Source of the DNA: a virus
Length of the DNA stretch: 64,000 nt
Reading direction: 5' to 3' (one strand)
IMG/VR virus record: IMGVR_UViG_3300046648_000213
Coordinates: 1 to 64,000 of that record
A program made the translations under genes and the position numbers. Each line of letters begins with the position of its first letter. Position 1 is the first letter of the stretch. Below, piece after piece: positions 1-64,000 of this stretch. A model generated the notes under the pieces. That model was given only the letters and a program-made list of their open reading frames with translations, did not search any database and was not told the DNA's origin.

Positions 1-2
1 AG

Positions 3-89
3 AACGGCAACATCGAGCCTGCCGGTAAGATCGGCCGACTCACTTTCTGGAGATGGAAAAATGAAGTAAATCGAACTGGACTCAGTTGA
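3..89 (+). CDS. C-terminal end of an unidentified gene (partial)
   Basis: One frame is open from the window edge to a TGA at 87-89 and gives about 28 residues, including G-R-L-T-F-W-R-W-K. The other two frames stop earlier, at the TAA at 67-69 and near base 28. Peptide composition is protein-like, but too little is present to name a function. The gene would lie directly upstream of the DNA ligase and be co-oriented with it. The frame choice is a judgement and could be wrong. Confidence 0.35.
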   Translation, partial: NGNIEPAGKIGRLTFWRWKNEVNRTGLS

Positions 90-160
90 ACTGAACCACT
101 ATCATCTCAACCCGGTTGTTATCAACCGAACTGAACTGAAGCGAAGTTAAATAAAATCAA
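70..160 (+). promoter_or_regulatory. Leader of the DNA ligase with repeated GAACTGAA units
   Basis: Short non-coding leader containing TTGAACTGAAC, CTCAGTTGA and CCGAACTGAACTGAA. The same vocabulary (CTCAACCC, GAACTGAAC) recurs just upstream of the ParA gene at 1669-1700, and CTCAGTTGA is the complement of part of the TCAACTGAGTTGA palindrome at 1564. This suggests that ligase and partition genes share a DNA-binding regulator. No convincing -10/-35 pair was seen here. Confidence 0.4.
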
Positions 161-1438
161 ATGAACGCCAACGAACTCAACCGAATCTTCCTGACGCTCG
201 CCGACACCAGCAAGCCGAAACAGAAGCAGCTGCTGCTCGAGACGTGCTTCGACTCTGACGTTTTCCAGCGCGTGCTGCGCGCCGCGCTCGACCCGTTCGT
301 CACGTATGGCATGACCGCCCTGCCCGCTTCGCAGCCGCAGGTCGAGCTCCGCGAGCACCTCGACGCCGAGTTCTGGTCCCTGCTCGAGCGACTTGCCAAG
401 CGGGAGATCACCGGCAACCACGCCAAGTTCGAAGTGGCGACGGCCATGTCGAAGTACACGTCCGACGTTTGCGACATCCTCCTGCGCATCGTCACGAAGG
501 ACCTGCGCTGCGGCGTCACGGCGACGCTCGTGAACAAGGTGTGGCCGAAGCTGATCCCCGAATACTCATGCATGCTGGCGAAGGACTACGACGCCGCCAA
601 GCAATCCTTCCCCTGCTGGTGGGAGCCTAAGCTGGACGGCTTTCGCGTCAATGTCCATGTGGACACTGACAACGGCACCGTCGACTTCGTGACGCGCAGC
701 GGCCTCTCCTATGGCGAGACGCTGAACCATCTGAAGGATTACGTTCTCGAGGCATGCGAGCAGTTCGCCATTCACCACGGCAAGCCGTTCTCGCGACTTG
801 TCCTTGATGCTGAAGCGATCAGCGGCTCGTTCGCCGAGACGTCTAGCTCCCTGCGCAAGAAGAGCAAGGTCGCGACCGATGCCTGGCTGAACCTGTTCGA
901 CGTTGTGACGAAGGAAGAATTCGACGCTGGGAAAAGCACGAACGAGTACGAAGTCCGCCGCCAAATGCTTCTGGACATCCTCGCCGTCTCCAACCCGGAC
1001 GGCGCGCTGCGCCTCTCCCGCGCTACCCTCGCCCACTCGCACGCCGATCTCGACGCCGCGTACGAATTCTGCCGCGATCGCGGAGACGAGGGGATCATGG
1101 TCAAGGATTGCGGCCACCTGTACGAGACGAAGCGCAGCGCCGCATGGCGCAAGCGCAAACCGGAGGACTCGCGTGAGTTCATGGTGGTCGGCTCCTTCGA
1201 GGGAGAAGGCAAGTACTTCGGCATGCTCGGCGGCCTGACGGTCGACGTCGACGGCGTTTCGGTGAACGTCGGCACCGGCCTCACGGACAAGCAGCGCGCC
1301 GATCTCTGGCCGGTCCGCTTCGACCTTCCCGGCCGACTTGTCGAAGTCGAGTACATGGAGAAGACGCCGGACGGCAGCCTGCGTCACCCTCGCCTGAAGC
1401 GCTTCCGCGACACGATCGAGGCGGGCGTGAAAGAATAA
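161..1438 (+). CDS. ATP-dependent DNA ligase
   Basis: Seals nicks in duplex DNA through an enzyme-adenylate intermediate, probably joining Okazaki fragments and repairing phage DNA. The 425-residue protein has the nucleotidyltransferase motif I E-P-K-L-D-G-F-R around residues 155-162, with K157 as the expected adenylated lysine. LDAEAI (215-220), LFDVV (245-249), DEGIMVKD (309-316) and the K-x-K of WRKRKP (329-334) follow in the expected order. The C-terminal part matches an OB-fold domain. Length is typical of phage ATP ligases. It starts at the first ATG after an AT-rich leader and is followed by a 267-bp gap before the partition genes. Confidence 0.95.
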   Translation: MNANELNRIFLTLADTSKPKQKQLLLETCFDSDVFQRVLRAALDPFVTYGMTALPASQPQVELREHLDAEFWSLLERLAKREITGNHAKFEVATAMSKYTSDVCDILLRIVTKDLRCGVTATLVNKVWPKLIPEYSCMLAKDYDAAKQSFPCWWEPKLDGFRVNVHVDTDNGTVDFVTRSGLSYGETLNHLKDYVLEACEQFAIHHGKPFSRLVLDAEAISGSFAETSSSLRKKSKVATDAWLNLFDVVTKEEFDAGKSTNEYEVRRQMLLDILAVSNPDGALRLSRATLAHSHADLDAAYEFCRDRGDEGIMVKDCGHLYETKRSAAWRKRKPEDSREFMVVGSFEGEGKYFGMLGGLTVDVDGVSVNVGTGLTDKQRADLWPVRFDLPGRLVEVEYMEKTPDGSLRHPRLKRFRDTIEAGVKE

Positions 1439-1563
1439 CGATCAACGGACGACGGCGAGCGGTGCGCGCGGCACCGGCCCGGACGAGCACGCCTAACCGG
1501 TTTGGGCATAGCAGCAGTCTGGAAAAGGGCCGAGGGTGAAAATCCCCACGTTGTCCACCCAAT

Positions 1564-1646
1564 TCAACTGAGTTGAGTCGATATGGACTGTGTTCGATGG
1601 AACACGGTCCATTTCGTTTGCGTCGATTGAAATAATTTGAATCGAT
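1564..1646. promoter_or_regulatory. Inverted-repeat cluster upstream of parA (candidate centromere/operator)
   Basis: The ligase-parA gap (1439-1705) contains three symmetric elements in 85 bp. They are TCAACTGAGTTGA at 1564-1576; arms ATGGACTGTGTTC and GAACACGGTCCAT around a 4-base centre (about 1582-1611); and arms TCGATTGAAA and TTTGAATCGA around 1624-1646. In type Ib partition systems the centromere (parS) and the autoregulatory operator lie exactly here, upstream of parA. The 13-bp TCAACTGAGTTGA recurs at 44915 and 45000. Assignment as parS is inference. Bases 1439-1560 hold nothing else I recognise. Confidence 0.5.
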
Positions 1647-1664
1647 GGCCACTCAATTTATACT
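1637..1664 (+). promoter_or_regulatory. Candidate sigma70 promoter of the partition operon
   Basis: TTGAAT (1637-1642) and TATACT (1659-1664) are spaced by 16 bp, with the start codon of the ParA gene 41 bp downstream. The -35 box falls inside the inverted repeat at 1624-1646, so a protein bound there would repress transcription. This fits autoregulation by the RHH protein. Confidence 0.45.
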
Positions 1665-1705
1665 TACTCAACCCGTTTGAACTGAACTCATCTGGAGTCA
1701 ATTGA

Positions 1706-2359
1706 ATGACGACAATCGCATTCGTATCAGGGAAGGGCGGCGTCGGCAAAACGACGTGGGCGTTTGACAACGCCGTGCAGCGCGCGCTCGCCGGCCGCGA
1801 CGTACTCGTCATCGACGCCGATCCCGAGCGCATCATGGCGATCGCGAACGCGCGTCGCGACAAGATCGAGGGCGTGCCGCACCTCACCTGCGTTTGCCTG
1901 TACGGCGACGAGATCACGACCGAAGTCCCGAAGCTAGTGAGGAAATACGACGACATCATCATCGACACGCCGGGGCACGACGCGCCCGAGTCGCGTAGCG
2001 CGATGGTCGTCGCGAAGAAGGTCATCACGCCCGCACAGACGAGCCAGTTCGATCTCGACGCCTACGCGAAGATCGACAAACTGGTGAAGCTGGCGCGCGG
2101 CTTCAATCCGAAGCTGGAAGCACTCGCACTGGTGAACCGCGCGTCGACGAACGTGCGCAAGGCCGACGCCGACGAGGCGCTGACCCTCATGAAGACGCTC
2201 CAGCAGTACCGTCCGATGGAATCGATCATGCGCGAGCGCGACGTGTTCAAGCGGATCGCTAAGGAGAACCTTGCCGTGTGTGAGTTGAAGCTGCGCAGCG
2301 ACAGCGACAAGTCGGGGCTCGCCGAGTCGAAGGCACTTTACGAGGAGATTTGGGCATGA
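1706..2359 (+). CDS. parA: ParA-family partition ATPase (type Ib-like)
   Basis: Walker-type cytoskeletal ATPase expected to drive segregation of a low-copy replicon by binding the nucleoid in its ATP form. The deviant Walker A box G-K-G-G-V-G-K-T-T spans residues 9-17, including the signature lysine K10. A switch-like VLVIDADP follows at 33-40 and Walker B IIIDTPG at 84-90. At 217 residues it lacks the N-terminal HTH of type Ia ParA proteins and matches type Ib. The ATG overlaps nothing upstream; its last bases overlap the start of the RHH gene, so the two are translationally coupled. It could instead be a MinD/ParA-like protein of another role, but the partner gene argues for partition. Confidence 0.9.
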   Translation: MTTIAFVSGKGGVGKTTWAFDNAVQRALAGRDVLVIDADPERIMAIANARRDKIEGVPHLTCVCLYGDEITTEVPKLVRKYDDIIIDTPGHDAPESRSAMVVAKKVITPAQTSQFDLDAYAKIDKLVKLARGFNPKLEALALVNRASTNVRKADADEALTLMKTLQQYRPMESIMRERDVFKRIAKENLAVCELKLRSDSDKSGLAESKALYEEIWA

Positions 2360-2679
2360 ATGCCGCTAAGAAAGGATTCGCGACCGACGCGTCGTCGTTC
2401 ATCGCTGACGCCGGCCGCCGGCCGAACGTGGAAGAGCCGGTGAAGCCCGCGCGCACGGCGCGCAAGACCGCGCCGGCGCCGGCCGCCGACGAGCCCTATC
2501 CGTGGATCGCCGCGAACGAGCGCGTGCCGAAGCACTTCGGCCTGCGCATGCCGGAGCCCGAGCACGAGAAGCTGAAGTGGATCGGGGAGCGCATCCCCGG
2601 CTCCATGCACGACTTCGCGCTGAAGGCCGTCACCGAGGCGATCGCCGCGAAGCTAAAGGAGCTCGGCATCGAGGGCTAG
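2356..2679 (+). CDS. Ribbon-helix-helix partner of ParA (ParB-like centromere-binding protein)
   Basis: A 107-residue protein starting at ATG 2356 in an ATGA overlap with the parA stop. The N-terminal half is flexible and rich in Pro, Ala and Arg. The C-terminal half (about residues 60-107) reads as a short beta strand F-G-L-R-M followed by two helices, the pattern of MetJ/Arc-type RHH dimers. In type Ib partition cassettes a small RHH protein with a disordered basic N-terminus follows ParA, stimulates its ATPase and binds repeats upstream of parA. All three points fit. The fold is inferred by eye. Its stop codon overlaps that of the convergent gene on the other strand. Confidence 0.65.
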   Translation: MNAAKKGFATDASSFIADAGRRPNVEEPVKPARTARKTAPAPAADEPYPWIAANERVPKHFGLRMPEPEHEKLKWIGERIPGSMHDFALKAVTEAIAAKLKELGIEG

Positions 2680-3071
2680 AGCTTCAGGTGCCGCAGGCCG
2701 ATGTAGAGACTGCGGCGCACCAGCTTCAGAACAGGGGAGATTCTGCCCGCCTTGGGCAGTCCCGCGTAGGCCCTTGCCATCTGCGCCTCTCGGCGCTTCG
2801 TGACAAGGTACGGTTGGACCTCCTCCAGCACCTGCGCGGCGTCCGCGCCGCACGCGCTCCAGACGAACACGCGTTTGTCGTCCTTCTTCCGCGTCTCCGA
2901 ACGCAACTGCCCGCAGCCGAAGATCGCCTGCAGCTTCTGCACCGTCACTTCACTGGTCATCGCGACGCGCACCAGCAGCGAATAGCTCGTGTGCGTGATG
3001 CGCACGGTGATGTAGCCTTCGCCGTCGATGATGCCTGCCGCCCACGCGTGCTCGCTCAAAAGTGCGCCCAT
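2676..3071 (-). CDS. LAGLIDADG-type homing endonuclease-like protein
   Basis: A 131-residue protein. Residues 8-20 read E-H-A-W-A-A-G-I-I-D-G-E-G, matching the WLAGLIDGEG form of the LAGLIDADG motif, in which the acidic residue binds metal. A single motif suggests a homodimeric enzyme. It may act as a free-standing mobile gene or have been recruited for another role. It is the last gene of the leftward region, overlaps the preceding gene by 16 bp, and is convergent with the RHH gene so that the two stop codons share two bases. No intron boundary or interrupted gene was seen next to it. Confidence 0.7.
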   Translation of the reverse strand: MGALLSEHAWAAGIIDGEGYITVRITHTSYSLLVRVAMTSEVTVQKLQAIFGCGQLRSETRKKDDKRVFVWSACGADAAQVLEEVQPYLVTKRREAQMARAYAGLPKAGRISPVLKLVRRSLYIGLRHLKL

Positions 3072-3649
3072 GCGCCCACCCCGACGAATGCGTCCGGCCG
3101 CTTCCAGTTCATCGGCTCGTCGACATATCCGACGAGGCCCACATGCACAGCTTTGACCTGGAGGAGATCGGCGCGCGCCTCGATGTGGAGCACCGGCGTG
3201 ACCGAGCGCGTCGTGTAGCCGGTCGCGACCATGATGTCGTAGCCGCGCTGCGCGGCGAACCACGGAAGGGCAAGGCGGGTGTCCATTGTCGTGACCTCGC
3301 CGGTCTTCTGGTCGACGACCGTCGACACCTCGTGCGGGTGTGAGTCGGCGACCACCTGCGACTGCGCCACCACGAACTTGTCCGAGTCCTTCTTCACCGC
3401 GTCAGGCAAGTGCAGCTGCTTCTTCACGCTCTGCGCGTAGACCTGCACCTTCGGCGGGGCGATCGTCTCGCTCGCAGCCATCGCGACGGCGGGCGTCGCC
3501 GCCTCCGGCACATCGACCGGCGCGACAATGGACGCCGACATCTGCGGCTGATGGTACGAGTCCCACACCGTCTTCCCTGCGCCCCACACAATCACGATCG
3601 CGGCGAGTGCCATGAGCACGTCGAACGCAATGTCCAGAATCCGTTTCAT
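3056..3649 (-). CDS. Membrane-anchored phage protein in the lysis region
   Basis: A 197-residue protein with an N-terminal membrane segment (residues about 8-27, followed by a charged stretch) and a soluble domain rich in Val and Ala. The tail ends in a G-A-W-A-H-F motif, reminiscent of a beta-rich or outer-membrane-facing domain. It lies directly downstream of the holin-like and endolysin genes, where spanins are often found. It does not resemble Rz: there is no long coiled coil, and no nested lipoprotein gene was seen. Function unknown; a role in the last step of lysis or in the cell envelope is a guess. Confidence 0.6.
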   Translation of the reverse strand: MKRILDIAFDVLMALAAIVIVWGAGKTVWDSYHQPQMSASIVAPVDVPEAATPAVAMAASETIAPPKVQVYAQSVKKQLHLPDAVKKDSDKFVVAQSQVVADSHPHEVSTVVDQKTGEVTTMDTRLALPWFAAQRGYDIMVATGYTTRSVTPVLHIEARADLLQVKAVHVGLVGYVDEPMNWKRPDAFVGVGAWAHF

Positions 3650-3667
3650 CTAGGTCCCCATGTGAAC

Positions 3668-3689
3668 GGGGCCGGTCAGTGCCGGCCCC
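3668..3689. terminator. GC-rich hairpin between late genes
   Basis: Arms GGGGCCGG (3668-3675) and CCGGCCCC (3682-3689) form an 8-bp stem between the holin-like gene and the next leftward gene. There is no run of U on the leftward transcript, so it is more likely a processing or attenuation structure than a full terminator. Confidence 0.4.
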
Positions 3690-3696
3690 TTATCAA

Positions 3697-4080
3697 TTAC
3701 TGCGCGACCGCGCCGGCCGGCGGCGCTGCCGCAGGCGCAGCCGTTGCATCGGGCGCGGAAGGGGCAGCCTTCACCTCGGCCTCGACGGCGGTGATGACGT
3801 TGTTCACGACCGCTGCGGCGGGGGCGGGCAGCACGTCGTTGATCGCGGTCGTGACGACCGGACCGACCGCATCGGCGATCGCGGCCGACAGCTTCACGCC
3901 GTTCTTCGTCTCGTCGTAGACGATCAGCGCGGCGGTCAGCGCGGAGACGATCAGGTCCATCACCGTCAGCGCTGTGTGCGAGTCGACCTTCACGCCGAAG
4001 TACGCGGCGCCGGCGACTATGCCGGCGAGAGTGGTCGGTTGCTTCAGGGCATTGCCGACTGCTTGCAGCAGTTCTTTCAT
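3697..4080 (-). CDS. Holin-like small membrane protein
   Basis: A 127-residue protein with hydrophobic segments around residues 18-31 and 40-57 separated by a short polar turn, then Y-D-E-T-K. The second half is an Ala/Pro-rich tail. This matches small phage holins with two membrane spans. It sits immediately downstream of the endolysin gene. A second holin candidate lies at 8965-9342, so one may be the holin and the other an antiholin or pinholin. No experimental distinction can be drawn from sequence. Confidence 0.6.
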   Translation of the reverse strand: MKELLQAVGNALKQPTTLAGIVAGAAYFGVKVDSHTALTVMDLIVSALTAALIVYDETKNGVKLSAAIADAVGPVVTTAINDVLPAPAAAVVNNVITAVEAEVKAAPSAPDATAAPAAAPPAGAVAQ

Positions 4081-4096
4081 CTTCTTCTCCAGTGGT

Positions 4097-4636
4097 TTAG
4101 ACGCCGCACTCGCGGCGCAGGTGCTCGCAACGGTTCATCCAACCGTTGTAGAACTTCTTCTGCGTGGGGTCGTTCTCGACGATCTGCTCGTAGAACTGCT
4201 CACGCTGGTTGATGTAACCCGCGATGGTGTCCTTCGTGCGCGAGGTGTTCGCGGCGTGCGCAGTCATCACGCCAGGCACGCCATCGGCCTTGATCTTCAG
4301 GGCAAGCTGGAGGAAGCGCACCGCGCGTGCGGGGTTGTGCTGGACCGCGCCGTCGAAGACGACCATCGCGAGGTCATTGGATTGGAAGCCGGGGCAGCCG
4401 GCCGGCGCGTAGAACATCGTGTAGTAGATGTCCTGCATCTCGTCGTCGCTCATCTGCGACACGGGGCGCTTCGGCAGGTTGCACTTCAGGCGGTAGGCGT
4501 CGTACGTCAGCTGCGTGACGCCCTTGTAGGTGAGGCCGCCGCGATCGCCGGGGACGTTCGCGAGGCCGCCTTCTTCGCCGAGCACGCACTTGAGGGCGTA
4601 CTGGAACTTGGTATCAACCGAATGGTCTGTTGCCAT
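4097..4636 (-). CDS. Endolysin, GH108-type muramidase
   Basis: Peptidoglycan hydrolase for host lysis. Residues 14-24 carry the A-L-K-x-V-L-G-E-E-G-G motif, in which E22 matches the catalytic glutamate of glycoside hydrolase family 108. GGLTYKGVTQ follows, as does the later I-Y-Y-T-M-F-Y element typical of the family. The C-terminal half resembles its peptidoglycan-binding domain. Length (179) is normal. No signal peptide or SAR segment is visible, so export would need a holin, and holin candidates lie on both sides. Starts at ATG 4636. Confidence 0.9.
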   Translation of the reverse strand: MATDHSVDTKFQYALKCVLGEEGGLANVPGDRGGLTYKGVTQLTYDAYRLKCNLPKRPVSQMSDDEMQDIYYTMFYAPAGCPGFQSNDLAMVVFDGAVQHNPARAVRFLQLALKIKADGVPGVMTAHAANTSRTKDTIAGYINQREQFYEQIVENDPTQKKFYNGWMNRCEHLRRECGV

Positions 4637-4677
4637 TTTCGTTCGGCGGCTTTAGCCGCTCTCTCTTTTTGGCAGCC

Positions 4678-5001
4678 TTAGAAGGCTTGCTCGATTTTGA
4701 TTTGCAGGTGACCGTCGTTCGGAACAGAGAGCTTCTCACCACCGGCGGTCGTTACCAACCAGTGCCCGTGATAGTCGCCGCTCTCTGCCGTGTCGCGCTC
4801 GGACCACGGGTAGCTTACCTTGCCCGCCGCTGCGTCCGCAACCGTGGCGTTCCCGCCGACCACGCGCGACGTGTTCACGCGGCGCATGAAGAACTGCACG
4901 GTACAGTCGTCGAGCTTGATCGCCTGGCCGTTGCTGTCGGTGAGCGTGGACGACATGATGGGCAGCGTGTCGCCCTGACGCAGCGTGAAGTCATAGATCA
5001 T
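4678..5001 (-). CDS. BppU-like tail/baseplate accessory domain protein
   Basis: A 107-residue all-beta protein beginning M-I-Y-D-F-T-L-R-Q-G-D-T-L-P. Mid-protein it contains V-Q-F-F-M-R and the D-A-A-A-G-K-V-S-Y-P-W motif. This pattern is seen in N-terminal domains of baseplate upper protein (BppU) and related Ig-like phage domains. Its ATG overlaps the stop of the 1020-residue tail protein (ATGA), so the two are probably translated together and may interact on the virion. Confidence 0.6.
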   Translation of the reverse strand: MIYDFTLRQGDTLPIMSSTLTDSNGQAIKLDDCTVQFFMRRVNTSRVVGGNATVADAAAGKVSYPWSERDTAESGDYHGHWLVTTAGGEKLSVPNDGHLQIKIEQAF

Positions 5002-8000
5002 CGAAGTCTCCTGCTGATGGTTGTCGAGTTGTTGATCTGAACGCGCGAGCGGCTCGAGCTCACGCTCGCGGTGTTGGCCGAAGGCGGCAGGGCCGCGTCG
5101 TTAGAGGAGGGCGGCACCTGCGCGGCGTTGGACGACTTGTCCTGCGCCGCACGCGCGGCGTCGTATGGTTGCTGTGAGACAAGTGTCGAGCCATCGGTGC
5201 GGGCGCTCACCGGCTTGCCGGTCAGCTTGATCGCACCGCGCCAACCCGGCACATAGATCGCATCTCCATCGTTGAGCGGCACGAAGATGAGCGGCGACGC
5301 GCCGGAGCTCGTGGCCGGCACAAACAGGTCCGCGCTGAGGTCGAGCGACGGCGCGCGCACCGTGAGCCCGCGGCTGGAGAACGCCGGCTGCATCACTGCC
5401 TCGTCGACGTCGATCGCCGGTGCCACAATGGACTGCGCGGCCGAGGCGAAGCGCGGCGCTGGCATCGAGCTCGAGGTGTCGAGCGTCGCGACCTTCGCTG
5501 GCGCGGCGAGGCCGGTGAGCGCAGGACCGAACGCGGCCGGCGCAACATCGAGTGCCGGAACGCTCAGCGTCGAAGGTGCGATCGTCGAGATCGACGGCGT
5601 GAAGAAGTCGGTCGTCAAGGCAAGTGTTTGAGCCGCCACCTTCGCCACCGACGCCTGCGATGGTTGGTACACCGTAGCGTCGGTGTTCAGTACGCCTACC
5701 GAGACGCTGTTGCTCACCGGGCGGACGGACGGAGCCGGGAAAGTGGCGCTCGAGCTCAGTGTTGCCACTGAAATAGGCACCATTCCAGATGGTGAAAAAA
5801 TCGGCGCAAATGCCTGATAAATAGGCAGCAGGAGAGGCGCTATAACCGCTTCGGGAGCCTCTCCCAATACCAAACTGAGGACCTCCGCGCTCGAATCGAA
5901 TAGCGGGGCCGTAATCGATTTTGCCCCTGCCGAGACGCTGATCGAGGTGAGCGAAACGTTCGTATCGAGCAGCGGCGCAACTAACATTCCGCCGCGGGCG
6001 GCCCACACAGGATCGAGCAGCGCCGGAGCGACATCGAGCGTCGGCGCGGCCACCGCGCGCGCGCCGATGCTGAACGTGGAAGCGGGCAGGTCGGCTGCGG
6101 TGTCCATTGCCGGCAAGTGCAGCGCGATCGCGGCCGGCGCCAGCGCGGGCATGCCGAGATCAGCCGCGATGTCGATGGTCGGCGCAGTGTCCAATTGGAC
6201 ACCGGCACCGACGCTAGGCGTGAAGAGTGCAGCGGGCGCGTCGATCGTCTGAGCGGCGAGCGTGGCAGCGATCGGCGCGAGGGCAGGGGCCGCGAGTTGC
6301 TCGCTCGAATCGAGCAGCGCGAGCGCAACGCGCACGGCGGGCGTGGCCGTGGCCGGCGCGTAAACGGCAGGCACTGCGTCGAGCGCGGCGGGGACCCATG
6401 CCTGCGCGCGAGGGGAGATCACCGGGTTGAAGACGCCGGCCGCTGCGTCGAGCAGCGGCATGCTGAGTTGTGCAGCGCCGATAGTTAGTTGCGCCGGGGC
6501 CTGACTGTCGTCGAGCACCAGCGTCGTCGGACGCAACACGTCCGCGAACGTCGCGCGCGCCGTACTCACAGCTTGCCCTTGCGCAGCGAGTGCGATCACC
6601 GTGGCAAGGTCCGCTGTGGCCATCGCCCGCGCAGCAGCTGTGCCGCCGAGCGGGATCGCAGTGTGGAGGTCGGCCTGCGCCGCCGCGCTCGCCGCGCCCG
6701 CGCCGGCCAGCGTTACTGCCGTGCTGAGCGCGCCGCTCGCCGACGCCGAGACGACGCCGCTGCCGTACAGCAGCGTGCCGGTCTTCAGGTCTGCGCTCGA
6801 GCTCGCGCTCGCCGCGCCCGCGCCGGCCAATGCGATCGCCGTGCTGAGCGAGCCGCTCGCCGCGCTCACGCCGCTCGCCGTGCCTGAGAACTGGACTGCC
6901 GTGCTGAGGTCGGCGCTCGAGCTCGAGCGACACACGGCGCTGCCCGCAAGCACAATGGACGTCGACAGGTCGCCGGCCGACGCCGGCTGCACATGCGCAG
7001 ATGCGGCAAGGTTGATCGCCGTGCTGATGCCGGCCGTCGCCGATGAGGCCACGGTGCCCGCACCGGCCAGCGTCTTTTGAGTGGCGAGTGCAGCCGTCGC
7101 CGTGCACACGGCCACCGCGCTCGCTGCGAGCCGCTTCTGCGTCGAGAGCGTCGCAGTGCCGGTCGCGACGCACGATCCGGTCGACGCGGCGAAGTTCGGG
7201 CCTGTCGCTGGCTGCGTGATCGTGTACGTGCGCGTCTCGCCCGCTGTCCAGGCTGCGACGTTCGTCTGCGCATCGACCTGCGTCCACGTCTTGCCGCCGT
7301 CGCTCGACTGTTCGAACGTCCAGCTTTTCAGCATCGCGTTCAGGTACGAGGTCTGGACTCCGAGCGTATAGCTCTTCAGCTGCGTGTTCGGATAGACGTA
7401 GGCGTACGCGGCAAGCACGCCGGTCTTTGTCTGCCAGCCGGTCGTGACCGAGCCATCGCGCAGATAGTCCGCGGTGTTGTTGCCGTCGTCGAGGTCTGTG
7501 CCGAAGCCATAGCCGCTGAGCACCACGCCGGTCGTGTCGGTGACGTCGAGCGAGCCGAGCGCGATGTAGTTCTGGCTCGCCGAGTTCTGGACGGCCGTCA
7601 CGTGCAGGCGGTACTGGTACTTGCCGAAGGTGATCGTCTGACTCACCTTCCAGCAGTACTTGTTGTAGTCGTACGTGTAGAGGTCGGTGAACGTCGTGCC
7701 GTCGTCCGACCATTGCAGCCGGAACTTGCAGGGCAACTCGTCGGGCCACTGGCTATAGGACGAGATCGCGACGCTCGTGATCGCGCGCGTGACGCTCGCG
7801 CCGAAGTCGTACTGCCACCAACCGCTCGTGGCCGAGTACTCCCATATGTTCGACGTGCTCGCAACGGAGCCGTCGCACGCGCCCGCCGCGACCCGCCCGC
7901 TATACGAGCCGGCTGCGGACGGCGTGCCGCCGGTGAGGACGTTCGTGCTCGAGCCGTCCTCATACATCGCGACCTCAGCCAGCAACATGTACGGCGTCGT

Positions 8001-8060
8001 TGCTTGAATGGTCGATTTGGTCGAATCAATCTGAATTCGCCAATAGCGATGTCCGGCCAT
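4998..8060 (-). CDS. Large tail fibre/surface protein with discoidin-like and repeat domains
   Basis: A 1020-residue virion protein. Residues 1-155 and about 160-290 look like two beta-sandwich domains of the discoidin (F5/8 type C) sort, with W-W-Q-Y-D-F-G and later S-S-D-G-G-K-T-W; these domains often bind sugars. Residues about 295-505 are an Ala-rich 20-residue repeat (S-A-D-L-S-T-A-x-x-L-A-G-A-G). Residues 505-940 form a looser repeat built on A-P-x-L-D-x-x-A. The last about 80 residues are Ser/Arg-rich. Probably a host-surface binding fibre. It contains one TGTCCAATTGGACA palindrome at 6188. Confidence 0.75.
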   Translation of the reverse strand: MAGHRYWRIQIDSTKSTIQATTPYMLLAEVAMYEDGSSTNVLTGGTPSAAGSYSGRVAAGACDGSVASTSNIWEYSATSGWWQYDFGASVTRAITSVAISSYSQWPDELPCKFRLQWSDDGTTFTDLYTYDYNKYCWKVSQTITFGKYQYRLHVTAVQNSASQNYIALGSLDVTDTTGVVLSGYGFGTDLDDGNNTADYLRDGSVTTGWQTKTGVLAAYAYVYPNTQLKSYTLGVQTSYLNAMLKSWTFEQSSDGGKTWTQVDAQTNVAAWTAGETRTYTITQPATGPNFAASTGSCVATGTATLSTQKRLAASAVAVCTATAALATQKTLAGAGTVASSATAGISTAINLAASAHVQPASAGDLSTSIVLAGSAVCRSSSSADLSTAVQFSGTASGVSAASGSLSTAIALAGAGAASASSSADLKTGTLLYGSGVVSASASGALSTAVTLAGAGAASAAAQADLHTAIPLGGTAAARAMATADLATVIALAAQGQAVSTARATFADVLRPTTLVLDDSQAPAQLTIGAAQLSMPLLDAAAGVFNPVISPRAQAWVPAALDAVPAVYAPATATPAVRVALALLDSSEQLAAPALAPIAATLAAQTIDAPAALFTPSVGAGVQLDTAPTIDIAADLGMPALAPAAIALHLPAMDTAADLPASTFSIGARAVAAPTLDVAPALLDPVWAARGGMLVAPLLDTNVSLTSISVSAGAKSITAPLFDSSAEVLSLVLGEAPEAVIAPLLLPIYQAFAPIFSPSGMVPISVATLSSSATFPAPSVRPVSNSVSVGVLNTDATVYQPSQASVAKVAAQTLALTTDFFTPSISTIAPSTLSVPALDVAPAAFGPALTGLAAPAKVATLDTSSSMPAPRFASAAQSIVAPAIDVDEAVMQPAFSSRGLTVRAPSLDLSADLFVPATSSGASPLIFVPLNDGDAIYVPGWRGAIKLTGKPVSARTDGSTLVSQQPYDAARAAQDKSSNAAQVPPSSNDAALPPSANTASVSSSRSRVQINNSTTISRRLR
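6543..7175 (-). repeat. About ten 60-bp tandem repeats in the tail fibre gene
   Basis: Encodes a strict 20-residue period (L-S-T-A-x-x-L-A-G-A-G-x-A-S-A-S-x-x-A-D). Copies differ at synonymous and conservative sites. The repeat looks protein-structural and may let the fibre change length by recombination. Confidence 0.8.
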
Positions 8061-8071
8061 CTAACCCCCGA

Positions 8072-8512
8072 TCAGTTGTCGATCTGGATCGACAGTGCGG
8101 CAGCAGGGAACGACGGCGCAGGGTCGCCGTTGTTCACGGTCTTCGCGTTCGTGAGCGCGCCGTAGAACAGCAGGTTGCCGCCGGTCTGCGCGTCGAGGAT
8201 GCCCCACGCGACGATGGACCCCCAATTGGCGGTCGGCGTCGGAAAGGTCACCGCGCCGTTGTTCGACGTGGTGCCGCTCGACCCGCTCGATGCGGCGGTC
8301 GTGCCCGCGCCTTGCGTGCCTGCCCAATTGGCAAGTGCTCCCGCCACCGCGACGCGCGCGTATGCGCCGCCCGACACTTCCGTGCCGCCGCCGGCGTCGG
8401 CCGGCGAAGCGGTGTAGAGCGCGACATAGACGTTCGACGGAGGCGTGTACGCTTGCCCGCGCAGCACGCAGTCGACCAGCTTGTTCTCGAGGTAGTCCGA
8501 CATTGCGGCCAT
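8072..8512 (-). CDS. Phage tail-fibre-like structural protein
   Basis: A 146-residue protein. It begins with an L-E-N-K-L-V-D helix, then Y-V-A-L-Y-T-A-S-P-A-D-A-G-G-G-T-E-V-S-G-G. Near the C-terminus it has N-L-L-F-Y-G-A-L-T and N-N-G-D-x-A-P-S-F. This is a recurrent small structural protein of tail-fibre loci in proteobacterial phages. ATG at 8512 has a perfect AAGGAGG seven bases upstream. Its exact place in the particle is not known. Confidence 0.75.
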   Translation of the reverse strand: MAAMSDYLENKLVDCVLRGQAYTPPSNVYVALYTASPADAGGGTEVSGGAYARVAVAGALANWAGTQGAGTTAASSGSSGTTSNNGAVTFPTPTANWGSIVAWGILDAQTGGNLLFYGALTNAKTVNNGDPAPSFPAAALSIQIDN

Positions 8513-8523
8513 GATCTACCTCC

Positions 8524-8958
8524 TTACCAGCGCAGAATGCCGGAGGCATTCCACTGCAGGTCGACTTCACCGCCGTTCGTCACGAGGTCTGCCGGATCGA
8601 GATAGGCGATCAGCAGGCTGTCGTTGTCGGAGGTCTTCTCCTGAATCAGGACGACCGCGGCGATCGTGCCCGCGTTGATGCCAGGCCACGCGAGGTTGTT
8701 CGCGGTGAAGACGGCCTTGTGGTTCGTGCTGTCGACGCTCACCGACTTGCCGGAGAGCGTCTGACGGCCTGACTGGTTGAAGCCGGCCACGTAGCCGGTG
8801 CCCGACAGTTCGGCCGCGTTCGCCGCCGACACGAACTGATCGCTCGCGGAGGGCGAGTAGCTCGGGCTGACCAGCATGGCCTTGATGGTTGAGCTCGTGA
8901 GGGACAAGTTGCCTTGCAGCAGCTGTGCCTTCGCGTTGTCGTAAAGCAGCGATGCCAT
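8524..8958 (-). CDS. Phage structural protein in the tail-fibre cluster
   Basis: A 144-residue beta-rich protein beginning M-A-S-L-L-Y-D-N-A-K and ending in an L-Q-W-N-A-S-G-I-L-R-W segment. The pattern is shared with small tail-associated phage proteins that often neighbour the 8072-8512 type. A strong AAGGAG precedes the ATG. Probably a virion component; no enzymatic motif is visible. Confidence 0.65.
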   Translation of the reverse strand: MASLLYDNAKAQLLQGNLSLTSSTIKAMLVSPSYSPSASDQFVSAANAAELSGTGYVAGFNQSGRQTLSGKSVSVDSTNHKAVFTANNLAWPGINAGTIAAVVLIQEKTSDNDSLLIAYLDPADLVTNGGEVDLQWNASGILRW

Positions 8959-8964
8959 GAGGAT

Positions 8965-9342
8965 TTACTCCTTCTTCTCGTTTTCTTCGTGGGGGATTTC
9001 AGCGTGGAGCTCGAGCTCGCCGTCCTTGCGCCCGACTTTCAGCGAGATGCCGCGCTCCTTGATGAGCTTGAGGATGCCTTCGGCGCCAGCAATGGACAGC
9101 GCGCATGCGATGCCGCACACCGCTATCGGCGGCAGGTTCGGGAACCACACCAGCAGACCGTAGGCGCTCATGCCAAGGCCGCCGCCGACGACGGCCTTGC
9201 CTACGATCTTCTTCCAAGTGAGGGGGTCATCGGACAGAAGCATCTGTCCGAAGCTGACGGCGACGGCAAGGGCTGCCGGCGCGTAGAAAGGGATATTTTT
9301 CAGCCCCTCGGTGTACTGGCTCGGGTCGTGGTCCGGCGTCAT
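8965..9342 (-). CDS. Holin (LydA/superfamily III-like)
   Basis: A 125-residue membrane protein. Hydrophobic segments lie near residues 20-35, 46-65 and 69-88, followed by a charged C-terminal tail ending E-E-N-E-K-K-E. The pattern G-G-G-L-G-M-S-A-Y-G then A-G-A-E-G-I-L-K-L-I-K resembles LydA-like holins. It is separated from the endolysin by four tail genes, which is unusual. The start is ATG 9342, preceded by GGAGGG, and that ribosome-binding site lies in the arm of a hairpin (9350-9378), suggesting translational control of lysis timing. Confidence 0.65.
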   Translation of the reverse strand: MTPDHDPSQYTEGLKNIPFYAPAALAVAVSFGQMLLSDDPLTWKKIVGKAVVGGGLGMSAYGLLVWFPNLPPIAVCGIACALSIAGAEGILKLIKERGISLKVGRKDGELELHAEIPHEENEKKE

Positions 9343-9349
9343 TAGCACC

Positions 9350-9378
9350 CTCCGGGGCGTCTTTTTGTTTCCCCGGAG
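9350..9378 (-). promoter_or_regulatory. Hairpin that would sequester the holin ribosome-binding site
   Basis: On the leftward transcript the arms CTCCGGGG and CCCCGGAG pair perfectly over 8 bp around a 13-base A-rich loop. The GGAGG of the holin ribosome-binding site is part of the second arm. Folding would block translation initiation, and ribosomes arriving from the upstream fibre gene could open it. Confidence 0.55.
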
Positions 9379-9407
9379 TTTACAGGAACCCGATCTCATG
9401 AACCACA

Positions 9408-10841
9408 TCAGATCGGCATTAACGCCTCGCACGCGACACCGTATAGGCGCACAGTTACCGACTGCGCCAGCGCACAATTTCCGACCCCTGCGTACGAATA
9501 AAGCGGCGTGGCGGCCGGCGGCAGGTCCACGTTCACCATCTGGTTGTCGAAGATCAGCGCGCCGCTGTTCAGGTCCTTCAGCGTGACGTACGCCTGCGTC
9601 GCGCCGGGAGCCATCGTGATCTTCACGCGGTACGTCGTCACCGTGTTGAGTGCGCCGCTGCCGCCCGCAATCGTGCCGCTCGCCGTGCCGTTGCCGACGA
9701 TGATCTGCAGCGGATCGGTCGCCGCGTTCGACGCGTTCCAACCCACGCCGATGCCGATGTCCGTTGCCGCGAAGCTGCCGTAGGTCTGCGAGCGGCTCGC
9801 GCTCACGCCAAAGAAGCCGCAGCCGCCGGCCACGAAATCGAAGCCGAACAGCGCCTCGAATACGAAGCCGCCGAGCGCGCCGGTGCCGTGCTTCACGACC
9901 GGCTTAGCCGACGTGTTGCCGGCCGCCGAGTAGGTCGTCGCCGCGCTCACGAACTGGCTGTACGGGTAGTTCGACTTGAAGTCGGTGCCGCTGGCCGCGA
10001 TGTCCGTGTAGGTCGCCGTGCCGATCGTGTGGTAATCGTTGATCGACGAGCCCGCGTTGGAGTTCGAGTCGACGTACCAGCGGTAGCCGGCGAAGATGCG
10101 GTTGCGCTGGAGGTTCTTCCACTTGCCGCCAGAATAGACGAGCTCGTCGCCTTCCTTCGGCGTCGCGATGGTGGCATCAGTGAGTCCGGCAAGGGTTGAC
10201 GAGCCGCCGTTTCCGCCTGCCCCCGGCGTCGACGGAACCCACTTCCCGCCCTGCGAGGTCAGCACCTGCCCATCGGCCGCGCCAGCTGCTGCAACGTCGC
10301 CAAGGTCCTCGAGGTTCTTCGGCACTGCCGGAACGTCGGTCAGGTCCTTGTAGGAGCCGCTGACCGCGATCTGCTTCAGCTGCGTGTATGCCTGATAGGC
10401 TGCCGCCGGCATGAAGCCTGACGTGGTGGACGTCGCGTCGGGGTGAGCTTGGTTGCCGGCCGCGCCGACGTGACTCGCCGGGGCCGCGCCGAGCGCAGCA
10501 AGCGATAAGTCGGGGCGGCCGGTCAGGTCGCTATAGACGTTCGTCGTCGCGGCCTTCCCCAATCCCGTGATGGTGTTGGCGCTCTGCGTGCCGGTATGCG
10601 TCGCCCGGTCGCGCAGCGACGCGTCGGACGAGTTCGCCGTCGCGGCGTTCGCTATGCCGTCCAGCTTCTGCTTGTCGGTCATGCTCATCAGACCGGCAAC
10701 GGTCTCCGTCGCGTTTCCGATCCAGTTCTTTATCATCGCGATCGTCGCGCGGTAGTTCACTCCGCCCTTAGCGACAGGGAACGATTCGTTCCCATCCATC
10801 CCGTTCAGCAGGTCGAGTTCTGATATTTTTTTGCCCGCCAT
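9408..10841 (-). CDS. Tail fibre protein
   Basis: A 477-residue protein. The N-terminus M-A-G-K-K-I-S-E-L-D is typical of phage tail fibres. Trimeric-fibre repeats follow (V-A-G-L-M-S-M-T-D-K-Q-K-L-D-G-I, T-H-T-G-T-Q, Y-S-D-L-T-G-R-P), then Gly/Ser-rich linkers. The C-terminal 220 residues are an all-beta domain rich in Thr, Gly and Phe that is the likely receptor-binding or lectin head. ATG 10841 has GAGAGG upstream. The gene lies between the 993-residue tail enzyme and the holin. Confidence 0.85.
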   Translation of the reverse strand: MAGKKISELDLLNGMDGNESFPVAKGGVNYRATIAMIKNWIGNATETVAGLMSMTDKQKLDGIANAATANSSDASLRDRATHTGTQSANTITGLGKAATTNVYSDLTGRPDLSLAALGAAPASHVGAAGNQAHPDATSTTSGFMPAAAYQAYTQLKQIAVSGSYKDLTDVPAVPKNLEDLGDVAAAGAADGQVLTSQGGKWVPSTPGAGGNGGSSTLAGLTDATIATPKEGDELVYSGGKWKNLQRNRIFAGYRWYVDSNSNAGSSINDYHTIGTATYTDIAASGTDFKSNYPYSQFVSAATTYSAAGNTSAKPVVKHGTGALGGFVFEALFGFDFVAGGCGFFGVSASRSQTYGSFAATDIGIGVGWNASNAATDPLQIIVGNGTASGTIAGGSGALNTVTTYRVKITMAPGATQAYVTLKDLNSGALIFDNQMVNVDLPPAATPLYSYAGVGNCALAQSVTVRLYGVACEALMPI

Positions 10842-10865
10842 ACGCCTCTCCGATTTATTTTTGTT

Positions 10866-13847
10866 TTAGTACTCGGTCAAGATGAACTTCGTCGCGTCCG
10901 CTTCAAGGTCGATCTCGTAGTCGTCCTCTTGAGTGATCGGAACCAGCGCGTTGGTCGTCATGGGCGCATTGTAGAGGAGGTCCGTACCGTCCTCCAGCAG
11001 CACCTCATCACCGTTCTCCGCCTCGACGAAGTACAGGTCCACCGGCGTCTGCGCCGCGCCGAGCAGCTTCCAGTTGCGATACCCGATGTACAGGCCGAAC
11101 GCGCGAATGATCTCCCCGGCCCAAAAGCCGTAGAACATGTTGCCGCCGACCCACGGCGAGAAGCTGCCGCTCATGTGCGCGTCTTCATCGTACGCGCGCA
11201 CGTAGGTGCGCTCGAACTCGATCATGCAGCCTTCGATGATCGTTTCGCAGTCGGCCTGCCGCGAGCAGCCGTTCATCGCCACCAGCACCGCCCCGCCCAA
11301 CCAGTGCGCCGTCATGTGCCCTGTGTCGTCCGGATTCGACTTCTCGGGGTCCGGGTCCCAACCGTCGTTATAGGGCACGCCGGTCGAAGGGAACACCGTC
11401 GGCGTGTAGTTGTCATGCGTGCGCATGAAGTCCGCGATATAGGCGATGTAATTCTCGACCACCGTCCGCAGCTTGGCCGGCACCGGCTGACCGGCTGTGA
11501 CAAGTGCTTCCCACAGCCTGCAGGCCGAATAGAACGCGCGCGAGAAGTAGCCGCCCCACGGCTCCTGCGTGCCGTACTCGACGTCGACGAACGTGTCGGC
11601 CTTGCCATACTGCACGTTGTCGTAGCGCGGCCACACGTACACCGGCGACATCGGCCCGACGATTCCATGCGCTGCCGTATAGGCTTGCTGCGCATCGTAG
11701 AAATAGTCGATGACGTTGTTCATGTAGTCGGTGTAGCCACCCATCTGCCACACGATCGGAATCTGGTATCCGGTGTACGGCGTGCTGCGCCAGTACTCCC
11801 GCAGGCCCTTCTTGCGCGAGTAGTTCGTGTCGAACGGGACAAGTCCCGGCGAGTAGCGCGGGATCAGCGGTTGCGTGTTCATCACCTCAATGTCGCCGAT
11901 GTAGGCAGCGAACGCCTCGTGCACCTGCGTAACCATCTTGAAGTGCGACATGAAGCGCGTGCCGCTGTACATCGGCGGCACGTCGTTGAAGCAGTAGAAC
12001 TCGCCCCAACACGGCGCGCTCGATCCGGACGGCGAACCGACCGTGATCTGCGTCAGCGCGTTGTGCACCGCCGGCGCCGAGGGCCGCGTTCCGGTGTTCG
12101 TCTGATACGTCGACAGCGTGAACATGCTCCAGTCGAGCGGGCACGTGTACCAGTCGGTGACGAAGGGCAGGGTGTATTCCCACGACCAACCGTTCGCGTC
12201 CTTAATGGACACTGCCAGCGGACCGGGGATGCCCTGCTGCTGCCGGTACGTGATCGACTTGAGCGGGCGCGTCGTCGGCGTCGAGCTCCAGAAGCCGAGC
12301 ACGCATCCAGACGAGCCGTCAGGAATATAGACCGTGCCGGTGAAGTCGTTCCGGTTGGGGTCGCCGAAGAGCCCCCATTGCAGGTTGACGGCCGACGACA
12401 CGGCGTTGCCGTAGGGCACGAACGACTTGCCGTCGAGCATCACATACTCGGTTCCGGAAGCGTCGGCGTCCATGATGAAGTTGCGCAGGGCAAGAGTCTG
12501 CTCGATCACTCCCTTGGCCGTCGTCGTCCACCACGGCACCGGCGTGCGCCATACGGTCTTAGGCGCGTCGAAGTCGATCGTGTCCCCGGTCGTGATGAAG
12601 ACGTTGATGTGCGCTTCGTTATCTAGCCCGGTCGAGAACCACCAGTCGCCGCGGATATAGGACCACTCGTTCACCTTGTTGATGAGCGCACTCTGCTCGA
12701 TCGCCACCTGCGAATCATCTTCGTCGAAGAGCTCTTCGGTCTTCGATATGTAGATGTAGCCGTTCGGCGCGCGCGTGATGCTCGCCTGCGCGTTGTGGCA
12801 GTAGTTCCAACCGAACGAGATGCCTTCTGTGTACGGCGTCTGCGCATCCTTCGTGTAGCGGAACAGCAGCGTCTGCTCGCCGAGATTCACCGCGTTCACG
12901 AGCGTGAACATCGAGCTCTCATGCGCGCGCAGATACTTCACGTCCTTCGTGATGTCGAAAAGCATCCAGGCGACTTCACAGAACCACTGCTCCGCGTCTT
13001 CCGCGTTACCGTACTCGGCCGGATCGACGTGCTGCCACATCGGCCAACCTTCGAACGGCTGATTGCGCCCGATGCTGAAACCGCTGCGCGTGCCGAACGC
13101 GATGTTGAGCGTGCCGTTGAAGGTGTCGTATGGCGCGGCGAGCTTGATCGTGCCGATCGGCGTGCCGGCCGCGACCGGCGTGTCGAGCGTGTCGCCGTCG
13201 AGCGTCATGTACTGGTTGCCGTCGAACACGAACCACTCGACCGGATAAATCTTCCCGGAGGGCGTGCCGGTCACCGAGTTCCAGTTCATCTCCCCTTCGT
13301 ACACGTTCCAGATACGCGCGAGCTTCTCGCCGTAGTACGGATAGCCACGCGGCACATATCCGTAACCGTTCACGAACTGCACCGGGAAGTCCCACATGCC
13401 GGACTGCGACGGCGAGCCGTAGTTCACCGGCCCGATCGTCTCGAAGGGCTGCTTGCCGTTGACTGCCCAATGGCAGTGCCATTCCTGCGGTGTCGGCGGG
13501 ATCGGCAAGTTGGGGTAGAAGACGCTGAGGTACGCGTCGAAGTACAGCTTCGCCTTGTCGAGGAAGTACGTGTCGCCGGTCGCCTTATACGCGTAGACGT
13601 ACCCGAGAATCAGGAGCGACTGCCCCTCCGTCGTCGCAGTGCCGTTCGGCATGTAGCCCGACAGCGCGATTTCGAAGTGCATGTTGTTGAGGATGATGTT
13701 TCGGGTGTTCATGCAGAACACCCCGGTCCCATCGCTCGCCGCGTCGCCGATGTGCCGCTGGATGAAGTTGTCCAGGCCCCTAAGCATACTCAGCGCGTTC
13801 TCGGCGCGAGTGTCGAACCCCATTGAGCGAACAGGCGTGATTTCCAT
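10866..13847 (-). CDS. Large tail-associated protein, possible polysaccharide depolymerase
   Basis: A 993-residue protein, rich in Trp, Tyr, Asp and Gly, with helical stretches at the start (N-A-L-S-M-L-R-G-L-D-N-F-I) and end. A beta-rich central part follows, then a helical half containing Y-I-A-Y-I-A-D-F-M-R and A-H-W-L-G-G-A. Alternating helices with conserved aromatic-acidic clusters suggest an (alpha/alpha) toroid carbohydrate enzyme. Its place within tail-fibre genes fits a capsule- or LPS-degrading enzyme. I cannot assign a glycosidase or lyase family or catalytic residues by eye. Start ATG 13847 is coupled to the stop of the preceding gene (TAAGCTATG). Confidence 0.6.
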   Translation of the reverse strand: MEITPVRSMGFDTRAENALSMLRGLDNFIQRHIGDAASDGTGVFCMNTRNIILNNMHFEIALSGYMPNGTATTEGQSLLILGYVYAYKATGDTYFLDKAKLYFDAYLSVFYPNLPIPPTPQEWHCHWAVNGKQPFETIGPVNYGSPSQSGMWDFPVQFVNGYGYVPRGYPYYGEKLARIWNVYEGEMNWNSVTGTPSGKIYPVEWFVFDGNQYMTLDGDTLDTPVAAGTPIGTIKLAAPYDTFNGTLNIAFGTRSGFSIGRNQPFEGWPMWQHVDPAEYGNAEDAEQWFCEVAWMLFDITKDVKYLRAHESSMFTLVNAVNLGEQTLLFRYTKDAQTPYTEGISFGWNYCHNAQASITRAPNGYIYISKTEELFDEDDSQVAIEQSALINKVNEWSYIRGDWWFSTGLDNEAHINVFITTGDTIDFDAPKTVWRTPVPWWTTTAKGVIEQTLALRNFIMDADASGTEYVMLDGKSFVPYGNAVSSAVNLQWGLFGDPNRNDFTGTVYIPDGSSGCVLGFWSSTPTTRPLKSITYRQQQGIPGPLAVSIKDANGWSWEYTLPFVTDWYTCPLDWSMFTLSTYQTNTGTRPSAPAVHNALTQITVGSPSGSSAPCWGEFYCFNDVPPMYSGTRFMSHFKMVTQVHEAFAAYIGDIEVMNTQPLIPRYSPGLVPFDTNYSRKKGLREYWRSTPYTGYQIPIVWQMGGYTDYMNNVIDYFYDAQQAYTAAHGIVGPMSPVYVWPRYDNVQYGKADTFVDVEYGTQEPWGGYFSRAFYSACRLWEALVTAGQPVPAKLRTVVENYIAYIADFMRTHDNYTPTVFPSTGVPYNDGWDPDPEKSNPDDTGHMTAHWLGGAVLVAMNGCSRQADCETIIEGCMIEFERTYVRAYDEDAHMSGSFSPWVGGNMFYGFWAGEIIRAFGLYIGYRNWKLLGAAQTPVDLYFVEAENGDEVLLEDGTDLLYNAPMTTNALVPITQEDDYEIDLEADATKFILTEY

Positions 13848-13850
13848 AGC

Positions 13851-14669
13851 TTAGGCCGGTATCTGAGAGCCGACGAAGAAACCGATCCACGTCGATCCGT
13901 TGTCGTCGGACATGAAGTCGATTCGATCCTTCACGCCAATCTGCGTTGACAGCATCGGCGCGCGCGACTGGTTCCACTTCACGTTCGTCGGCCACGGGGA
14001 GATCGTGTTCGATCCGGTCGTCTGCTCGAGGATGACAGAGAAGTGCTGGACGACGTTGGCCTTCGTCGTCGGATTCTTGAACACGATCTCGCAACTCGTC
14101 TGGTTCAGCTTCAGATGGAAGTGCGAGCCGGCATTCAGGTCGAGCGACTGCCAGTAGCCGGGATTGTCGTATTCGACTTTCGTCCGTAGGCCCGTATCGA
14201 TCGACGTGTCCGCCGCGGTGCTTGTGGGCTGCGTGCCTGCAGCCTTGTCGATCAGCGCAGGGCAGGGGATGAGCATCGTGTCACCGGCAAGTGTTGTCAC
14301 CGGGTAGTGACCGTCGCCGTTCGGCCCGCCGGTCGCGCTGCCCGACAGCCACGCGACCATCTGGTCCTCGCGATCGCGCTGCCGTTGAAGCAGGTCCGCG
14401 ACCTGCGATGCAAGGTCCGCCGCCGGCGTGTTCGTGAAATTCTGTACAACCGCGTACGCGCCGGCCGTGACGTTCAGGCCGGTGTAGGCGTCGTGCAGGA
14501 CAAGGTGCGTGTCGTCGGTGACGGAGGCGACCTCGTAGAAGTCGTTTTTGTTCGCCGTCAGAAAGAAGATGTCGCCATCCTTGATCTGCGAAGACCACGT
14601 GGTGCCGACACCTGTCACGGTCTTCGAGCCGTTGGTGAGGGCAACGGTGCCCGCGCGATACCAGGCCAT
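13851..14669 (-). CDS. Tail fibre/tail-tip structural protein
   Basis: A 272-residue protein whose first 70 residues (M-A-W-Y-R-A-G-T-V-A-L-T-N-G-S then V-T-G-V-G-T-T-W) form a beta domain commonly found at the N-terminus of phage fibre and spike proteins, where it attaches to the tail. A short helix (L-L-Q-R-Q-R-D-R-E) is followed by a beta-rich C-terminal domain. The ATG overlaps the stop of the 73-residue protein upstream (TAATG). Confidence 0.7.
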   Translation of the reverse strand: MAWYRAGTVALTNGSKTVTGVGTTWSSQIKDGDIFFLTANKNDFYEVASVTDDTHLVLHDAYTGLNVTAGAYAVVQNFTNTPAADLASQVADLLQRQRDREDQMVAWLSGSATGGPNGDGHYPVTTLAGDTMLIPCPALIDKAAGTQPTSTAADTSIDTGLRTKVEYDNPGYWQSLDLNAGSHFHLKLNQTSCEIVFKNPTTKANVVQHFSVILEQTTGSNTISPWPTNVKWNQSRAPMLSTQIGVKDRIDFMSDDNGSTWIGFFVGSQIPA

Positions 14670-14890
14670 TACGCTGACAGCCCGAGTGCGGTCGCGTGTT
14701 CCTGCACGAACGCGTCAACGGCAGACTGCAGGTTCGCGTCCAGCTGCGTGAACTTCCCGGTCAGCGAGAACGTGATCGTGTCGACCGCGCGCTTGAACGG
14801 GCCGGTATCCTGCACGATCGTGATGCTCACCGTCGTCTGGTTGTTGAGGTAGTCGCAGCTGAATGATTTGATCTCGTTCGTGTAGCTCAT
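14669..14890 (-). CDS. Small tail-region protein, unknown
   Basis: A 73-residue protein starting at ATG 14890, preceded by AAGGGGAAA. It begins with a beta-rich segment and ends with a helical L-D-A-N-L-Q-S-A-V-D-A-F-V. Unknown. Tight coupling to both neighbours places it in the tail-fibre operon, perhaps as an adaptor or chaperone of the adjacent fibre. Confidence 0.6.
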   Translation of the reverse strand: MSYTNEIKSFSCDYLNNQTTVSITIVQDTGPFKRAVDTITFSLTGKFTQLDANLQSAVDAFVQEHATALGLSA

Positions 14891-14900
14891 ACGTTTCCCC

Positions 14901-15602
14901 TTATTTGAAGCGCCCAATCCATACCGTTAGGTCTACGTCCCATCTCGTGTGGGCTGTAGGTGGCACGTCATATGGATAGGCTGAGTCGACACTTTGCTGA
15001 AACATCGCGTACAGCGACTGATAGGCCCAATCCGGCTTGTACACGTGCAACGCTCGGTTGGCATAGGGCATGCCCTGATACGAGGCGTTGTAGCCCCATA
15101 CGCCGTAGCCAGTCTCGAGCATCAGCGAGCCCTGAAAGAACTGAGCCGATGACTGCGCGACGCGTGCCCACGGAAGGATGCGTTGCTCCGCTGTCTGCAG
15201 CGTCGTCGACCCTGCGATGAAGAGCTCGCAGCTGTTGTCTCCCGGCGAAGGGGAGTACGTGACGATGTTGCCGAGCGTCGCACCGGTTTGCCCCGAGAAA
15301 ATCACGGCAAGTGCTTCATCGTTGACAACGTAGTTGCCCGCCGTGACGCCCGTTCCCCAGTCGTCGGGGACGACCGAGGCAGCTTGCGACGTACACGCGG
15401 CGCGGCAGATGATGAAGTCGTACTCGTCCGGAAGGTCGCAGACCTTCTGATACTCCTCCGTGTAGTACTTCTCGTAGAAGTCCTTCGATAGGTGCGTCTG
15501 CGACACCTGCAGAATCTGCGGAATATCCCGGTCGGTCGTGAACACGAGCGAGCCGTCGGCATCGGTCACCGTGATTTTGTTATTCGAGGCGGTGAAGGCC
15601 AT
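14901..15602 (-). CDS. Tail-region structural protein, unknown
   Basis: A 233-residue protein rich in Tyr, Ala and Ser, without transmembrane segments or recognisable enzymatic motifs. It begins M-A-F-T-A-S-N-N-K-I-T-V-T-D-A-D-G-S. It lies between tail-tip and fibre genes in the same leftward operon, so a virion role is likely. The Shine-Dalgarno sequence is weak; the upstream AACAATAAAA matches the A-rich leader of other late genes. Confidence 0.6.
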   Translation of the reverse strand: MAFTASNNKITVTDADGSLVFTTDRDIPQILQVSQTHLSKDFYEKYYTEEYQKVCDLPDEYDFIICRAACTSQAASVVPDDWGTGVTAGNYVVNDEALAVIFSGQTGATLGNIVTYSPSPGDNSCELFIAGSTTLQTAEQRILPWARVAQSSAQFFQGSLMLETGYGVWGYNASYQGMPYANRALHVYKPDWAYQSLYAMFQQSVDSAYPYDVPPTAHTRWDVDLTVWIGRFK

Positions 15603-15627
15603 TTTTATTGTTCTGGTTATTTGCGCA

Positions 15628-16428
15628 TCATATCTGGATGCCTATCGGCTGGCTAGGCCACCACGACCCCTCGTACGGACCGGTGTCCGTGACCGTGTTT
15701 GCTCCGTCGCTGTTCGCGTATCGCACGCCTCCATTGCTCAGGTCCATCGTGCGCCCCGGAAGCAGATAGGTGTCGGGCGAGTTGGATCGCGCGAGGTAGC
15801 GCAGCCGGGAGTCGATCTTTCCTTTCGACGCGATGAACAGCGTCGGCTCGATGTGCAGAGACTCCGAGGACGTCGGGTTCGCGCTCCCGAGGTTCAGCTT
15901 GAGCGCCACCACGTCGTTGAGCGTGTACCCCGGAACTATGCCGCCGCCGATGGACAGGTACGTTTCCGTGACGATGATGTTCCCGCCGCTGATGCCGAAG
16001 CCTACCGAGCGGTACGCTCGCGTGGGAATGACGGCTCCGCCCGAGACGGTTTCGCTCGAGCTCAGGTCGCAGAGCAGGAGCGGCCCGGTTACCGGGCGGC
16101 CCTGATACAGGATGATGACCGGTCCGTTCAGGTCACCGAGCACGTTCGCAACGGCGTACGTCCTAACGCCCTGCACGATCTTCGGCTCCGTGAAGACGTA
16201 GGTGCCCTTCTTGCCGTTCTGGAAGACGCGTGTCGTGTAGCCGGCCTGAATCGGAGGCATGTAGACGCCCGCGATGTACGCCTTCTGCACGATGGACAGG
16301 TAGTCAAGGTCCGAGTGGAAGTAAATCTTGTCCATGTGGTCGGCCGGCGAGTCGAACGCGTGGCGCGAGCCGCCTTCCATGATGGCGACTCGCCCGGTCA
16401 CTCCGTCTGCGATCAGGCGCTTTGTCAT
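15628..16428 (-). CDS. Tail-tip associated protein, unknown
   Basis: A 266-residue, beta-rich protein starting at ATG 16428 in an ATGA overlap with the NlpC/P60-like gene. It contains many Gly, Val and Ile and short strands such as I-I-V-T-E-T-Y-L-S-I-G-G-G. No enzymatic motif seen. Coupling to the peptidase gene suggests a shared assembly at the tail tip. Confidence 0.6.
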   Translation of the reverse strand: MTKRLIADGVTGRVAIMEGGSRHAFDSPADHMDKIYFHSDLDYLSIVQKAYIAGVYMPPIQAGYTTRVFQNGKKGTYVFTEPKIVQGVRTYAVANVLGDLNGPVIILYQGRPVTGPLLLCDLSSSETVSGGAVIPTRAYRSVGFGISGGNIIVTETYLSIGGGIVPGYTLNDVVALKLNLGSANPTSSESLHIEPTLFIASKGKIDSRLRYLARSNSPDTYLLPGRTMDLSNGGVRYANSDGANTVTDTGPYEGSWWPSQPIGIQI

Positions 16429-17138
16429 AGCTTGCTCTCGTGCCGAAAGACCATGTTCGTCCTGCGCGCCCACACTCCGTCGTACGCCTCGATGCACGAC
16501 AGCCGGTTCGCGGGGTGATGGAGCACGTTCCCGTTCTCGACCATCACCATGACGTGCTCGGGGTTCCCCGGCGAGGCGCAGATGATGACGTCGCCAGGCT
16601 GCGGCAGCGCGACGTGGACGAAGCCGAGATCGACCAGCATCGGCTCCATGAACGAGCGCCCGAAGCGCTCAGCGAGCTCCTCCGCTCGGTCCGTCGTGGC
16701 GTCAGGGATCGGCAGCCCGTAGGCGTCGCGCAGGTACTCGCCGGCCAGCGTCACGCAGTCCGCCTTGAACACCTCGTAGACGCGCCCCGTGTACGGCTCG
16801 GCCCGCTGGTAGGAGAGCGGGTAATACGTGCGCGCGACGCCGCCCGGCCAGAAGAATTCCAGCACCGGACGGTTCTTCTCCTCGAGGTAGGCAAGTGTTT
16901 CCGCCGCCGGTTCCGGGCTGTACGCCTCGCGGCGCACGCGCACGCGGAACACTGGCTCGTGCTCCGGATGCTGCAGGTCGAAGAGGTGCGCAAAGGGCTT
17001 GCCGCCCTTGTCGCTGCCGATCCAGAACTCGGCGTGCTCGTCGGTGATCTGCCGTGCAATGTCCACGAGCACGTTACCGAACGGGAAGCGCCCGGTCCCG
17101 TACTGCTCGTTGAAGGTAATTTGCTTGGCGCGCTGCAT
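16425..17138 (-). CDS. NlpC/P60-like cysteine peptidase of the tail tip
   Basis: A 237-residue protein. Around residue 127 it has A-D-C-V-T-L-A-G-E-Y-L-R, the D-C-x-x-L helix that carries the NlpC/P60 nucleophile. About 65 residues later comes P-G-D-V-I-I, then E-H-V-M-V-M-V-E-N-G, where the catalytic histidine is expected. The first 115 residues form a separate beta domain. It is distinct from the K-like protein at 21335, which also has a DC motif, so this tail carries two candidate cell-wall peptidases. ATG 17138 follows GAGG. Confidence 0.75.
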   Translation of the reverse strand: MQRAKQITFNEQYGTGRFPFGNVLVDIARQITDEHAEFWIGSDKGGKPFAHLFDLQHPEHEPVFRVRVRREAYSPEPAAETLAYLEEKNRPVLEFFWPGGVARTYYPLSYQRAEPYTGRVYEVFKADCVTLAGEYLRDAYGLPIPDATTDRAEELAERFGRSFMEPMLVDLGFVHVALPQPGDVIICASPGNPEHVMVMVENGNVLHHPANRLSCIEAYDGVWARRTNMVFRHESKL

Positions 17139-17139
17139 G

Positions 17140-20100
17140 TCAAACCTCGATGGAGATGAGCTTGTTGTTGAGGTCGATCCGGAACTTGTTGTCGGGCGAG
17201 TGAAGAAGGGCGGCCGTGACCTCCGTTATGAAGGCGCTGTTCATCGAGATCATCGGAATGCCGTTGATCGTCTGGATGATGAACGGGTACTGCGCTTCGG
17301 CTGCGCCCTGCGAGTTCGGCGCGACGATCGCGAAGCGGTCCGCGACGATCGTCACTTCGGAATCGGGCACGCCATTGGCTGTCGTTGAGGCAAGTCCGAT
17401 ACCGGCGATAGCGCCGTTCGCGTCGACCTTGATCGTGTACTGCGCCGACAGTCCGTTCAGCGTTTGCGCCGTCACCTGAATGCTGGCGAACTGCTGATCG
17501 ACCGCCGTCTTCAGGTTGGTGATCTGCTGCGCGATCACACCACTCGGCCCGTTGTAGACGCCGTTGATCTGGTCCACCGCCGCCTGCACGAGCTCGTTCT
17601 GGACGTTCAGCAGCGTCTCTTGCGTGACGAACTGCGTCGTGTCCGACTTGCCGGTGTTCACGAAGTTTTGCAGCACGGCGACCGCCTGCTTGAGCGACGC
17701 GATGTCGGCCGATGCCTGCGACTGCTGGTCGAAGTAGCTCAGCAGCTGCGCTGCGGCGCCTGAGTTCGCCGTGATCTCGGAGAGCAGCGTCGGCGCGAGC
17801 AGCGAGTTGTCGATGAACTGCTGCACCATGTCATCGTGCGTCGCCTGCGTCGTGGTCGCGACCGTGCCTTCGTTGCTGTTGAACTGCGAGGCCATGCCGC
17901 GCATGTTCACCGCCTTGATCCAGTACCAGCGCGTCGTGAGGCCAGGAAGTCCCGTGCGGACGTATTGAGTGCCGTGCGCGGTGCCAACCATCACCGCCGT
18001 CGACACGTCATCCCGACTGGACTCCCATATCTCGATGTGGTCGAGATCGATCGAGCTCGGGTTCGCCCAATTCAGAATGACGGAGCGGAAGTCGCCCTTT
18101 GCCGTCAGGTTCGTCGGCGGTCCCGGCGGGTTCGTCGTGCCGAGCACCTTGTAGGTGATGTCCGACTCGGGCGACACCTGCCCCTGCGTCGTGACGGCCG
18201 ACACCGCGAAGTCGTACTGCCCATCTTCCGCCACCGGCTCGAGATCGAACTGAGGCGACTGAACCTGAACCTCTGTCCAATTGGACACGTGGCCGTCGTC
18301 GCTTCGCCGCCACTTCACGTTGTAGAGCGGCGACGAGGCCGACCACGAAAAGTGCAGCTTCACACCGAGCACGCCCGGTGCGAGAAAGTACGTCGACTCG
18401 TCCACGCGCAGGTTGATCGGCTGCGCAGCCGTCGCCGGTACGATGGAAGTCTTCGGCACCTCGAGCGTCAGACCGTCCTCGATCGCGCCGAACTTGCTCG
18501 CGTTGTACTCCAGCGCCGTCACGGTGTACGTGCCTTCGGAGGTGTTCTCCTTCACGTTCAGCACGCGGAAAAGCTGCGGCTCGAGCGCCGGCTCGCTCAC
18601 AACCCACACCGCGTCGGCTTCTGGCGCCGTAGGCAGCGCCTGATTCACGTGGAGGACATTCGTCGACCCGGCAGGGTTCGAGATGTTGCGCGTCACGAGC
18701 GATCCGCCGCTCATGAGCGAAAGCGTGTACGTCTTGCCGGCGTCGAGATTGAGCGGCTGATCGATGTTGATCGCGCTCGTCGTGCTGCCGGACAGCACGC
18801 GCCCGCCACGGCGCGCGCCGGCGCGGACCTGATCGGCGATCTGGATCACGTGACCCGGCCGGAGCGGGACGCCCTCGAGGCCGGTGTCGAAGCTAACCGT
18901 CTCCGTCTCGTAGATTTCAGAGTAGAGAATCCACTTGCCGACGCGGTGCGCCTGCCCGCGCGACGTGCAGCCGAAGGCGACGACATCCGTCTTGTTGTAG
19001 CCAAGTCGGGCCACGCCGTCATCGTCTTGCACGTACTCGTAGGCTTGGTTGTACATGTTCAGCGGATCGTTCCACTGGACAAGTGCCACCGTGTGGCGTG
19101 CGTTGCGCGCGGTGCCGGAATACTCGAAGTTTCCGTTGACGACGTTCGACTGGTTGAACTGCCAGAACACATCCTGCGGCGCGTCCTGATTGAGACTCAC
19201 CGATCCGACGCCCCAATACACCATGCCGCGGAAGACAGCGGCGAGGTCGGCCAGCACCTTCCACGCATCCTCCTCCTGCTGCAGGTAGCAGTTGCAGGTG
19301 AAGCGCGGCTCGTACGTCTTGTTTCCGGCCTCGTCGAGGAAGCCGGTCGGGACCAGCTGATCGCAGTAAGCGGCGATCGAGTACAGCTGCCACTTATCGA
19401 TGTGCGTTTCGTCGATGTAGTTGCCGAGCCCGTAGCGCTTGTTCGTCGCGAGGTCGTAGAAAATCCACGCCGGGTTGTCCGTCCACGCGACCTTGAAGGT
19501 GCCGTCCCACGTGCCGTTGTAGCCACGACTGGCCGGGTCATAGTTCGACGGCACCTTAACCTTGATGCCGTAGATATGGTACGAGCGCCGGGGAATTGAA
19601 CTGAACTGAGTTGCATCGACTCGAAGTCCGACGATCGCCGACAGCGGGTAGCGCAGCTTGGCTTCAATGACCTCGGTGTACGAGTCCCAATACAGGTCGT
19701 TCGTGACGTTCGACTTCACGTTGTCCGGCGTGTCGCGCACGAGGCGGATCGACCACGGGGCCTGCCCGGTGAGCGGCATGTAGAAGCTGCGCTCGTACTT
19801 AGCTGTCGTCTTGCCGGAGATCGTGTCGGTGTTCGACGTGCCAGGCACGCGCCCGCCGTAGATGTAGATGTCTCCGTTGCCGCCGGTCTTCGTGAGCCGC
19901 ACCTCGTACTGGCCGTTCACGAGCGGAATGTCGATCACGCGGGCCGACTTCTTCATCTGCAGAAGGGCCGACTGCGAGCCGGAGCTCGACATGCCGGCCG
20001 AGGCGTTCCCCGAGTTGGCCTCATAGGTCAACTGGATGTCGAGGTCGCTCTTGTTGATCGTCTCGGTGGTGTAGGTCACCCACTCCGTCGTTCCCACAAG

Positions 20101-20712
20101 CCTGTAGTCAAGCTGGTACGAGACGTTTCCGTTGCCGTCCCAACCGAGCGCCACGCCGATGCCGTAGGCGGCAGACGGTGCTTGCCACTGGTATTGGTGC
20201 ATGCCGGTGACCGCGTTCGACCATGATGAGCCGACCGGCATCGGGACGAAGGGGCCTCCGCCGTTCGAGAGCTCGACGTGGTACGAGACGGACGAGCCGT
20301 GAATGTCGCCTGTGCCGGTGTCCGTTGAAGTCAGCGCCGGTACGCTCACCGTGAGCCGCACCGCGTTGGTTTCCGGATTCGTGATCGTGCGCACGAGCGG
20401 CGTCTGCGCGGACACCTTTTGTCCGACAGTGACTTCGTTCTCCGCTTCCGGAAAGCCAGCGATGTACGCCTGATCCGCCGTGCCGGTACGCACGTCGACG
20501 CGCACATTGGAGAAGTTCCACGAGCCGTCCGTCGCCTGGAGCGGCGTGTCGTCGAGATAAATGGACTGGAGGCCGTTGACCAGACCGCCGATCTCACCCT
20601 CGCTCAACAGGTCGAGCACGCGCGCGTACTCGGAGGATCGCAGCGTATTGGGGTCTTCGTTTCCGCCGCCGCCCCCGCCGCCCTTGTAGCCGATGATTCC
20701 TTTACGTGCCAA
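17140..20712 (-). CDS. Tail tip/host-specificity protein (lambda J-like)
   Basis: Central tail-fibre hub that contacts the host receptor. The 1190-residue protein starts M-A-R-K-G-I-I-G-Y-K followed by seven glycines, as in many J proteins. Early on it has V-L-D-L-L-S-E-G-E-I-G-G-L-V-N-G, the J signature, and in the middle the D-Q-V-R-A-G-A-R-R-G-G-R hub region. FN3-like domains lie at roughly 770-970, then a coiled coil and a C-terminal beta domain. The start is TTG 20712 with GGAG upstream, overlapping the I-like gene by 11 bp. An intact TGTCCAATTGGACA lies at 18274 inside the gene. Confidence 0.95.
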   Translation of the reverse strand: MARKGIIGYKGGGGGGGNEDPNTLRSSEYARVLDLLSEGEIGGLVNGLQSIYLDDTPLQATDGSWNFSNVRVDVRTGTADQAYIAGFPEAENEVTVGQKVSAQTPLVRTITNPETNAVRLTVSVPALTSTDTGTGDIHGSSVSYHVELSNGGGPFVPMPVGSSWSNAVTGMHQYQWQAPSAAYGIGVALGWDGNGNVSYQLDYRLVGTTEWVTYTTETINKSDLDIQLTYEANSGNASAGMSSSGSQSALLQMKKSARVIDIPLVNGQYEVRLTKTGGNGDIYIYGGRVPGTSNTDTISGKTTAKYERSFYMPLTGQAPWSIRLVRDTPDNVKSNVTNDLYWDSYTEVIEAKLRYPLSAIVGLRVDATQFSSIPRRSYHIYGIKVKVPSNYDPASRGYNGTWDGTFKVAWTDNPAWIFYDLATNKRYGLGNYIDETHIDKWQLYSIAAYCDQLVPTGFLDEAGNKTYEPRFTCNCYLQQEEDAWKVLADLAAVFRGMVYWGVGSVSLNQDAPQDVFWQFNQSNVVNGNFEYSGTARNARHTVALVQWNDPLNMYNQAYEYVQDDDGVARLGYNKTDVVAFGCTSRGQAHRVGKWILYSEIYETETVSFDTGLEGVPLRPGHVIQIADQVRAGARRGGRVLSGSTTSAINIDQPLNLDAGKTYTLSLMSGGSLVTRNISNPAGSTNVLHVNQALPTAPEADAVWVVSEPALEPQLFRVLNVKENTSEGTYTVTALEYNASKFGAIEDGLTLEVPKTSIVPATAAQPINLRVDESTYFLAPGVLGVKLHFSWSASSPLYNVKWRRSDDGHVSNWTEVQVQSPQFDLEPVAEDGQYDFAVSAVTTQGQVSPESDITYKVLGTTNPPGPPTNLTAKGDFRSVILNWANPSSIDLDHIEIWESSRDDVSTAVMVGTAHGTQYVRTGLPGLTTRWYWIKAVNMRGMASQFNSNEGTVATTTQATHDDMVQQFIDNSLLAPTLLSEITANSGAAAQLLSYFDQQSQASADIASLKQAVAVLQNFVNTGKSDTTQFVTQETLLNVQNELVQAAVDQINGVYNGPSGVIAQQITNLKTAVDQQFASIQVTAQTLNGLSAQYTIKVDANGAIAGIGLASTTANGVPDSEVTIVADRFAIVAPNSQGAAEAQYPFIIQTINGIPMISMNSAFITEVTAALLHSPDNKFRIDLNNKLISIEV

Positions 20713-21313
20713 GGGGAATGTCTCCTGCTTCGAGGCCGGCGGAGATCACTTGCGAGCCGACAACCATCTTTCCGTAGCAGAGCGGTACGGGAGAGCCTTG
20801 CGCCGTCGTATTGACCGCGCCGGAGAACGAATAGGACGGTTGCTGATTGGCTGCGTTGCGCAACGTCGGCGCGCGGTTGCCGAGCAGCAGGGCCGAGATG
20901 CCACCCATGACAAGTCCGACCGTGACTGCCGATACCGTCGAGGCGGACATGACCGTCGCGCCGGCGATGACCAGCGCCCCGCCCGCGCCCATCGTGCAGA
21001 CGGTCAGCGCGACCGCTGCGGCGATCATCAGAATGCCGGCGACTGCGCCGCTCTTCTGACCGCGCACGACAGGCGAGATGCGGATCGTCTCCGCTCCGGT
21101 CGGGCTGAGGAACGTGTCCTCGCCGATCGGGCGGTTGTCGACGAACACGCGGTAGGAAAGCCCTTTTTGGGCGGCTTGTGCGAGGTGGGCGACGAAGCCC
21201 TTATTGTTCGCGGCGAGCGCTCGAAACGCTTCGGCCGGCGTGCGAATGTCGAATCGCCACTCCCGGCCGAACTTCTTCCCGAGCGCGCCCGACAGTTTGA
21301 CTGTTCGGAGCAC
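20702..21313 (-). CDS. Tail assembly protein (lambda I-like)
   Basis: A 203-residue protein starting at GTG 21313 behind AAGGAGAGG. The N-terminal half is a ubiquitin-like domain (L-x-G-x-L-G-K-K-F-G then F-V-D-N-R-P-I-G). A Gly/Ala-rich hydrophobic middle follows (A-V-A-L-T-V-C-T-M-G-A-G-G-A-L-V), then P-L-C-Y-G-K-M-V-V-G-S. This is the layout of lambda gpI, which acts with K and J during tail-tip assembly. Gene order K-I-J is conserved here. Confidence 0.92.
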   Translation of the reverse strand: MLRTVKLSGALGKKFGREWRFDIRTPAEAFRALAANNKGFVAHLAQAAQKGLSYRVFVDNRPIGEDTFLSPTGAETIRISPVVRGQKSGAVAGILMIAAAVALTVCTMGAGGALVIAGATVMSASTVSAVTVGLVMGGISALLLGNRAPTLRNAANQQPSYSFSGAVNTTAQGSPVPLCYGKMVVGSQVISAGLEAGDIPLGT

Positions 21314-21334
21314 GGCCTCTCCTTATTCTTGTTT

Positions 21335-22057
21335 TTATAGAAGGCTCTTGTGGCGGTACACCCCGCGCGTCAGCCTGCGCCACGAGTCGGTGTACACCTC
21401 TCTGACCGACATTCTATTGTAGAGGTGGTGAATGATCCAGTTGCGAGAAGCGTCGGCGTAGACCGCGCCGTGGTTCGGCGTGCGCGCACCGATCTGCATC
21501 AGAATGCCGTCGTGCTCGCGCAGATCGCTGATCGGCACCTGCACGAAGCCGGCCTCGTCCATGTACTTCAGGTACGGGTTCTCGTCTCCGGGACGCATCC
21601 ACCAGTGGTCTTTGCGCGGGAAGTCCGGGAGCTTGATGCCGAGCACCTCGTCGTAGTAGTCGCGCACCAGCGCCCAACAGTCGAGCACGCCGTGATAGAA
21701 GTTGCGGCCGATCAGTGGTGCTTTCCATCCGGACGGCTGAAGGTCGAAAACCGCACCGCCAGGCCACGCCATGATGTGCCACGGCACCGCCATCTCCTCG
21801 CACGCGACGCGATCCGCGTCGGACGGCAGCGGGCTCGCGTTCGGATGCGTGTGGCAAACGGCGATGATCTCGCCTTCACTCTCCGCGCGCGCGAGCTCCT
21901 CGCCCGATATTTCGAAGCCCTTCGTCGGATCGTACGCAACGTTCTGGCAAGCGCGGAACACCTCCGCGCCGTTGACGAGCATGACAAGTCCGCACGCCTC
22001 CTTCGGAAACTCAGCTTCTGCGAGCCGCTTGAATTCGTTCAGGGTCTGTTCGTTCAT
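21335..22057 (-). CDS. Tail protein with JAMM and NlpC/P60 domains (lambda K-like)
   Basis: A 240-residue tail-tip peptidase. The N-terminal MPN domain has the zinc motif H-T-H-P-N-A-S-P-L-P-S-D-A-D around residues 72-85. The C-terminal domain has the NlpC/P60 nucleophile in L-D-C-W-A-L-V-R-D-Y-Y, with a later N-H-G-A-V-Y containing the likely histidine. In lambda-type phages the homologue is needed for tail assembly and may cut peptidoglycan during DNA entry. Start ATG 22057 overlaps the stop of the L-like gene by one base. Confidence 0.93.
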   Translation of the reverse strand: MNEQTLNEFKRLAEAEFPKEACGLVMLVNGAEVFRACQNVAYDPTKGFEISGEELARAESEGEIIAVCHTHPNASPLPSDADRVACEEMAVPWHIMAWPGGAVFDLQPSGWKAPLIGRNFYHGVLDCWALVRDYYDEVLGIKLPDFPRKDHWWMRPGDENPYLKYMDEAGFVQVPISDLREHDGILMQIGARTPNHGAVYADASRNWIIHHLYNRMSVREVYTDSWRRLTRGVYRHKSLL

Positions 22058-22758
22058 CACGCTTGGTTCATGAATTGAGAGGCGGGGAATCCGCCGTACG
22101 GCAGGATCGCCGTGGCGCCCCATCGGCACTTGCACCCTGTCGGCGTCTTCGGGCACTGGTCCTTCGCCGCGTCGGTCGTCGGCTGATTGTTGATGTCATA
22201 CATGCTGCCCGCGTACCCGCAACCTTCCTTACGGTAGGTGAAGGTGCAGACATTCGCGATGACCTTGCGCCCCGGCACCTTGACGCCAGTCACCTCGCTC
22301 GCCGGCCCGAGCTCAAGCTGCACGATCAGGTTGTTGTCCTTCGCCTTGCGGGTCACGAAGTAGATGTCGACCGGGTACTCAGCCGTGGGGTCCGCGTACG
22401 GATTCACTCCGCCTTCGAAGTTCACCGCGTCGAGGTACTTGTACGGAACCCGGTGCCGCGTCACCCGCGCGTTGATGTAATCGTTCAGGCTTTTGATAAG
22501 CTGGCCGATCACGCCATCGATATTGAACAAGGTGAGCGTCGGCTGCGGCAGCCGGTTCTGGCCATCGAACTCGAAGCCTTCCGCCTGGACAGGGAAGGGC
22601 GTGTACGTCACGTTCTGCCAAACGACCGGCTGCTTCATCTCGTTCGAGCCGGCGTAAAAGTGGAACACGTCTCCGCCGAACGACGTGCCGTCGAGCTCGA
22701 AGAGGACGATCTCGGCCGTCGTCTCGAGCTTGCTGTAATAGTCGAGGCTCAGGCTCAT
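22057..22758 (-). CDS. Minor tail protein (lambda L-like, probable Fe-S protein)
   Basis: A 233-residue tail-tip protein. The C-terminal region contains C-T-F-T-Y-R-K-E-G-C-G-Y and then D-Q-C-P-K-T-P-T-G-C-K-C. These match the cysteines that hold a 4Fe-4S cluster in lambda gpL. The N-terminal region is beta-rich and ends with P-T-L-T-L-F-N-I-D-G. It overlaps M by 4 bp and K by one base, as in lambda. Confidence 0.92.
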   Translation of the reverse strand: MSLSLDYYSKLETTAEIVLFELDGTSFGGDVFHFYAGSNEMKQPVVWQNVTYTPFPVQAEGFEFDGQNRLPQPTLTLFNIDGVIGQLIKSLNDYINARVTRHRVPYKYLDAVNFEGGVNPYADPTAEYPVDIYFVTRKAKDNNLIVQLELGPASEVTGVKVPGRKVIANVCTFTYRKEGCGYAGSMYDINNQPTTDAAKDQCPKTPTGCKCRWGATAILPYGGFPASQFMNQA

Positions 22759-23096
22759 GGGTTCAAGTCCTCCACGAAGGTGCCGGTGAAGGTGTTGCCG
22801 TTGAACTCATCGAACGACACCTGCCACTGCTTGCAGGTCCACTTCCGCTGCGTTTTGCGCGGCGGTGTCCAGAGAAAGGAGACTGCCCCCTTTCTCGCTG
22901 CGAGCCATTCGTCGATCGCGTCCGCGTCCGCGTCGCTCAGCACGTTGATGGTGATGGCGTAGGTGAGCGGTGCGTTGTTGATGCCATCGGGCGCGCGCCC
23001 GATGTATCCGTCCCCGAACTTGACTTCCCTGACCGTAGGCTGCCGGGTCAGGTTCGTCGAGTAGGACGGCTTCCACGTGAAGTCGTCAGCTGCCAT
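22755..23096 (-). CDS. Minor tail protein (lambda M-like)
   Basis: A 113-residue protein with F-G-D-G-Y-I-G-R-A-P-D-G-I-N and a W-T-P-P motif, both characteristic of phage minor tail protein M. It forms part of the tail-tip cone between the tape measure and L. Its ATG follows the tape-measure gene region; its end overlaps the L start in an ATGA. Confidence 0.9.
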   Translation of the reverse strand: MAADDFTWKPSYSTNLTRQPTVREVKFGDGYIGRAPDGINNAPLTYAITINVLSDADADAIDEWLAARKGAVSFLWTPPRKTQRKWTCKQWQVSFDEFNGNTFTGTFVEDLNP

Positions 23097-23102
23097 TTTT
23101 TA

Positions 23103-26100
23103 TTATCGTTTGTTGAGCAAGCCGCCCGGTTTCATCTCAGTGTTCAGTTGCTGCTGCACCAACTGCTTCACACTGTTCGCGAGCTTCGTCCACTGCGAGT
23201 TGTTCACGTCACCGAGTCCGCTGCCGCCGGAGGAGTCGCTGCTGCTCGACGCTCCGTTGCTGCCGCCGACGTTGATCGTGATCTGCACGTTATTCTGGTT
23301 CGCACCGCCCGAGCCGTCAACCGGGGCAAGGCTCCTCATCTGCTCCTTCGTGAATACGCCTTCACCCTGCTTCGCGATGATCGGCACCTCGTCACCGACG
23401 ATGCCGCCGGTGTGGAAGCGCGGCGCACCGGAGAACAGACTGCTGCTCACCGACTTCGACGGATTGTCGGAGACGCCAACGATACCGCCGCTGTGCTTGG
23501 TGCCGACCGCCGCAGTGAACAGCGAGCTCGCCCCCATCGTGATTCCGCCGGCGATACCAGCGATCGCCTTCTCGATCGCGATCTTTGCGAGCATCTCGAG
23601 AATCGACGCGCCGAGCTCCTTCCACTGCGCCTTCTGGCCCATCACCATCCTCGTGAGGCTGTTGGTGAGGCCGTCCATTGCCGACGTCCAGACACCAGCC
23701 ACCGCCTTCGCCGCGTTCTCGTGCTGGTCCTGATACTGCTGCGTCGCGCGCTGCATCTGCTCCATGACGCTGTGCTCTTGATCGTACGATGCGGCCACCT
23801 CGTCTACGGCCTGCTTCTCAGCGGTTGCACGGTTTACCTTCAGCGCATCGAGCGCGTCTTGCGCCTTCGATAGCGACAACCCCTTGGCCTTGAGATCGTT
23901 AAGGTGCTGCTCGGCCGCAGCGATCGCCGGGTTGTACTGCTGATCGACCTTGAACGTCGCGTTGGACTTGTCGGCGTCGAGCTTCGACATCCCGAAAGTG
24001 GCGCGCTTCTGCGCGGATTTTTCAGCCGCAGTGTCTCCTTTGGCGCGCAACTCGGCCGCCTGCACGCGCGAGAGGTTCAGGTAAAGTTCGTCGAGTTCCC
24101 TGTTGGCGCTCTCCGTCTGTTCGGTGAGCAGTTGAACTGGTGACTTACCGACAGCCCCGGCGCGGCGCCAGGAGTCCATCGCAGCGGTAGCTGCCTTCAG
24201 GCGCTCCGCCACACCTTCCTCGCTCAACTCAAGCTGGAGGTTGTCGATTGCCGCGTTCTTCGTCGACTTGCGCGTGAGTTCAAGTGCTTCAGTTTTTTCC
24301 TTCAGCGCGCGAATTTCCTTCTCGCCGGACTCTACCGCCGAGCCGATCTTCTTGTCCGCGCCAATGAAGTTGTCTATGGCTCGCTGGTCCTTCAACCTCT
24401 GCGCGTTGCTTTGCTCGACCTCAACCCGCGTCCGGGCATCCTTCTCCACCCGGTTGATTTCGTCCTGCGCTTCCTTATCTCGCGCAGTTGCGCGCAGCGC
24501 CTCGAGTGCTGAAATGAGCTTGCGCTCCGCTGCAATGTCGGCGGCGATGCGGCGGCTCTGGATAGCATCAGTCTGTGCGAGATACTCCCCATCCTCGAGC
24601 AGCTTCGCCTTATTCAGTTCGTCAGCGATCTTCTGCTGGTCGCGCGCGGCGGACTCGGCAAGTGTCGTCTCGTTCTTGTACGCGTCGCGCGCATTCGACA
24701 CGCGGTCGACCCAAAGGCGCTGCGCGGCGGCTGCGGCTTCCTTGTCCGCCGGCTGATGCGTTTCGGTGCCGTACTGTTGCGTACCTACCGCCGTGGCCTT
24801 CGCGTCGCCGTCTGCGGCGGCCTGCAGCTTTTCGGCCTCGTGCACTGCCGTGACGAACTTTTCACGGTCGGACTGCAGCGTCGAGAGCAGCTTCTTCGAG
24901 ATTTCGTCGCTGTAGCCCTTCAACTGGCTGATGCGGTAGTCAAGGTCGCCGGCAACGTTCGCCTGCGCCATCTTTCCGTTCAGGCTCATGTCGAGCGGCT
25001 GCTTGAGCAACTCCTCCGACTTCGCCGCCGCCGCGCGCGCGTCATTCTGCTCGCGCTCGCGTCGCTCCTTCATGCGCTGGTCGTTGATGACCCCGCCGAG
25101 CCAGGACGAATCGCCGACCTCTGACTTTCCGTGGCCGGGGCCGACGCCGTTGGCCGGATCGAACACCTTGTTCCAAGCGTTCGCGATCGCGCTCGTCACG
25201 CCCGCCGTGTGCAGGGCAATACGGTCGAGCACGCCCTTCACGCCGAGCTCGAACGTCTTCCACCCGGACTCCTGCTTGCGCAGGCTATCCTCGGTGACGC
25301 GCTCCGCCTGCGCGTACGACGTCGCCGCCTTGATGACCATCTGGTCGAACTGCTCGTTCTCGACTCGGCCCCACTCGGCGTAGATTTTCTTGACGTTATC
25401 GATGAAAGCGGCGAGCGCGGTTTCCTTGTCGCCGCTGCTCTGCTGATAAGCGCGCAACGCGTCGTTTAGGTGCGTGCGCAGCGCAGTGAACTCCATGCTG
25501 TTCAACTGCTGCTGATGCTCGTAGTCCTTATTGCGCGAATCCACGCGCCGCGCGTCGAAGTCCTGCTGCAGATGACCGAGCGAGTCGTAGTGCGGCTTGG
25601 CCTTCTCCATCGTGGTCGCCAGCTTGGCCTGCACATTGTCGGCGGCCAGATACACCGTGTCCTCGAGGCCCTTGAACGCCGCTGCCGTACCGGAGACGGA
25701 CTGCTTGCCGTCGTCGGCGAACGCCCACCACGCGACGCCTGCCGCGACGAGCGCGCCGACGAGCAGCGACAGCCCGCCGGTCGCCGCCGCGAGAGTCGCA
25801 GCCTCGACTTCTTCGGCAGTCGCCAGCGACACGAAGCCGATCCGCACGAAGTCCAGCGCCTTGCGCAGGTTCATGAAACCCGTGACGGCGGCGCCAGCAA
25901 CGTCGCCAGCAAGCATGCCGGCCTTCAGCGCGATGTACGCCTTCGCCACGGCTTCGACCGCCGGACCGGCCTTGATGAGCTCCTCGACAAGGTGTGCGAC
26001 GCTCGATGCGGTGGAGTTGACGCCGTTGCGGAACTCAGCCGATGCAAACGTCTGCTTCAGGTAGACGGCGAGATCGTGCATGCCGCCCGAGTTGCTCTGG

Positions 26101-28580
26101 AACGCGGAGATCAAGTCGGCCTGGAGCGTGTTCATCGCCTCGGACAACTGACCCTTCGTCGTGTCCTTCAATTCGGACGCGGCGCGCTGCATGAAGCCAA
26201 GGTTGTCGGAGGCGTGCAGCAGCTGCTCGTTGATGCCCTGCAGTTCCCCCTTCGCGCCCTCGAGCAGCGTCAGCAGCACCTTGCCGCCGCGCTGGCCTGC
26301 GATCTCGTTGATGAAGTTGTTCTGGCCTTGCTGCGTCTGCGTGCTCAGCTTGGCCTTCATCTCCTCGATGATTGAGACGATGCTGCGGAAGCGGCCTTCC
26401 GAGTCGTACATCTCGACGCCGAGCGCTTGGATCGCCTTGCGCGCCGCAGACGTGCGGCCCATCAGGTCCTCCATCATCGCGCGGATCGCCGTACCCGCCG
26501 CGGAGCCGCCGATGTTCTTCCGGCCGAGCTCCACGAGCACCGCGCCGGTTTCTTCCATCGAGATGTTGAAGCGCGACGCGATGCTCGAGGCTTGCTTCAT
26601 CGACTCGCCGATCGCTTCGGGCGTTTGCCGCGCGAGCTTACCGGCCTTCGCGAACACGTCGCCGATATGCGGCAGGTCAGCGGCTGTCTCCTTGAACGCT
26701 GTCATCGAACCGAGCAACAGATTCGTGCCAGTCTTCGCGTCCGTCTCGCCGACCTGCGCGAAGTTCATCGCCGCCGGCAGCGCGCGCAGCGAGTCCTGCG
26801 CCGACAGACCGGCCTGCGCGAGCGTGCGCATCGCCGTCGCAAGGTCAAGGCTGCTCGCCATCATGCTGCTGGACATCTCGAGCACGCGGCGGCCGGCGGA
26901 CTCCATCGTCTCGCCAGTCGCTTCCGAGATGACCTGCACGAACTTCATCTGGTATTCGAATTCGCTGCCGGCCTTCACCGCCTGCACAAGCGCGGAGGCA
27001 AGTCCGAAGCCCGCTGCCATGCCCGCCGTCTGCGTAAGCATGCCGACGCCGCCGCCGAAGCCGGAAGACAGCCCCTTGTTGAGGCCGGCCATCTGCGTGC
27101 TAACCTCAGCCGCCTGGACGCGCTGCAGGCGCAGAGCCTCAGTGTGCTCGACGGTGGCCGCAGTCCCCTTGGCCTGTGCCGCTGCCTCCTGCTCGAGCTC
27201 GATGCGCAGCTGGTGGACGTTCGCGGCTGCCGCTACGGCTGCCGATCCGTAGCGCGCGATCGCCGCTTCTTCGGAGACGCCGCCCGCCATCGCGAGGCCG
27301 GCCGACTCCGCCGTGCGCAGGCGCGAGCGCGGGGAGGAGGTCGCGAAGGACGCATTCCTGAACGCGTCCGCGTCCGCCATCTTCTCCGCGGCCCACCGCT
27401 CGTTCTGCAACATCAGATCGAGCGCCTGCTTCTGCGCCGCGAGGCGCTTCTCGTCCGACCAGCGCTCGCGCTGCGCGAGCATATCGAGCGCCTGCGCTTG
27501 CGCCTCGAGGCGCTTCTCCGCGCCCCAACGTTCCTGCTGCGCCATCAGGTCGACAGCTTCGACCTGCGCTTTGATGCGCTTCTCTTCGGACCAGCGATCC
27601 CGCTGCGCGAGCAGGTCCAGCGCCTCAGTCTGAGCCTGAAGGCGCTTCTCCGCGCCCCAACGCTCCTGCTGCGCAATAAGGTCAATGGCTTGATTCTGTG
27701 CCGAGACGCGCTTCTCAGCGGACCAGCGCTCGTTCTGCGCGATCACGTCGAGCGCTTCGAGTTGCGCCTGAAGGCGCTTCTCTGCGCCCCAACGCTCCTG
27801 CTGCGCCATAACGTCGATGGCTTCGTTCTGCGCGGCGATGCGCTTCTCAACGCTCCATCGCTCGTTCTGCGCAATGACGTCCAGCGCCTCGAGTTGCGCC
27901 TGCAGGCGCTTCTCCGCGCCCCAACGCTCCTGCTGTGCGAGCAGGTCGAGGGCTTGTACCTGTGCCTGAATGCGCTTGTCTTCCGACCAGCGCTCCTGCT
28001 GCGCCAGCACGTCAAGTGCCTCTACCTGCGCCTGAAGGCGCTTCTCCGCGCCCCAACGCTCCTGCTGCGCCATGACGTCTAGCGCCTGCATCTGGACGCG
28101 AATCTTCGCCTGCTCGCCGGCCTCAAGCGCGGCAAGTTCCACCTGCTGCCGCTGGTCCGCACCCTCGAGCGAGTTATAGACGTTCGCGCCGGTGCGCCCG
28201 AGCACGCTGTTGCGCGCGTTCAGGATGTCCGCGCGCTGCTTGGCGATCGCTTCGAGCTTCGCGTTGAGGTTGGCCTGCGTGCGAAGCTGCTCATCGGCAG
28301 CCTCCGTCGCCGCCTTCGCTTCGGCCTTCGCCGACGCCGCGACGCCCGACGCCCGCCGCTCGGCAGACGCGAGCACCGATTGCGTCATCGCATCGGTCGC
28401 TTGCGTGACTTCCACCTGCGCGGTGCGCGCGGCGGTCGCCGCTTCATTGCCGCTCACGCGAACGGCGTTCGCGAGGAGGGCAGAGGCGGAGGTGATCTGA
28501 TCGGTGAGGCCCTTGACCGACTCCTGAAGCTGCTTCAGGGCCGATACGTCTGCCTCGATTTTGAGGGTGAGTTGCGACAA
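23103..28580 (-). CDS. Tape measure protein (lambda H-like)
   Basis: Sets tail length and is ejected into the cell. At 1825 residues it is the largest gene here. Residues 1-160 are helical, 167-408 are eleven 22-residue coiled-coil repeats, and about 535-850 match the TP901 core. In that core F-E-Y-Q-M-K-F-V-Q-V-I-S-E-A-T-G is followed by L-A-Q-A-G-L-S-A-Q-D-S-L. A hydrophobic stretch follows near 900-940, then long helices, with a Gly/Ser-rich end. By the usual 0.15 nm per residue the tail would be roughly 270 nm (inference). The start is TTG 28580 behind AGGGGG. An intrinsic terminator stands between it and the chaperone gene upstream. Confidence 0.95.
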   Translation of the reverse strand: MSQLTLKIEADVSALKQLQESVKGLTDQITSASALLANAVRVSGNEAATAARTAQVEVTQATDAMTQSVLASAERRASGVAASAKAEAKAATEAADEQLRTQANLNAKLEAIAKQRADILNARNSVLGRTGANVYNSLEGADQRQQVELAALEAGEQAKIRVQMQALDVMAQQERWGAEKRLQAQVEALDVLAQQERWSEDKRIQAQVQALDLLAQQERWGAEKRLQAQLEALDVIAQNERWSVEKRIAAQNEAIDVMAQQERWGAEKRLQAQLEALDVIAQNERWSAEKRVSAQNQAIDLIAQQERWGAEKRLQAQTEALDLLAQRDRWSEEKRIKAQVEAVDLMAQQERWGAEKRLEAQAQALDMLAQRERWSDEKRLAAQKQALDLMLQNERWAAEKMADADAFRNASFATSSPRSRLRTAESAGLAMAGGVSEEAAIARYGSAAVAAAANVHQLRIELEQEAAAQAKGTAATVEHTEALRLQRVQAAEVSTQMAGLNKGLSSGFGGGVGMLTQTAGMAAGFGLASALVQAVKAGSEFEYQMKFVQVISEATGETMESAGRRVLEMSSSMMASSLDLATAMRTLAQAGLSAQDSLRALPAAMNFAQVGETDAKTGTNLLLGSMTAFKETAADLPHIGDVFAKAGKLARQTPEAIGESMKQASSIASRFNISMEETGAVLVELGRKNIGGSAAGTAIRAMMEDLMGRTSAARKAIQALGVEMYDSEGRFRSIVSIIEEMKAKLSTQTQQGQNNFINEIAGQRGGKVLLTLLEGAKGELQGINEQLLHASDNLGFMQRAASELKDTTKGQLSEAMNTLQADLISAFQSNSGGMHDLAVYLKQTFASAEFRNGVNSTASSVAHLVEELIKAGPAVEAVAKAYIALKAGMLAGDVAGAAVTGFMNLRKALDFVRIGFVSLATAEEVEAATLAAATGGLSLLVGALVAAGVAWWAFADDGKQSVSGTAAAFKGLEDTVYLAADNVQAKLATTMEKAKPHYDSLGHLQQDFDARRVDSRNKDYEHQQQLNSMEFTALRTHLNDALRAYQQSSGDKETALAAFIDNVKKIYAEWGRVENEQFDQMVIKAATSYAQAERVTEDSLRKQESGWKTFELGVKGVLDRIALHTAGVTSAIANAWNKVFDPANGVGPGHGKSEVGDSSWLGGVINDQRMKERREREQNDARAAAAKSEELLKQPLDMSLNGKMAQANVAGDLDYRISQLKGYSDEISKKLLSTLQSDREKFVTAVHEAEKLQAAADGDAKATAVGTQQYGTETHQPADKEAAAAAQRLWVDRVSNARDAYKNETTLAESAARDQQKIADELNKAKLLEDGEYLAQTDAIQSRRIAADIAAERKLISALEALRATARDKEAQDEINRVEKDARTRVEVEQSNAQRLKDQRAIDNFIGADKKIGSAVESGEKEIRALKEKTEALELTRKSTKNAAIDNLQLELSEEGVAERLKAATAAMDSWRRAGAVGKSPVQLLTEQTESANRELDELYLNLSRVQAAELRAKGDTAAEKSAQKRATFGMSKLDADKSNATFKVDQQYNPAIAAAEQHLNDLKAKGLSLSKAQDALDALKVNRATAEKQAVDEVAASYDQEHSVMEQMQRATQQYQDQHENAAKAVAGVWTSAMDGLTNSLTRMVMGQKAQWKELGASILEMLAKIAIEKAIAGIAGGITMGASSLFTAAVGTKHSGGIVGVSDNPSKSVSSSLFSGAPRFHTGGIVGDEVPIIAKQGEGVFTKEQMRSLAPVDGSGGANQNNVQITINVGGSNGASSSSDSSGGSGLGDVNNSQWTKLANSVKQLVQQQLNTEMKPGGLLNKR
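27357..28082 (-). repeat. Eleven 66-bp tandem repeats in the tape measure gene
   Basis: Each unit encodes L-D-x-x-A-Q-x-E-R-W-x-x-E-K-R-x-x-A-Q-x-x-A (22 residues, two hendecads). Alternate units carry G-A-E-K-R-L-Q-A-Q or S-x-E-K-R-I, suggesting growth by duplication of a 44-residue pair. The repeats probably allow stepwise change of tail length. Confidence 0.9.
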
Positions 28581-28642
28581 ACGGCCCCCTTCTTATTGTT
28601 TTTTTAGGCGTTTTATGTTCCGCATTATCCTTTCCGGAGCAT

Positions 28643-28673
28643 AAAAAAACCAGCCCGATTAGGGGCTGGTTTT
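28643..28673 (-). terminator. Intrinsic terminator between tail chaperone and tape measure genes
   Basis: On the leftward transcript the arms AACCAGCCC and GGGCTGGTT flank a 6-base loop and run into seven U. The upstream side overlaps the stop codon of the T frame. Its position inside the tail operon implies read-through, antitermination or a separate downstream promoter. Confidence 0.8.
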
Positions 28674-28991
28674 CTTCGAAGCGGTGAACTCCATGTACGC
28701 CGCGTCGAGCCTTCGCACCACGCGGAGCAGACGGAGCCGTTCATCGGCCGTGTAGTCCCCGAGCAACTGAACGTAGGCAAGCACTTCTGAGCAGGGTATC
28801 GGCCCGATCGTCATGCCTATTTGTCGGCTTGGATTCAGGTCGTAAAACGCCTCCAGAAAGTGCCTGTTCTGCTGCTGCAGGGTCGGCCGATCAACGAGCG
28901 CCTTCGGCTTGATACCGCTCACCTCGTAGACCTCGAGCAGGGTCGGGTACTGGTCCCCCCACTCGAGCTCCCAAAGCAAGCAGTCGATCAG
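28659..28991 (-). CDS. Tail assembly chaperone T segment (made as a -1 frameshift extension)
   Basis: The frame continues from the slip site as C-T-G then L-I-D-C-L-L-W-E-L-E-W-G and runs 110 codons. It has no good start codon or ribosome-binding site of its own. It is expected only as the C-terminal part of a G-T fusion covering 29383 to 28659, made by slippage at A AAA AAC (28997-28991). In lambda the equivalent GT protein coats the tape measure and recruits tail tube subunits. It lies immediately before the tape measure gene, as expected. Confidence 0.88.
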   Translation of the reverse strand: MIDCLLWELEWGDQYPTLLEVYEVSGIKPKALVDRPTLQQQNRHFLEAFYDLNPSRQIGMTIGPIPCSEVLAYVQLLGDYTADERLRLLRVVRRLDAAYMEFTASKKTSP

Positions 28992-29383
28992 TTTTTTTCG
29001 GCTTCGGCCTCAGCTTGCGCGCGGAAGTTTTCGAAGTTGTCGGAGTGCTGCGCGACCACGCGGCGGAAGTCCTTGTGATTCAGGACCAGGCGCGCGTTCT
29101 CGAGGCTATACGGCAGGGTCTTGCCCTTGTACTTCAGGCCGTCCCAACCCTTCAGCAGCGTCTGCGCCATCACCTCGACCATGATCTCGTCCGACTTCGC
29201 GTCAGCGGTGTCGTCGCCCTTGTCGAGCACGGCCTTGTTCTGCTCGACCAGCTTCGCCAGCAGCTTCGAGTACGCGCGGCTATTCGAGCGCGCGACGCGG
29301 ATCGACGCGCCTTGGCCGAGATCGACGCGCGCGCCGTTCTTCTCGAGGTCTTCGTTGGTGGCGAAAGATGCAAAGATGTCCAC
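28988..29383 (-). CDS. Tail assembly chaperone G
   Basis: A 131-residue helical protein that ends A-E-A-E-A-E-K-N just after the heptamer A AAA AAC. Most ribosomes would stop at the TGA (28990-28988); a fraction would slip back one base and continue into the T frame. The position between tail tube and tape measure genes and the slippery site identify it without needing sequence similarity. ATG 29383 has AAAGGAACACCG upstream. Confidence 0.9.
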   Translation of the reverse strand: MDIFASFATNEDLEKNGARVDLGQGASIRVARSNSRAYSKLLAKLVEQNKAVLDKGDDTADAKSDEIMVEVMAQTLLKGWDGLKYKGKTLPYSLENARLVLNHKDFRRVVAQHSDNFENFRAQAEAEAEKN

Positions 29384-29420
29384 GGTGTTCCTTTGTCGTT
29401 GTGGTTATGAGAACGGGCGG

Positions 29421-29449
29421 AGTATGTCCCGTACAGCTAAATATGTCAA
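29421..29449 (-). promoter_or_regulatory. Candidate sigma70 promoter for the chaperone/tape-measure block
   Basis: On the minus strand a perfect TTGACA (29449-29444) and CATACT (29426-29421) are separated by exactly 17 bp. The pair lies just downstream of a terminator and 38 bp upstream of the G start. It would allow tail genes to be transcribed separately from head genes. Confidence 0.6.
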
Positions 29450-29461
29450 TCAGGGATACAG

Positions 29462-29486
29462 AAAATGCCGGGTTTCCCCGGCATTC
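29462..29486 (-). terminator. Intrinsic terminator after the tail tube gene
   Basis: On the minus strand GAATGCCGGG, loop GAAA, CCCGGCATTTTC forms a stable stem with a short U-rich end, 13 bases after the tail tube stop codon. It precedes the promoter at 29421-29449. Confidence 0.65.
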
Positions 29487-29498
29487 TCAGTTTGCTGC

Positions 29499-30461
29499 TT
29501 AGGACACTGCGCCGATGCGATCGATGATGATCGTGTGGCCGCTGGTCGGATCGAGCAGCGCCTGGTAGGGCAGGGACACCATCACGTCCTGATCCAGCGC
29601 GCCGGCGTTGATCTTGCCGTCCGAGTACTTCATCTTCGGCAAGGTGAACGTGTAGCCGTTGCCTGCGCCGTCGAGGGCCTTGAACGACAGGCTCGTCGAG
29701 GTGTTGTTCAGGAACTTGTCGTACAGCGCGCCGTCAGCGAAGTACACCTCGAGCGTGCCGGTCACCTTCAGCGTGCCCGACGCGACGCCGGCCGTGCCGA
29801 ACACGCCGACCGCATCCTGCGCGCGCACCGCGTTGTCGAGGTCCAGCTTGAGCGACTTCACGAACGTGTTCGCGAGCGCAACGCCGCCTTCGAGGATCGT
29901 GCCGACACCCTTCACGCAGTTCATCGTGTCGTTGGTGTGCGAAGCCGTCAACGTGCCCGGAAGCGTCGTCGCGGTTGTGCGCACCGAATCCTTGCCGGTG
30001 AACTCGAAAGAGCCAGTCAGGATCGACCCGGACTTCAGGTCGAGCGACATCTTCGAGGCGACCATGCCGCGGTACGCGAATACCTGGTTGACGTCGGAGA
30101 ACGCCTTCTCGAGCGTGAACGAGCGCTGCGTCGTGCCATTCACGAGGCGGCCGGACGTCTGCACAGGATTGTTCGTCGTATCCCACGTGCCTTGGAGCGC
30201 CGCCTGCATGAGCGCGTCGTACTCGAGGAACGAGAGCTCGAAGTTGAAGCCGCCGGATGCGTCGGCGCCAACCTGAATCAGATCGGTGATCTGGCGGTCG
30301 GGGCGGATTTCCTTGCTGCTTTCGGTCTTGAGCTTGAATGCGAGAGACTCGCCCGTGAAGCGCAGCGCGCTGCCGTTGCCGGCGATCGGGGTCTGACCGA
30401 AGACCGTTTCCTGAATGTAGCTCAGCTGTGCGCGTGAGCTCGTGGAAAGCAGATTACTCAT
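29499..30461 (-). CDS. Major tail (tube) protein
   Basis: Forms the tail tube rings. A 320-residue protein starting M-S-N-L-L-S-T-S-S-R-A-Q-L. It contains the L-R-F-T-G-E-S-L segment, the P-D-R-Q-I-T-D motif and a Thr-rich core typical of siphovirus tube proteins. High expression is likely: there is a strong ribosome-binding region (GAGGGAG) behind an A-rich AACAATAAG leader and a terminator just downstream. Confidence 0.88.
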   Translation of the reverse strand: MSNLLSTSSRAQLSYIQETVFGQTPIAGNGSALRFTGESLAFKLKTESSKEIRPDRQITDLIQVGADASGGFNFELSFLEYDALMQAALQGTWDTTNNPVQTSGRLVNGTTQRSFTLEKAFSDVNQVFAYRGMVASKMSLDLKSGSILTGSFEFTGKDSVRTTATTLPGTLTASHTNDTMNCVKGVGTILEGGVALANTFVKSLKLDLDNAVRAQDAVGVFGTAGVASGTLKVTGTLEVYFADGALYDKFLNNTSTSLSFKALDGAGNGYTFTLPKMKYSDGKINAGALDQDVMVSLPYQALLDPTSGHTIIIDRIGAVS

Positions 30462-30522
30462 GGGGGCTGTCTCCCTCTTATTGTTATCGATGTGCTTCTA
30501 TTTTGCGCCGAATCTACTACAT

Positions 30523-30933
30523 TCAGCCTCTGTCGTCAAAGTAAAACCTGAGCATCAGAGGCTGCTTGTACCAACCCGGTCCCGGCACGGGAGACAAGGG
30601 TTGTCCCTGCTGGAACGTGATGCCGCCGAGCATCGCGCCGCGCAGCAGGCGGTCGACGAAAGTCAGCATCTCGTTCCCTTGTTTAGTTCCCGCGCCGACC
30701 TTCGTGAACGCCTCGCAGTGCAGGTATCCGTGATACCGCCACGTCGGGCTCGCGTTCATGTCGACCTGATGCGAGTCGTGGTACTTGATGAATACGTTCA
30801 TGAACGGATTCGGCTCGGTCGCGAGATCGACGTTGCCGACGTTCTCGAACTGGAGCTTGAACTCCGGGAATTGCGCAGTCCAGGCGGTCTGCAGTGCCGC
30901 GGCGATCGCGCGGCGCGCGTCATCGAATGTCAT
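30523..30933 (-). CDS. Tail terminator-like protein (lambda U position)
   Basis: A 136-residue protein that begins with a helix (M-T-F-D-D-A-R-R-A-I-A-A-A-L) followed by alternating strands. This is the alpha/beta layout of tail terminator proteins that stop tube growth. It sits directly upstream of the tail tube gene, the conserved U-V order. Sequence identity to U is not obvious, so the call relies on size, order and secondary structure. Confidence 0.6.
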   Translation of the reverse strand: MTFDDARRAIAAALQTAWTAQFPEFKLQFENVGNVDLATEPNPFMNVFIKYHDSHQVDMNASPTWRYHGYLHCEAFTKVGAGTKQGNEMLTFVDRLLRGAMLGGITFQQGQPLSPVPGPGWYKQPLMLRFYFDDRG

Positions 30934-30934
30934 C

Positions 30935-31489
30935 TCACACCCCTGCCGGCAACTCGAAGTCGCCGAACGTCATGCGTGCCCGCTGCAGCCGGCTCGCGTA
31001 GTTGCTGTCGATCTGCACGTCGCCGTACAGGTTCGCAGCGCGCTCGAGCATATGCCCCGGAAGGTTAACTGGACGCAGGAATCCGTCCGGACTGCTCTCG
31101 ATGCGCGCAACATAATCGTCGGTGAGCGCGTTGACGATGTACACCGCCGGCAGGCTCAGCCCATCATCGAACTTCACTTCGTCCGGCTTGCTGCTGTTCT
31201 GCCCTGCCGCGTAGTCAATCGCCTCTGCCTCACCCTTGTGCAGCGGATCGACGCCCTTGTCTCGCGCGCGTGTGACAAGTGTCGGGTCACCGCCGCCTAC
31301 CTCCGGCGAGCCGACGCTGTACTTCCAGTTCATGACGACCGTGCCCTGATACTGCGGCGTCTCGAGCGCGACGAAACCGAACACCTTGATCGTGTAGCCG
31401 CGGAAAACGGCTTCGACCTCATGCAGGGTTTCTTCAAACCATGCGTTGAGGCCGTTGGAAAACTCGATCGGGTTCGTGATCCGGATCAT
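30935..31489 (-). CDS. Head-tail joining/minor tail protein (lambda Z-like position)
   Basis: A 184-residue protein starting at ATG 31489 (ATGA overlap with the upstream stop). It contains the central T-P-Q-Y-Q-G-T-V-V-M-N-W motif, characteristic of Z/HK97 gp10-type proteins (Y-x-G-x-L-x-x-x-W). It would help complete the tail top before joining to the head. Gene order Z-U-V supports this. Confidence 0.65.
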   Translation of the reverse strand: MIRITNPIEFSNGLNAWFEETLHEVEAVFRGYTIKVFGFVALETPQYQGTVVMNWKYSVGSPEVGGGDPTLVTRARDKGVDPLHKGEAEAIDYAAGQNSSKPDEVKFDDGLSLPAVYIVNALTDDYVARIESSPDGFLRPVNLPGHMLERAANLYGDVQIDSNYASRLQRARMTFGDFELPAGV

Positions 31490-32331
31490 GCACGCCGCGC
31501 ATGCAGCAGCCAGCACTCGTCGGCGCTTGTGAAGTCGAGCACGCGCCACGCCGCGCCGTCGATGGTGACGTTCTCGTTCTGGACAGGCTGAGCCATATCG
31601 AGCTTTCGAACCATCACGGCAAGGTCCCCGCGCGAGTAGCTGTCGGAGTCCGCGTTGCGGTACTGGTAATTGTTCTGGAAGCGCATGACGACGGCCGGCA
31701 TCTGCACGCTCGACCCCGGCGACATGACGTCGTTCACGGCATCGTACGCGCCCTTCGTCGCGTAGCCGATCGTCTTCACGCCGTAGCCGGCGTCCATCTC
31801 GATCCCTTCGACAGCGAGGAAGCCGGCGGCGGACCAGTAGCGGTTGTTCGTGTAGTAGAGGATGCCGTTGAGCGTGACGAACATACCGGCCACGACAGTC
31901 TCATGCTCCGGGAAGTAGAGCGTTGCCTGACTCCATTGATTCGAGTCGGTCGTCGCGTCCTTCAGGTCCTTCACCCACACGAGGCCGCTGTAGGCCGACG
32001 TGCCGCCGCTTCCGGACAGCAGCTGCGCGGTGGTTTGCGCCAACGCGAGGCCGTCCGCCCGCTGCACCGGATACTTGTGTCGGATCGGCACGTTGCGGAA
32101 GTCATCCACATTGCACCGCCCGAGTATCCAGTGCTCCCCATTTGCCGTGAGCACGCCGCGCGCCGGCATGACGACCTCCGGGGAAAACGAGAACACGCGC
32201 CGCGTGTTCATCAGACCATCGCGCTTCGAGTCGTCGTAAACGTCCATCTGGCCGTAGATCGGCTTTCCGGGCGTGTACGCGTCGAGGAAGACGGTCGAGT
32301 CGAAGTGCGAAGCGGCGCGTGAGAGTTTCAT
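31486..32331 (-). CDS. Neck/connector region protein, unknown
   Basis: A 281-residue protein rich in Asp, Tyr and Val, with no enzymatic motif. It is coupled on both sides (TGATG at the start, ATGA at the end) to connector-type genes. It lies between the head completion protein and the Z-like protein, so it is probably part of the head-tail interface. I do not recognise the family. Confidence 0.55.
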   Translation of the reverse strand: MKLSRAASHFDSTVFLDAYTPGKPIYGQMDVYDDSKRDGLMNTRRVFSFSPEVVMPARGVLTANGEHWILGRCNVDDFRNVPIRHKYPVQRADGLALAQTTAQLLSGSGGTSAYSGLVWVKDLKDATTDSNQWSQATLYFPEHETVVAGMFVTLNGILYYTNNRYWSAAGFLAVEGIEMDAGYGVKTIGYATKGAYDAVNDVMSPGSSVQMPAVVMRFQNNYQYRNADSDSYSRGDLAVMVRKLDMAQPVQNENVTIDGAAWRVLDFTSADECWLLHARRA

Positions 32332-32819
32332 CAGCCGGTCACCGGGTCATAGGTGGGAACACCGCCGGCAACGTACGTCTGGATCGCGTGGCGGGTCACG
32401 GTCTTACCGTTGAACTCGGTCACTGCGTCCTGAACGAGCACCTTCAGGCGGTTGTATTCGTCCATCAGCACCTGCATCGTCAGCGTGAACGGAGCAGCGG
32501 CGTCGCGAGCGACGGAGGCTTTGCCGTCCGCGATCTGCTTCGGAGCGCCGAGCGGCAGCGTGCTGCGCAGCTGCATGCCGACCACAAACGGCACCCACAA
32601 CCGGACCGCTTCGAACAGGTTCTGCTCCGCATCGATGCGCTCCTCTTCGGCTTTCTCGGCAATGTACATGTACGCGACCAGCGCACTCTGCGCGCGGAGC
32701 TCTGCCTTCACGGAGAACAGCAGGTACTCCGCGCCGAGCGCGTTGTCCTCGAGCTCGTCGTCATCCATGCCAAGGGCAAGTCGGATCGAGTCGTAGCTCG
32801 TCAGGTCCGAGAGTTGCAT
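32331..32819 (-). CDS. Head completion/connector protein
   Basis: A 162-residue, mainly helical protein (M-Q-L-S-D-L-T-S-Y-D-S-I-R-L-A-L-G-M start, then long helices). This is the style of gp6-like adaptor proteins that bind beneath the portal. AAGGAG precedes ATG 32819. The call is based on position and helical content only. Confidence 0.5.
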   Translation of the reverse strand: MQLSDLTSYDSIRLALGMDDDELEDNALGAEYLLFSVKAELRAQSALVAYMYIAEKAEEERIDAEQNLFEAVRLWVPFVVGMQLRSTLPLGAPKQIADGKASVARDAAAPFTLTMQVLMDEYNRLKVLVQDAVTEFNGKTVTRHAIQTYVAGGVPTYDPVTG

Positions 32820-32828
32820 GCCGGCTCC

Positions 32829-33173
32829 TTACGCGAGGGCCAGAATGCGATGGTCAAGCTGGTGCACGAGCCACTCGTCGGCGACGACGGTTTCGGGCGT
32901 GCCGGCGCGGAACCAGTGGCCTTGTCCATTGTTCGCGAACGGGTTGCGCAGGTCGCCGTAGTTCGACTTGACCGTCACCTCGTCGCCGACCGACACGCCG
33001 TGCTTCGAGCGCGCGGCCACGAGCGACGCAGCGTTTGCTGCGCGCGCGGCGTCGACGCTTTTCTCGATCGCGTCCGGCGCCGGTGCGCCCGGTGCGCCAG
33101 CGCCCGGTGCGCTCGCAGCTTCGACTTCGCCGATGTTCTCGGGCGCTTCTTGCGCCGCAGTGGTCTTTGCCAT
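32829..33173 (-). CDS. Small head-region protein with an Ala/Pro-rich N-terminus
   Basis: A 114-residue protein; ATG 33173 is chosen because AAGGATTGAAG precedes it. The first 45 residues are Ala, Gly, Pro and Glu and probably disordered. The rest forms a compact domain with V-S-V-G-D-E-V-T-V-K, then W-F-R-A-G. Similar small proteins lie after capsid genes in many phages. Role unknown; a connector or decoration role is possible. Confidence 0.55.
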   Translation of the reverse strand: MAKTTAAQEAPENIGEVEAASAPGAGAPGAPAPDAIEKSVDAARAANAASLVAARSKHGVSVGDEVTVKSNYGDLRNPFANNGQGHWFRAGTPETVVADEWLVHQLDHRILALA

Positions 33174-33232
33174 CTTCAATCCTTGTCTGGTAGTTCAACG
33201 AACAGAGAGCAGGACGCGCCTGCTCTCGGGGC

Positions 33233-33325
33233 TCAGCGCACGGGCGGCTTGAGCGGGGGCTTCGGTGCCGGGGACTGCTGCACTGGATGACGCCAGGGCG
33301 AGTTCGGCAAGGGCTTCTCGGTCAT
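33233..33325 (-). CDS. 30-residue proline-rich microprotein
   Basis: ATG 33325 is preceded by a perfect GGAGGT seven bases upstream. The peptide is about one third proline with several Lys and Arg (ends K-P-P-L-K-P-P-V-R). It follows a second micro-gene of the same style. Perfect ribosome-binding sites on both argue for real expression. Function unknown. Confidence 0.5.
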   Translation of the reverse strand: MTEKPLPNSPWRHPVQQSPAPKPPLKPPVR

Positions 33326-33338
33326 CGCGACCTCCGGT

Positions 33339-33446
33339 TTAGATTCCGGGTGTCGGACTCGTATTCGGGCCGAGCGGCTTCGCCGGCTTAGCCGGCGGCA
33401 TCTGCTTGACCGGGATACGGTTCGGCGCGGCGGGGTTGCTTGCCAT
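33339..33446 (-). CDS. 35-residue proline-rich microprotein
   Basis: ATG 33446 follows GAGGAGAAC. The peptide begins M-A-S-N-P-A-A-P-N-R and contains P-P-A-K-P-A-K-P-L-G-P. It resembles the adjacent 30-residue protein in composition (Pro and Lys) but not in order. It lies just downstream of the capsid gene on the same transcript. Function unknown. Confidence 0.5.
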   Translation of the reverse strand: MASNPAAPNRIPVKQMPPAKPAKPLGPNTSPTPGI

Positions 33447-33505
33447 GTCGTTCTCCTCGGGAGTTTCAGCGAAAGAAGGGGCCATCGGCCCCTTCACTCA
33501 GGTGC

Positions 33506-34693
33506 TTACTGGAGCACCAGCACGTCGAACGCGTCGTCGAACATGCGGTAGGCGACTTCGCCGAAGTCCCAGCGCAGCGCTTCCGACTTGCTCATCACGT
33601 ACTGCTCGACCGCGCTGTACGAAGCCTGCGCGTTGCGCACGCGGCGGATCGCGTAGCGGCTGTCGATGCCCATGATCGTGCCCGTGGGGATCACGCCGTC
33701 TTCCAGCAGGAAGATGTTGACGTTCTGCCACTGCGGGTTCTGAACGTGCGGCAGCGGGTTGATACGCGGCGAGTTCGGATCGTCCTGAACGATCACCGGG
33801 CGGCCGGTGCGGTTCTCGATCGCGAGCGCGGTCTTCAGGTCGCAGAAGACCCAATCGATGTGGCGCTTGCGGAAGTTGCGGCGCAGCCAGCTGACCCACG
33901 CGAGTTGCGTGAGGTTGCCTGCCGTCGTGATCGACGAGTCGAAGTCCGAAGCCTTCGAGGTGGACAGAGCAGCGGAGCCCATGTCGATGTCGCCGTTCAG
34001 GAACGACTGGATGTAGCCGTCGACGAGGTATGCCTGCTGGAATTCAGCCTGGCGGCTCATCGCCATCGCCACGAGGTCGAGCGTCGTCGCCTTCATGGCT
34101 TCGAACGACACCTGCAGACCGAGCGAGAACGTCGGAATCTTGCGCGCGACGTCGCTGATCTTGATGCCGATCATCGATGCCGGCTCGGACAGCTGAGCGA
34201 TCGGCTGCGCGACCGTGCCGTTCACGTTCGAGTAGTCGAGCAGCGGCTGTTCGAAGCGGTTGCTGTTGATCGAGTCGTCGACCGCGACAAGCTGGTTGAA
34301 CAGGCCGACGTACGACGAGTAGTCGTTGTGCAGCGCGCTGTCGATCGCTTCGAGGAACACGGCCGGGAAGATGATCCGCGAGGCCGGTTGCGCTTCTTGC
34401 ACGATCACGCCAGCTTGCTTGCCTTCGAGGGCGTTGAAGTTGAGCTCGGCACCGCCGTTCACGATGTCGTGCATCGTCGGCGGCTTGATGCCGGCCGAGC
34501 GATTGGCCTTGAAGAACAGGCCGCACGATGCCATGAACTGTTCGAAGGCCGTACCATCGCGATCCGCGTTGGTCTGGTACTTCGCGTTCAGGTACTGAGG
34601 CACGGTCATGTTGCGTGCTTCAGCTTCCTTGTAAATCGTCACGTCCAGCTTGACGTCCTGACGTGCGCCTTGTGCATCGATAAAGACCGGCAT
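33506..34693 (-). CDS. Major capsid protein (lambda E-like)
   Basis: Builds the icosahedral shell. The 395-residue protein starts at ATG 34693, with AAGGAG upstream (an upstream extension lacks a ribosome-binding site). The C-terminus has Y-A-I-R-R-V-R-N-A-Q and the terminal F-D-D-A-F-D-V-L-V-L. The N-terminal arm is helical and acidic. Order protease/scaffold, decoration, capsid matches the lambda C-D-E module. No sign of a separate cleaved delta domain. Confidence 0.9.
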   Translation of the reverse strand: MPVFIDAQGARQDVKLDVTIYKEAEARNMTVPQYLNAKYQTNADRDGTAFEQFMASCGLFFKANRSAGIKPPTMHDIVNGGAELNFNALEGKQAGVIVQEAQPASRIIFPAVFLEAIDSALHNDYSSYVGLFNQLVAVDDSINSNRFEQPLLDYSNVNGTVAQPIAQLSEPASMIGIKISDVARKIPTFSLGLQVSFEAMKATTLDLVAMAMSRQAEFQQAYLVDGYIQSFLNGDIDMGSAALSTSKASDFDSSITTAGNLTQLAWVSWLRRNFRKRHIDWVFCDLKTALAIENRTGRPVIVQDDPNSPRINPLPHVQNPQWQNVNIFLLEDGVIPTGTIMGIDSRYAIRRVRNAQASYSAVEQYVMSKSEALRWDFGEVAYRMFDDAFDVLVLQ

Positions 34694-34718
34694 ATCCGCT
34701 CCTTGGTTTTTGTTGTTG

Positions 34719-34743
34719 TGCTTCACGGTCCCTTTCGGGACCG
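34719..34743. terminator. Hairpin between decoration and capsid genes
   Basis: Arms ACGGTCCC and GGGACCGT with a tetraloop lie in the short gap before the capsid ribosome-binding site. There is no U-run on the leftward transcript, so partial attenuation or an RNA processing/stability role is more likely than full termination. Confidence 0.35.
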
Positions 34744-34766
34744 TTGTCAGAGCTCGGTGCTGCTGC

Positions 34767-35216
34767 TTACCAGATGAATTCGATCAGCGCCTGCGCGCCG
34801 TCGATCGAACCACCGGAGATCGTGCGCCACGGACGGATGCCGGGCGCGGTCGGCGTGGCCGACGCCTTGACCTTCGGAGTTCCGGTGAGCTTCGTGCCGC
34901 GCGCGACCGGCGTGCCGGCCACGACGAAGTTGCCGAAAGCAACCGGGCCTTCCAGCGTCACTTTGACGCGAATGTCTTCCTTCGCCACGGTGCCGAAGCT
35001 GTAGCCGTCGATCGTCGCCGGCTCGACTGCGGTCAGCACGCCTTCGATCGGGTCGCCTTCGGCGCACAGGCCGTAGGTGTCCGGAGCGACAAGTTTGACG
35101 AACTTGCCGACGTCAGCGTCCGTCAGGCCGCCGCCGTTCGCCACGGTGTCCGTGCCGAGCTTGGCCGAGAAGGTGCTGTCGACCGGAACGGTCGGTTGGA
35201 ACGTGAACTTTGCCAT
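34767..35216 (-). CDS. Head decoration protein (lambda D-like)
   Basis: A 149-residue beta-rich protein that would stabilise the expanded capsid. It has a Val/Gly/Thr-rich fold with F-V-V-A-G-T-P-V-A-R-G-T and ends G-A-Q-A-L-I-E-F-I-W. Size and position between protease/scaffold and capsid genes fit gpD-type trimers. ATG 35216 has AAGGGG upstream. Confidence 0.8.
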   Translation of the reverse strand: MAKFTFQPTVPVDSTFSAKLGTDTVANGGGLTDADVGKFVKLVAPDTYGLCAEGDPIEGVLTAVEPATIDGYSFGTVAKEDIRVKVTLEGPVAFGNFVVAGTPVARGTKLTGTPKVKASATPTAPGIRPWRTISGGSIDGAQALIEFIW

Positions 35217-35222
35217 GCTGGA

Positions 35223-35804
35223 TTACCCCTTTTTCTGGTTGAAACGAGTGGCCGCGACTGCTGCACGACGCACGTCCGAGGCAACAGCAGGAGCTTCCGC
35301 TTCGGCAGGCTTCGTGACTTCTGCTGCGACGCCGCCGACCTTGAACTTCTCGACGAACTCGCCGCTCAGGCGCTTGTGCTCGCCGACCAGTGCGACGCCG
35401 CTCATGGCCGACAGGTCACGCTTCGAGCCGCCGAGCGCGACGTGCATGTTGTGCACGGCGCCGCGCGCGATCTCTTCGAGAGCGGCATGCGTATCAGCTT
35501 GAGCGGTCAGTTGCGCGCGGGCTGCGGCCAGTTCGACGGCGCCTTCGGCGACCTTCGCGTTCGCAGCCTGGAGTTCGCCGCGCAGGAACGCGACGATTTC
35601 CGAGTCGCCTTGCGTGGCGACTGCGGGAGCAGCGGCGGCGGCGGCAGCGGCGGGCGCGGCGGCGGCAGCGGCTGCTGCGACGGCTGCGGGATCGGGGGTT
35701 TCGGTGGTTGCGGCAGGGGTTTCAGCGACCGCGCCAGCAGCTGCTGCTGCGGCACCGCCCGCGGCGAGCGCCGCGATTTCCTGTTCCGTCAGGGTCTTTT
35801 TCAC
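35223..35804 (-). CDS. Nested capsid scaffold protein from an internal GTG start (Nu3-like)
   Basis: Inside the protease gene and in the same frame, GTG 35804 is preceded by AAGGAGGGGCAT, the best ribosome-binding site in the head region. It would give a 193-residue protein beginning (f)M-K-K-T-L-T-E-Q-E-I, rich in Ala and Glu and helical, equal to the scaffold part of the long protein. This is the Nu3-in-C arrangement of lambda. The internal start falls just before the Ala tract, where a scaffold would begin. Confidence 0.8.
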   Translation of the reverse strand: MKKTLTEQEIAALAAGGAAAAAAGAVAETPAATTETPDPAAVAAAAAAAAPAAAAAAAAPAVATQGDSEIVAFLRGELQAANAKVAEGAVELAAARAQLTAQADTHAALEEIARGAVHNMHVALGGSKRDLSAMSGVALVGEHKRLSGEFVEKFKVGGVAAEVTKPAEAEAPAVASDVRRAAVAATRFNQKKG

Positions 35805-36695
35805 ATGCCCCTCCTTATTATTATGGGCCGAATTGTTGAACTGAAAGGGAGAATTGTCAACGCCTTTTTGCTGCATTTGCGCAAGAACTTCGTCGAAAGT
35901 AGCGACTCCATCGACAAGTCCTACTCCAACTGCGGCCTCGCCGACAAATTCTCGCCCCTGAGCCATCGTGCTGTCCGCTTTCGCGTACGTCACGCCGCGC
36001 GCGTCGGCGACGTGCTGCACGAAGACGCTGTACACCGCGTCGAGGCCGGCCTGCCACTGCGTGCGCGCCTCGTCGGTGAATGCTTCCATCGGATGCCCGA
36101 GCGCCTTGTACTTGCCGGCGCGCATCACCGTCGCCTTGACGCCCATCTGCTCCATCATGCCGGTGCGCTCGGTGTGCACGTTGATGACGCCGACCGAGCC
36201 GACGTCCGCCGTGTCGCTCGCGTAGATTTTGCTGGCCGAGCTTCCGAGCCAGTACGCCGCCGACGCCATCACGCCGTCCGCGTACGCGATGATCGGCTTG
36301 TGCTTGCCGACCATCTGGATGAGCTTCGCCGTATCGCTCACGCCCGACACTGCGCCGCCGCCCGAGCTCACGTCGAGCAGGATCGACTTGATGCTCGAGT
36401 CCTTCGCGGCTTCCACCAGCGCGGAGCGAATCTCCGGATAGCCCGTCGTGCCCATGTACGAGTTCATCCAGCTACGGTCGCTGTTCGTGAGCGGGCCGCG
36501 GATCGAGATCACGCCGACGCTGCCTTGCTTCGAGAGCAGGCGGCTGCTCGGGTCTTCGTCGTCGTAGCTGTAGCCGAGCTTCTCGGCAAGTTGCACCTGC
36601 TCGGCCGCGCTCATGCGCGCGACGCGCTCGTATGCTTCCTGCACGGCGATCAGCGCCGCCTCGCGGCCTGCCCAATGCTGTTCGTCAAAAATCAT
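35223..36695 (-). CDS. Prohead protease of S49 (SppA/ClpP-like) type fused to scaffold
   Basis: A 490-residue protein. Residues 1-290 are an S49 serine peptidase: V-S-S-G-G-G-A-V-S-G around 109-118, the nucleophile in D-G-V-M-A-S-A-A-Y-W (S145), and R-A-G-K-Y-K with candidate general base K195. Residues about 300-490 are Ala-rich and helical and correspond to scaffold. In lambda, C protease and Nu3 scaffold are encoded the same way and act inside the procapsid. ATG 36695 follows GTGAGGAG. Confidence 0.93.
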   Translation of the reverse strand: MIFDEQHWAGREAALIAVQEAYERVARMSAAEQVQLAEKLGYSYDDEDPSSRLLSKQGSVGVISIRGPLTNSDRSWMNSYMGTTGYPEIRSALVEAAKDSSIKSILLDVSSGGGAVSGVSDTAKLIQMVGKHKPIIAYADGVMASAAYWLGSSASKIYASDTADVGSVGVINVHTERTGMMEQMGVKATVMRAGKYKALGHPMEAFTDEARTQWQAGLDAVYSVFVQHVADARGVTYAKADSTMAQGREFVGEAAVGVGLVDGVATFDEVLAQMQQKGVDNSPFQFNNSAHNNKEGHVKKTLTEQEIAALAAGGAAAAAAGAVAETPAATTETPDPAAVAAAAAAAAPAAAAAAAAPAVATQGDSEIVAFLRGELQAANAKVAEGAVELAAARAQLTAQADTHAALEEIARGAVHNMHVALGGSKRDLSAMSGVALVGEHKRLSGEFVEKFKVGGVAAEVTKPAEAEAPAVASDVRRAAVAATRFNQKKG

Positions 36696-36704
36696 GGTGT
36701 CTCC

Positions 36705-38402
36705 TCACTTATTTTTCGGGTCGTTCTTCGGCGATCCCTTCGGCGCCTGCGGAGCCTTCGATTTGCCGCTCGAGTTGTTCGTCTGCTCCTGAACACCGCC
36801 ATTGGCAGCCGACCCGTTGTACGGGTTGCCGCCGCCCGGTGCGTCCATGCCGCCCTGCGCCATCGTCTGCGAGCGGAATCCGGTGCCCGACAGCGGCTTC
36901 ATGCCTGACGGCGGCAGCGCGCCGGTGAGCTCGATCGACGCTTCCTCGTCGGTCAGCATGCCGAGACTCAGGAGCTCGAGCACGCGCGACTGCTTCATCG
37001 AGCGGAAGGACTCGAGCTCGAGCTTCGGCCGCAGGTCGATCGACGCGAACTTGAACTCGACATAGACGTCCTGGCCGAACAGGCGCACGGCCAGCGTCAG
37101 GATGCGCGACAGGATCGCGTTGACCTTGTTCTGCACGGCCATCGCGTTCTTCATGAACATCATCGTCTCGGACGATGCGATGTTCTGCGAGCCCTGTCCG
37201 TGTCCAAGAATCGAGGGCAAGGTCTTCGCGCCGGTCGCCATCTTCGCGTCGAAGATGTCGTTGAGCACCTTCCACTCGGCGTCGAGGTTGGTGTTGCCGC
37301 CGGTGAGGTAGTCGATCTCGACCGTATCGAAGCCGACGATCGCGTCCTCGGGGTTCAGGCCGTTCACCATGTCCTCGATCTGCGACACAGTGTCGGAGAC
37401 GTACTGCTTGAACTTGTCCTGATCGTGGAGGATGTCCGGCGGCACCGACAGCTTGAACTTCTCCTGATCGATCGACGCGTGCAGGCGCGGGTGAATCGCG
37501 CGCTTGATGACGCGCCACAAGTCGTTCTGGAATTCGCTCGAGGCAAGCACCGACTGGACAGCGGATTCGATGGGGCTCGAGGGGTAGGGCTGCGTCAGGT
37601 CCTGATCCAGCGACTCGTAGAAGAACGTCGGGATGTTCAGGTCGATCCGCTGGCCGACGATGTACTGCTGCGGCTGCAGCGATACGTTGTCCGGCTCCTG
37701 AATGAACTTCAACTCGGGCACGTTCAGCGGCACGATGTTCGCCGGCAGGCGCGTCTTGTCGAGCACGAGCTCGGCGGAGCACGCGCCATACAGCACGACT
37801 TCCTTAGCAAGCTGCTCGGAAATCGCCATGATCGAATTCGTGTTCGAGAATCCGGCGCTGTAGTCGGGAACGTAGTTGAAGCGCGCGAGAATCTGCGCGA
37901 GAAGGCCCATCGCTTCGGTGTTGACCGTCCCATCGGCGCGGTTGCGCACGACGGCCGTCCATTCGTCGGTGATCGCCGTGTGGATCATCGCGAAGACAGC
38001 AGCAGACAAGTCCGGCGATGCCGCCGCGAGGTCGCGAATGACCTGCCAAGTGGCGACGCCGCCCCGGAACGTGGTGATGTCGGTCTGATAGAGCCGACGA
38101 TCGGTCTGAGGGAGCCAGTTTCCAGTCGGTTTGGCCGTGCGGACATAGGACGGCAGCGACGTTTGACCGGGCTTCGCCTTCAGCGGCTTCTGCTGAGTGA
38201 ATCCCGCCTCATTCGTAACGCTCCCGCCCGTGCTCCCGCCCGGTTTAGCTGCCGCCTTCCGTTCGGCCCGCCCTTCGCGTGTGGAAGCACCGCTTCCAAT
38301 GAGGGCTTTAACTGGCACCGGCGCGCGTTCTGCGTCTACTTCGGTGCCTCGGCCGAACAGGGACGACAACCTGGCCTTTATTTTTGTTGTTATTTCGGCC
38401 AT
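36705..38402 (-). CDS. Portal protein
   Basis: A 565-residue ring protein for DNA entry and exit. After a disordered basic N-terminus (about 90 residues) it has R-R-L-Y-Q-T-D-I-T-T-F-R-G-G and the V-V-L-Y-G-A-C-S-A-E-L segment. The C-terminal half contains a long helical stem (K-N-A-M-A-V-Q-N-K-V-N-A-I-L-S-R) and a polar Gly/Asn/Lys tail. Position between terminase and protease agrees. ATG 38402 is preceded by GGGGAG. Confidence 0.88.
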   Translation of the reverse strand: MAEITTKIKARLSSLFGRGTEVDAERAPVPVKALIGSGASTREGRAERKAAAKPGGSTGGSVTNEAGFTQQKPLKAKPGQTSLPSYVRTAKPTGNWLPQTDRRLYQTDITTFRGGVATWQVIRDLAAASPDLSAAVFAMIHTAITDEWTAVVRNRADGTVNTEAMGLLAQILARFNYVPDYSAGFSNTNSIMAISEQLAKEVVLYGACSAELVLDKTRLPANIVPLNVPELKFIQEPDNVSLQPQQYIVGQRIDLNIPTFFYESLDQDLTQPYPSSPIESAVQSVLASSEFQNDLWRVIKRAIHPRLHASIDQEKFKLSVPPDILHDQDKFKQYVSDTVSQIEDMVNGLNPEDAIVGFDTVEIDYLTGGNTNLDAEWKVLNDIFDAKMATGAKTLPSILGHGQGSQNIASSETMMFMKNAMAVQNKVNAILSRILTLAVRLFGQDVYVEFKFASIDLRPKLELESFRSMKQSRVLELLSLGMLTDEEASIELTGALPPSGMKPLSGTGFRSQTMAQGGMDAPGGGNPYNGSAANGGVQEQTNNSSGKSKAPQAPKGSPKNDPKNK

Positions 38403-38460
38403 GCAACTCCCCTTTGCGTGTGCAAGAGTACAGAAAACTCGGCACGTTTACAAGTAACTT

Positions 38461-40158
38461 CTAGGTATTTTTGCCTTCAAACGGCGATTTATGGGCGGAT
38501 TTTACTCGGAACTTGTGCAAACTGACCGGAATTATTGCGCCGTTCTGTGATACACCCCGCAGACGCGCTGCGGCGTAGCAATACTGGAGGGCATGGTGGA
38601 AGTGGTCGATGCCCTTGGCCGACTTCTTCCAGACGAACGCCATCTCGTTGTCGGACGTGAATTCCTTGATGCGCTTCATGTCCATGCAGTGCTTCATGAG
38701 CTCTTCTTTGTTCTCGTCCTCGAAGAACGTGATGCTGCCGCCCCGGATGAAGTCCATCAGGCTGTCGAACGCCTTGTTCCGGTTGATGTTGACCTGCCGG
38801 ACCGCCTCTTTACCCGCGTCTTCGTCCTTCTCCTGCGCGCGCAGCTTGAAGATTTCGATGTCTTTCGTGTTCGTGTAGATGCCGCCGTACAGGTTGACGA
38901 ACCAACCCTGCAGGCGCATGAGCAGGTCGGTGTACGGGTACGAGTCCATCACCGCCATCGCGACGCGATACTCGGCGCAGAACTGCTTGAACTTCTCCTC
39001 GAACTGGCCGAGCGGCACGCGCGCGGTCTTCACGACGGTCATGCGCCCGGTGTAGTCGACGCCGGCGATCACGAAGTGGCAGGTCATGCCCATGTCGACG
39101 CCCATCACGGTCGTTCCGAATGCCGGCGGCTCGCCGCGCACATAGCAGCGCTCGAAGTCATCGAGCGTGAGGCTCGTCTCCTTGTCCTCAGCGGGCAGCC
39201 CGAGGTTGAAGTTGATGAAGTCGACGTAGCGGTCGTAGCTGGTGCTCGCCTGGATCAGGAAGGGCAAGCTGATGATGTTCGGCGCGTCGAACGGCGTGAT
39301 CTGGAAGCCGGCAGCGATGTGCTTGCTCTCGCTGTTCATGATGACCCACTCGCGGTGCGCGGGCAGCAGCGACGGTTCCTTGCCGCACTTCGGGCACTCG
39401 AGCCACGCCTCGCTGAAGCGCAGGCGGCCGATCGTCTCCTTCGTGATCGCGCGCATGTCGTCGAAGAAGTCGGGGATGCGCACGTGCTGGAAGTAGTCCG
39501 GCACGAAGTAGTGGTTGCAGTGGCAGCACTTCACCATGTTCCACTTCTGGCGGCTCGACTCAAAGTGTTCGGAGATGCCCCAACCCTCGACGGTCGGCGT
39601 CGACCACTTGAACTTGAACTTGTACTTCGAGTGCGTCAGGCGCGACTGGTAGTTGGACATCACCTCGCTGTCGGAGAAGTCCACCTCATCGTTGAAGATC
39701 GCGTCGGCCGGCACCGAGATCGCGGCGCTGGCGCCCTTCGTGCCCTTCACGTAGAGGAAGCTGTTGTTGAAGCGCTTGACCTCGCTGTTGTCGGTCGACG
39801 TGTGCAGGTTCGCCTTCATGATGGGCGACTCGTCGATCACCGTGTCGACCCGCGTCTTCGTGAACGTGCGCGCGAAGCCGGCGGTGGGCAGCGTGTAGAT
39901 CGTCGTGAAGCCGGGGATCATGTTGCACAGGGCAAGTGCGTAGCGCGCGGCGAGCTCGGAGATTCCGATCTGCGAGCACTTGCGCACGACCTTCTCCGGC
40001 GATGGGTCGCGCAGCACCGCTTCCTGATACTCGTGGTCGAGGAAGCTGTAGTTGCCGCCGCGGATCATCGTGTTGACGGTGAGCCATTCCGGGATTTTCT
40101 CGAGGCCCCACGAGTTCAGTAGAACTGTGCGCAGCCGCTCCATGTGAAGGTCGAACAT
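38461..40158 (-). CDS. Terminase large subunit (GpA family)
   Basis: Packaging motor ATPase and nuclease. The 565-residue protein has a Walker A-like K-C-S-Q-I-G-I-S-E (60-68) and Walker B ending N-D-E-V-D (156-160). A zinc-ribbon-like insert has C-C-H-C at 211-214 and C-P-K-C at 255-258, as in lambda gpA. The nuclease domain has G-V-D-M-G-M (D355) and M-D-S-Y-P-Y-T-D (D405). GpA-type enzymes usually cut at cos sites and make cohesive ends; no cos site could be identified here. The start ATG 40158 is preceded by AAGGACACGG. Confidence 0.93.
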   Translation of the reverse strand: MFDLHMERLRTVLLNSWGLEKIPEWLTVNTMIRGGNYSFLDHEYQEAVLRDPSPEKVVRKCSQIGISELAARYALALCNMIPGFTTIYTLPTAGFARTFTKTRVDTVIDESPIMKANLHTSTDNSEVKRFNNSFLYVKGTKGASAAISVPADAIFNDEVDFSDSEVMSNYQSRLTHSKYKFKFKWSTPTVEGWGISEHFESSRQKWNMVKCCHCNHYFVPDYFQHVRIPDFFDDMRAITKETIGRLRFSEAWLECPKCGKEPSLLPAHREWVIMNSESKHIAAGFQITPFDAPNIISLPFLIQASTSYDRYVDFINFNLGLPAEDKETSLTLDDFERCYVRGEPPAFGTTVMGVDMGMTCHFVIAGVDYTGRMTVVKTARVPLGQFEEKFKQFCAEYRVAMAVMDSYPYTDLLMRLQGWFVNLYGGIYTNTKDIEIFKLRAQEKDEDAGKEAVRQVNINRNKAFDSLMDFIRGGSITFFEDENKEELMKHCMDMKRIKEFTSDNEMAFVWKKSAKGIDHFHHALQYCYAAARLRGVSQNGAIIPVSLHKFRVKSAHKSPFEGKNT

Positions 40159-40189
40159 CTCCGTGTCCTTTTTGTCGTGTGGTAAAGTC

Positions 40190-40282
40190 CGCTCTCCACT
40201 GCCGCATCTCCCTTTACGGATGCAATCGTTGGCAAAACGAGTGGCTTTTCAGGCCGGACGCTCAATACGTCCGGCTTTTTTT
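40190..40282 (+). ncRNA. Candidate structured RNA ending in an intrinsic terminator, antisense to the packaging genes
   Basis: The gap upstream of the terminase gene contains a nested fold readable on the plus strand. Outer stem CCACT (40196-40200) with AGTGG (40240-40244) encloses hairpin GCATC/GATGC (40204-40223) and hairpin CGTT/AACG (40227-40239). A strong terminator follows: GCCGGACG, 7-base loop, CGTCCGGC, then seven T (40253-40282). The U-run is on the plus strand, although all genes within 1.8 kb are on the minus strand. Either a small RNA is made here, or the symmetry serves packaging (cos/pac) or leader folding on the minus strand. No clear promoter seen. Confidence 0.4.
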
Positions 40283-40547
40283 ATTCCCCGAGCGCTCGGC
40301 TCAGGGAGTCCGCGGAAGCGGTCTTTGCGGCTTTCAGGGTCCTGGAAACGCTCACCTCATGAAGCCCGGTCGTCATCTCTGCTGTGACGACGTGCAGCCT
40401 CTCGTTCTCCCCGGCGTACCGTAGGGCAAGGTCGTGCAACGTGGCGATCAGGTGGTCCTCAGTGTTCGCGGCGTTGTCGCGCACGCGGTATAGCGCGAGT
40501 TGCAGCCGCTCGGACTGCGCGGCCGAGAGCTTGAAGTCGTTGAGCAT
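40281..40547 (-). CDS. Small helical protein upstream of terminase
   Basis: An 88-residue helical protein starting M-L-N-D-F-K-L-S-A-A-Q at ATG 40547 behind GGAG. It resembles a small packaging accessory or terminase-adjacent protein only in size and position. Its coding sequence ends in the terminator-like hairpin at 40253-40282. Unknown function. Confidence 0.55.
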   Translation of the reverse strand: MLNDFKLSAAQSERLQLALYRVRDNAANTEDHLIATLHDLALRYAGENERLHVVTAEMTTGLHEVSVSRTLKAAKTASADSLSRALGE

Positions 40548-40698
40548 GTCGTCTCCATATTCTTGTTGTTCTGAGCGCGAGGAAGACGGCGAATGTGAAG
40601 CAGGCCCCGCCAATGCACAGCGCGAATATCAGCAGCGCGACGGCGACCAGCAGCACCAGTCGGACCATGAGCACGAGGAGGGCGATCTCGAACGGCAT
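40459..40698 (-). CDS. Small membrane protein overlapping the terminase-proximal gene
   Basis: A 79-residue frame: residues 5-42 are strongly hydrophobic (L-V-L-M-V-R-L-V-L-L-V-A-V-A-L-L), followed by an Arg-rich tail. It overlaps the next gene by 89 bp in another frame, and its ATG is coupled to the upstream stop (TGATG). The hydrophobic part falls mostly outside the overlap, which supports a real gene; the Arg-rich end may be a by-product of the overlap. Unknown role. Confidence 0.45.
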   Translation of the reverse strand: MPFEIALLVLMVRLVLLVAVALLIFALCIGGACFTFAVFLALRTTRIWRRHAQRLQALGRAVRAAATRAIPRARQRREH

Positions 40699-40913
40699 CA
40701 GAAGGCCGGCACCTTGTGCGGTGAGACGCTGCCGTCGTTGTGCAGGATCGCGGTGCGCAGCACGACGTTCAGCTGATTGACGAGCTCCTGCTGCAGGCGC
40801 TCGTCCATCGGGATTTCGTTGATCGCGGTGGTCACTTGCGCGATGCCGCGCGCGATCTCGAAGCGCCGGCCGCGCCGCGCGTCGTTGGTCTGAATCTGCT
40901 CGAGGGTCATCAT
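40698..40913 (-). CDS. Small unknown protein in the packaging operon
   Basis: A 71-residue helical protein; ATG 40913 overlaps the stop of the upstream gene (ATGATGA). It begins M-M-T-L-E-Q-I-Q-T-N-D-A-R-R-G-R-R and contains V-N-Q-L-N-V-V-L-R-T-A-I-L. No recognised motif. Tight coupling suggests a role with the neighbouring terminase-related proteins. Confidence 0.55.
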   Translation of the reverse strand: MMTLEQIQTNDARRGRRFEIARGIAQVTTAINEIPMDERLQQELVNQLNVVLRTAILHNDGSVSPHKVPAF

Positions 40914-41365
40914 TTGCGGTCCGCTGCTGCTTTGATGAGCGCGTAGTGGCGCTCGTACGTGGCGAGGAACTTCTCCTTGAGCTCGGGCGTCTCGGACTCG
41001 AGCGTTTTGATGAGGGCGGCTTCCATTGCCTTCACGCGCTCGGCGTCGTACATCTCGGTCTGAATCTTGGACAGCTGCCCGAGGATCGTCGTGATCGAGT
41101 TCGCGACCTGCGCCTTCTGATTGGCCGGCGTGCCGCCGTCATTGATGACGTCATCGAGCATGCCCTTCACCTGATGCAGCTGGAGGACGAGCTCCGCCTC
41201 CATGTCGATGTCGGCCAGCTTCGTCGGGGGCAAGTAGGAGTCGATCTGCGCGCGCAGCTTGAGGAGCTCGGAGAGCGTCATGTGCTCGAACATGAGCGTC
41301 GGCGTGCCGCGCGCCGGCGGCAGCGGGTCGCGCTGCATCTCCTCGACCTTTTTCTTGTTCAGCAT
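40910..41365 (-). CDS. Candidate terminase small subunit
   Basis: A 151-residue protein. It starts at ATG 41365 (M-L-N-K-K-K-V-E-E-M-Q) behind GGGAG; longer versions lack a ribosome-binding site. It is nearly all helical with a long coiled-coil-like C-terminal half (T-I-L-G-Q-L-S-K-I-Q-T-E-M). The size and place ahead of terL fit TerS, which forms a DNA-binding ring. No HTH was identified with confidence, so this remains a positional call; the neighbours at 40281 or 40698 are alternatives. Confidence 0.4.
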   Translation of the reverse strand: MLNKKKVEEMQRDPLPPARGTPTLMFEHMTLSELLKLRAQIDSYLPPTKLADIDMEAELVLQLHQVKGMLDDVINDGGTPANQKAQVANSITTILGQLSKIQTEMYDAERVKAMEAALIKTLESETPELKEKFLATYERHYALIKAAADRK

Positions 41366-41709
41366 TGCCGTCCGCTCCCATCGCACACGCGGCAGGCGCT
41401 GTTTGCGTAAAGCGGAAGGCCGTCGACGAGGGCTTGGCGCTCGAAACGTGTGCCGCCGCACGCAGCGCAGGCCACAAATGGCTTGCCAGCTTCGTCTGCT
41501 GCTTGATCGATGACATGTTTGGCGCTGATTGCGGCCAATACACCTTTCAGAGAGCGCTCAGCGGCATGGCGAGAGACTCTTTTGGCGTGAATTTGGTGCG
41601 GAGAAGCCTGGACACTGCCAATGTCGCCCACGATTGGGGCAACACTGTCCATTGAAGGGTCGAAGTCAGGCTCGAGGAGCGCCTCGTGACCGTGGAAGTT
41701 GTCTTCCAT
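41359..41709 (-). CDS. Zinc-knuckle protein at the head of the late operon
   Basis: A 116-residue protein whose C-terminal third has C-A-A-C-G-G-T then C-R-V-C-D-G-S-G-R. This is two C-x-x-C-x-G pairs like the zinc fingers of DnaJ and of phage Q-type antiterminators. The N-terminal part includes an H-A-A-E-R-S-L-K-G-V-L-A-A-I helix. It overlaps the HTH gene upstream by 44 bp and the next gene by 7 bp. A role in late transcription or antitermination would explain terminators inside the late region, but this is inference. Confidence 0.5.
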   Translation of the reverse strand: MEDNFHGHEALLEPDFDPSMDSVAPIVGDIGSVQASPHQIHAKRVSRHAAERSLKGVLAAISAKHVIDQAADEAGKPFVACAACGGTRFERQALVDGLPLYANSACRVCDGSGRQC

Positions 41710-42085
41710 CTTGTTCTTGTCCCAATGTCTTGACCATCCGATAGACCTGTCGAGTGGAAACCTCCAACTCTTCGGCAGCTTTCTCTATGGTCATGGTGCC
41801 TTTCAGCACTCTAATTATTGTTTGGCGCTGAACTTGACGCTTTTGGGCGACCCTCTCTCGGTCTAGGACCTTCTGAGATGGAGCTCTCGTCAAATTTCTA
41901 GCCTTCATCAACCTGCTCAAATGCCGCTCAGTGACACCAAGCATTCTAGCCGCTTCTGTGCGGCTTATCTGCTTGGTCGAATAGGCTTCCAGTACCGAGT
42001 CCCGTTGTTTTTCTTCTTCTGCCGAGAGTGCCCCGATTGCTGAGCCTTGCGGCTTTTTAGTCATGGCCCGGATTGTGGACGACAT
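41666..42085 (-). CDS. Tandem helix-turn-helix regulator, first gene of the leftward operon
   Basis: A 139-residue basic protein from ATG 42085. Two HTH units are visible: S-R-T-E-A-A-R-M-L-G-V-T-E-R-H-L-S-R-L around residues 42-60, and T-I-E-K-A-A-E-E-L-E-V-S-T-R-Q-V-Y-R-M further on. It is the first leftward gene beside the operator-rich divergent region, the usual place for a master regulator. It is a candidate to bind TGTCCA-N2-TGGACA. The start is uncertain: the frame is open upstream to 42262 but without a ribosome-binding site. Confidence 0.65.
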   Translation of the reverse strand: MSSTIRAMTKKPQGSAIGALSAEEEKQRDSVLEAYSTKQISRTEAARMLGVTERHLSRLMKARNLTRAPSQKVLDRERVAQKRQVQRQTIIRVLKGTMTIEKAAEELEVSTRQVYRMVKTLGQEQDGRQLPRSRGAPRA

Positions 42086-42766
42086 GGCAGGAATGGGCAA
42101 GTCCCTTTTTTCCGAGAATGTCAAAAAGTTCTGGAAAATGTCGGAAATTTCGTAGGGGAGAGGGACCCGGCGCGTCGGCGCAATGGACAGGGAAAGCCAC
42201 CCCGTCAAAGCCCCTAAACGGTCTTTGGCGCGCGCCGTGCGATGGAAAGCGTCATTGTCCATTGTCCCAATGATTCTAACGACTCAGACGGCGCACACGG
42301 CGCACACAATGGACACTGACAGCACATAGGACAGTGGATAGGACATAGGCACTGGCAGTGTCCATTGTCTAGGCACTGGCACTGGCACTGGCACTGGCAC
42401 TGGCAGCTGTCACTGCAATGGACACTGGCACTGGCACCGATCGTTAGCACTGGCATAGGCACTGGCACTGTCCATTGTCATTAAGGGTGAAAGTTGCGAT
42501 GTCCGGGAAAAATTCAGGTGAAACGGGGTAGTGTCTTTATAAAATAATTTGAATATACCTATTGCTAATGGGATTATCAGTCTTTAAAATAGAGCCTGTA
42601 GTTGGTAGTTAGCTGTAGGCGGGATTAGGCAAAGCGCCTAGTCCATGCGGGCGAAAGCGCCGCGCGCCGTGTTCTCTAACAATTTAGCCGATTTACTTAC
42701 CTTGCATTAGGCATGCCCTAATGTAAAGGGCATGCCATAACTCAACTTTTATAGGAAGTTTCAGAT
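42086..42766. promoter_or_regulatory. Divergent control region with five TGTCCATTG half-operators
   Basis: 680 bp without a clear gene, between the leftward and rightward operons. TGTCCATTG or its complement CAATGGACA occurs at 42256, 42307, 42359, 42416 and 42469, in alternating orientation at 43-57 bp spacing. On the minus strand a TTGACA box lies near 42118. On the plus side an AT-rich stretch (TTTATAAAATAATTTG, about 42536) and two GGCATGCC palindromes (42710 and 42729), one within CATTAGG/CCTAATG, precede the next gene. This probably holds the main divergent promoters. Confidence 0.6.
42372..42405. repeat. GGCACT hexamer tandem repeat
   Basis: Five or more head-to-tail copies of GGCACT, with further scattered copies to 42470. 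They are embedded between TGTCCATTG half-sites in the divergent control region. Period 6 is not coding here in a credible frame; it may act as a spacer or binding array. Confidence 0.75.
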
Positions 42767-43621
42767 ATGGCACGCAAAGCTCAAAACGCAGCAGCAGCAG
42801 CAGAAACGAACGCAGCAGCAGCGGATAACGCGGCAGCAGCAGAAACGAACGCAGCAGCAGCAGCAGCAGCAGCAGCGACGGATTATGACAGCGCACAGTA
42901 TGTCAGTGCTACTGTCATTGATATGCTTGTGGCAGTGTCCGAAAATAAGGTAGCAATGGATGCTAACGAAAAGACCCTTAAAGGGTTGATTCCGAAGATT
43001 CCGAAATTGTCTACTGCCCTTTCTCTTATCAATAGCGCAATTGACCGCGCATATGGTTTGCAGGAAGAAACGGCATACTTGGACGAAAAGGGTAATACCT
43101 GCTACAAAACGCGGCACGTTAAATTCTGCACTTTGCGCGCGTGCACGATGCTTGTGCAGTGGCATAAGGAAGTGGAGAAAAAGGACGTTAAGGTAAAGGC
43201 CAAGTTTGTAGGCAACAAGGCTTACAAGTTTGAAATTACCGAAAAGGAAAAGGAAGAAACGCAAAGCGCACCGTCCGAAGTGTCAGAGGAAGAAAAGGCA
43301 CGACGCGCGGAATTTGCAGCAGCAGAAACGCAAAGCGCAAAAATCCTTGCTCTGTTCAATGTGGCGCGTTCTATCGGTATCCCTGCTGATATGGTGGATA
43401 CGTGGGCAGCAGACATTGACCAATGGCAAGCGGTAGAAAACCAGCGCAAGGCAGCAGAAGCGCAAGCGGCAGCAGTGGCAGCAGCAGCAGAAGCAGCGCG
43501 CGCAGCAGAGAACGCGGCAGCAGAAGCAAAGCTTGCAGCAGAAAAGGCAGCAGCTACGCGTAACCGCAAAACGCGCGACGCGGCAGCAGCAGCAGATAAG
43601 CAAGGTGAGTTGATCGGCTAA
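42767..43621 (+). CDS. Alanine-rich, (GCA)n-encoded protein of unknown function
   Basis: A 284-residue protein from ATG 42767 behind AGGAAG. The N-terminus (residues 6-38) and C-terminus (220-275) are built of Ala runs encoded almost only by GCA. The middle (40-190) is a folded-looking domain with A-T-V-I-D-M-L-V-A-V, D-E-K-G-N-T-C-Y-K and Lys-rich strands. Codon use is unlike the neighbours (AAA, GCA, GAA rather than GC3), suggesting a different origin or a need for high early expression. It is first on the rightward side and followed at once by a strong terminator, so it is probably an abundant single-gene early transcript. Confidence 0.7.
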   Translation: MARKAQNAAAAAETNAAAADNAAAAETNAAAAAAAAATDYDSAQYVSATVIDMLVAVSENKVAMDANEKTLKGLIPKIPKLSTALSLINSAIDRAYGLQEETAYLDEKGNTCYKTRHVKFCTLRACTMLVQWHKEVEKKDVKVKAKFVGNKAYKFEITEKEKEETQSAPSEVSEEEKARRAEFAAAETQSAKILALFNVARSIGIPADMVDTWAADIDQWQAVENQRKAAEAQAAAVAAAAEAARAAENAAAEAKLAAEKAAATRNRKTRDAAAAADKQGELIG

Positions 43622-43629
43622 ACCCTAAA

Positions 43630-43660
43630 CCCCTAAACCCTTAAACGGTTTAGGGGTTTT
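43630..43660 (+). terminator. Strong intrinsic terminator after the Ala-rich gene
   Basis: CCCCTAAACC (43630-43639) pairs with GGTTTAGGGG (43647-43656) and is followed by TTTT. A second T-run (TTTTT) follows after GCC. It isolates the Ala-rich gene from the downstream operons. Confidence 0.9.
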
Positions 43661-43671
43661 GCCTTTTTCAT

Positions 43672-43999
43672 TGTCCAATTTATCGATTGGACAGCGAAAA
43701 ACGCATAACCTGATTTTTCAGTGTCTTTTACACTGGCTTAGAGCCCCGCGCGGGGCTGTCCAATTGGACAGCCTATAGCGCGGGGCTCTATCGTTTTGTG
43801 TTTCGTTTTTTGCTGGCTGTCCAATTGGACAGCCGCGCGCGCTGCTGTCTTTTGCTGGCTGTCCAATTGGACAGCCGCACGGCGCGCGCTGCTGATGCGC
43901 TGATGCGCTGCTGATGCGCTGATGCGCTGCTGATGCGTTGATGCGCGGCACTGTCCAATTGGACAGCCGCGCCTTTTAACTTTGATAGGGAGTTTTGCT
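43672..43999 (+). promoter_or_regulatory. Operator cluster with four TGTCCAATTGGACA palindromes
   Basis: A 330-bp gap with a split site (TGTCCAAT, six bases, ATTGGACA; 43672-43692). Four perfect 14-bp palindromes follow at 43757-43770, 43818-43831, 43860-43873 and 43952-43965, each extended by GC and GC flanks. The first is itself enclosed by TAGAGCCCCGCG and CGCGGGGCTCTA (43739-43790). The next gene starts 34 bp after the last palindrome. No gene is supported in this gap. Confidence 0.7.
43888..43944. repeat. Three 19-bp tandem repeats
   Basis: GCTGCTGATGCGCTGATGC at 43888-43906 and 43907-43925, with a third copy differing by one base at 43926-43944. They lie head to tail between two TGTCCAATTGGACA palindromes. 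Confidence 0.85.
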
Positions 44000-44212
44000 A
44001 TGCGCCGTTTCTTTAGCTGGCTGGAATTTTGGGTTTTTGTTCTGGCGTCCGCCGGTGCCTTTTGGGTGTTCCTTTTCGCCACGTTGGTATTTCCAGACGT
44101 GCTGACCCGTTATCAGGTCTGCTGCACTTTGGCACTGGTCCCGACCTGTGCATGTGCCGCTTTCATCCAATTTCTGATTATCAAGGATGAGGAGCGCCGC
44201 TATGGTTGGTAA
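44000..44212 (+). CDS. Small two-span membrane protein
   Basis: A 70-residue protein from ATG 44000 behind AGGGAG. Residues about 9-29 and 36-57 are hydrophobic (F-W-V-F-V-L-A-S-A-G-A-F-W-V-F and A-L-V-P-T-C-A-C-A-A-F), followed by a short charged tail. Early membrane proteins of this size may act in superinfection exclusion; this is only a possibility. It overlaps the next gene by 11 bp. Confidence 0.65.
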   Translation: MRRFFSWLEFWVFVLASAGAFWVFLFATLVFPDVLTRYQVCCTLALVPTCACAAFIQFLIIKDEERRYGW

Positions 44213-44468
44213 GAATCCGGCGCTTCTCGAATTGGACATTCAGACACTGAATGTTGAGGCTATTCATTTGCGCGCTGACTTTGAGGCTCTGCGTGCCAAA
44301 ACGATGAATGAGCTATCCAGCGTTATGCCGACGCTGCGAGATGTGACGCGCGCGCTCGAACGCCCGACGCTCACTGACGAGAAACGCCTGATGTTGGCTG
44401 AAGTGCTGGCGCAACGTCTGGACGTTGTTCAGGACGTGATCGACAAGTTGGCAGCAGCGAAGAGATGA
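44202..44468 (+). CDS. Small helical protein, unknown
   Basis: An 88-residue protein from ATG 44202, chosen for the GAGGAGC upstream inside the previous gene. It is mainly helical (A-I-H-L-R-A-D-F-E-A-L-R, then M-L-A-E-V-L-A-Q-R-L-D-V-V-Q-D-V-I). No DNA-binding or enzymatic motif is evident. Coupled to the membrane protein. Confidence 0.6.
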   Translation: MVGKNPALLELDIQTLNVEAIHLRADFEALRAKTMNELSSVMPTLRDVTRALERPTLTDEKRLMLAEVLAQRLDVVQDVIDKLAAAKR

Positions 44469-44547
44469 GAGCGAAACGCGCTTCGGCGCGTCTGCATGTG
44501 AGGCATGCACTGACGAGCTCAGACAACTTTGATTGGGGAGTGTCCAA

Positions 44548-44898
44548 ATGGACATTGGAAACGCACAGCGCCGCGCGCTCGGTATCACGGGCGATTCTAT
44601 GTGGATGCAGCTTGGCATGACCGAAGCGCAGTTCCTTACCGCGCAGAAGCAGCACGCGCGAGATCGTGCGGATCGCTCGGCAGGCGAGCGGGCCTACAAG
44701 CTGGATCGTTACGAGGTGTCCGCGCCGATCGGCCGCATGCGCACGATGCTGCCTATCCTCAGCACGAGCGACAAAGCGACGGCGGTCGAGTTCTACGAGT
44801 CCGGCAAGCACCTGGGCTACGAGAAGAACTGGCCGGACGATCCGAAGCCACGGCAGCTGTCGAAAGGGCAGCTGCGCAAGCTGCGTAAGCGCCACTGA
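44548..44898 (+). CDS. Basic unknown protein whose start lies inside an operator
   Basis: A 116-residue protein with a basic Arg/Lys C-terminus (L-S-K-G-Q-L-R-K-L-R-K-R-H). ATG 44548 lies within TGTCCAAATGGACA (44541-44554), so a bound repressor would cover the start codon. GGGGAG lies 7 bases upstream. The basic tail suggests nucleic acid binding. No known family recognised. Confidence 0.6.
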   Translation: MDIGNAQRRALGITGDSMWMQLGMTEAQFLTAQKQHARDRADRSAGERAYKLDRYEVSAPIGRMRTMLPILSTSDKATAVEFYESGKHLGYEKNWPDDPKPRQLSKGQLRKLRKRH

Positions 44899-44908
44899 CT
44901 GAGTTCGC

Positions 44909-45012
44909 ATCAACTCAACTGAGTTGATTCGATCTCACCTCATATGTATTGGGCTCGACCCGATTCATATGACGTGAGATCATCTCGCGCCTGCTCAACT
45001 CAACTGAGTTGA
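44909..45012. repeat. Nested symmetric element with two TCAACTCA-AC-TGAGTTGA palindromes
   Basis: Two copies of a long palindrome (44909-44928 and 44995-45012; arms TCAACTCA and TGAGTTGA, AC centre) flank an inner inverted repeat. The inner repeat has GATCTCAC (44931) paired with GTGAGATC (44974-44981) and CATATG (44941) paired with CATATG (44966). The whole about 100-bp block is roughly mirror-symmetric about 44955 and ends 33 bp before the next start codon. The core TCAACTGAGTTGA also occurs upstream of parA at 1564. Confidence 0.85.
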
Positions 45013-45044
45013 TACCAACTTAACTGAAACCGAATGGAGTTTGT

Positions 45045-45260
45045 ATGAACACGAAAAATCTGAACGGCCTGACCGACGTCCGCCACATCTTGACCGACGC
45101 TCGCGGGAAGTTGGAAGAGGCGCGCGCACGGCGCCGCCACGCTGTCGCATACACGATCGTGTGCCTGGGCATCGTCGGCGCGCTGTGCGCCACCATGTTC
45201 ACGCCGCAGAATGCGCACGCCGCGCGCTCGCATCATTCGAGCGTGCGGTCGCATCACTGA
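45045..45260 (+). CDS. Small single-span membrane or secreted protein
   Basis: A 71-residue protein from ATG 45045 (GGAG upstream). A charged helix (residues 9-31) is followed by one hydrophobic segment (Y-T-I-V-C-L-G-I-V-G-A-L-C-A-T-M-F), then a short His/Ser-rich end (A-R-S-H-H-S-S-V-R-S-H-H). Likely membrane-anchored; function unknown. Confidence 0.55.
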   Translation: MNTKNLNGLTDVRHILTDARGKLEEARARRRHAVAYTIVCLGIVGALCATMFTPQNAHAARSHHSSVRSHH

Positions 45261-45261
45261 C

Positions 45262-45275
45262 TGTCCAATTGGACA
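45262..45275. promoter_or_regulatory. TGTCCAATTGGACA palindrome
   Basis: Perfect 14-bp palindrome two bases after the stop codon of the preceding gene and just before a terminator. Here it is not directly ahead of a gene, which shows that the element is not simply part of the ribosome-binding leader. Confidence 0.75.
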
Positions 45276-45281
45276 CTGACA

Positions 45282-45306
45282 AAGCCGGCGCAATGCCGGC
45301 TTTTTT
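45282..45306 (+). terminator. Intrinsic terminator
   Basis: AAGCCGGC, five-base loop, GCCGGCTT and then four more T form a classic terminator closing the small operon before the iteron region. Confidence 0.9.
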
Positions 45307-45879
45307 GCTTTTCTGCTCTCTGTCAATACCCTGAAAAATATTTTTCCGGGTCTTTTTGACACACCCCTCTGACTGACATTTCTTGCCGTTCGGGACCGAA
45401 ACCGAATCGAGTCCGCAAAATTTGACAAAATCCTCCGCATGTGCATCAACCCCGAAAAACACAAGCCCTTGTGTTTGTAACTGTATGCCGACCTTAATTA
45501 CTCTTTTCGAGTTTGGCAGCCGCTCTCCCTTACCAGACAAGAGTTTGAACCCTTCTATATTCAAATTATTAGTTAAAAAAGTAGGGTATGAGGGGGGTAA
45601 GCTCAAGTGCCTTAAAGACCGAGGACTTTCTCGTATGTGCTTGATCTAACAGGGAAAAATATTTTTCCTCACTCAGATTTTTGCTCTCTCGACCTTGGCG
45701 AACCCCCAAGGGGGTACTTTTCGGCAAGTCATTAAACAGTTGCTGTAAGTCCTTGATTTACAATGGACATTTCAACCGTGTGGCGTAACTCACACAGTCA
45801 AGTCGAAAACCATTGACTTTTGAAAACCACCTCAAAATCGTCGCTTTCCTCAATACAATCAACCACTTACGTCGAAAAA
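45307..45879. other. AT-rich non-coding stretch next to the iterons
   Basis: About 570 bp, visibly more AT-rich than the rest, with two copies of the perfect palindrome GAAAAATATTTTTC (45333-45346 and 45653-45666). Plus-strand and minus-strand open frames exist but neither has a convincing start or composition. With the adjacent direct repeats it resembles the AT-rich melting zone of a replication origin. That role is inference. Confidence 0.5.
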
Positions 45880-46068
45880 TCGATGCATGGGTGTTGTAAA
45901 TCGATGCATGGGTGTTGTAGCTCGATGCATGGGTGTTGTGGGGTCGATGCATGGGTGTTGTGACCTCGATGCATGGGTGTTGTGGGTCGATGCATGGGTG
46001 TTAGGCCCCTCGATGCATGGGTGTTTGCCTATTTTTTGTGCAAAAACGGCTCGATGCGTGGGTGTTGC
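45880..46068. repeat. Array of eight 18-bp iterons (candidate replication origin)
   Basis: TCGATGCATGGGTGTTGT begins at 45880, 45901, 45922, 45944, 45966, 45987 and 46010 (21-23 bp period), with a diverged eighth copy at 46051. The first five are identical across all 18 bp; later copies vary at the 3 prime end. A spacing of two helical turns in direct orientation is typical of initiator-bound iterons in theta-replicating plasmids and of lambda O sites. AT-rich DNA flanks the array on the left and a regulator gene lies to the right. Confidence 0.9.
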
Positions 46069-46132
46069 GCGTGTTCTTTTGCACACGACGTTTTCTGTCT
46101 GAAATAGACGTCCCTTTTGGCGGAAAATGTCG

Positions 46133-46138
46133 TACAAT
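46133..46138 (+). promoter_or_regulatory. Candidate -10 element of the Cro-like gene
   Basis: TACAAT about 65 bp upstream of the start codon. No good -35 box is at the right distance, so it may need an activator or be regulated through the adjacent iterons. The context GAAAATGTC-N-TA-N-AATC is shared with 55190-55207. Confidence 0.3.
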
Positions 46139-46203
46139 CTCAGCCTGAATCGCAAAACGTCTTCAACTAGAATTGAAACCGAAAGGTGTATGGAGAAATT
46201 TCA

Positions 46204-46449
46204 ATGACTGACAATGCTTCGATGAGCCCGATCGAGCGCGCCGTGAACATCATCGGCGGCCCGAGCGAAACGGCACGCAAGATGACCCTCGCCACCGGCA
46301 AGCTGTTCTCGCCGAGCGTGGTTTGGCATTGGGTAGCGAAAGATCACGTGCGCGTGGAATTCCTGACGGCGCTGTCCAGGCTGAGCGGCATTCCGGTGCT
46401 CGAGTTCGTTGACCACCTCGCCTACACGAGCGAGAAGGCGACCGTATGA
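46204..46449 (+). CDS. Cro/YdaS-like DNA-binding regulator
   Basis: An 81-residue protein. Residues 12-65 follow the YdaS/Cro-type HTH pattern: A-V-N-I-I-G-G-P-S-E-T-A-R-K-M, a turn, S-P-S-V-V-W-H-W-V, then a helix F-L-T-A-L-S-R-L-S-G-I. Proteins of this class repress phage early promoters or act as antitoxin-like Cro proteins. It is the first gene after the iterons and overlaps the antirepressor-like gene by 4 bp. It could bind the iterons, the TGTCCA palindromes or its own promoter. Confidence 0.7.
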   Translation: MTDNASMSPIERAVNIIGGPSETARKMTLATGKLFSPSVVWHWVAKDHVRVEFLTALSRLSGIPVLEFVDHLAYTSEKATV

Positions 46450-47315
46450 TCGTTGCGCCAATCGAGAAGGTGATCCCGTTCCGGTACGCGCCGGACACAA
46501 TGGACGGCCTCTTCGAATGTCTCACTGTCCAATTGGACAACGAGATCATCGTCCCGGCGCGTGCGCTGTTCGAGGTGCTCGGCACGGACTGGCCGACCTC
46601 GCGCAAGATGCTGCTCGGGCGTGGCGTTGAATTCCGCAAGCATCCGGTGAAGGCGGGCAGGCGCGTGGGCCTGGTCGATTGCATGACGCTGCCCGACGTG
46701 ACAGCCGCGCTCGACAAGATGAACCCGAACAAGGCACCGTCCGACGAGCTCAAGATGCGCCGGCATCTGTTCAAGGTCGGTCTGGTGCGCGAGATCGAGA
46801 ACGGTTGGGGATTGAATATCGCTGCAAAATCCGCGGACCCGGACACGATCATAGTGACGGACACGTTGGACGGCGCGGACCTGTTCCGGCGCGACGCATC
46901 GCGGCTCGGCATGCATCCGAACCACATCGGCGCCGTGGTGCGCACGGGCGGCTTTATCGAAGTCGTGAAGCCGCAGGTGGCGACGCGCGTGAAGCGCCTG
47001 ATGCAGCCGAAGGGCGCACCGGACTCGTTCGTCGAGATCATCGAGCAGCGCGCGTCGCGCGAGACGATCCAGCTTCCGCTGGACGCTTACGCACCGGGCG
47101 AGCTCGAGCGGCGCATGCGGGACGCCAAACCCATCGTGCCGGCGGACATATTCGAGCGTAAGGCGTCGGACGACCCACTTGCCCAACGCCGTGTGTTGCC
47201 GCGCCGGCCGGACGTGATCGACCTGAACCCGACGCTGGACGATATGAATCCGGACCGGTGGAAGTTCGTGATGCTGCCGGAAACCGTTGAGAAGAAGGTG
47301 TGGGACTGTGAGTGA
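46446..47315 (+). CDS. Antirepressor-like protein, or replication initiator candidate
   Basis: A 289-residue protein. Its N-terminal about 90 residues (V-Q-L-D-N-E-I-I-V-P-A-R-A-L-F-E-V-L-G-T-D-W) resemble the N-terminal domain of P22-type antirepressors. The C-terminal two thirds is basic and mixed alpha/beta without a recognised motif. Coupled (ATGA) to the Cro-like gene, it fits a repressor/antirepressor pair. But the gene lies 380 bp from the iterons, and no other Rep candidate is nearby, so an initiator role cannot be excluded. A TGTCCAATTGGACA palindrome lies in the coding sequence at 46526. Confidence 0.45.
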   Translation: MIVAPIEKVIPFRYAPDTMDGLFECLTVQLDNEIIVPARALFEVLGTDWPTSRKMLLGRGVEFRKHPVKAGRRVGLVDCMTLPDVTAALDKMNPNKAPSDELKMRRHLFKVGLVREIENGWGLNIAAKSADPDTIIVTDTLDGADLFRRDASRLGMHPNHIGAVVRTGGFIEVVKPQVATRVKRLMQPKGAPDSFVEIIEQRASRETIQLPLDAYAPGELERRMRDAKPIVPADIFERKASDDPLAQRRVLPRRPDVIDLNPTLDDMNPDRWKFVMLPETVEKKVWDCE

Positions 47316-47317
47316 AC

Positions 47318-47357
47318 ACTGACCAGCTTGCGAGGCTGGTCAGTGTCCATTTGGACA
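47318..47357 (+). promoter_or_regulatory. Hairpin plus TGTCCATTTGGACA module
   Basis: ACACTGACCAGC pairs with GCTGGTCAGTGT right after the stop codon. The downstream arm continues into the palindrome AGTGTCCATTTGGACACT (47342-47359). A leader CAACCTACG-TGGAAG follows. Nearly the same module (hairpin, AGTGTCCATTTGGACACTGCA, CAACCTACGGAGGAAG) recurs at 52170-52235. Confidence 0.6.
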
Positions 47358-47394
47358 CTGCAACCTACGTTGGAAGTCACATATGGAGGTAACT

Positions 47395-47766
47395 ATGCTC
47401 GAAGCGCTGCGCACTGTGCGCCGCCTCACGGACGAAGGGATGAAGCGCGAGATCGCTGAAGCGCTCGTCGAAGAGATCAATGCGGGGATGAAAGACAACC
47501 TCGTAACGAAGTCGGACCTGAAGACTGAACTTGCCCTGCTGCGTGCCGATATTAAGGCGGACCTCTCGGAGCTCAAGTCGGAACTCGTCGGCACGCGCTC
47601 CGACCTGCGTGCTGAGATCAGGGAAGGGAAGAGCGATTCGCGCTCGTACATCGACGGCGTGCTGTCTGACTTCAAGACGGCGATCACGGTGCGCGTCGCG
47701 TTCCTGATGGTCGCGCAGCTTTTCGCGATGGCCGGGATCGGCATGTATCTGAAGCACGGCGGCTGA
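47395..47766 (+). CDS. Coiled-coil protein with a C-terminal membrane anchor
   Basis: A 123-residue protein from ATG 47395 behind a perfect GGAGGT. Residues about 10-85 are a continuous coiled coil (L-K-T-E-L-A-L-L-R-A-D-I-K-A-D-L). The last 20 residues form one membrane span (V-A-F-L-M-V-A-Q-L-F-A-M-A-G-I-G). This matches DUF1640/CCDC90-like proteins common in phage and bacterial genomes, of unknown role. Confidence 0.65.
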   Translation: MLEALRTVRRLTDEGMKREIAEALVEEINAGMKDNLVTKSDLKTELALLRADIKADLSELKSELVGTRSDLRAEIREGKSDSRSYIDGVLSDFKTAITVRVAFLMVAQLFAMAGIGMYLKHGG

Positions 47767-47767
47767 C

Positions 47768-47902
47768 ATGCTTGCGTGGATTCTCCGCCGCCGCTACTAC
47801 GCGTTGCGGTATAGCGCACATGTGACAGGCGATCCGATCGTGGCTAACGCCGCCGATATTCTGGAGGCGCGGCTCGACCGCCTGCTAGTCGCTCACGACT
47901 AG
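47768..47902 (+). CDS. 44-residue unknown protein
   Basis: Begins one base after the previous stop codon (TGACATG). Sequence M-L-A-W-I-L-R-R-R-Y-Y-A-L-R-Y, then a helix I-L-E-A-R-L-D-R-L-L-V-A-H-D. It has a basic amphipathic start and is followed within 30 bp by a terminator. The ribosome-binding site is weak (GGCGG), and expression would rely on coupling. Confidence 0.5.
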   Translation: MLAWILRRRYYALRYSAHVTGDPIVANAADILEARLDRLLVAHD

Positions 47903-47931
47903 CCTCAACACAATCTGTAGTGCAATTTCAC

Positions 47932-47953
47932 AGCCCGCTTCGGCGGGCTTTTT
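47932..47953 (+). terminator. Intrinsic terminator with a TTCG loop
   Basis: AGCCCGC, TTCG, GCGGGCT and a T-run. Closes the regulator operon. A TGTCCAAATGGACA palindrome follows at 47956-47969. Confidence 0.92.
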
Positions 47954-47955
47954 CG

Positions 47956-47969
47956 TGTCCAAATGGACA
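47956..47969. promoter_or_regulatory. TGTCCAAATGGACA operator
   Basis: Directly after the terminator and 27 bp before the start codon at 47996, followed by the standard leader CAACTTTAATCGGAG. It contains an in-frame alternative ATG at 47963 that would add 11 residues to the next protein. Confidence 0.7.
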
Positions 47970-47995
47970 ACAACTTTAATCGGAGTAGAACAAAA

Positions 47996-48712
47996 ATGAA
48001 CAAGCACTTTCGCGTCTTCCACGCTCCCGAAACCTTCGACCCGAACAACATGGGTCCGGCGCAGCAGTACGATTGCATGGCGATCGACGAGACGGCTGCG
48101 CGTCAGCAGGTGAACGCCAAGTTCCCGAAGCACGAGATTCGCATCGTGTTCGAACGCAACCGGTTCAAGGATGCGCTGTTCATCCAGTCGGCGTGCAACC
48201 CGGTGGCGATCACGACCGCGCTGGCCGACGCGATGCGCATGTGCCGCGCCGAGAACATGGACACGTCGGCGATCTGCAACGACCCGGCCGTGCGCCTCAT
48301 CGTGCACCAGCTTGCCCACCTGACGAACCAGTACGAACTCACGAACTCCATGAGCGCGTACAGCCATGCGACGCAGATGTGCGAGCTCGGGCAAGACGGC
48401 AAGCAGTTCCGTCTCCCGAAGAAGCTCCCGATGCTCGACCTTAGAAAGGAAGAGGCGGGCGGCGGCCAATACATCTATGCCTGCGCCTGGGCGACGGCCA
48501 GCGGCGGATCGTGCGACTGGTGGTATCGCCAGCAAGACGCGTGGGACCACGCGCAGTCGCTGGCACTGAATGAGAACTTCTCCGACACCGAAGTCTGCTT
48601 CTTCGAGGTGATGGTCGACACGTCGACGGTCATGCGCGGCAACGTGGTCGACGTGCTCGACGGTGCGTATGCAGACCACCTCGCGAAGCACACGGTGGCA
48701 GCTGATGCCTAA
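47996..48712 (+). CDS. Unknown early protein
   Basis: A 238-residue soluble protein starting at ATG 47996 (CGGAG upstream). The N-terminal part M-N-K-H-F-R-V-F-H-A-P and the W-W-Y-R-Q-Q-D-A-W-D-H-A segment suggest a mixed alpha/beta fold. Four or more cysteines are scattered without a clear zinc motif. It heads a long chain of overlapping small genes (48705 onward). No family recognised. Confidence 0.6.
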   Translation: MNKHFRVFHAPETFDPNNMGPAQQYDCMAIDETAARQQVNAKFPKHEIRIVFERNRFKDALFIQSACNPVAITTALADAMRMCRAENMDTSAICNDPAVRLIVHQLAHLTNQYELTNSMSAYSHATQMCELGQDGKQFRLPKKLPMLDLRKEEAGGGQYIYACAWATASGGSCDWWYRQQDAWDHAQSLALNENFSDTEVCFFEVMVDTSTVMRGNVVDVLDGAYADHLAKHTVAADA

Positions 48713-48866
48713 GTTCAAGGTCGGGCAGACCGTGCGCTACATCAGCTACGGCGTCGAGAAGACGGAAGTGATCGTCCGCATCGGCGAGCGTAGCGGAATC
48801 CTTTTCTTCTCCGGCGGCAGGTTCCTGTATCCGGAGAGCGTTATCGAAATCGTGGAGAAGTCATGA
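48705..48866 (+). CDS. 53-residue unknown protein
   Basis: A small beta-rich protein, M-P-K-F-K-V-G-Q-T-V-R-Y-I-S-Y-G then R-I-G-E-R-S-G-I-L-F-F, resembling an SH3-like or KOW-like barrel. Overlaps its neighbours by 8 and 4 bp. Unknown function. Confidence 0.6.
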   Translation: MPKFKVGQTVRYISYGVEKTEVIVRIGERSGILFFSGGRFLYPESVIEIVEKS

Positions 48867-49117
48867 ACGAACAACAAATGCTGGAACTGCTGCGCGCCAC
48901 GGTGCGCGCCAAGCTCGCTTATTGGGACGAACTGCGCAAGCTCGAGCTCGCGCTGACGAACGGCGGCGAGTTCAGCGACAAGGCGAACGACCAAGTGATC
49001 GCGGACATCGACACACTTGCCGCCGGCCTGCCGCTCGACAACAACACCGACGCGATCACGAGTGTCCATTTGGACAACCTGAAGCACGCCGTCGCCGAAC
49101 ATCCGATCGAGGACTGA
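48863..49117 (+). CDS. Small helical protein
   Basis: An 84-residue protein in an ATGA overlap with the previous gene. Helix-rich first half (M-L-E-L-L-R-A-T-V-R-A-K-L-A-Y-W), acidic second half. A TGTCCATTTGGACA palindrome (49064-49077) lies in its coding region, where it encodes S-V-H-L-D-N. Unknown function. Confidence 0.55.
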   Translation: MNEQQMLELLRATVRAKLAYWDELRKLELALTNGGEFSDKANDQVIADIDTLAAGLPLDNNTDAITSVHLDNLKHAVAEHPIED

Positions 49118-49118
49118 C

Positions 49119-49715
49119 ATGAGCACGAACATCACCGTCATGCCGACAATGGACATGACCAGCGACGAGCGCCACGTCTTCTACGCGGTCGAATGGCTCA
49201 CGGACGATGGACACCATGCCGTCGACGTCTATCACTACGAGGAAAGCCGCGACAGCCACGCCAAGGGGCTGAGCAAAGCGAAGGTCGTGGTCTACGACAT
49301 CGTGTGCCCGTTCAGCGCCGGCCAGGAGGAAGCGGAAGACTTCGCCCGCGACAACGCATACCTGAAGCAGCCGGCCGCCGTGCATCAGGCCGACCGCCGC
49401 GAGATGGAGATCGCGATCGTCACGAAGCTCGTCAACACGGCGATCCACCTCGGCTACGAGGTCAGCGTGTACGACGGCGAAGCGTGGCCGATCAAGCACA
49501 GCACCTTCGCGCTGAACGTGCTGGCCGAGATGTTCGCAACCTCTGAAGAGTCGCTGCACTTTCACAGCGGCAAGCGCTACATCGGCGTCGTCGATCTCGT
49601 GTACGGCAACGAGGGCTGGACTGTGATCGCCGACAACACGGAAAGCGCAGAGATGACCGCCATCCTCGCGCCGGCCGAAGAACTTGCCCGCCAACTGGAG
49701 TTTGAAAACGCATGA
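49119..49715 (+). CDS. Unknown acidic early protein
   Basis: A 198-residue protein with many Asp and Glu, predicted mixed alpha/beta. Regions V-F-Y-A-V-E-W-L-T-D-D-G-H-H and A-I-H-L-G-Y-E-V-S-V-Y-D-G-E are noticeable, the latter common in small phage proteins. No enzymatic residues stand out. ATGA overlap with the next gene. Confidence 0.55.
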   Translation: MSTNITVMPTMDMTSDERHVFYAVEWLTDDGHHAVDVYHYEESRDSHAKGLSKAKVVVYDIVCPFSAGQEEAEDFARDNAYLKQPAAVHQADRREMEIAIVTKLVNTAIHLGYEVSVYDGEAWPIKHSTFALNVLAEMFATSEESLHFHSGKRYIGVVDLVYGNEGWTVIADNTESAEMTAILAPAEELARQLEFENA

Positions 49716-50104
49716 ACCCGATCAAGATCACGCTCGAGACGGAACTGGACGACAGCTGGATGCAGGAGATGTTCGCGATGATCGATATAGGAGTCGCGTA
49801 TTGGGCGACGCCCAACGTCGAGCGCTTCGTCGACTATCGCGAGACGAACGGCGACCGCACGGTCGCGCTGCACATCATCGAGGATGAGGTCGTGCGCGGC
49901 CAGGATCACCCGCGCGAGCTCGCTATCGACGCAGCGGTAATCAACCGCGGCATCGAGCGCATCCTGCAGGGCGATGTGCACGCATACCCGGACGAGATCG
50001 GCGAGATCGTCAAGTCGCTGAACACCGGCGAGAACCTGATCGGCGCCGAACTTGCCGACACGATCGTGCAGGCCGGCCTGTACGGCGAACTCATTTGGGG
50101 GTGA
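49712..50104 (+). CDS. Unknown early protein
   Basis: A 130-residue acidic protein, M-N-P-I-K-I-T-L-E-T-E-L, with D-I-G-V-A-Y-W-A-T near residue 28 and R-G-I-E-R-I-L-Q-G-D in the second half. Similar G-I-x-Y-W-A patterns occur in the protein at 51268. Function not recognised. Confidence 0.55.
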   Translation: MNPIKITLETELDDSWMQEMFAMIDIGVAYWATPNVERFVDYRETNGDRTVALHIIEDEVVRGQDHPRELAIDAAVINRGIERILQGDVHAYPDEIGEIVKSLNTGENLIGAELADTIVQAGLYGELIWG

Positions 50105-50105
50105 C

Positions 50106-50525
50106 ATGAAGCTGTTCATGATGTGTGGCCGCATCAGCGGTTGGGATGACGATCTCGCGATGCTTGTGGCAGCTGAGGACGACGCCGAAGCGTGCGCCAA
50201 GTTCCGGCGCGAGCTTCTCGACATTGACGGAAGCCAGTGCCCGCCGGACTGCGAGGAGCCGGAGCTCTACATCCACCAGACCGATCTCGTCGGCGCGATC
50301 ATGCCGGACGGCAAGGTGCAGACGTCGTTCGGCGGGGGCGCGGCGCCGGAGCCGGAACCGAAGCACTTCACGGTGCAGATCACCGAGTCGAGCCAGTATC
50401 AGGTCGATATCCTGTGGCCGACGCGCGAGGGTGTGGAGGACGAAGCGCGCCGGCTGCTGGTCGAAGGCGGAAAGGACGCGTTCCTGACCGATTGCAACGA
50501 ACTCTCGATCAAGGTGCACGAATGA
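50106..50525 (+). CDS. Unknown early protein with two repeated-fold halves
   Basis: A 139-residue acidic protein. The N-terminal half (M-K-L-F-M-M-C-G-R-I, then a helix with E-A-C-A-K-F-R-R-E-L) and the C-terminal half (H-F-T-V-Q-I-T-E-S-S, then E-D-E-A-R-R-L-L) each look like strand-helix units of the kind seen at 50941 and in the C-terminus of the protein at 53132. Linked by a Gly/Pro linker. Unknown role. Confidence 0.55.
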   Translation: MKLFMMCGRISGWDDDLAMLVAAEDDAEACAKFRRELLDIDGSQCPPDCEEPELYIHQTDLVGAIMPDGKVQTSFGGGAAPEPEPKHFTVQITESSQYQVDILWPTREGVEDEARRLLVEGGKDAFLTDCNELSIKVHE

Positions 50526-50944
50526 AGGTCAAGACGAAGGACCTGAGCGGCGCTGCGCTCGACTACGCCGTCGCGACGTGCGAAGGACTTCCGCTGCGTC
50601 TCGATCCTATGGGTTTTCGCAGGGACGCGCCAAAGTCGTCGCAAGCCGGATGGTGGGTGTGGGACGAGAAACCCGGCGTGTTGAAGATGGTCACGCAGTT
50701 AGTCGGGAAGGACTATTCGCCTTCGACAAATTGGGCGCAGGGCGGGCCGATCATCGAGATCAAGCGCATCGACGTTATCTCGGACCCGAACGGATCGGCC
50801 GGCTGGATGGGGCGCAACTATGTCGACTGGCGAGAGGTCCAGCGTTTCGGCGCGACGCCGCTTGAAGCAGCGATGCGCTGCTACGTGAGCGCCACGTATG
50901 GCGAGGAGCTCGACATCCCCGACGAACTCATGGAGAAAGCATGA
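50522..50944 (+). CDS. NinX-like phage protein (DUF2591 type)
   Basis: A 140-residue protein. The motifs K-D-L-S-G-A-A-L-D-Y-A-V-A near the start, Y-S-P-S-T-N-W-A-Q-G-G-P-I-I in the middle and T-P-L-E-A-A-M-R-C-Y-V towards the end are the defining blocks of the DUF2591/NinX family. The family is known from lambdoid nin regions and has no established biochemical role. ATGA overlaps on both sides. Confidence 0.8.
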   Translation: MKVKTKDLSGAALDYAVATCEGLPLRLDPMGFRRDAPKSSQAGWWVWDEKPGVLKMVTQLVGKDYSPSTNWAQGGPIIEIKRIDVISDPNGSAGWMGRNYVDWREVQRFGATPLEAAMRCYVSATYGEELDIPDELMEKA

Positions 50945-51108
50945 AGAAGTTCACCGTGACGATCGAGGAGGTGATCCGCCACACGCTCACCGTCGAGGCT
51001 GACAGCGAAGAAAAGGCGAGCGAGATCGCAATGGACACTCTCCTCCAGCAGGGCGAGGACGCATTCAACTCGTCCATCGAAGACCGCAGCGTCTACATGG
51101 TGCTCTGA
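50941..51108 (+). CDS. 55-residue strand-helix protein
   Basis: M-K-K-F-T-V-T-I-E-E-V-I-R-H-T-L-T-V-E-A, then a helix S-E-E-K-A-S-E-I-A-M. This strand-strand-helix form is common in tiny phage proteins. It overlaps the preceding stop codon (ATGA) and the next start (TGATG), which supports it as a real gene. Confidence 0.6.
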   Translation: MKKFTVTIEEVIRHTLTVEADSEEKASEIAMDTLLQQGEDAFNSSIEDRSVYMVL

Positions 51109-51302
51109 TGTGGCAGATACGACACGCACACACGATGGAGGACCTCGGGACATACGTGACGACCAATGCGGCGCTCGCCGCATTGAAAGCCGATGGGTTT
51201 CGGGTCTACGCAACAATCCGCACGAAGGGAGTTATCTACGTCGTGCCTGACGAAAGGAAGAAGAAAGATGGCAACGAAGACGGAAGTGAAGCTGCACAGT
51301 GA
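51108..51302 (+). CDS. 64-residue unknown protein
   Basis: M-W-Q-I-R-H-A-H-T-M-E-D then V-T-T-N-A-A-L-A-A-L-K-A-D-G-F, ending in a Lys/Glu-rich tail. Starts in a TGATG overlap. The last 35 bp overlap the next gene in another frame. Unknown function. Confidence 0.5.
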   Translation: MWQIRHAHTMEDLGTYVTTNAALAALKADGFRVYATIRTKGVIYVVPDERKKKDGNEDGSEAAQ

Positions 51303-51507
51303 CGGCGCGCTCTCAATCATGGAAGCGCACGACAAGGCAGGGATCGCGTACTGGTTCAACGCGATGGGGCACGAGCGTCGCTCGGGGACGGTGCTGGCGA
51401 TGTTCGTCGACGGCGACCAGGCGGACATGGAAATCACCCTGTGGCCGAACGGGACGTGGGACGCTAAGACGCGAATCGTCGTGGGTGATGAGGTGACCGG
51501 GGAGTAA
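51268..51507 (+). CDS. 79-residue unknown protein
   Basis: Starts at ATG 51268 behind AGGAAG located inside the previous gene. Contains A-G-I-A-Y-W-F-N and W-P-N-G-T-W-D with strands between; a small beta-rich protein. Followed by the operator at 51517. Confidence 0.6.
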   Translation: MATKTEVKLHSDGALSIMEAHDKAGIAYWFNAMGHERRSGTVLAMFVDGDQADMEITLWPNGTWDAKTRIVVGDEVTGE

Positions 51508-51516
51508 GAAAGCCGC

Positions 51517-51530
51517 TGTCCAATTGGACA
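51517..51530. promoter_or_regulatory. TGTCCAATTGGACA operator
   Basis: Perfect palindrome with GC/GC flanks, 10 bp after a stop codon and 22 bp before the start at 51552; followed by ACTTACGGAGGAAG. Confidence 0.75.
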
Positions 51531-51551
51531 GCACGACTTACGGAGGAAGTG

Positions 51552-51818
51552 ATGCTTCACGAATACAACGGCTATTACGACTGCAAGGTTGTGAAGGTGT
51601 ACGCGGAGAATCAAACTGAGGCGTTGCGACTTGCCATTGCGGCAATCAACCCGCCGAAGCGCAAGGCATACATGGTCGGCGTTGCGCTGACCCGGTGGAA
51701 CGTGGAGCTCCCTTCTGACGAGGAGAAAGAGAGTGAGAATGAAATTCAGCGAGATTCTCGACGAGTATCTCGACCTGCGCGAAAAGGGTCCGGACGAGAG
51801 TTCGGGCTACAGCGATAA
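51552..51818 (+). CDS. Unknown early protein
   Basis: An 88-residue frame starting M-L-H-E-Y-N-G-Y-Y-D-C-K-V-V at ATG 51552 behind GGAGGAAG. The first 60 residues form a credible strand-helix domain (A-E-N-Q-T-E-A-L-R-L-A-I-A-A). The last 27 (Arg/Ser-rich) overlap the next gene in another frame and may not be conserved. Confidence 0.55.
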   Translation: MLHEYNGYYDCKVVKVYAENQTEALRLAIAAINPPKRKAYMVGVALTRWNVELPSDEEKESENEIQRDSRRVSRPARKGSGREFGLQR

Positions 51819-51894
51819 GGCGTACTACACGCGAATGAACGAACTTAGCGAGGCGATGGACATGCTCGCGCCGGGGGAGATCACCTTCGAATGA
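51739..51894 (+). CDS. 51-residue helical protein
   Basis: M-K-F-S-E-I-L-D-E-Y-L-D-L-R-E-K-G-P, then M-N-E-L-S-E-A-M-D-M-L. This amphipathic two-helix form recurs as a tiny protein in many phages. It starts inside the previous gene (GAGAGTGAGA upstream) and ends in an ATGA overlap with the next gene. Function unknown. Confidence 0.6.
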   Translation: MKFSEILDEYLDLREKGPDESSGYSDKAYYTRMNELSEAMDMLAPGEITFE

Positions 51895-52166
51895 AGTGGA
51901 TTGAACTCATCACGAAGCTGCGCGCCGAGCCGCGCGCAGCGCACGTGTTCGTGGTCAGCCCGCACAACCAAGCTGACCTGCATCCGGTCGGCACCGTGCG
52001 CAGCGTGATCGAACGGCTCGGCATTCTCGAAGAGACGCCGCTCGAGCGCGTGCAGATCGTCACCGACGAGCGGCGCGGCGAGTATCGCTGGATCAAGTCG
52101 GTGCTCAGCTGGCGCACCGGTGTCACCGAAATCCCATGTAACTCGGTGTACCTCACCGTCGAGTGA
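51891..52166 (+). CDS. 91-residue unknown protein
   Basis: ATGA-coupled start. M-K-W-I-E-L-I-T-K-L-R-A-E-P, then V-F-V-V-S-P-H-N-Q-A-D and W-I-K-S-V-L-S-W-R. Mixed alpha/beta. No recognised family. Followed by a hairpin-operator module. Confidence 0.55.
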   Translation: MKWIELITKLRAEPRAAHVFVVSPHNQADLHPVGTVRSVIERLGILEETPLERVQIVTDERRGEYRWIKSVLSWRTGVTEIPCNSVYLTVE

Positions 52167-52169
52167 ACA

Positions 52170-52209
52170 CCAGCTTGCCCTGCGGGGCAAGCTAGTGTCC
52201 ATTTGGACA
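52170..52209 (+). promoter_or_regulatory. Hairpin plus TGTCCATTTGGACA module
   Basis: AGCTTGCCC pairs with GGGCAAGCT after the stop codon. AGTGTCCATTTGGACACTGCA (palindrome 52196-52209) and CAACCTACGGAGGAAG follow. Close copy of the module at 47318-47390, indicating duplication of an intergenic unit. Confidence 0.6.
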
Positions 52210-52236
52210 CTGCATCATCAACCTACGGAGGAAGTG

Positions 52237-52638
52237 ATGAGCAAAGTATTGAGCGAGCGCCGGAAGGCGGACCGCGAAGAGATGGCGAAGCGCGTCGAGG
52301 CGCTGCTGAACGAGCTCGGCGTGGCGTATGAGCGCAGCGAGCACGACCGCGAGATCAACATCGACGTGCACGGCCCGCGCGGCCTGTGCGTGCTGGTCGA
52401 CTTCGACGGCGCGTCGTGGCAGCCGGACGTCCATGTGCTGTCGTGGCATATCCGCGAGCGCGGCGCGCAGCTGAGCGACGCGCGCTTCGGCGGCAACGTG
52501 AACCCGCATCACAAGGCCAAGGCGACCTACGTCGCGTATGGATTCGACAACCTGATGTACAGCCTGCGCCGCGGCCTCGAGCTCGCGATCAGCGGCAAAG
52601 CATTCCTCGACTACGAAGAACAACAAAAGGCGGCCTGA
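52237..52638 (+). CDS. Unknown early protein
   Basis: A 133-residue protein with a basic N-terminal helix (S-E-R-R-K-A-D-R-E-E-M-A-K-R) and a central W-Q-P-D-V-H-V-L-S-W-H. The C-terminal Y-G-F-D-N-L-M-Y-S-L-R-R-G-L-E is helical. Ribosome-binding site GGAGGAAG. No recognised motif. Confidence 0.55.
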   Translation: MSKVLSERRKADREEMAKRVEALLNELGVAYERSEHDREINIDVHGPRGLCVLVDFDGASWQPDVHVLSWHIRERGAQLSDARFGGNVNPHHKAKATYVAYGFDNLMYSLRRGLELAISGKAFLDYEEQQKAA

Positions 52639-52640
52639 CA

Positions 52641-53135
52641 ATGGAAACCCCCTTCAAGAAGAAGCTCTTCCTCTCCGAGTCCGAACACGTTGGCGTCGGC
52701 CTGCTGCTGAAAGCGCCAGGCGAGCAGGTGATCTGCGAGTTCGATCAGACGCCCGACATGGCGTTCCATGCCGAGTACGTGAAGGACGCGGTGAACGCGT
52801 ACCCGGACCTGCTTGCCGAGCGTGAGCAGTTGAAGGCCGTGCTGATGCACGCGATCGAGCAGCAGAAGCAGGCGCAGCGCGTGCACGAGATCATCGCCGA
52901 TCTCGCGTTCGATCTCGGTCACAGGTGGCGCGACATGCCGGTCGCAAGCTGCCAAGGGATCATGGATCACGTCGGCGGCTCGCGCGGCTTGATGGACTGG
53001 CTCGTCGGCTGCGCGCACGAGTTCGACACGCTGTGGGAAGCGAAGCCGGAGGACGAGCAGGAAGACTACATCGGCGAGGTCGATGCGTTCGCGAACAGGA
53101 AGTTCGCCGAGCTCAAGCTGGAGGCGCTCGCGTGA
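52641..53135 (+). CDS. Unknown early protein with a helical centre
   Basis: A 164-residue protein: strand-rich start, a long helix (L-L-A-E-R-E-Q-L-K-A-V-L-M-H), then a helical C-terminal part with G-H-R-W-R-D-M and acidic residues. It resembles generic phage host-takeover proteins only in size and charge. Its stop codon overlaps the GTG of the next gene. Confidence 0.55.
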   Translation: METPFKKKLFLSESEHVGVGLLLKAPGEQVICEFDQTPDMAFHAEYVKDAVNAYPDLLAEREQLKAVLMHAIEQQKQAQRVHEIIADLAFDLGHRWRDMPVASCQGIMDHVGGSRGLMDWLVGCAHEFDTLWEAKPEDEQEDYIGEVDAFANRKFAELKLEALA

Positions 53136-53764
53136 AGACCCACTTCAAGATTGTCGTGATCGACGAGACGGATCACTGGATCGATGACATCCAGAAGCGC
53201 GCCGGCGCCGTGTGGGTTGCGTACATGTTCGACTCGCTGCGCCACGTGCACGCCTGCGAGATCACGCCGTCGTACGAACTGTGGCCACTCTACGCGACGG
53301 CGTGGAACCGCACCGGAAACGATGAGGTCGACGAGGAGCTCGAGTCGGAGATCATCCAGTGGGTCGGCAGCGACGTCGAGTATCACCACGTCAGCAGCAT
53401 CGAGCGGCTGCCGGCCGCGCGCTTCTACGACTGCGGCGAGGAAGAGCACGATGACGACGAGACGTGGGAAGAGATTCGAGAGCGAGTCGAGGACCACTAT
53501 CGCGGCAACGTGGCGATCCAGTTCCCGGCAGGCTATGACGGCCCACCGCCGCCGCCCGTGCTGCACGAGTACGCATTCGACGTGAAGCTGTTCGCGTCGC
53601 TGCGCGTGAAGGCCGCCACGGAGGAAGAGGCGCGCGAGAAACTGCGCTCCGCGCTCGATTGTGCCGATACACACTTCGGGCAGTTGGACGGCGAGCCGCT
53701 GACGGCGGAAGCGTCGATCGACGGTGAGCCCGAGCTATATGAAATCGATGGAGAACCAACGTAA
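53132..53764 (+). CDS. Unknown acidic early protein
   Basis: A 210-residue protein starting at GTG 53132 (overlap GTGA). It is very acidic in the middle (E-E-H-D-D-D-E-T-W-E-E). The C-terminal Y-A-F-D-V-K-L-F-A-S-L-R-V-K-A-A-T-E-E-E-A-R-E-K-L is the strand-helix unit also found at 50941. Unknown role. Confidence 0.5.
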   Translation: MKTHFKIVVIDETDHWIDDIQKRAGAVWVAYMFDSLRHVHACEITPSYELWPLYATAWNRTGNDEVDEELESEIIQWVGSDVEYHHVSSIERLPAARFYDCGEEEHDDDETWEEIRERVEDHYRGNVAIQFPAGYDGPPPPPVLHEYAFDVKLFASLRVKAATEEEAREKLRSALDCADTHFGQLDGEPLTAEASIDGEPELYEIDGEPT

Positions 53765-54123
53765 TGCAGAAAATCGAAGCGGTAAAGACCAGCGACGGCC
53801 GGCTGTTCGAGACGAACGAAGAAGCCGCCAAGCACGAGATCGAGGTCGCTGTGCCGGCGCGCATCGACGAACTCTGGAACGAGTACATCGCGCAGCGTGA
53901 TCGCCCGCACCTGCACAACGTGAAGGAGTTCGTCCTCACGGCGGCAGAGGACCTGAACCGGGTCACGGCTACGGTGAAGCGCGCGAAGCAGGTGCTCGAG
54001 CCGAGCCGCCAGCAGTTCGAGGCAAAGCGCCAGGGACACACGTACTGCAAGCACTGCGACAGCGCGATAGCCTCGCATGAAAAGATTGAAGGCAAGTGGT
54101 ATTGCCGAAAGGAGAACCTGTGA
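53764..54123 (+). CDS. Small protein with a C-terminal zinc-ribbon-like end
   Basis: A 119-residue protein: a helical N-terminus resembling a short domain I-x-T-S-D-G-R-L-F-E-T-N-E-E-A, then a helix. The last 28 residues are H-T-Y-C-K-H-C-D-S-A-I-A-S-H with a later C, a partial zinc ribbon (three Cys plus His). ATG overlaps the previous stop. Possibly DNA or RNA binding. Confidence 0.55.
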   Translation: MQKIEAVKTSDGRLFETNEEAAKHEIEVAVPARIDELWNEYIAQRDRPHLHNVKEFVLTAAEDLNRVTATVKRAKQVLEPSRQQFEAKRQGHTYCKHCDSAIASHEKIEGKWYCRKENL

Positions 54124-54386
54124 GCAGGGAAATTCAGCTGTATTCCCCGAGCGGCAAGCGCATCGTGGGCACCGCCGAGACGATCCCCGGCGTGGCCTCG
54201 GTCGCGTACTTCGAGCGCGACGAAAGCGGTGAACTCGTGCCGGTGCACGGCGGCGGCACCGACGTGAATTGGGACGGCCAGGAGACGATGCTCGGCGCCG
54301 ACGATCAGATCATCGTCGTCGACGAGGACGACGTGGAGTGGTCGCTCTCGGACTGCAACGAGGCAGAGGAAGAGGTCGAGGAGTGA
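54120..54386 (+). CDS. Small acidic beta-rich protein
   Basis: An 88-residue protein with GTG 54120 chosen because it overlaps the previous stop codon (GTGA). Beta-rich start (L-Y-S-P-S-G-K-R-I-V-G-T-A-E) and very acidic end (E-A-E-E-E-V-E-E). Unknown; acidic enough to be a nucleic acid mimic, with no further evidence. Confidence 0.55.
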   Translation: MSREIQLYSPSGKRIVGTAETIPGVASVAYFERDESGELVPVHGGGTDVNWDGQETMLGADDQIIVVDEDDVEWSLSDCNEAEEEVEE

Positions 54387-54532
54387 AGCACCTTGCCTGT
54401 GTGCTGTTGGGCGCGGCGCTGGTGGTCGCGCTCGACTACGTGACGGAGCGCGCCGCGGATCACCCGGTCTGCGAGCGCGTATCGGTTCAATCTACCGAGT
54501 GTCCAACTGGACACTCAAGCAAGCGCGTGTGA
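54383..54532 (+). CDS. 49-residue membrane-anchored peptide
   Basis: GTG 54383 in a GTGA overlap. One hydrophobic segment (L-A-C-V-L-L-G-A-A-L-V-V-A-L) at the N-terminus, then a polar tail with two cysteines. Likely a signal-anchor peptide. The palindrome TGTCCAACTGGACA (54500-54513) lies in the last codons. Confidence 0.5.
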   Translation: MKHLACVLLGAALVVALDYVTERAADHPVCERVSVQSTECPTGHSSKRV

Positions 54533-54541
54533 GGTCAACGA

Positions 54542-54697
54542 ATGATGCTGTGCGGACGTTGTGGGCAAGCTGGAATCGAATGGAAAGGTCCCCTGAGCGC
54601 CCTAACCCATACAGAATGCCCACACTGTGGCGGTAATAATTGCCAGCAGGAAACAGAACCTGACGATGATCGAAAGGCAACGGACACAATTCCGTAA
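54542..54697 (+). CDS. 51-residue zinc-ribbon protein
   Basis: M-M-L-C-G-R-C-G-Q and later C-P-H-C-G-G give two C-x-x-C pairs 22 residues apart, a compact zinc ribbon. The tail is acidic. Such tiny zinc proteins may bind DNA, RNA or RNA polymerase. It starts 9 bp after the preceding stop codon with AGGTCAACGA upstream. Confidence 0.55.
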   Translation: MMLCGRCGQAGIEWKGPLSALTHTECPHCGGNNCQQETEPDDDRKATDTIP

Positions 54698-54879
54698 TGT
54701 GCTGGTAAGTATCTGACGCGAAAACGGAAATTCTTTCGAGACCGTCGTCTGATCTGACGTAAATTTCCGATTGGGACACCTTTTGTCCATTACGCCCAGT
54801 TACAATGGCTCCCACTTTTACCTAATAGAGGCAGTAGAAACTGCCGCATTTGCCGGGTGTCCGTAAAGGGATTGTAATA
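54698..54879 (+). promoter_or_regulatory. AT-richer gap, probable promoter region
   Basis: About 180 bp without a gene on the plus strand. Contains TTACAATGG (-10-like, near 54800) downstream of TTTTGTCCATTACG, which includes a TGTCCATT half-site. The combination suggests a regulated promoter for the gene at 54880, but no clean -35/-10 pair with 17-bp spacing was found. Confidence 0.4.
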
Positions 54880-55128
54880 ATGTTCAGCTACACGTATGCG
54901 AAGGGTTTCGTCAAGTGTCTGGAAGAAGTCGGCAAGCTCGGCCACAACATCGGGGCCTGCAAGGAGATCGCCAACCTGACCTTTGGCGAGGATGTATTGG
55001 AGACGCGGGCTGTGAAGGACAAGGTGTATATCCGGTTCACCGATCGCTCCGCCGTGGAGTGCTCACCGACCGAAGCAGGTGAGCGCTTCGTCGCGATGGA
55101 CCCGCCGGCACCGCCGACGTATCACTGA
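54880..55128 (+). CDS. 82-residue unknown protein
   Basis: Starts at ATG 54880 (AAAGGGATTGTAATA upstream). M-F-S-Y-T-Y-A-K-G-F-V-K-C-L-E-E-V-G, then K-V-Y-I-R-F-T-D-R-S-A-V. Mixed alpha/beta. Followed by a strong terminator, so it is probably a single-gene unit. Confidence 0.6.
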   Translation: MFSYTYAKGFVKCLEEVGKLGHNIGACKEIANLTFGEDVLETRAVKDKVYIRFTDRSAVECSPTEAGERFVAMDPPAPPTYH

Positions 55129-55144
55129 GTAGCAGCACCGTTCA

Positions 55145-55172
55145 AAAAGGCCCGCTTTTGCGGGCCTTTTTC
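55145..55172 (+). terminator. Intrinsic terminator
   Basis: AAAAAGGCCCGC, TTTT, GCGGGCCTTTTT: a symmetrical stem with A-run and T-run, able to act in both directions. Confidence 0.92.
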
Positions 55173-55236
55173 ATGTCCCAACAGGACGAAAATGTCATAG
55201 AATCCTTCACCACAAAAACAATAAAGGTGAAGAGCC

Positions 55237-55461
55237 ATGAGAAGTGCACTGAGCATGCTTGCCGCAACCGCACTGGTGATGTCCGGCGCGTCCGCGACAG
55301 CGTTCAACGACCCGAGCAGCGCGTTGTTCGGCCAGTGGGGCACAGCACAGGCTCCATTTAGCCGCAGCGCGCGTCGGCCAATTCGAAACAAACGCGTGGA
55401 GTTGCGCCGCCAGCGCGAGAAGATGGCAGCAGCATCCCGCAAACGAAACCGACTCAAATGA
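55237..55461 (+). CDS. Small secreted or membrane-anchored basic protein
   Basis: A 74-residue protein with an N-terminal signal-like segment (M-R-S-A-L-S-M-L-A-A-T-A-L-V-M-S-G-A-S-A, possible cleavage after A-S-A) and a very basic C-terminus (R-R-Q-R-E-K and R-K-R-N-R-L-K). Could act at the periplasm or membrane during takeover. AAAGGTGAAG upstream. Unknown family. Confidence 0.55.
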   Translation: MRSALSMLAATALVMSGASATAFNDPSSALFGQWGTAQAPFSRSARRPIRNKRVELRRQREKMAAASRKRNRLK

Positions 55462-55853
55462 GAATTCTGTTCAATGACCGTGTGGGCAAAGAGTGCCGCA
55501 CCTGCTGCACCCGCCCGCGCGTCATCGACACCAGGCCGACCGATACCGGCTACGTCTATCGCCGCATGAAGTGCGAGTGTGGGCAGGAGCGGACGCTGGA
55601 GATTCCGATGTCCCTGTACGAGGGCATGGAGAAGCAGATCGCCGACCTGAAGGCACAGAGCGCCAACATGCAGCGCGAGATCGCTCGCATGGAAGCGGAG
55701 GCGGCAGCAATGAGCGACATTCACGCCACGCTCAAGCGCGTGGAGGCTGCGGTCACGCAGGTGCCGGAGAAGCCAACCTTGCTGATCGACGAGCCGGTGC
55801 CGCGCATGCCGCCGCCGCGCCACGTCATCGACCGCCGCTCTATGAGCATCTGA
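55458..55853 (+). CDS. Zinc-finger plus coiled-coil protein (Ogr/Delta-like finger)
   Basis: A 131-residue protein. Residues 12-43 have C-R-T-C-C, then T-G-Y-V-Y-R-R-M-K-C-E-C-G, a four-cysteine finger like those of Ogr/Delta transcription activators and NrdR. Residues 50-90 are a coiled coil (M-E-K-Q-I-A-D-L-K-A-Q-S), and the C-terminus is Pro-rich. Could be a transcription regulator. ATGA overlap with the preceding gene. Confidence 0.55.
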   Translation: MRILFNDRVGKECRTCCTRPRVIDTRPTDTGYVYRRMKCECGQERTLEIPMSLYEGMEKQIADLKAQSANMQREIARMEAEAAAMSDIHATLKRVEAAVTQVPEKPTLLIDEPVPRMPPPRHVIDRRSMSI

Positions 55854-55876
55854 ACGAGACATTTAATGTCCCAACC

Positions 55877-55903
55877 GGGCTGTCCAATTGGACAGCCCTT
55901 TTA
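55877..55903 (+). terminator. TGTCCAATTGGACA inside a terminator-like stem
   Basis: CGGGCTGTCC, AATT, GGACAGCCC then TTTTAC. The 14-bp palindrome (55881-55894) is extended to a 9-bp stem with a short U-run. It can be read as operator, as weak terminator, or as a stabilising 5 prime hairpin of the next mRNA, which starts 16 bp downstream. Confidence 0.6.
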
Positions 55904-55918
55904 CTTTAAGAGGAAGTT

Positions 55919-56449
55919 ATGGCAGCACATGTGACCCTGCACGACGACATCATCGACTCGCGCGACATCGAATCGCGCATCGACGAGCTCGAGGCCCTGA
56001 AGGAAGCAGTCGACGACGCGAAGGAAGCCGTCGACGAGCGGCGCGCGGAGCTCGTAGAGGAGTTCGGCGGCGAAGAGGAAACCGACCTCCGGCCGCGCGA
56101 GTGGGCGGACTTCTGCGATGCGGACGAGGAACTCAAGGGCCTCGTCGAAGCGCATGCCCGAGCGGATCAGGAACTCATCGACGAGATGGACAGCGACGAG
56201 GAGCTCGACCAGCTGCTCGAAGTGCGCACGGAAGTCGACGGCTACAGCCGCGAGTGGCGGCACGGCGTGACGCTCATCAACGACGACTACTTTGAGCGGT
56301 ACGCCGAGCAACTTGCCGATGACCTCGGGCTCATCAGCAACACAGCGCAGTGGCCGGCGACCTGCATCGACTGGAAACAGGCTGCGAAGGAACTGCAGAG
56401 CGACTACACGTCAGTAGAGATCGGATCGGAGACGTACTGGTATCGGTAG
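55919..56449 (+). CDS. Highly acidic phage protein, possible DNA mimic
   Basis: A 176-residue protein with a coiled, acidic first half (D-E-L-E-A-L-K-E-A-V-D-D-A-K-E-A-V-D-E-R) and a C-terminal block W-P-A-T-C-I-D-W-K-Q-A-A-K-E-L followed by Y-W-Y-R. That block is familiar from a widespread family of small phage and plasmid proteins that often sit near antirestriction genes. Acidic charge would suit a DNA mimic, but the function is unproven. Confidence 0.5.
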   Translation: MAAHVTLHDDIIDSRDIESRIDELEALKEAVDDAKEAVDERRAELVEEFGGEEETDLRPREWADFCDADEELKGLVEAHARADQELIDEMDSDEELDQLLEVRTEVDGYSREWRHGVTLINDDYFERYAEQLADDLGLISNTAQWPATCIDWKQAAKELQSDYTSVEIGSETYWYR

Positions 56450-56501
56450 CAATTTCATGCTCGTTGAAAACACATGAACAAAACCTAACCAGAGGGTCAA
56501 C

Positions 56502-57008
56502 ATGCAAGCTGTACATGCGTTAAATTCTGTGGCCGATTTCACATCGAAAGCTGTGATCTCGGCCAGCGTGATGCAAGTAGATCGTAATCCTGACGAGCCG
56601 TGGCAGGGGAGCGACAAGAACCATTGGCGCATCGAATTGCAGCACCGCGATCGCTCGATGGTTCTCTGGATGTCAATGGACCGCTCGATGGTAGAGCGCA
56701 ACGTGAATGGCAAGTGGGTCCGCCAGTTCACGCGCGACGAACCTCAGACGGACCTTCAGCGCATGCTCTGGCGCAACCGATACCGCGAGGCCCGACCAAC
56801 GGCCGAAGAGGTATTGAAGCTGGTGCGGCGCAACGCGGCACGCGCAACGAAAGCGATCAACTTCGGCGGCTGGCTTGCCGGATGCGGGTACGAAAACGAC
56901 CCGCGCGCGAACCGTGAGGTGTATCGAGCCTGCTTGAGACAGGCCGATGAGTTGTATTTGATGCTCGGCTCGAACCTCTACAGAGAGTTGCTCGAGCTCG
57001 ATGCGTAA
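56502..57008 (+). CDS. Unknown early protein
   Basis: A 168-residue basic-to-neutral protein. The middle has H-W-R-I-E-L-Q-H-R-D-R-S, and the C-terminal 50 residues contain I-N-F-G-G-W-L-A-G-C-G-Y and a helix V-Y-R-A-C-L-R-Q-A-D-E-L. No family recognised. AGAGGG precedes the ATG by 6 bases. Confidence 0.55.
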   Translation: MQAVHALNSVADFTSKAVISASVMQVDRNPDEPWQGSDKNHWRIELQHRDRSMVLWMSMDRSMVERNVNGKWVRQFTRDEPQTDLQRMLWRNRYREARPTAEEVLKLVRRNAARATKAINFGGWLAGCGYENDPRANREVYRACLRQADELYLMLGSNLYRELLELDA

Positions 57009-57026
57009 CTGAAAAGGAAAGTGAAA

Positions 57027-57371
57027 GTGTCCCGCTATACCGAACTGAAAGAACAGCACGAAAAGCTCACCCTCGAACTGCAGGCCGCATTCGAGGAAGA
57101 GAAGAAGCAGGCGATCGACGAGATCAAGGCCATGATCGACACGTACAGCATCACGGCTTATGACCTCGAGATCGAGGTGAAGGCGAAGAAGCTGCCGCCT
57201 GGAAAGAAGACGCACAGCACGTTCGCCGTGAAGAAGCCGCGCATCACTGTGCCGCCGCTGTACCGCGATCCGGAAAGCGGCAAGACGTGGAGCGGGCGCG
57301 GTCGAGAGCCGCTCTGGTTGGAAGGTAAGCGGGACGAGTTCCTCATCAAGCAGCAAGAGCAGCCAGCGTAA
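57027..57371 (+). CDS. H-NS family nucleoid protein
   Basis: Xenogeneic-silencer-type DNA-binding protein. The 114-residue protein starts at GTG 57027 (AAAAGGAAA 7 bases upstream; GTG 57021 is too close). Residues 1-50 are the coiled-coil dimerisation domain (L-K-E-Q-H-E-K-L then A-I-D-E-I-K-A-M-I). The C-terminal domain has Y-R-D-P-E-S-G-K-T-W-S-G-R-G-R-E-P (79-95), the conserved H-NS DNA-binding loop. It may silence phage genes during persistence, or poison or replace host H-NS. Closed off by the operator at 57382. Confidence 0.92.
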   Translation: MSRYTELKEQHEKLTLELQAAFEEEKKQAIDEIKAMIDTYSITAYDLEIEVKAKKLPPGKKTHSTFAVKKPRITVPPLYRDPESGKTWSGRGREPLWLEGKRDEFLIKQQEQPA

Positions 57372-57378
57372 GAATCGA

Positions 57379-57398
57379 GGGTGTCCAATTGGACACCC
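57379..57398 (+). promoter_or_regulatory. TGTCCAATTGGACA operator with GGG/CCC flanks
   Basis: Palindrome 57382-57395 extended to GGGTGTCC, AATT, GGACACCC. Follows the H-NS gene and precedes the leader CAACTTTAAGTGGAG of the next gene. No U-run, so it is less terminator-like than the copy at 55881. Confidence 0.7.
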
Positions 57399-57423
57399 TC
57401 TCAACTTTAAGTGGAGTATAAAA

Positions 57424-58131
57424 ATGACATTCGAAATTAGGGGTCCTATTTACGGCGGCGAGATCATCGAGGTCGAAGGCTTCCGCTTCCGCATCGAGGT
57501 CGAGCAGGACGAGTTCATGGGTCCGCCGTGGGAAGAGCACGACGGCCACGGGATCGTGAGCGAGTGGACGTCGCGCGACAAGCGTCCGGGCGAGTGGATT
57601 ATCAACTCGGACCGCTTCAGCAAGCGCTTCTACGACTTCGCCGGCACGATGAAGAAGGCGAAGAAGGAAGGTTGGGGGCTCACTGAAAAGGCGAAGGCCG
57701 AGCTCATCGAACGGCTGAGCCGCAAGCGCATCATCCGTCTGCGCAAGCCGATCGAGAAGTTCGTCGGCCCGCTGGTGAACCCGATCCGATACGTCAGCGT
57801 GCTGGAGCGCCCCGGCCGCGACCCGAACAAGCCGCTGACGCGAGGCGAGATCACTGAGGAGGCCGTGCGCCGGGACTACGAGCACCTGCGAGGTTGGTGC
57901 AACGATCACTGGCAATGGCAGATCGTGTCAGTGATCCGCCTCGAGGACGAGGAGGGCAGCGAGGAGGAGCACGAGGACGGCACCAGCTTCAGCCTCGGCG
58001 GCGTAGAGAACTCGGACGACGCCTATGTGAAGGAGATCGTCTATGAGCTCCTGGACGAAGCTCTCCACGTGCTGAAGAAGGAGCGCAACGAGCGGCAGTA
58101 TTGGGCCGAGCGCGACGTCGAAACGGTGTGA
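57424..58131 (+). CDS. Unknown early protein
   Basis: A 235-residue protein beginning M-T-F-E-I-R-G-P-I-Y-G-G-E. It has P-P-W-E-E-H-D-G-H-G-I-V-S-E-W, then R-D-K-R-P-G-E. This block is common to a large family of unnamed phage proteins. It has a basic helical middle and acidic C-terminus. No catalytic motif recognised. Confidence 0.6.
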   Translation: MTFEIRGPIYGGEIIEVEGFRFRIEVEQDEFMGPPWEEHDGHGIVSEWTSRDKRPGEWIINSDRFSKRFYDFAGTMKKAKKEGWGLTEKAKAELIERLSRKRIIRLRKPIEKFVGPLVNPIRYVSVLERPGRDPNKPLTRGEITEEAVRRDYEHLRGWCNDHWQWQIVSVIRLEDEEGSEEEHEDGTSFSLGGVENSDDAYVKEIVYELLDEALHVLKKERNERQYWAERDVETV

Positions 58132-58143
58132 GTCTCTAGCCTG

Positions 58144-58163
58144 CAGCCCCGCGTGCGGGGTTG
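58144..58163 (+). terminator. GC-rich hairpin after the 235-residue protein
   Basis: CAGCCCCGC, GT, GCGGGGTTG. There is no U-run; the stem is followed by a second inverted repeat (GCGGCA-TTC-CGCCGC). Possibly a weak terminator or mRNA-stabilising structure. Confidence 0.4.
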
Positions 58164-58209
58164 TGGGGTAGCGGCATTCCGCCGCACCTAACTTTCAACG
58201 GGAGTCACA

Positions 58210-58692
58210 ATGGACATCACTATCAACTCTTGGCGCGACCTCGAGCAGTTCGGAATCAACGCCCTGACCGGCGAGTCGGACAAGCTCGGCCAGCGCATCC
58301 TGTGCGACTTGTCTGCCCGCGGCGTGGCCGCGATCGGCGAGTATCTCGGCATGGAGCCCTCGGGCCTCTCGCCCAACTGGAATTCGAAAGTCGGCGAGGA
58401 GCCGGCCGTGGCCTCGATTCTGTTGCCGCGCGACTACACGCCGCTCGCTATGTTCCTGCTGCTCGGCGTGGCGCGCGTCCCGTATATCGTGACCATGAAC
58501 GGGTCGATGATCGGCACCGACCGTAGGCAGTATGCGGACGAGAATGACAAGGCGATTGAGGAGCTCGTCAGGCGCAGCCCTGACGAGCCGTCGATCGGCT
58601 GGCGCCTGCCCTACAGCGTCATCCGGAACCCGCTGCCGGCCGACGCATTAAGTATTCGCAACATTCACGGGTTTACCGGACGGACCAGCTAA
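58210..58692 (+). CDS. Unknown early protein of a widespread phage family
   Basis: A 160-residue protein. N-terminal L-T-G-E-S-D-K-L-G-Q-R-I-L-C-D-L-S-A-R-G and central S-I-L-L-P-R-D-Y-T-P-L-A-M-F-L-L-L are recurrent in unnamed proteins of Burkholderia and Pseudomonas phages. Mixed alpha/beta and soluble. CGGGAG upstream. Role unknown. Confidence 0.6.
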   Translation: MDITINSWRDLEQFGINALTGESDKLGQRILCDLSARGVAAIGEYLGMEPSGLSPNWNSKVGEEPAVASILLPRDYTPLAMFLLLGVARVPYIVTMNGSMIGTDRRQYADENDKAIEELVRRSPDEPSIGWRLPYSVIRNPLPADALSIRNIHGFTGRTS

Positions 58693-58755
58693 GCCGGTCG
58701 GAAGGTAAGTTTCGGGCTAAGGTCGGCTTAGGCGCCAAACTCCGTGCGGTAGCAC

Positions 58756-58786
58756 TTGTCAAAGTTTTATATGGCTGAGCTACAAT
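58756..58786 (+). promoter_or_regulatory. Candidate promoter
   Basis: TTGTCA (58756-58761) and TACAAT (58781-58786) with a 19-bp spacer, longer than ideal, 45 bp upstream of the start at 58831. The -35 box is embedded in GCACTTGTC, a heptamer that recurs in the genome. Confidence 0.4.
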
Positions 58787-58830
58787 CTGGGTCGGCAAAA
58801 TAAAAGCCAAACTTACTTTGGAGGTTGGAA

Positions 58831-59151
58831 ATGTTCTGCAACTACGGTCAGTTGCCGCCCGAGAAGCAAGAGTTGGCACAGGAAAAAGTCTTCGAAGACC
58901 TGGTGGAAGCGGTAGTGACACGGGGTTTGCGTTTCAATGACTGTGCTAACGGCAGCAATCTGCAATTCAAGATAGACCGCGCATGGGAACGAGTTTCGAA
59001 CCTAGACGTTGATGCCGAAGATCAACCGGAATGGGTACGACATTTGGTCGCATCAGAGTGTGAGGTCGAACTTAAAGCGATCGCCGTTCAGACAGCCAAG
59101 GATGCAACGTATATCTCAAACGAGACTGTCATCAATTTAGATCAGCTTTGA
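58831..59151 (+). CDS. Unknown early protein
   Basis: A 106-residue protein from ATG 58831 behind GGAGGT. M-F-C-N-Y-G-Q-L-P-P-E-K-Q-E, then an acidic helical middle and A-V-Q-T-A-K-D. It uses less GC-biased codons than its neighbours. Single-gene unit with its own promoter candidate and a downstream terminator. Confidence 0.6.
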   Translation: MFCNYGQLPPEKQELAQEKVFEDLVEAVVTRGLRFNDCANGSNLQFKIDRAWERVSNLDVDAEDQPEWVRHLVASECEVELKAIAVQTAKDATYISNETVINLDQL

Positions 59152-59152
59152 T

Positions 59153-59166
59153 TGTCCAATTGGACA
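59153..59166. promoter_or_regulatory. TGTCCAATTGGACA operator
   Basis: Perfect palindrome one base after the stop codon and 9 bp before an intrinsic terminator, 52 bp before the next start. Confidence 0.75.
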
Positions 59167-59174
59167 GCAACTTG

Positions 59175-59199
59175 AACCCCGCCATGTGCGGGGTTTTTT
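59175..59199 (+). terminator. Intrinsic terminator
   Basis: AACCCCGC, CATGT, GCGGGGTT and further T residues. Lies between the operator and the leader ACTTTAGAGGAAG of the next gene. Confidence 0.9.
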
Positions 59200-59217
59200 A
59201 CTTTAGAGGAAGTGAAA

Positions 59218-60063
59218 ATGCAAAACGCCAAACGCGCAAAGATCGACGAAACCGCAAAGCGCATCGTCGAGCAGGACGTCTACTACTGCGTCTCGTATCT
59301 GGTCAGGGGACTTGCCAAGCTCGAGGGCATGCTCAAGTACGCGCAGATGACGGAGATCGGCCTCGACCCCGATGAACTGCGCGGCGTGCTCATTCAGGAC
59401 GACTGGCAGTCGGCTGCTGAAGAGCAGGGCTGGGCGATGGGCGAAGACGAGGTGATCTCGAAGGCCGGTGAGGAGAACACCTACACCGACTGGCAGGACC
59501 TCTGCAGCAACGAGAACATCGACCCGCACACGACGGAGGCTTACGAGCACTGGATCGTGAGCGACTGGCTCGCCAAGAAGCTCGAAGACAAGGGCGAGAT
59601 GATCGTGCGCGACATGATGGGCCTGACGATTTGGGGGCGGCCGACGACCGGCCAGGCGATCTACATGGACTACGTGATGCAGCGCATCGCGGAAGACCTC
59701 AACGGCCCGCCGGGACTGACGCTGATCCTGATCGATCCGTTCAACCGCAAGGTAACGAAGATCGAGAGCGAGACGCCCGAGCTCGACCTGCACGAGACGT
59801 ACAAGCTGCTGGACGTCAACCTCATCACGTCGGTCGGGCTGCCGAACGGCGACGTGATCTACGTCGATGACGAAGGGCTGCTGATGAACGACTTGTCGAA
59901 GCAGGGCTTCTTCCAGTACGAGGGTCATCCGGAGCCGCTGGCCGGCAAGGGTCTGATCGTCGGCAGCGACGGCAAGGGCGGCAACGCTTCGGCGAAGACG
60001 ACGCTCGACGAGGCGGTCGCGAAGACGAAGTGGATGCTGTACGTTTCCGGCAACGAGCAGTAA
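59218..60063 (+). CDS. Two-domain phage protein with a DUF3846-like C-terminus
   Basis: A 281-residue protein. Residues about 1-165 belong to a common unnamed phage family (A-Y-E-H-W-I-V-S-D-W-L-A-K-K-L, G-L-T-I-W-G-R-P-T-T-G-Q-A-I). Residues about 170-270 match the DUF3846 layout: I-L-I-D-P-F-N-R-K-V, then V-I-Y-V-D-D-E-G-L-L and L-A-G-K-G-L-I-V-G. DUF3846 domains often neighbour antirestriction or replication genes. The two parts are usually separate proteins, so this looks like a fusion. Confidence 0.65.
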   Translation: MQNAKRAKIDETAKRIVEQDVYYCVSYLVRGLAKLEGMLKYAQMTEIGLDPDELRGVLIQDDWQSAAEEQGWAMGEDEVISKAGEENTYTDWQDLCSNENIDPHTTEAYEHWIVSDWLAKKLEDKGEMIVRDMMGLTIWGRPTTGQAIYMDYVMQRIAEDLNGPPGLTLILIDPFNRKVTKIESETPELDLHETYKLLDVNLITSVGLPNGDVIYVDDEGLLMNDLSKQGFFQYEGHPEPLAGKGLIVGSDGKGGNASAKTTLDEAVAKTKWMLYVSGNEQ

Positions 60064-60127
60064 AAAGGTGAGAGGGAAGTCCCCCTCTCTATCTGTAAAA
60101 TATAGGACAACTTAATAGGAAGTGAAC

Positions 60128-60862
60128 ATGCAAGAAAAATTGTTGGTCGAAGGCGTCGAGTACGTGAGCGATTCCTGCTTCGTCTACGGGGACTACGGCG
60201 GTGCCGGTTCGCTCGGTGTAGCGAACGTGCGGCACCTGAAAGAGAACTTCGACTGGATGGGGATCGGCATGAGCCAGATCGAGCCGGAGAAGTTGGCCGG
60301 CGAGTTCAAGTACCGCCTGCGCTACTACGGCGTCGACGAGGTGCAGGCGCACCTCGAGACTGGCGACCCGCTGCCTGATGTGCTGCTTGCGGAGGGACAG
60401 TTCGGCTCGGTGCAGGCGTGGCTGCGCGCCGACGCGGAAGGTGCTGACGAGATCATGGCAGCGATGGCAGACTATCCGGTGCTCGACGATCAGGAGCTCA
60501 GCAAGGTCGAGATGGAGTGGGAGCAGGAGGCGTGGGACGGTTGGCTGCGCTCCGATCTCATGAAGACGCTCCGATACGACTACTTCGACGAGGCGGACGA
60601 GGACGAGGACAAGTCGCTCGAGGAGCGCGCCGACGAGCAGCTAACCGACGCGCAACTGTTCGAGGCGTACCGCGCCGCGATGGACGAGTGCAACGTCTAT
60701 CCGACGCCGGAGCTCAACGGAGTGCACATCCCGGTCGAGCGCATCGCCGGGTCGTTCGGCGTGCACGTCGTCGAGGCGCTCAAACTCGACAATCACCTGC
60801 GGGCGCGCGAGATCGCCCGCGAGGCCGGCCAACTGGAACTCAACTTAGAGGAGGTAAATTGA
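60128..60862 (+). CDS. Unknown acidic early protein
   Basis: A 244-residue protein with a beta-rich start (F-V-Y-G-D-Y-G-G-A-G-S-L-G-V-A), an acidic centre (D-E-A-D-E-D-E-D) and a helical end. AGGAAG upstream. Preceded by a hairpin GAGAGGG-AAGT-CCCCCTCTC. No recognised motif. Confidence 0.55.
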   Translation: MQEKLLVEGVEYVSDSCFVYGDYGGAGSLGVANVRHLKENFDWMGIGMSQIEPEKLAGEFKYRLRYYGVDEVQAHLETGDPLPDVLLAEGQFGSVQAWLRADAEGADEIMAAMADYPVLDDQELSKVEMEWEQEAWDGWLRSDLMKTLRYDYFDEADEDEDKSLEERADEQLTDAQLFEAYRAAMDECNVYPTPELNGVHIPVERIAGSFGVHVVEALKLDNHLRAREIAREAGQLELNLEEVN

Positions 60863-61320
60863 CATTTTTTCCAAACGGGACAACAATCGAGCCTTCGATG
60901 TATTCCCCGCGCGAGCCGAGCGCCTACAGCGTTATGTGGGACGGCGCACGTTGGGGGTACGGAGCGCACGAATGGTTCCGGGACGACGTTCCGTACTGGA
61001 ACCTCTTCTGGCTTAGCTGCGCGGGGCTCGAGGCCCTGCTCGACTGGCCGGAAGATCGCGGCGGCGAAGTGCCGACGTTCTCGCCTCTCATGAACTGGAC
61101 GAGGCAGACCGTCGAGCAGCGGGTCAATGGGCAGAAGCTGCGGCGACTGCTTGTCGACCTGACGCCGCCGCAGTTCGTCAGCTTCGTGGGGATGCACAAG
61201 CACTCGCACCTGACTGTCGTCCGGGAGATGGGCGCGGCGTGGATTCAGACGATCACCGACCGCAGCCGGCTCTACGCGCCGCGGCAGGGGTTGGACTGGA
61301 AGTCCTTGGGCATCGGATAA
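60859..61320 (+). CDS. Unknown protein with a TTG start
   Basis: A 153-residue protein. TTG 60859 lies right after GGAGGT and overlaps the previous stop codon. The first ATG (60898) has no ribosome-binding site, so TTG is preferred. Many Trp residues (W-D-G-A-R-W-G-Y-G-A-H-E-W) and a basic end. Precedes the helicase gene after a terminator. Function unknown. Confidence 0.55.
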   Translation: MTFFPNGTTIEPSMYSPREPSAYSVMWDGARWGYGAHEWFRDDVPYWNLFWLSCAGLEALLDWPEDRGGEVPTFSPLMNWTRQTVEQRVNGQKLRRLLVDLTPPQFVSFVGMHKHSHLTVVREMGAAWIQTITDRSRLYAPRQGLDWKSLGIG

Positions 61321-61328
61321 GAGAACGG

Positions 61329-61350
61329 ACAGCGCCTTCGGGCGCTGTTT
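61329..61350 (+). terminator. Intrinsic terminator with a TTCG loop
   Basis: ACAGCGCC, TTCG, GGCGCTGT and a short T-run (TTT). Nineteen bases before the helicase start; likely leaky. Confidence 0.7.
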
Positions 61351-61368
61351 CCACATAAAGGCCGACCG

Positions 61369-62796
61369 ATGACACCCTATGAATTGGTGACGTACCGCTA
61401 CAAGCTGCCCTTCCCCCTTTACCCCTATCAGGTCGATGCCGTAAACGACCTGTCGCCTCGACCGCGCGTCGGCTTCTACGCGGAGGTCGGCACCGGCAAG
61501 ACGGCGATGTCGACGGTGTGGGCGCTGTACAAGACGCTGACCGAGAGCGCCGTGCACATCGTGCTGATGCCGCCGATCCTGATGATGGGTTGGAAGCGGT
61601 GGCTCGACAAGATTCCCGGCGTGAAGAGCGTGCTGTACCGCGGCACGCCGAAGCAGCGAAAGCTGATCGAGCTCGACGCGGACTTCGTGCTGATGTCGAT
61701 GGACATCTTCAAGATCGACTTCGAATACCTGTCGCACATGTTTCAGCACCGCAACGTCAGCCTGATCGTCGACGAAGCGACCAGCGTGAAGAACTCGAAG
61801 TCGCAGAACCACAAGCGCGTGAACGAGTTCTCGGCCGGCGGCAACCTTGCCCTGCTGACCGGGACTCCGCTCTCGACGCCGTGGGACGCCTACGGCTACT
61901 GCAAGTTCATCGCCCCCGGCACGTACAGGAACCTGCGGCAGTTCGAGCGCGTGCACGTAGCCGAGACGGACTTCTTCGGCAAGGTCACGAAGTGGGGCAA
62001 TCTCGAGCTCATGGCCGACAACATGAAGATCAATGCGGTCCGGATTCTGAAGCGCGAGGTGCTGCAAAACTTGCCGGAAGTGCAGTATCTGCCGATCCCG
62101 TATGAGCTCACCGGTGAGCACATCAAGCTGTACCGGCAGCTGTGCGACGAGCAGCTTCTGATTCTGGAGGACGGCGGGAAGATCGACGCGACCGGCGAGT
62201 CGAAGATGTACCATCTTTCGCAGCAGATCATCTGGAACCCGGACCACTTCAGCGGCAAGCCGGAGACGCGCGCGTCGGGCTTCGACGTGCTCGATCAGGT
62301 GCTCGAGCAACTGGACACTGCGTCGGAGAGCGGCGAGAAGCTGCTCATCTACGCGAACTACAAGATGACGATCCGCGGCCTGCTGAAGTACCTGGCGCCG
62401 CTCGGCGCCGTCGCCGCGTACGGCGAGGTGCCGCGCGCGCAGCAGGACCGGAACGTCGACCGGTTCATGTCAGACCCGACGTGCCGCGTGCTGATCGCTC
62501 AGCCGCTGTCCGCCGGCGCGGGCCTGAACCTGCAGGAATGCTGCGGCAACGTGTTCTTCCCTGAGATGCCGGTCGTGCCGAAGGACTTCGCGCAGGCTGT
62601 CGGCCGCGTCGACCGGGACGGACAGATTAGAAAGGACGTTCGAATTTTCCTGCCGCAGGCGATGCGCACGATCCAGATGGAACTGGTGGATCGCCTGATG
62701 GATAAGGACTGGCTGGTCGGGAAGGTGCAGCGGCAGGCGGTCGATCTGCGCACGGCGATCTTCGGCGGCTCTGTCTCAGAACTGCAACCGGCTTAG
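61369..62796 (+). CDS. SNF2-type superfamily 2 helicase
   Basis: ATP-dependent DNA translocase for replication, recombination or chromatin-like remodelling. The 475-residue protein has motif I G-T-G-K-T (41-45), motif II D-E-A-T (135-138), motif III T-G-T-P (164-167), motif V G-A-G-L-N-L-Q (383-389) and motif VI Q-A-V-G-R-V-D-R-D-G-Q (409-419). It resembles compact phage SNF2 enzymes without accessory domains. It lies with the primase gene downstream, suggesting a replication module. Confidence 0.93.
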   Translation: MTPYELVTYRYKLPFPLYPYQVDAVNDLSPRPRVGFYAEVGTGKTAMSTVWALYKTLTESAVHIVLMPPILMMGWKRWLDKIPGVKSVLYRGTPKQRKLIELDADFVLMSMDIFKIDFEYLSHMFQHRNVSLIVDEATSVKNSKSQNHKRVNEFSAGGNLALLTGTPLSTPWDAYGYCKFIAPGTYRNLRQFERVHVAETDFFGKVTKWGNLELMADNMKINAVRILKREVLQNLPEVQYLPIPYELTGEHIKLYRQLCDEQLLILEDGGKIDATGESKMYHLSQQIIWNPDHFSGKPETRASGFDVLDQVLEQLDTASESGEKLLIYANYKMTIRGLLKYLAPLGAVAAYGEVPRAQQDRNVDRFMSDPTCRVLIAQPLSAGAGLNLQECCGNVFFPEMPVVPKDFAQAVGRVDRDGQIRKDVRIFLPQAMRTIQMELVDRLMDKDWLVGKVQRQAVDLRTAIFGGSVSELQPA

Positions 62797-62821
62797 TGTC
62801 CAACTGGACACTGCGTATAAT
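62793..62821 (+). promoter_or_regulatory. Promoter with an operator in the spacer
   Basis: A perfect TATAAT (62816-62821) is preceded by the palindrome TGTCCAACTGGACA (62797-62810), which fills the region between -10 and a weak -35 (TTAGTG, 62793-62798; 17-bp spacer). A protein bound there would block RNA polymerase. This is the clearest evidence that the palindrome is a transcriptional operator. Confidence 0.6.
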
Positions 62822-62863
62822 CCGACGCCAGCAAGGCATCGTAACTTACAACGGGAGTTTCAA

Positions 62864-63358
62864 ATGTATCTCACAGAAGAAGAGATCAAGGCCGACTTGA
62901 TCCGCCAGATGCCAGAACGAGAAAGAAAGTCCTTCGGGTCCTTCGGCCACCTGCGGGTCGAGGCGATCTTTAAGGACCGCGTGTTCGTGGTCTATCGCAG
63001 CAACGGCAAGTCCTCCGCGCCGGACATCCTGACCACGATCCGCGTGCAGGAAGTCCACGCCGACAACGAAGGCGCGAGCACGGTGCTGATCGACCAAGGC
63101 ACCGGCGACACGATGCGCGTCGCGTATCAGCCGGAGCGTCTGTTCCATTACCCGATCTTCGTCTCGCTTCCGCTGCACATGCGCATCCAGTTTCAGGCGC
63201 GCACGACAGGCGAGAGCGCATGGATCGGCACACTTGCCTTCGCGCTGCTGGTCAAGACGAAGAACAAGTCGGATTTCCACTCGGCGGGCAACGTGTACGT
63301 CGAGACGCCGAACGACTTCAAGACGAAGTTTCCGAATATCACCGGCCTCACCTTCTGA
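62864..63358 (+). CDS. Unknown protein before the primase
   Basis: A 164-residue protein from ATG 62864 (CGGGAG upstream). N-terminal helix (L-T-E-E-E-I-K-A-D-L-I-R-Q-M), then a beta-rich body (V-F-V-V-Y-R-S-N-G-K, R-I-Q-F-Q-A-R-T-T). It is 12 bp from the primase, hence probably a replication accessory protein. No recognised family. Confidence 0.6.
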   Translation: MYLTEEEIKADLIRQMPERERKSFGSFGHLRVEAIFKDRVFVVYRSNGKSSAPDILTTIRVQEVHADNEGASTVLIDQGTGDTMRVAYQPERLFHYPIFVSLPLHMRIQFQARTTGESAWIGTLAFALLVKTKNKSDFHSAGNVYVETPNDFKTKFPNITGLTF

Positions 63359-63370
63359 TAGGGGAATCGC

Positions 63371-64000
63371 ATGTTCTTCTACTATCAGAACGAGGGCGGC
63401 GAAGAGGCGTGGCACGAGGCCCTGCTCGCGAAAAAGGAAGACCTGATCGCGACGAAGAAGCCGCGCTACGCGACCGTGCTCGGGCTCGTTCCCCTCGTCT
63501 CGAACGACATGACGCGCGAGGAGCTCGACGCGATCAAGTACAAGGGTCCCTTCTACGTTGATTGGGACGCCGAGTCACTGGACACCGCCATCGAGCAGTT
63601 CCAGAAGTTCCTGCGCAACCTCGAGAAAGAGGACATCAACCTCAACTCGCTGTACCTGTATGCGTCCGGCGGGCGCGGCTTCCACCTTGAGATGCCGCAG
63701 GAGGTCTTCCTCGAGAAGAAGAAGATACCGGCCACGGGCATGACGCACCTGCCGGCCATCTACAAGGAGATGGTCTACGGCTGCTACGTGGACACGATCG
63801 ACTTGCGCGTGTACACGGCGCGGCGCGGGCGCATGTGGCGCGTGATGAACGTGCAGCGGGAGAACGGCAAGTTCAAGGTGCCGATCACCGTCGAGGAAGC
63901 GTTCGACATGACGCCCGAGCTCTACGCAGAGCTCGTGGCCGCGCCGCGCACGATCCCGCCGCGCGCCACGCCGGAGATGAACAACGCGTGGGGCGTGCGC
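63371..64000 (+). CDS. AEP-type DNA primase (partial, runs off the window)
   Basis: Primer synthesis for phage DNA replication. The first 210 residues are present without a stop codon. The archaeo-eukaryotic primase motifs are visible. Motif I is F-Y-V-D-W-D-A-E, with D64 and D66 as metal ligands. Motif II is S-G-G-R-G-F-H (99-105), with the nucleotide-binding histidine. Motif III is D-L-R-V-Y (144-148). The order and spacing match phage and plasmid AEP proteins. A C-terminal helicase or zinc part may lie beyond 64000. The start ATG 63371 follows AGGGGAATCGC. Confidence 0.88.
   Translation, partial: MFFYYQNEGGEEAWHEALLAKKEDLIATKKPRYATVLGLVPLVSNDMTREELDAIKYKGPFYVDWDAESLDTAIEQFQKFLRNLEKEDINLNSLYLYASGGRGFHLEMPQEVFLEKKKIPATGMTHLPAIYKEMVYGCYVDTIDLRVYTARRGRMWRVMNVQRENGKFKVPITVEEAFDMTPELYAELVAAPRTIPPRATPEMNNAWGVR

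Follow-up and report, generated by a model that had tools for sequence, protein, structure and literature searches.

What is a nested block of inverted repeats, positioned between two genes of a viral record, likely to do when its palindromic word is also found ahead of parA? The block occupies positions 44909 to 45012 of record IMGVR_UViG_3300046648_000213, which is 83,209 bases long. The window analyzed here is the stretch of DNA comprising positions 1 to 64,000 of that record, and some searches were extended to the remainder. A reading made from the sequence alone had described the block as mirror symmetric and suggested that it could be a second centromere, a regulatory hub or a looping element.

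The record probably represents a phage-plasmid

Virion genes combined with plasmid replication and partition genes characterize phage-plasmids, and the record was found to encode a terminase, a major head protein, a ParA protein and a TrfA-type replication protein (TrfA, E value of 1.9e-23) facing about seven iterons. A reading frame stays open across the joined record ends (83209/1), which suggests a circular molecule. Because of these genes, the partner protein encoded with ParA and the apparent circularity, the record was treated as a phage-plasmid, a bacterial virus that probably also lives as a plasmid. A distant named relative is Xylophilus phage Lumi, which is of similar length (ligase, 34%; terminase, 27%) and whose polymerase genes were the site of partial matches to the 1102-aa polymerase-like gene called in the record. 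The terminase search returned one true relative, a 48.6-kb record (G013, the same as L018) that is closer (terminase, 49%; polymerase, 40%) and in which the ParA, partner and TrfA proteins of this phage were all without a match. The DNA polymerase search of viral contigs found no relative. Beside the TrfA gene, an 82-aa protein is encoded at record positions 81676-81924 (-); it shares 72% identity over 72 residues with a protein near ParA in another relative, G001 (L006:8269-8484), against only 43% between the two ParA proteins.

Architecture of the block

The features of the block and of the genes on either side are as follows.

44548..44898, + strand: 116-aa protein with no assigned function, upstream of the block
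44910..44927, no strand: left 18-bp near-palindrome TCAACTCAACTGAGTTGA, with the predicted 13-mer operator at 44915-44927
44931..44981, no strand: inner inverted repeat GATCTCAC...GTGAGATC, with a CATATG pair
44955..44983, + strand: weak promoter-like pair TCGACC-17-GATCAT, 8/12, under the promoter-scan threshold
44995..45012, no strand: right 18-bp near-palindrome TCAACTCAACTGAGTTGA, with the predicted 13-mer operator at 45000-45012, 32 bases ahead of gene 45045
45045..45260, + strand: 71-aa small protein with a probable membrane segment, downstream of the block

The two near-palindromes are identical and 85 bp apart, and the arrangement of two palindromes around an inner inverted repeat had been placed correctly in the sequence-only reading. 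The mirror symmetry claimed for the block survived in part. The inner repeat is independent of the flanks and significant, folding by itself (44929-44994) at -29.7 kcal/mol (z, -5.1), but the outer inverted repeat follows automatically from the palindromic nature of each flank. The inner repeat is also off-centre, with a gap of 3 nt to the left palindrome and of 13 nt to the right one. The block was correctly said to lie outside genes, as none covers it in our own gene map; mechanical minus-strand open reading frames touch both palindromes. No terminator-like site was found within it, in agreement with the same reading, and a terminator was predicted at 45281.

The whole block (44899-45022) was predicted to fold at -55.8 kcal/mol (z, -8.9; 0 of 200 shuffles), and the parA leader folds well too (z, -6.7). 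Together with the location of the block between two same-strand genes and ahead of the terminator at 45281, this would fit an RNA element, in which the block, once transcribed, would fold into a single long hairpin with a role in regulation or processing of the 44548-45260 mRNA. However, the arms are themselves palindromic, and their word occurs alone at 1564 and in part at 107 and 1668, as a DNA site would. Rfam gave 0 matches in the window, and relatives of the block from which covariation could be judged were not found. We consider the RNA element quite unlikely.

The block belongs to a small set of shared sites

The core 13-mer TCAACTGAGTTGA was found exactly at 1564, ahead of parA as had been reported, and at 44915 and 45000, these three being its only exact occurrences in the 83,209-base record. 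At up to 2 mismatches it had 10 matches in the window, compared with 0.94 expected from shuffles (maximum, 5). The 18-mer TCAACTCAACTGAGTTGA was exact at 44910 and 44995 and had 2 mismatches at 1559, a level at which none was seen in 60 shuffles of noncoding DNA. The half-word TCAACTGA, which had been noted ahead of the ligase gene and was confirmed there at 82(-), occurs five times in the record, also at 1564, 44915, 45000 and 79795. All five are in noncoding DNA, where shuffles gave an average of 0.31 and a maximum of 4 in 300; noncoding DNA comprised 11.4% of the record by our own gene calls and is approximate, since the gene map came from a simple caller of our own, supplemented manually with six frames for 41377-44468.

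The motif was refined to TCAAC-N3-GTTGA (TCAACNNNGTTGA), which at up to 1 mismatch gave seven sites in the record. Two are inside genes (24445 and 77724), and the five in noncoding DNA are confined to the ligase leader (107), the parA leader (1564 and 1668) and the block (44915 and 45000). When spacers of 0 to 8 were scanned, a comparable noncoding grouping was seen only at spacer 3, the grouping at spacer 8 being the same 18-mers read again. By the shuffles of its words and of its fold the block is non-random, and we predict that it is a doubled operator. The leader members of the set are as follows.

107..119, no strand: predicted ligase-leader operator TCAACCCGGTTGT, directly 3' of the predicted -10 TATCAT (ends 105)
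1559..1576, no strand: parA-leader copy of the 18-mer, with 2 mismatches and the exact 13-mer at 1564
1668..1680, no strand: predicted second parA-leader operator TCAACCCGTTTGA, directly 3' of the predicted -10 TATACT (ends 1664)

Weaker ligase-leader sites were present at 77 and 122. The promoters predicted for the ligase gene (TGGACT-17-TATCAT) and parA (TTGAAT-16-TATACT) stop 1 to 3 nt short of their respective sites (107 and 1668). The distance from the start of the site to the ATG was 54 for ligase, 38 for parA, 45 from the right palindrome to gene 45045 and 29 for gene 79824, so that the right palindrome occupies a position like that of the leader sites of the set. As a lone palindrome, the parA-leader 13-mer is unremarkable; arms of that length were present in 40% of 150-bp windows drawn at random.

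The leader of gene 45045 was most similar to those of ligase (score of 28) and of genes 79824 and 46222 (26 each), against a mean of 13.1 and a standard deviation of 3.5, a similarity that stems partly from the operator site itself. The leaders of 161 (ligase), 45045 and 79824 grouped together; 1706 (parA) joined ligase and 79824, and 46222 joined 45045. The best match of the parA leader was an unrelated leader, 76148. Exact words that a parA leader has in common with the remainder of its contig were also compared and were uninformative, as random windows did equally well, here and in seven relatives. The spacing is 104 bp between the two sites of the parA leader (9.9 turns at 10.5 bp) and 85 bp between those of the block (8.1 turns), and these near-whole-turn values fit same-face binding or a loop, two cases being too few to weigh; the ligase-leader spacings (30 and 15 bp; 2.9 and 1.4 turns) agree less well with whole turns.

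The suggestion of a shared regulator was upheld to the extent that the word is common to the parA and ligase leaders and that the sites are consistent with a single regulator. We put about an even chance on the block being a doubled member of a TCAAC-N3-GTTGA operator set that is bound by one protein, most likely a ribbon-helix-helix (RHH) protein.

ParA is encoded with a probable RHH partner

Two overlapping genes follow the parA leader.

1706..2359, + strand: ParA, 217 aa, without an N-terminal DNA-binding extension (AAA_31, PHROG 164)
2356..2679, + strand: 107-aa partner, probable RHH centromere-binding protein by alignment and model, overlapping the end of parA

ParA matched AAA_31 over its cut-off (E value of 4.9e-14) and the ParA-like PHROG 164. 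It is a short ParA-type ATPase lacking a DNA-binding extension, as expected of type Ib partition systems. A small protein that has RHH features by alignment and modeling is encoded behind ParA. The 107-aa protein by itself matched nothing in Pfam or PHROGs, and it aligned with the partner proteins of ParA relatives. The ParA searches yielded 12 viral and 47 genome loci, of which 54 of the 59 were examined for the next gene (L007, L016, L017, L085 and L086 were left out). A small open frame followed parA in 52 of these 54, with none for L014 and L071; some of the chosen frames are clearly wrong (e.g., L051, L060 and L070), and L013 and L046 gave odd or truncated ones. Most of the other partners have, by eye, an N-terminal tail and an RHH-like C terminus. 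A profile of the partner family (24 sequences) matched the solved RHH proteins HicB3, CopG and Arc and weakly matched ParG (E value of 0.34). The model of the partner showed two confident C-terminal helices behind an extended stretch (mean pLDDT of 92-95 for residues 61-100) and no assigned strand, as would be expected for the single chain of a two-chain ribbon. A structure search with this model gave weak matches to Reg576 and a SegB-DNA complex, and the Foldseek matches were not significant. The 107-aa protein is probably an RHH centromere-binding protein.

In the mechanism that we propose, this RHH protein would most likely bind all members of an operator set common to the leaders of the plasmid-maintenance genes (ligase, parA-RHH and, in a weaker form, 79824) and to that of 45045. 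Since the sites follow the predicted -10 elements directly, a place typical of repression, it would act as a repressor at the parA and ligase leaders. At the block, whose two strong sites lie 85 bp from each other, a larger nucleoprotein complex would assemble and control gene 45045, and the block may also serve as an auxiliary centromere.

Other candidate DNA-binding proteins are encoded in the window, namely, a helix-turn-helix (HTH) protein at 41666-42163 and a weak YdaS-like protein at 46222. An HTH repressor, such as a Cro/CI-like switch protein, might use the set as its operators to control the plasmid genes and 45045, with partition not involved. TCAAC-N3-GTTGA is plausible as an HTH operator, and the YdaS-like gene has TCAACTAGAATTGA in its own leader, which resembles that of 45045. 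However, it is at the leaders of parA and ligase that the sites cluster, and regulation of its own operon is usual for an RHH partition protein, type Ib partition proteins doubling as repressors (as stated in passages of PMC5016525). We regard the HTH repressor as somewhat unlikely.

Tetramer density and the possibility of a second centromere

The RHH protein ParG of TP228 reportedly binds ACTC boxes, and ACTC/GAGT tetramers were therefore counted. Among 150-bp windows of the record, the parA leader and the block ranked highest, with 6 tetramers each against a mean of 0.79, and they were the only noncoding segments with a clear excess over their own shuffles (z, 4.1 and 3.7, respectively; next best segment, 1.1). 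The parA leader holds the sites at 1564 and 1668 in addition to its 6 tetramers, and 4 tetramers remained in 245 bp when its palindrome was excluded. In the block, 4 of the 6 fall inside the palindromes, and the count there is consequently not independent evidence.

A true second centromere would have the RHH protein load on the block and ParA move the element from there and from the parA leader. The two strongest sites of the record are both in the block, its tetramer density is as high as in the parA leader, an iteron array is located about 0.9 kb away, and several par sites per element are known in pSM19035 and Miko. Nevertheless, full activation of ParA in pSM19035 needs at least four contiguous repeats, according to passages of PMC9499535, and the block consists of two separated palindromes; nor was a clear distant copy seen in the relatives, as detailed below. 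We judge a second centromere unlikely.

The block in relatives

A blastn search with 43500-47500 found no match in 50,697 phage records. The word TCAACTNAGTTGA was found in none of 13 virus records, of which 12 have a ParA relative and 1 has a terminase relative. Since such absence is expected if every system has its own site, the relatives' own palindromes were examined. The parA-leader palindrome of G001 had no other match below 4 mismatches and, at 4 to 5 mismatches, 11 further scattered places versus 3 for the reversed control. In G006 there was one other match, with 5 mismatches, at the very end of parA; the L043 genome had one 2-mismatch match, on another contig; and in the L079 genome a second copy was not found. 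A clear distant copy was thus seen in 0 of the 4 relatives followed, and the conserved placement for which the comparison looked was not borne out. As far as these sequences show, the block is particular to this lineage. The idea that every relative has a palindrome upstream of parA was also discarded, as only 5 of 48 distinct leaders exceeded their own controls.

A spaced-pair pattern was found in nine viral contigs, most of them tandem-repeat runs unrelated to this phage, and tblastn with the proteins of this phage gave no match at any of the nine loci. Two of these, L091 and L095, have a different palindrome, TTAACAACTCAGTTGTTAA. The unrelated viral contigs concerned, G022 (L091) and G026 (L095), carry CAACTNAGTTG at 14 and 16 places, respectively, in a span of about 6 kb, and the CAACTNAGTTG pairs read there are part of TTAACAACTCAGTTGTTAA.

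The nested symmetry and the nearby iteron array might also mark a relic of replication, recombination or a mobile element (a cruciform, a telomere-resolution site or a MITE-like sequence). Against this, a telomere resolvase (PF16684, a Pfam model that may miss distant forms) and a tyrosine integrase were not found in the record, the 18-mer was in 0 of the viral contigs scanned, and the record has a single copy of the block. Such a relic is highly improbable.

A second iteron array lies near the block

The record has two arrays of iterons, whose units differ.

45880..46025, + strand: second iteron array, about seven copies of TCGATGCATGGGTGTTG.. (21-22 bp)
record 82803-82951 (L004:18803-18951): TrfA-side iteron array, about seven iterons

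These are two candidate origins on one phage. The block is positioned about 0.9 kb ahead of the second array, where the rightward early region starts, and the statement that the sites link the two ends of the early region was inexact: the block is near the second iterons, and the other sites surround the TrfA origin. A second, phage-type origin in the 45880-46025 region is plausible because G013 has different iteron-like repeats, without such a block, at the corresponding position, flanked by an Ala-rich gene and the early region.

Several other repeats were observed. A GGCACT array of about 16 copies is present at window positions 42372-42470, and in G013 CTGTCC repeats stand beside the iteron-like repeats. 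Dispersed palindromes of another, larger family, TGTCCAATTGGACA, had 21 matches at up to 2 mismatches versus 0.17 expected, at places including 6188, 18274, 43757, 43818, 43860, 43952, 45262, 46526, 51517, 55881, 57382 and 59153. Many are intergenic, just 5' of ribosome-binding sites, and they may be stoperator-like. Only four viral contigs contained the 16-mer CTGTCCAATTGGACAG, and by the proteins tested none of these is related. AATAATTTGAAT words are common to 42542 (+), 45559 (-) and about 1630, near AT-rich leaders, and are possibly a phage promoter element.

Relation to known partition systems

The closest parallels are found among partition systems with separated sites. In the type Ib omega/parS system of pSM19035, which also uses an RHH protein, separated sites overlap the promoters of partition and copy-number genes and serve both regulation and partition (passages of PMC5016525 and PMC9499535). 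Those sites are runs of 7 to 10 heptads, whereas the candidate sites here are 13- to 18-bp palindromes, single or paired. The plasmid-maintained phages RedRock, Miko and Rachaly have more than one parS locus, one of them beside repA; as passages of PMC7157519 describe them, these are short direct-repeat sets near parABS and repA, unlike the palindromes and the distant block of this record. TP228 has degenerate tetramer boxes (passage of PMC7308502) upstream of the operon (passage of PMC5016525). Like its ParF-ParG-parH system, the one described here combines a small ParA, a probable RHH protein and candidate tetramer boxes. In TP228 the centromere is continuous and operon-upstream, whereas here a second cluster is 43 kb away. 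The phage N15 has a type Ia partition system with centromere sites away from the par operon and is maintained as a linear plasmid with a protelomerase. In contrast, a telomere resolvase was not found in this record. The N15 Sop system has been reported, by a title cited in PMC11652158, to aid late gene expression.

Of the possibilities left, the most interesting is that partition sites are linked to both origins. The RHH protein might bind the block, by the phage-type origin, as well as the parA and ligase leaders, by the TrfA origin, and so couple partition, plasmid replication and the lytic replicon, with the second origin silenced or tethered during plasmid life. We hold this to be decidedly unlikely. 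If one partition protein did govern the plasmid genes and a site at the second origin, it would provide a compact model of how a phage-plasmid chooses between plasmid life and lytic growth, and if the block is simply a doubled operator, it still yields a predicted and easily testable regulon.

Follow-up and report, generated by a model that had tools for sequence, protein, structure and literature searches.

P1-type phage-plasmids combine an iteron-based plasmid origin with a partition cassette and a separate lytic origin, and in phage lambda the iterons of the origin lie inside gene O. In iteron origins, the iterons are combined with DnaA boxes and with an unwinding element that is rich in AT (PMC4980987), and phage-plasmids whose replication and partition genes resemble those of plasmids are well known (PMC10879196; PMC4490671). 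Among mycobacteriophages, the integration cassette has been exchanged for a partition cassette, in some cases together with RepA; most members use an integrase (PMC7157519).

Here we analysed a window of 64,000 nucleotides (positions 1 to 64,000 of the 83,209-bp IMG/VR virus record IMGVR_UViG_3300046648_000213), in which a first-pass annotation had placed the plasmid origin of a tailed phage at an array of short direct repeats, referred to below as array A. Phage genes for a terminase, a portal, a major head protein, and tail J were found in the record, together with plasmid replication and partition genes (TrfA and ParA). The ParA partition ATPase is encoded at positions 1706 to 2359 on the + strand (phrog_164 E 2e-33; Pfam AAA_31 E 5e-14) and forms part of a plasmid module with trfA and a second array, array B. 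In the ParA/ribbon-helix-helix cassette that had been proposed, ParA was therefore confirmed, whereas its 107-aa partner (2356 to 2679, + strand) is of the ribbon-helix-helix type as judged by eye and has no Pfam match; it matches, at 40-51% over about 50-60 residues, proteins encoded near parA or trfA on several other virus contigs. In agreement with the earlier remark that no integrase was visible, searches of the record for a tyrosine integrase (PF00589) and a serine resolvase (PF00239) gave no match, while the controls were positive. An 80-codon ORF across the record ends, itself without a relative, was the only sign of circularity. The record also encodes a protein with an H-NS C-terminal domain (57021 to 57371; PF00816 E 1.3e-9), possibly a phage-encoded silencer.

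The TrfA initiator gene lies outside the window, in the last 19 kb of the record and 37 kb from array A (record positions 81921 to 82757, − strand), and its product matched PF07042 at E 1.1e-25, above the Pfam cut-off. Directly upstream of trfA is array B, seven copies of TTCGTGGATYGAGGAAC at record positions 82803 to 82949 with 21-23 bp spacing. Read in the trfA sense, three of these copies carry CTCAATCCACGAA and the others CTCGATCCACGAA, and CTCAATCCACGAA is identical at 12 of 13 bases to CTCAAACCACGAA, the iteron found upstream of trfA on two Burkholderia plasmids. A tblastn search detected TrfA relatives on 614 plasmids, the best of them (49.6% identity) on Burkholderia glumae p947s3p, where ParA and ParG-like genes likewise sit beside trfA. 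The locus thus resembles the TrfA iteron replicons of IncP plasmid RK2 and the Burkholderia TrfA plasmids in having a TrfA initiator with iterons directly upstream, in the same orientation and 21-23 bp apart. Unlike those replicons, it belongs to a tailed phage that encodes its own DNA polymerase and primase, and its iterons form a single block, whereas those of two of the plasmids are split into two oppositely oriented blocks. TrfA is encoded on 20 IMG/VR contigs; most of these have short-repeat arrays upstream of the gene, and in many ParA is encoded close by. Two small − strand ORFs downstream of trfA (record positions 81397 to 81924) are 73-90% identical to trfA-adjacent ORFs in contigs L125-L127 and apparently belong to a travelling TrfA module.

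We therefore regard array B and trfA, with high confidence, as a putative plasmid replicon. Because the record combines TrfA and array B with ParA and gave no integrase or resolvase match, it very probably represents a tailed phage that lives in its host as a plasmid, to judge from its gene content, and its plasmid origin is most probably array B. The proposal that this phage is inherited as a plasmid was thus borne out by ParA, its ribbon-helix-helix-like partner, the lack of an integrase match, and a TrfA with iterons of its own. The assignment of the plasmid origin to array A was not supported, since TrfA and its family-matching iterons are both located beyond the window, and the sequence of these iterons is not that of array A. 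The phage-plasmid proposal was right in kind, but the first-pass annotation most probably chose the wrong array as the plasmid origin and the wrong gene as its initiator. In the literature covered, which included few subscription journals, the terms TrfA and phage-plasmid co-occurred in passing only, and a TrfA phage-plasmid may be undescribed there.

Array A was nevertheless present where it had been reported. Motif counts and alignment of the copies showed that the 16-mer TCGATGCATGGGTGTT occurs exactly seven times, starting at 45880, 45901, 45922, 45944, 45966, 45987, and 46010, and an eighth time with one mismatch (TCGATGCGTGGGTGTT, at 46051), giving eight direct repeats between 45880 and 46066 on the + strand. 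Dinucleotide-shuffled versions of the window contained a mean of 0.43 and a maximum of 2 matches, compared with 8 in the real sequence, and there were no other copies elsewhere in the record. The original description held in part: the 18-mer (ending in GTTGT) said to occur in seven copies is exact in the first five, but copies 6 and 7 diverge past the 16-mer, and the reported 21-23 bp spacing applies to the first six steps (21, 21, 22, 22, 21, and 23 bp) but not to the last, which is 41 bp. An ORF at 45045 to 45260 and an ATG at 46204 delimit a 944-bp gap that contains the array, and because of this location and because some of the steps are not divisible by 3, we consider it noncoding. Its core is invariant in seven of the eight copies, while the spacers are free in both sequence and length. 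A core that stays fixed while its spacers vary is expected of a selected protein-binding site, and the pattern points to array A being a predicted binding site of this kind rather than a fresh tandem duplication. Iteron origins have several direct repeats, each about 17-22 bp and helically phased, a pattern to which array A conforms. A megablast search of the region against phages and plasmids gave no match, nor did a distant-mode search of array A against plasmids; six single copies of TCGATGCATGGGTGTT in IMG/VR occur in other contexts and were taken as chance.

Two further readings would tie array A to the plasmid module. Both arrays are spaced at 21-23 bp, as would be expected if array A offered TrfA additional sites through which copy number is controlled, but the alignment of the array A and array B consensus sequences was no better than that of shuffles. 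TrfA is therefore not expected to bind array A, and we find a role in copy-number control scarcely credible. The phage has a ParA cassette, and many-copy short direct repeats are typical of centromeres, so array A might instead be bound by the small ParA partner. This is quite improbable: the array is about 39 kb or more from parA, its 16-bp core is long for the ribbon-helix-helix-like type of partner, related cassettes have short repeats directly upstream of parA (as seen by eye), and ACTC boxes lie upstream of parA in this record.

The surroundings of array A share several features with iteron origins. The AT-rich DNA noted beside the array is a stronger feature than had been claimed: by nearest-neighbour energies, no 600-bp stretch of the 83-kb record melts more easily than positions 45301 to 45900, which are a candidate unwinding region, and the lowest-stability 200-bp window of the whole record, which starts at 45490, also lies beside the array. 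The lowest GC, 0.417, was also at this stretch. Both stability minima place an easily melted region next to array A. The two GAAAAATATTTTTC palindromes described earlier were found, at 45333 and 45654, and each AT palindrome reads GAAAAATATTTTTCC (45333 to 45347 and 45654 to 45668). A motif scan for TTWTNCACA found four sites in the record, two of which, both TTTTGCACA, bracket repeat 8 in inverted orientation, one on its left (46037 to 46045, − strand) and one on its right (46077 to 46085, + strand). Two such DnaA-like sites within the 1 kb of array A, compared with 0.077 expected, represent an enrichment (P 0.002, composition shuffles); the boxes differ from the strict TTATCCACA, and the inverted repeat that they form could be used by a regulator too.

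Array A also sits at the hinge of the genome, the point at which transcription switches from the leftward structural genes to the rightward early genes. The AT skew has its minimum near 42-46 kb, close to the array, but does not decide the position of the origin because the minimum coincides with the switch in gene orientation, which can itself cause skew. Further tandem repeats (GGCACT-type; GCGCTGCTGATGCGCTGAT) were found at 42372 to 42470 and 43886 to 43946, and the second easiest-melting region of the record lies at about 42443 to 42640. The sequence TCAACTGAGTTGA has only three copies in the record, two at 44.9-45.0 kb (44900 to 45020), which surround the nested inverted repeat GATCTCACCTCATATG ... 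CATATGACGTGAGATC, and one at 1564 to 1576, upstream of parA; these two control regions may share a regulator.

What did not fit an iteron origin was the search for a cognate initiator beside the array. The first gene past array A (46204 to 46449, + strand) encodes an 81-aa small helical protein, modelled as five helices with a pLDDT of 58. It had been called Cro-like and is possibly a helix-turn-helix (YdaS/Cro-like) protein, but its profile matches were weak (YdaS E 0.044; carph-isopro E 8.5e-4, below the cut-off). No Rep_3 protein (PF01051) was found in this genome by a search that was positive in four relatives, Phage_rep_O had no match near array A, and no initiator of another kind was recognised there. 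The next gene (46446 to 47315, + strand) encodes the 289-aa protein that the first-pass annotation had favoured as the initiator of a plasmid origin at array A. Adjacency and the origin-like anatomy of the region speak for that proposal, but the protein is an orphan with no relative in any library searched, and the structure prediction suggested as a check gave a single-sequence fold with a pLDDT of 38, which is unusable. With TrfA and family-matching iterons present elsewhere in the genome as well, we judge it very improbable that array A is a plasmid origin driven by the 46446 protein. A resemblance of its residues 34 to 95, seen by eye, to the P22-antirepressor N-terminal domain gained no support from Pfam, which returned nothing at E 10. 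The initiator of array A could conceivably belong to a new family.

The main rival to an origin is a regulatory role for the array. Array A ends about 140 bp ahead of the first early gene, a TACAAT-like −10 element is visible by eye between the two, and a phage regulator, for example the 46204 to 46449 product or a helix-turn-helix protein encoded at 41666 to 42262, might bind the eight repeats cooperatively to control the first early promoter. A promoter scan, however, gave nothing above chance, and nonpalindromic direct repeats spaced by two helical turns, with 600 bp of low stability next to them, are seen more typically at origins. The genome does contain another repeated, regulatory-looking site, the palindrome TGTCCAATTGGACA, with 12 exact copies (0.0001 expected) and 20 at no more than one mismatch. 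Most of these copies (43757 to 62797) are in the early region, and they often precede a gene start by 7-67 bp; from this arrangement TGTCCAATTGGACA looks like the operator of a phage regulator. Its existence lends some plausibility to array A as an operator, but for a dimeric helix-turn-helix protein the palindrome is the likelier site. In two relatives, L081 and L017, the early block likewise begins with a repeat array, and neither TrfA nor Rep_3 was found in their examined sequence. We consider an operator function for array A possible but doubtful.

The genome collection provided only two distant archaeal-MAG contigs. A TerL alignment yielded 80 loci of one phage family, many of them in 80-93 kb records. 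In four of these relatives (L056, L064, L066, and L067), a Rep_3 initiator (E about 1e-35) is encoded at the hinge. The two whose gene order was read, L056 and L067, have parA, a small partner gene, 22-bp iterons, and Rep_3 in succession, and in all four an exact TTATCCACA or its complement lies beside the hinge array. These replicons resemble array A in their site between the terminase and early genes, their iterons, and their AT-rich DNA; they differ from it in the adjacent Rep_3 (and ParA where read), in having another repeat, and in their DnaA box, to which only weakly DnaA-like boxes correspond at array A. The presence of Rep_3 iteron replicons in four relatives implies that array A occupies the place where this phage family carries plasmid replicons. 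Few of the long relatives have an array at the hinge, and most are without a comparable one, so array A does not represent a lytic origin common to the whole family. According to the first-pass annotation, absence of the repeats from close relatives that still replicate would count against an origin; such an absence was observed in part, among distant relatives only.

Short-repeat arrays unrelated to array A, without a recognised initiator, were also seen upstream of TerL in L085 (2531 to 2752), L081 (2874 to 3014), L079 (2772 to 3097), and L017 (4417 to 4578). A scan of IMG/VR with the pattern GCATGGGTGTT found only one other tandem array, on contig L143, where the repeats sit within the gene for a lambda-O-type protein (PF04492 E 1.3e-6). 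Like the lambda origin, array A is an early-region set of iterons with easily melted DNA next to it, and the lambda-O-type contig L143 shares GCATGGGTGTT with it; unlike the lambda origin, array A is noncoding, and no O protein was found. L143 is a weak lead only, because arrays of such a period may be common and one shared 11-mer can be chance.

TrfA was not found in 26 long relatives, by a search that was able to detect it because the same model matches G002 and the protein of this record. The TrfA module therefore looks like a later arrival. Together with the iterons and Rep_3 found at this hinge in four relatives, this raises the question of whether array A is the relic of an earlier replicon at the hinge, one that lost its rep gene upon acquisition of the TrfA module. 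We think this unlikely: seven identical 16-bp cores suggest continuing selection rather than decay, array A is unlike the iterons of the relatives, and tblastn with two Rep_3 proteins revealed no rep remnant in the hinge, only a chance-level match near it (E 8.7).

Taken together, these results favour a phage-plasmid with two unrelated iteron arrays, in which array A may be a second origin, most likely either the lytic one or one associated with the hinge, the site of a replicon in relatives. We put the probability that array A is an origin at about 0.5, because the iterons, the melting profile, and the DnaA-like boxes fit whereas the missing initiator does not; the TrfA replicon already present in the genome also counts against it. 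By precedent from its family, TrfA bound to array B would melt the AT-rich DNA next to it and load the host helicase, and the plasmid copies would be distributed by ParA and its small partner. At array A, an as yet unrecognised phage protein would bind the repeats, and the 600-bp AT-rich stretch would open. More tentatively, the two sequence-unrelated arrays might divide the work, with TrfA and array B used for plasmid inheritance and array A, with an initiator of an undescribed family, for lytic replication. Such a phage would resemble P1-type phage-plasmids in its iteron plasmid origin, its partition cassette, and possibly a separate second origin, but it differs from them in its initiator family and ParA partner, and its second array is only a candidate origin.

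A tyrosine integrase was present in three relatives, so that this phage group, like the mycobacteriophages with RepA/parABS prophages, is split between an integrase and a partition cassette; in the mycobacteriophages, no repeat motifs were identified beside repA, and the cassette is parABS rather than ParA with a ribbon-helix-helix-like partner (PMC7157519). Our findings indicate that this family of about 85-kb siphophages swaps plasmid replicons as modules: four relatives have Rep_3 and iterons at the hinge, the phage studied here has TrfA and its iterons at another place, and other members have an integrase. With two iteron arrays that can be separated, a phage would allow a direct test of whether plasmid and lytic replication differ in site and initiator.
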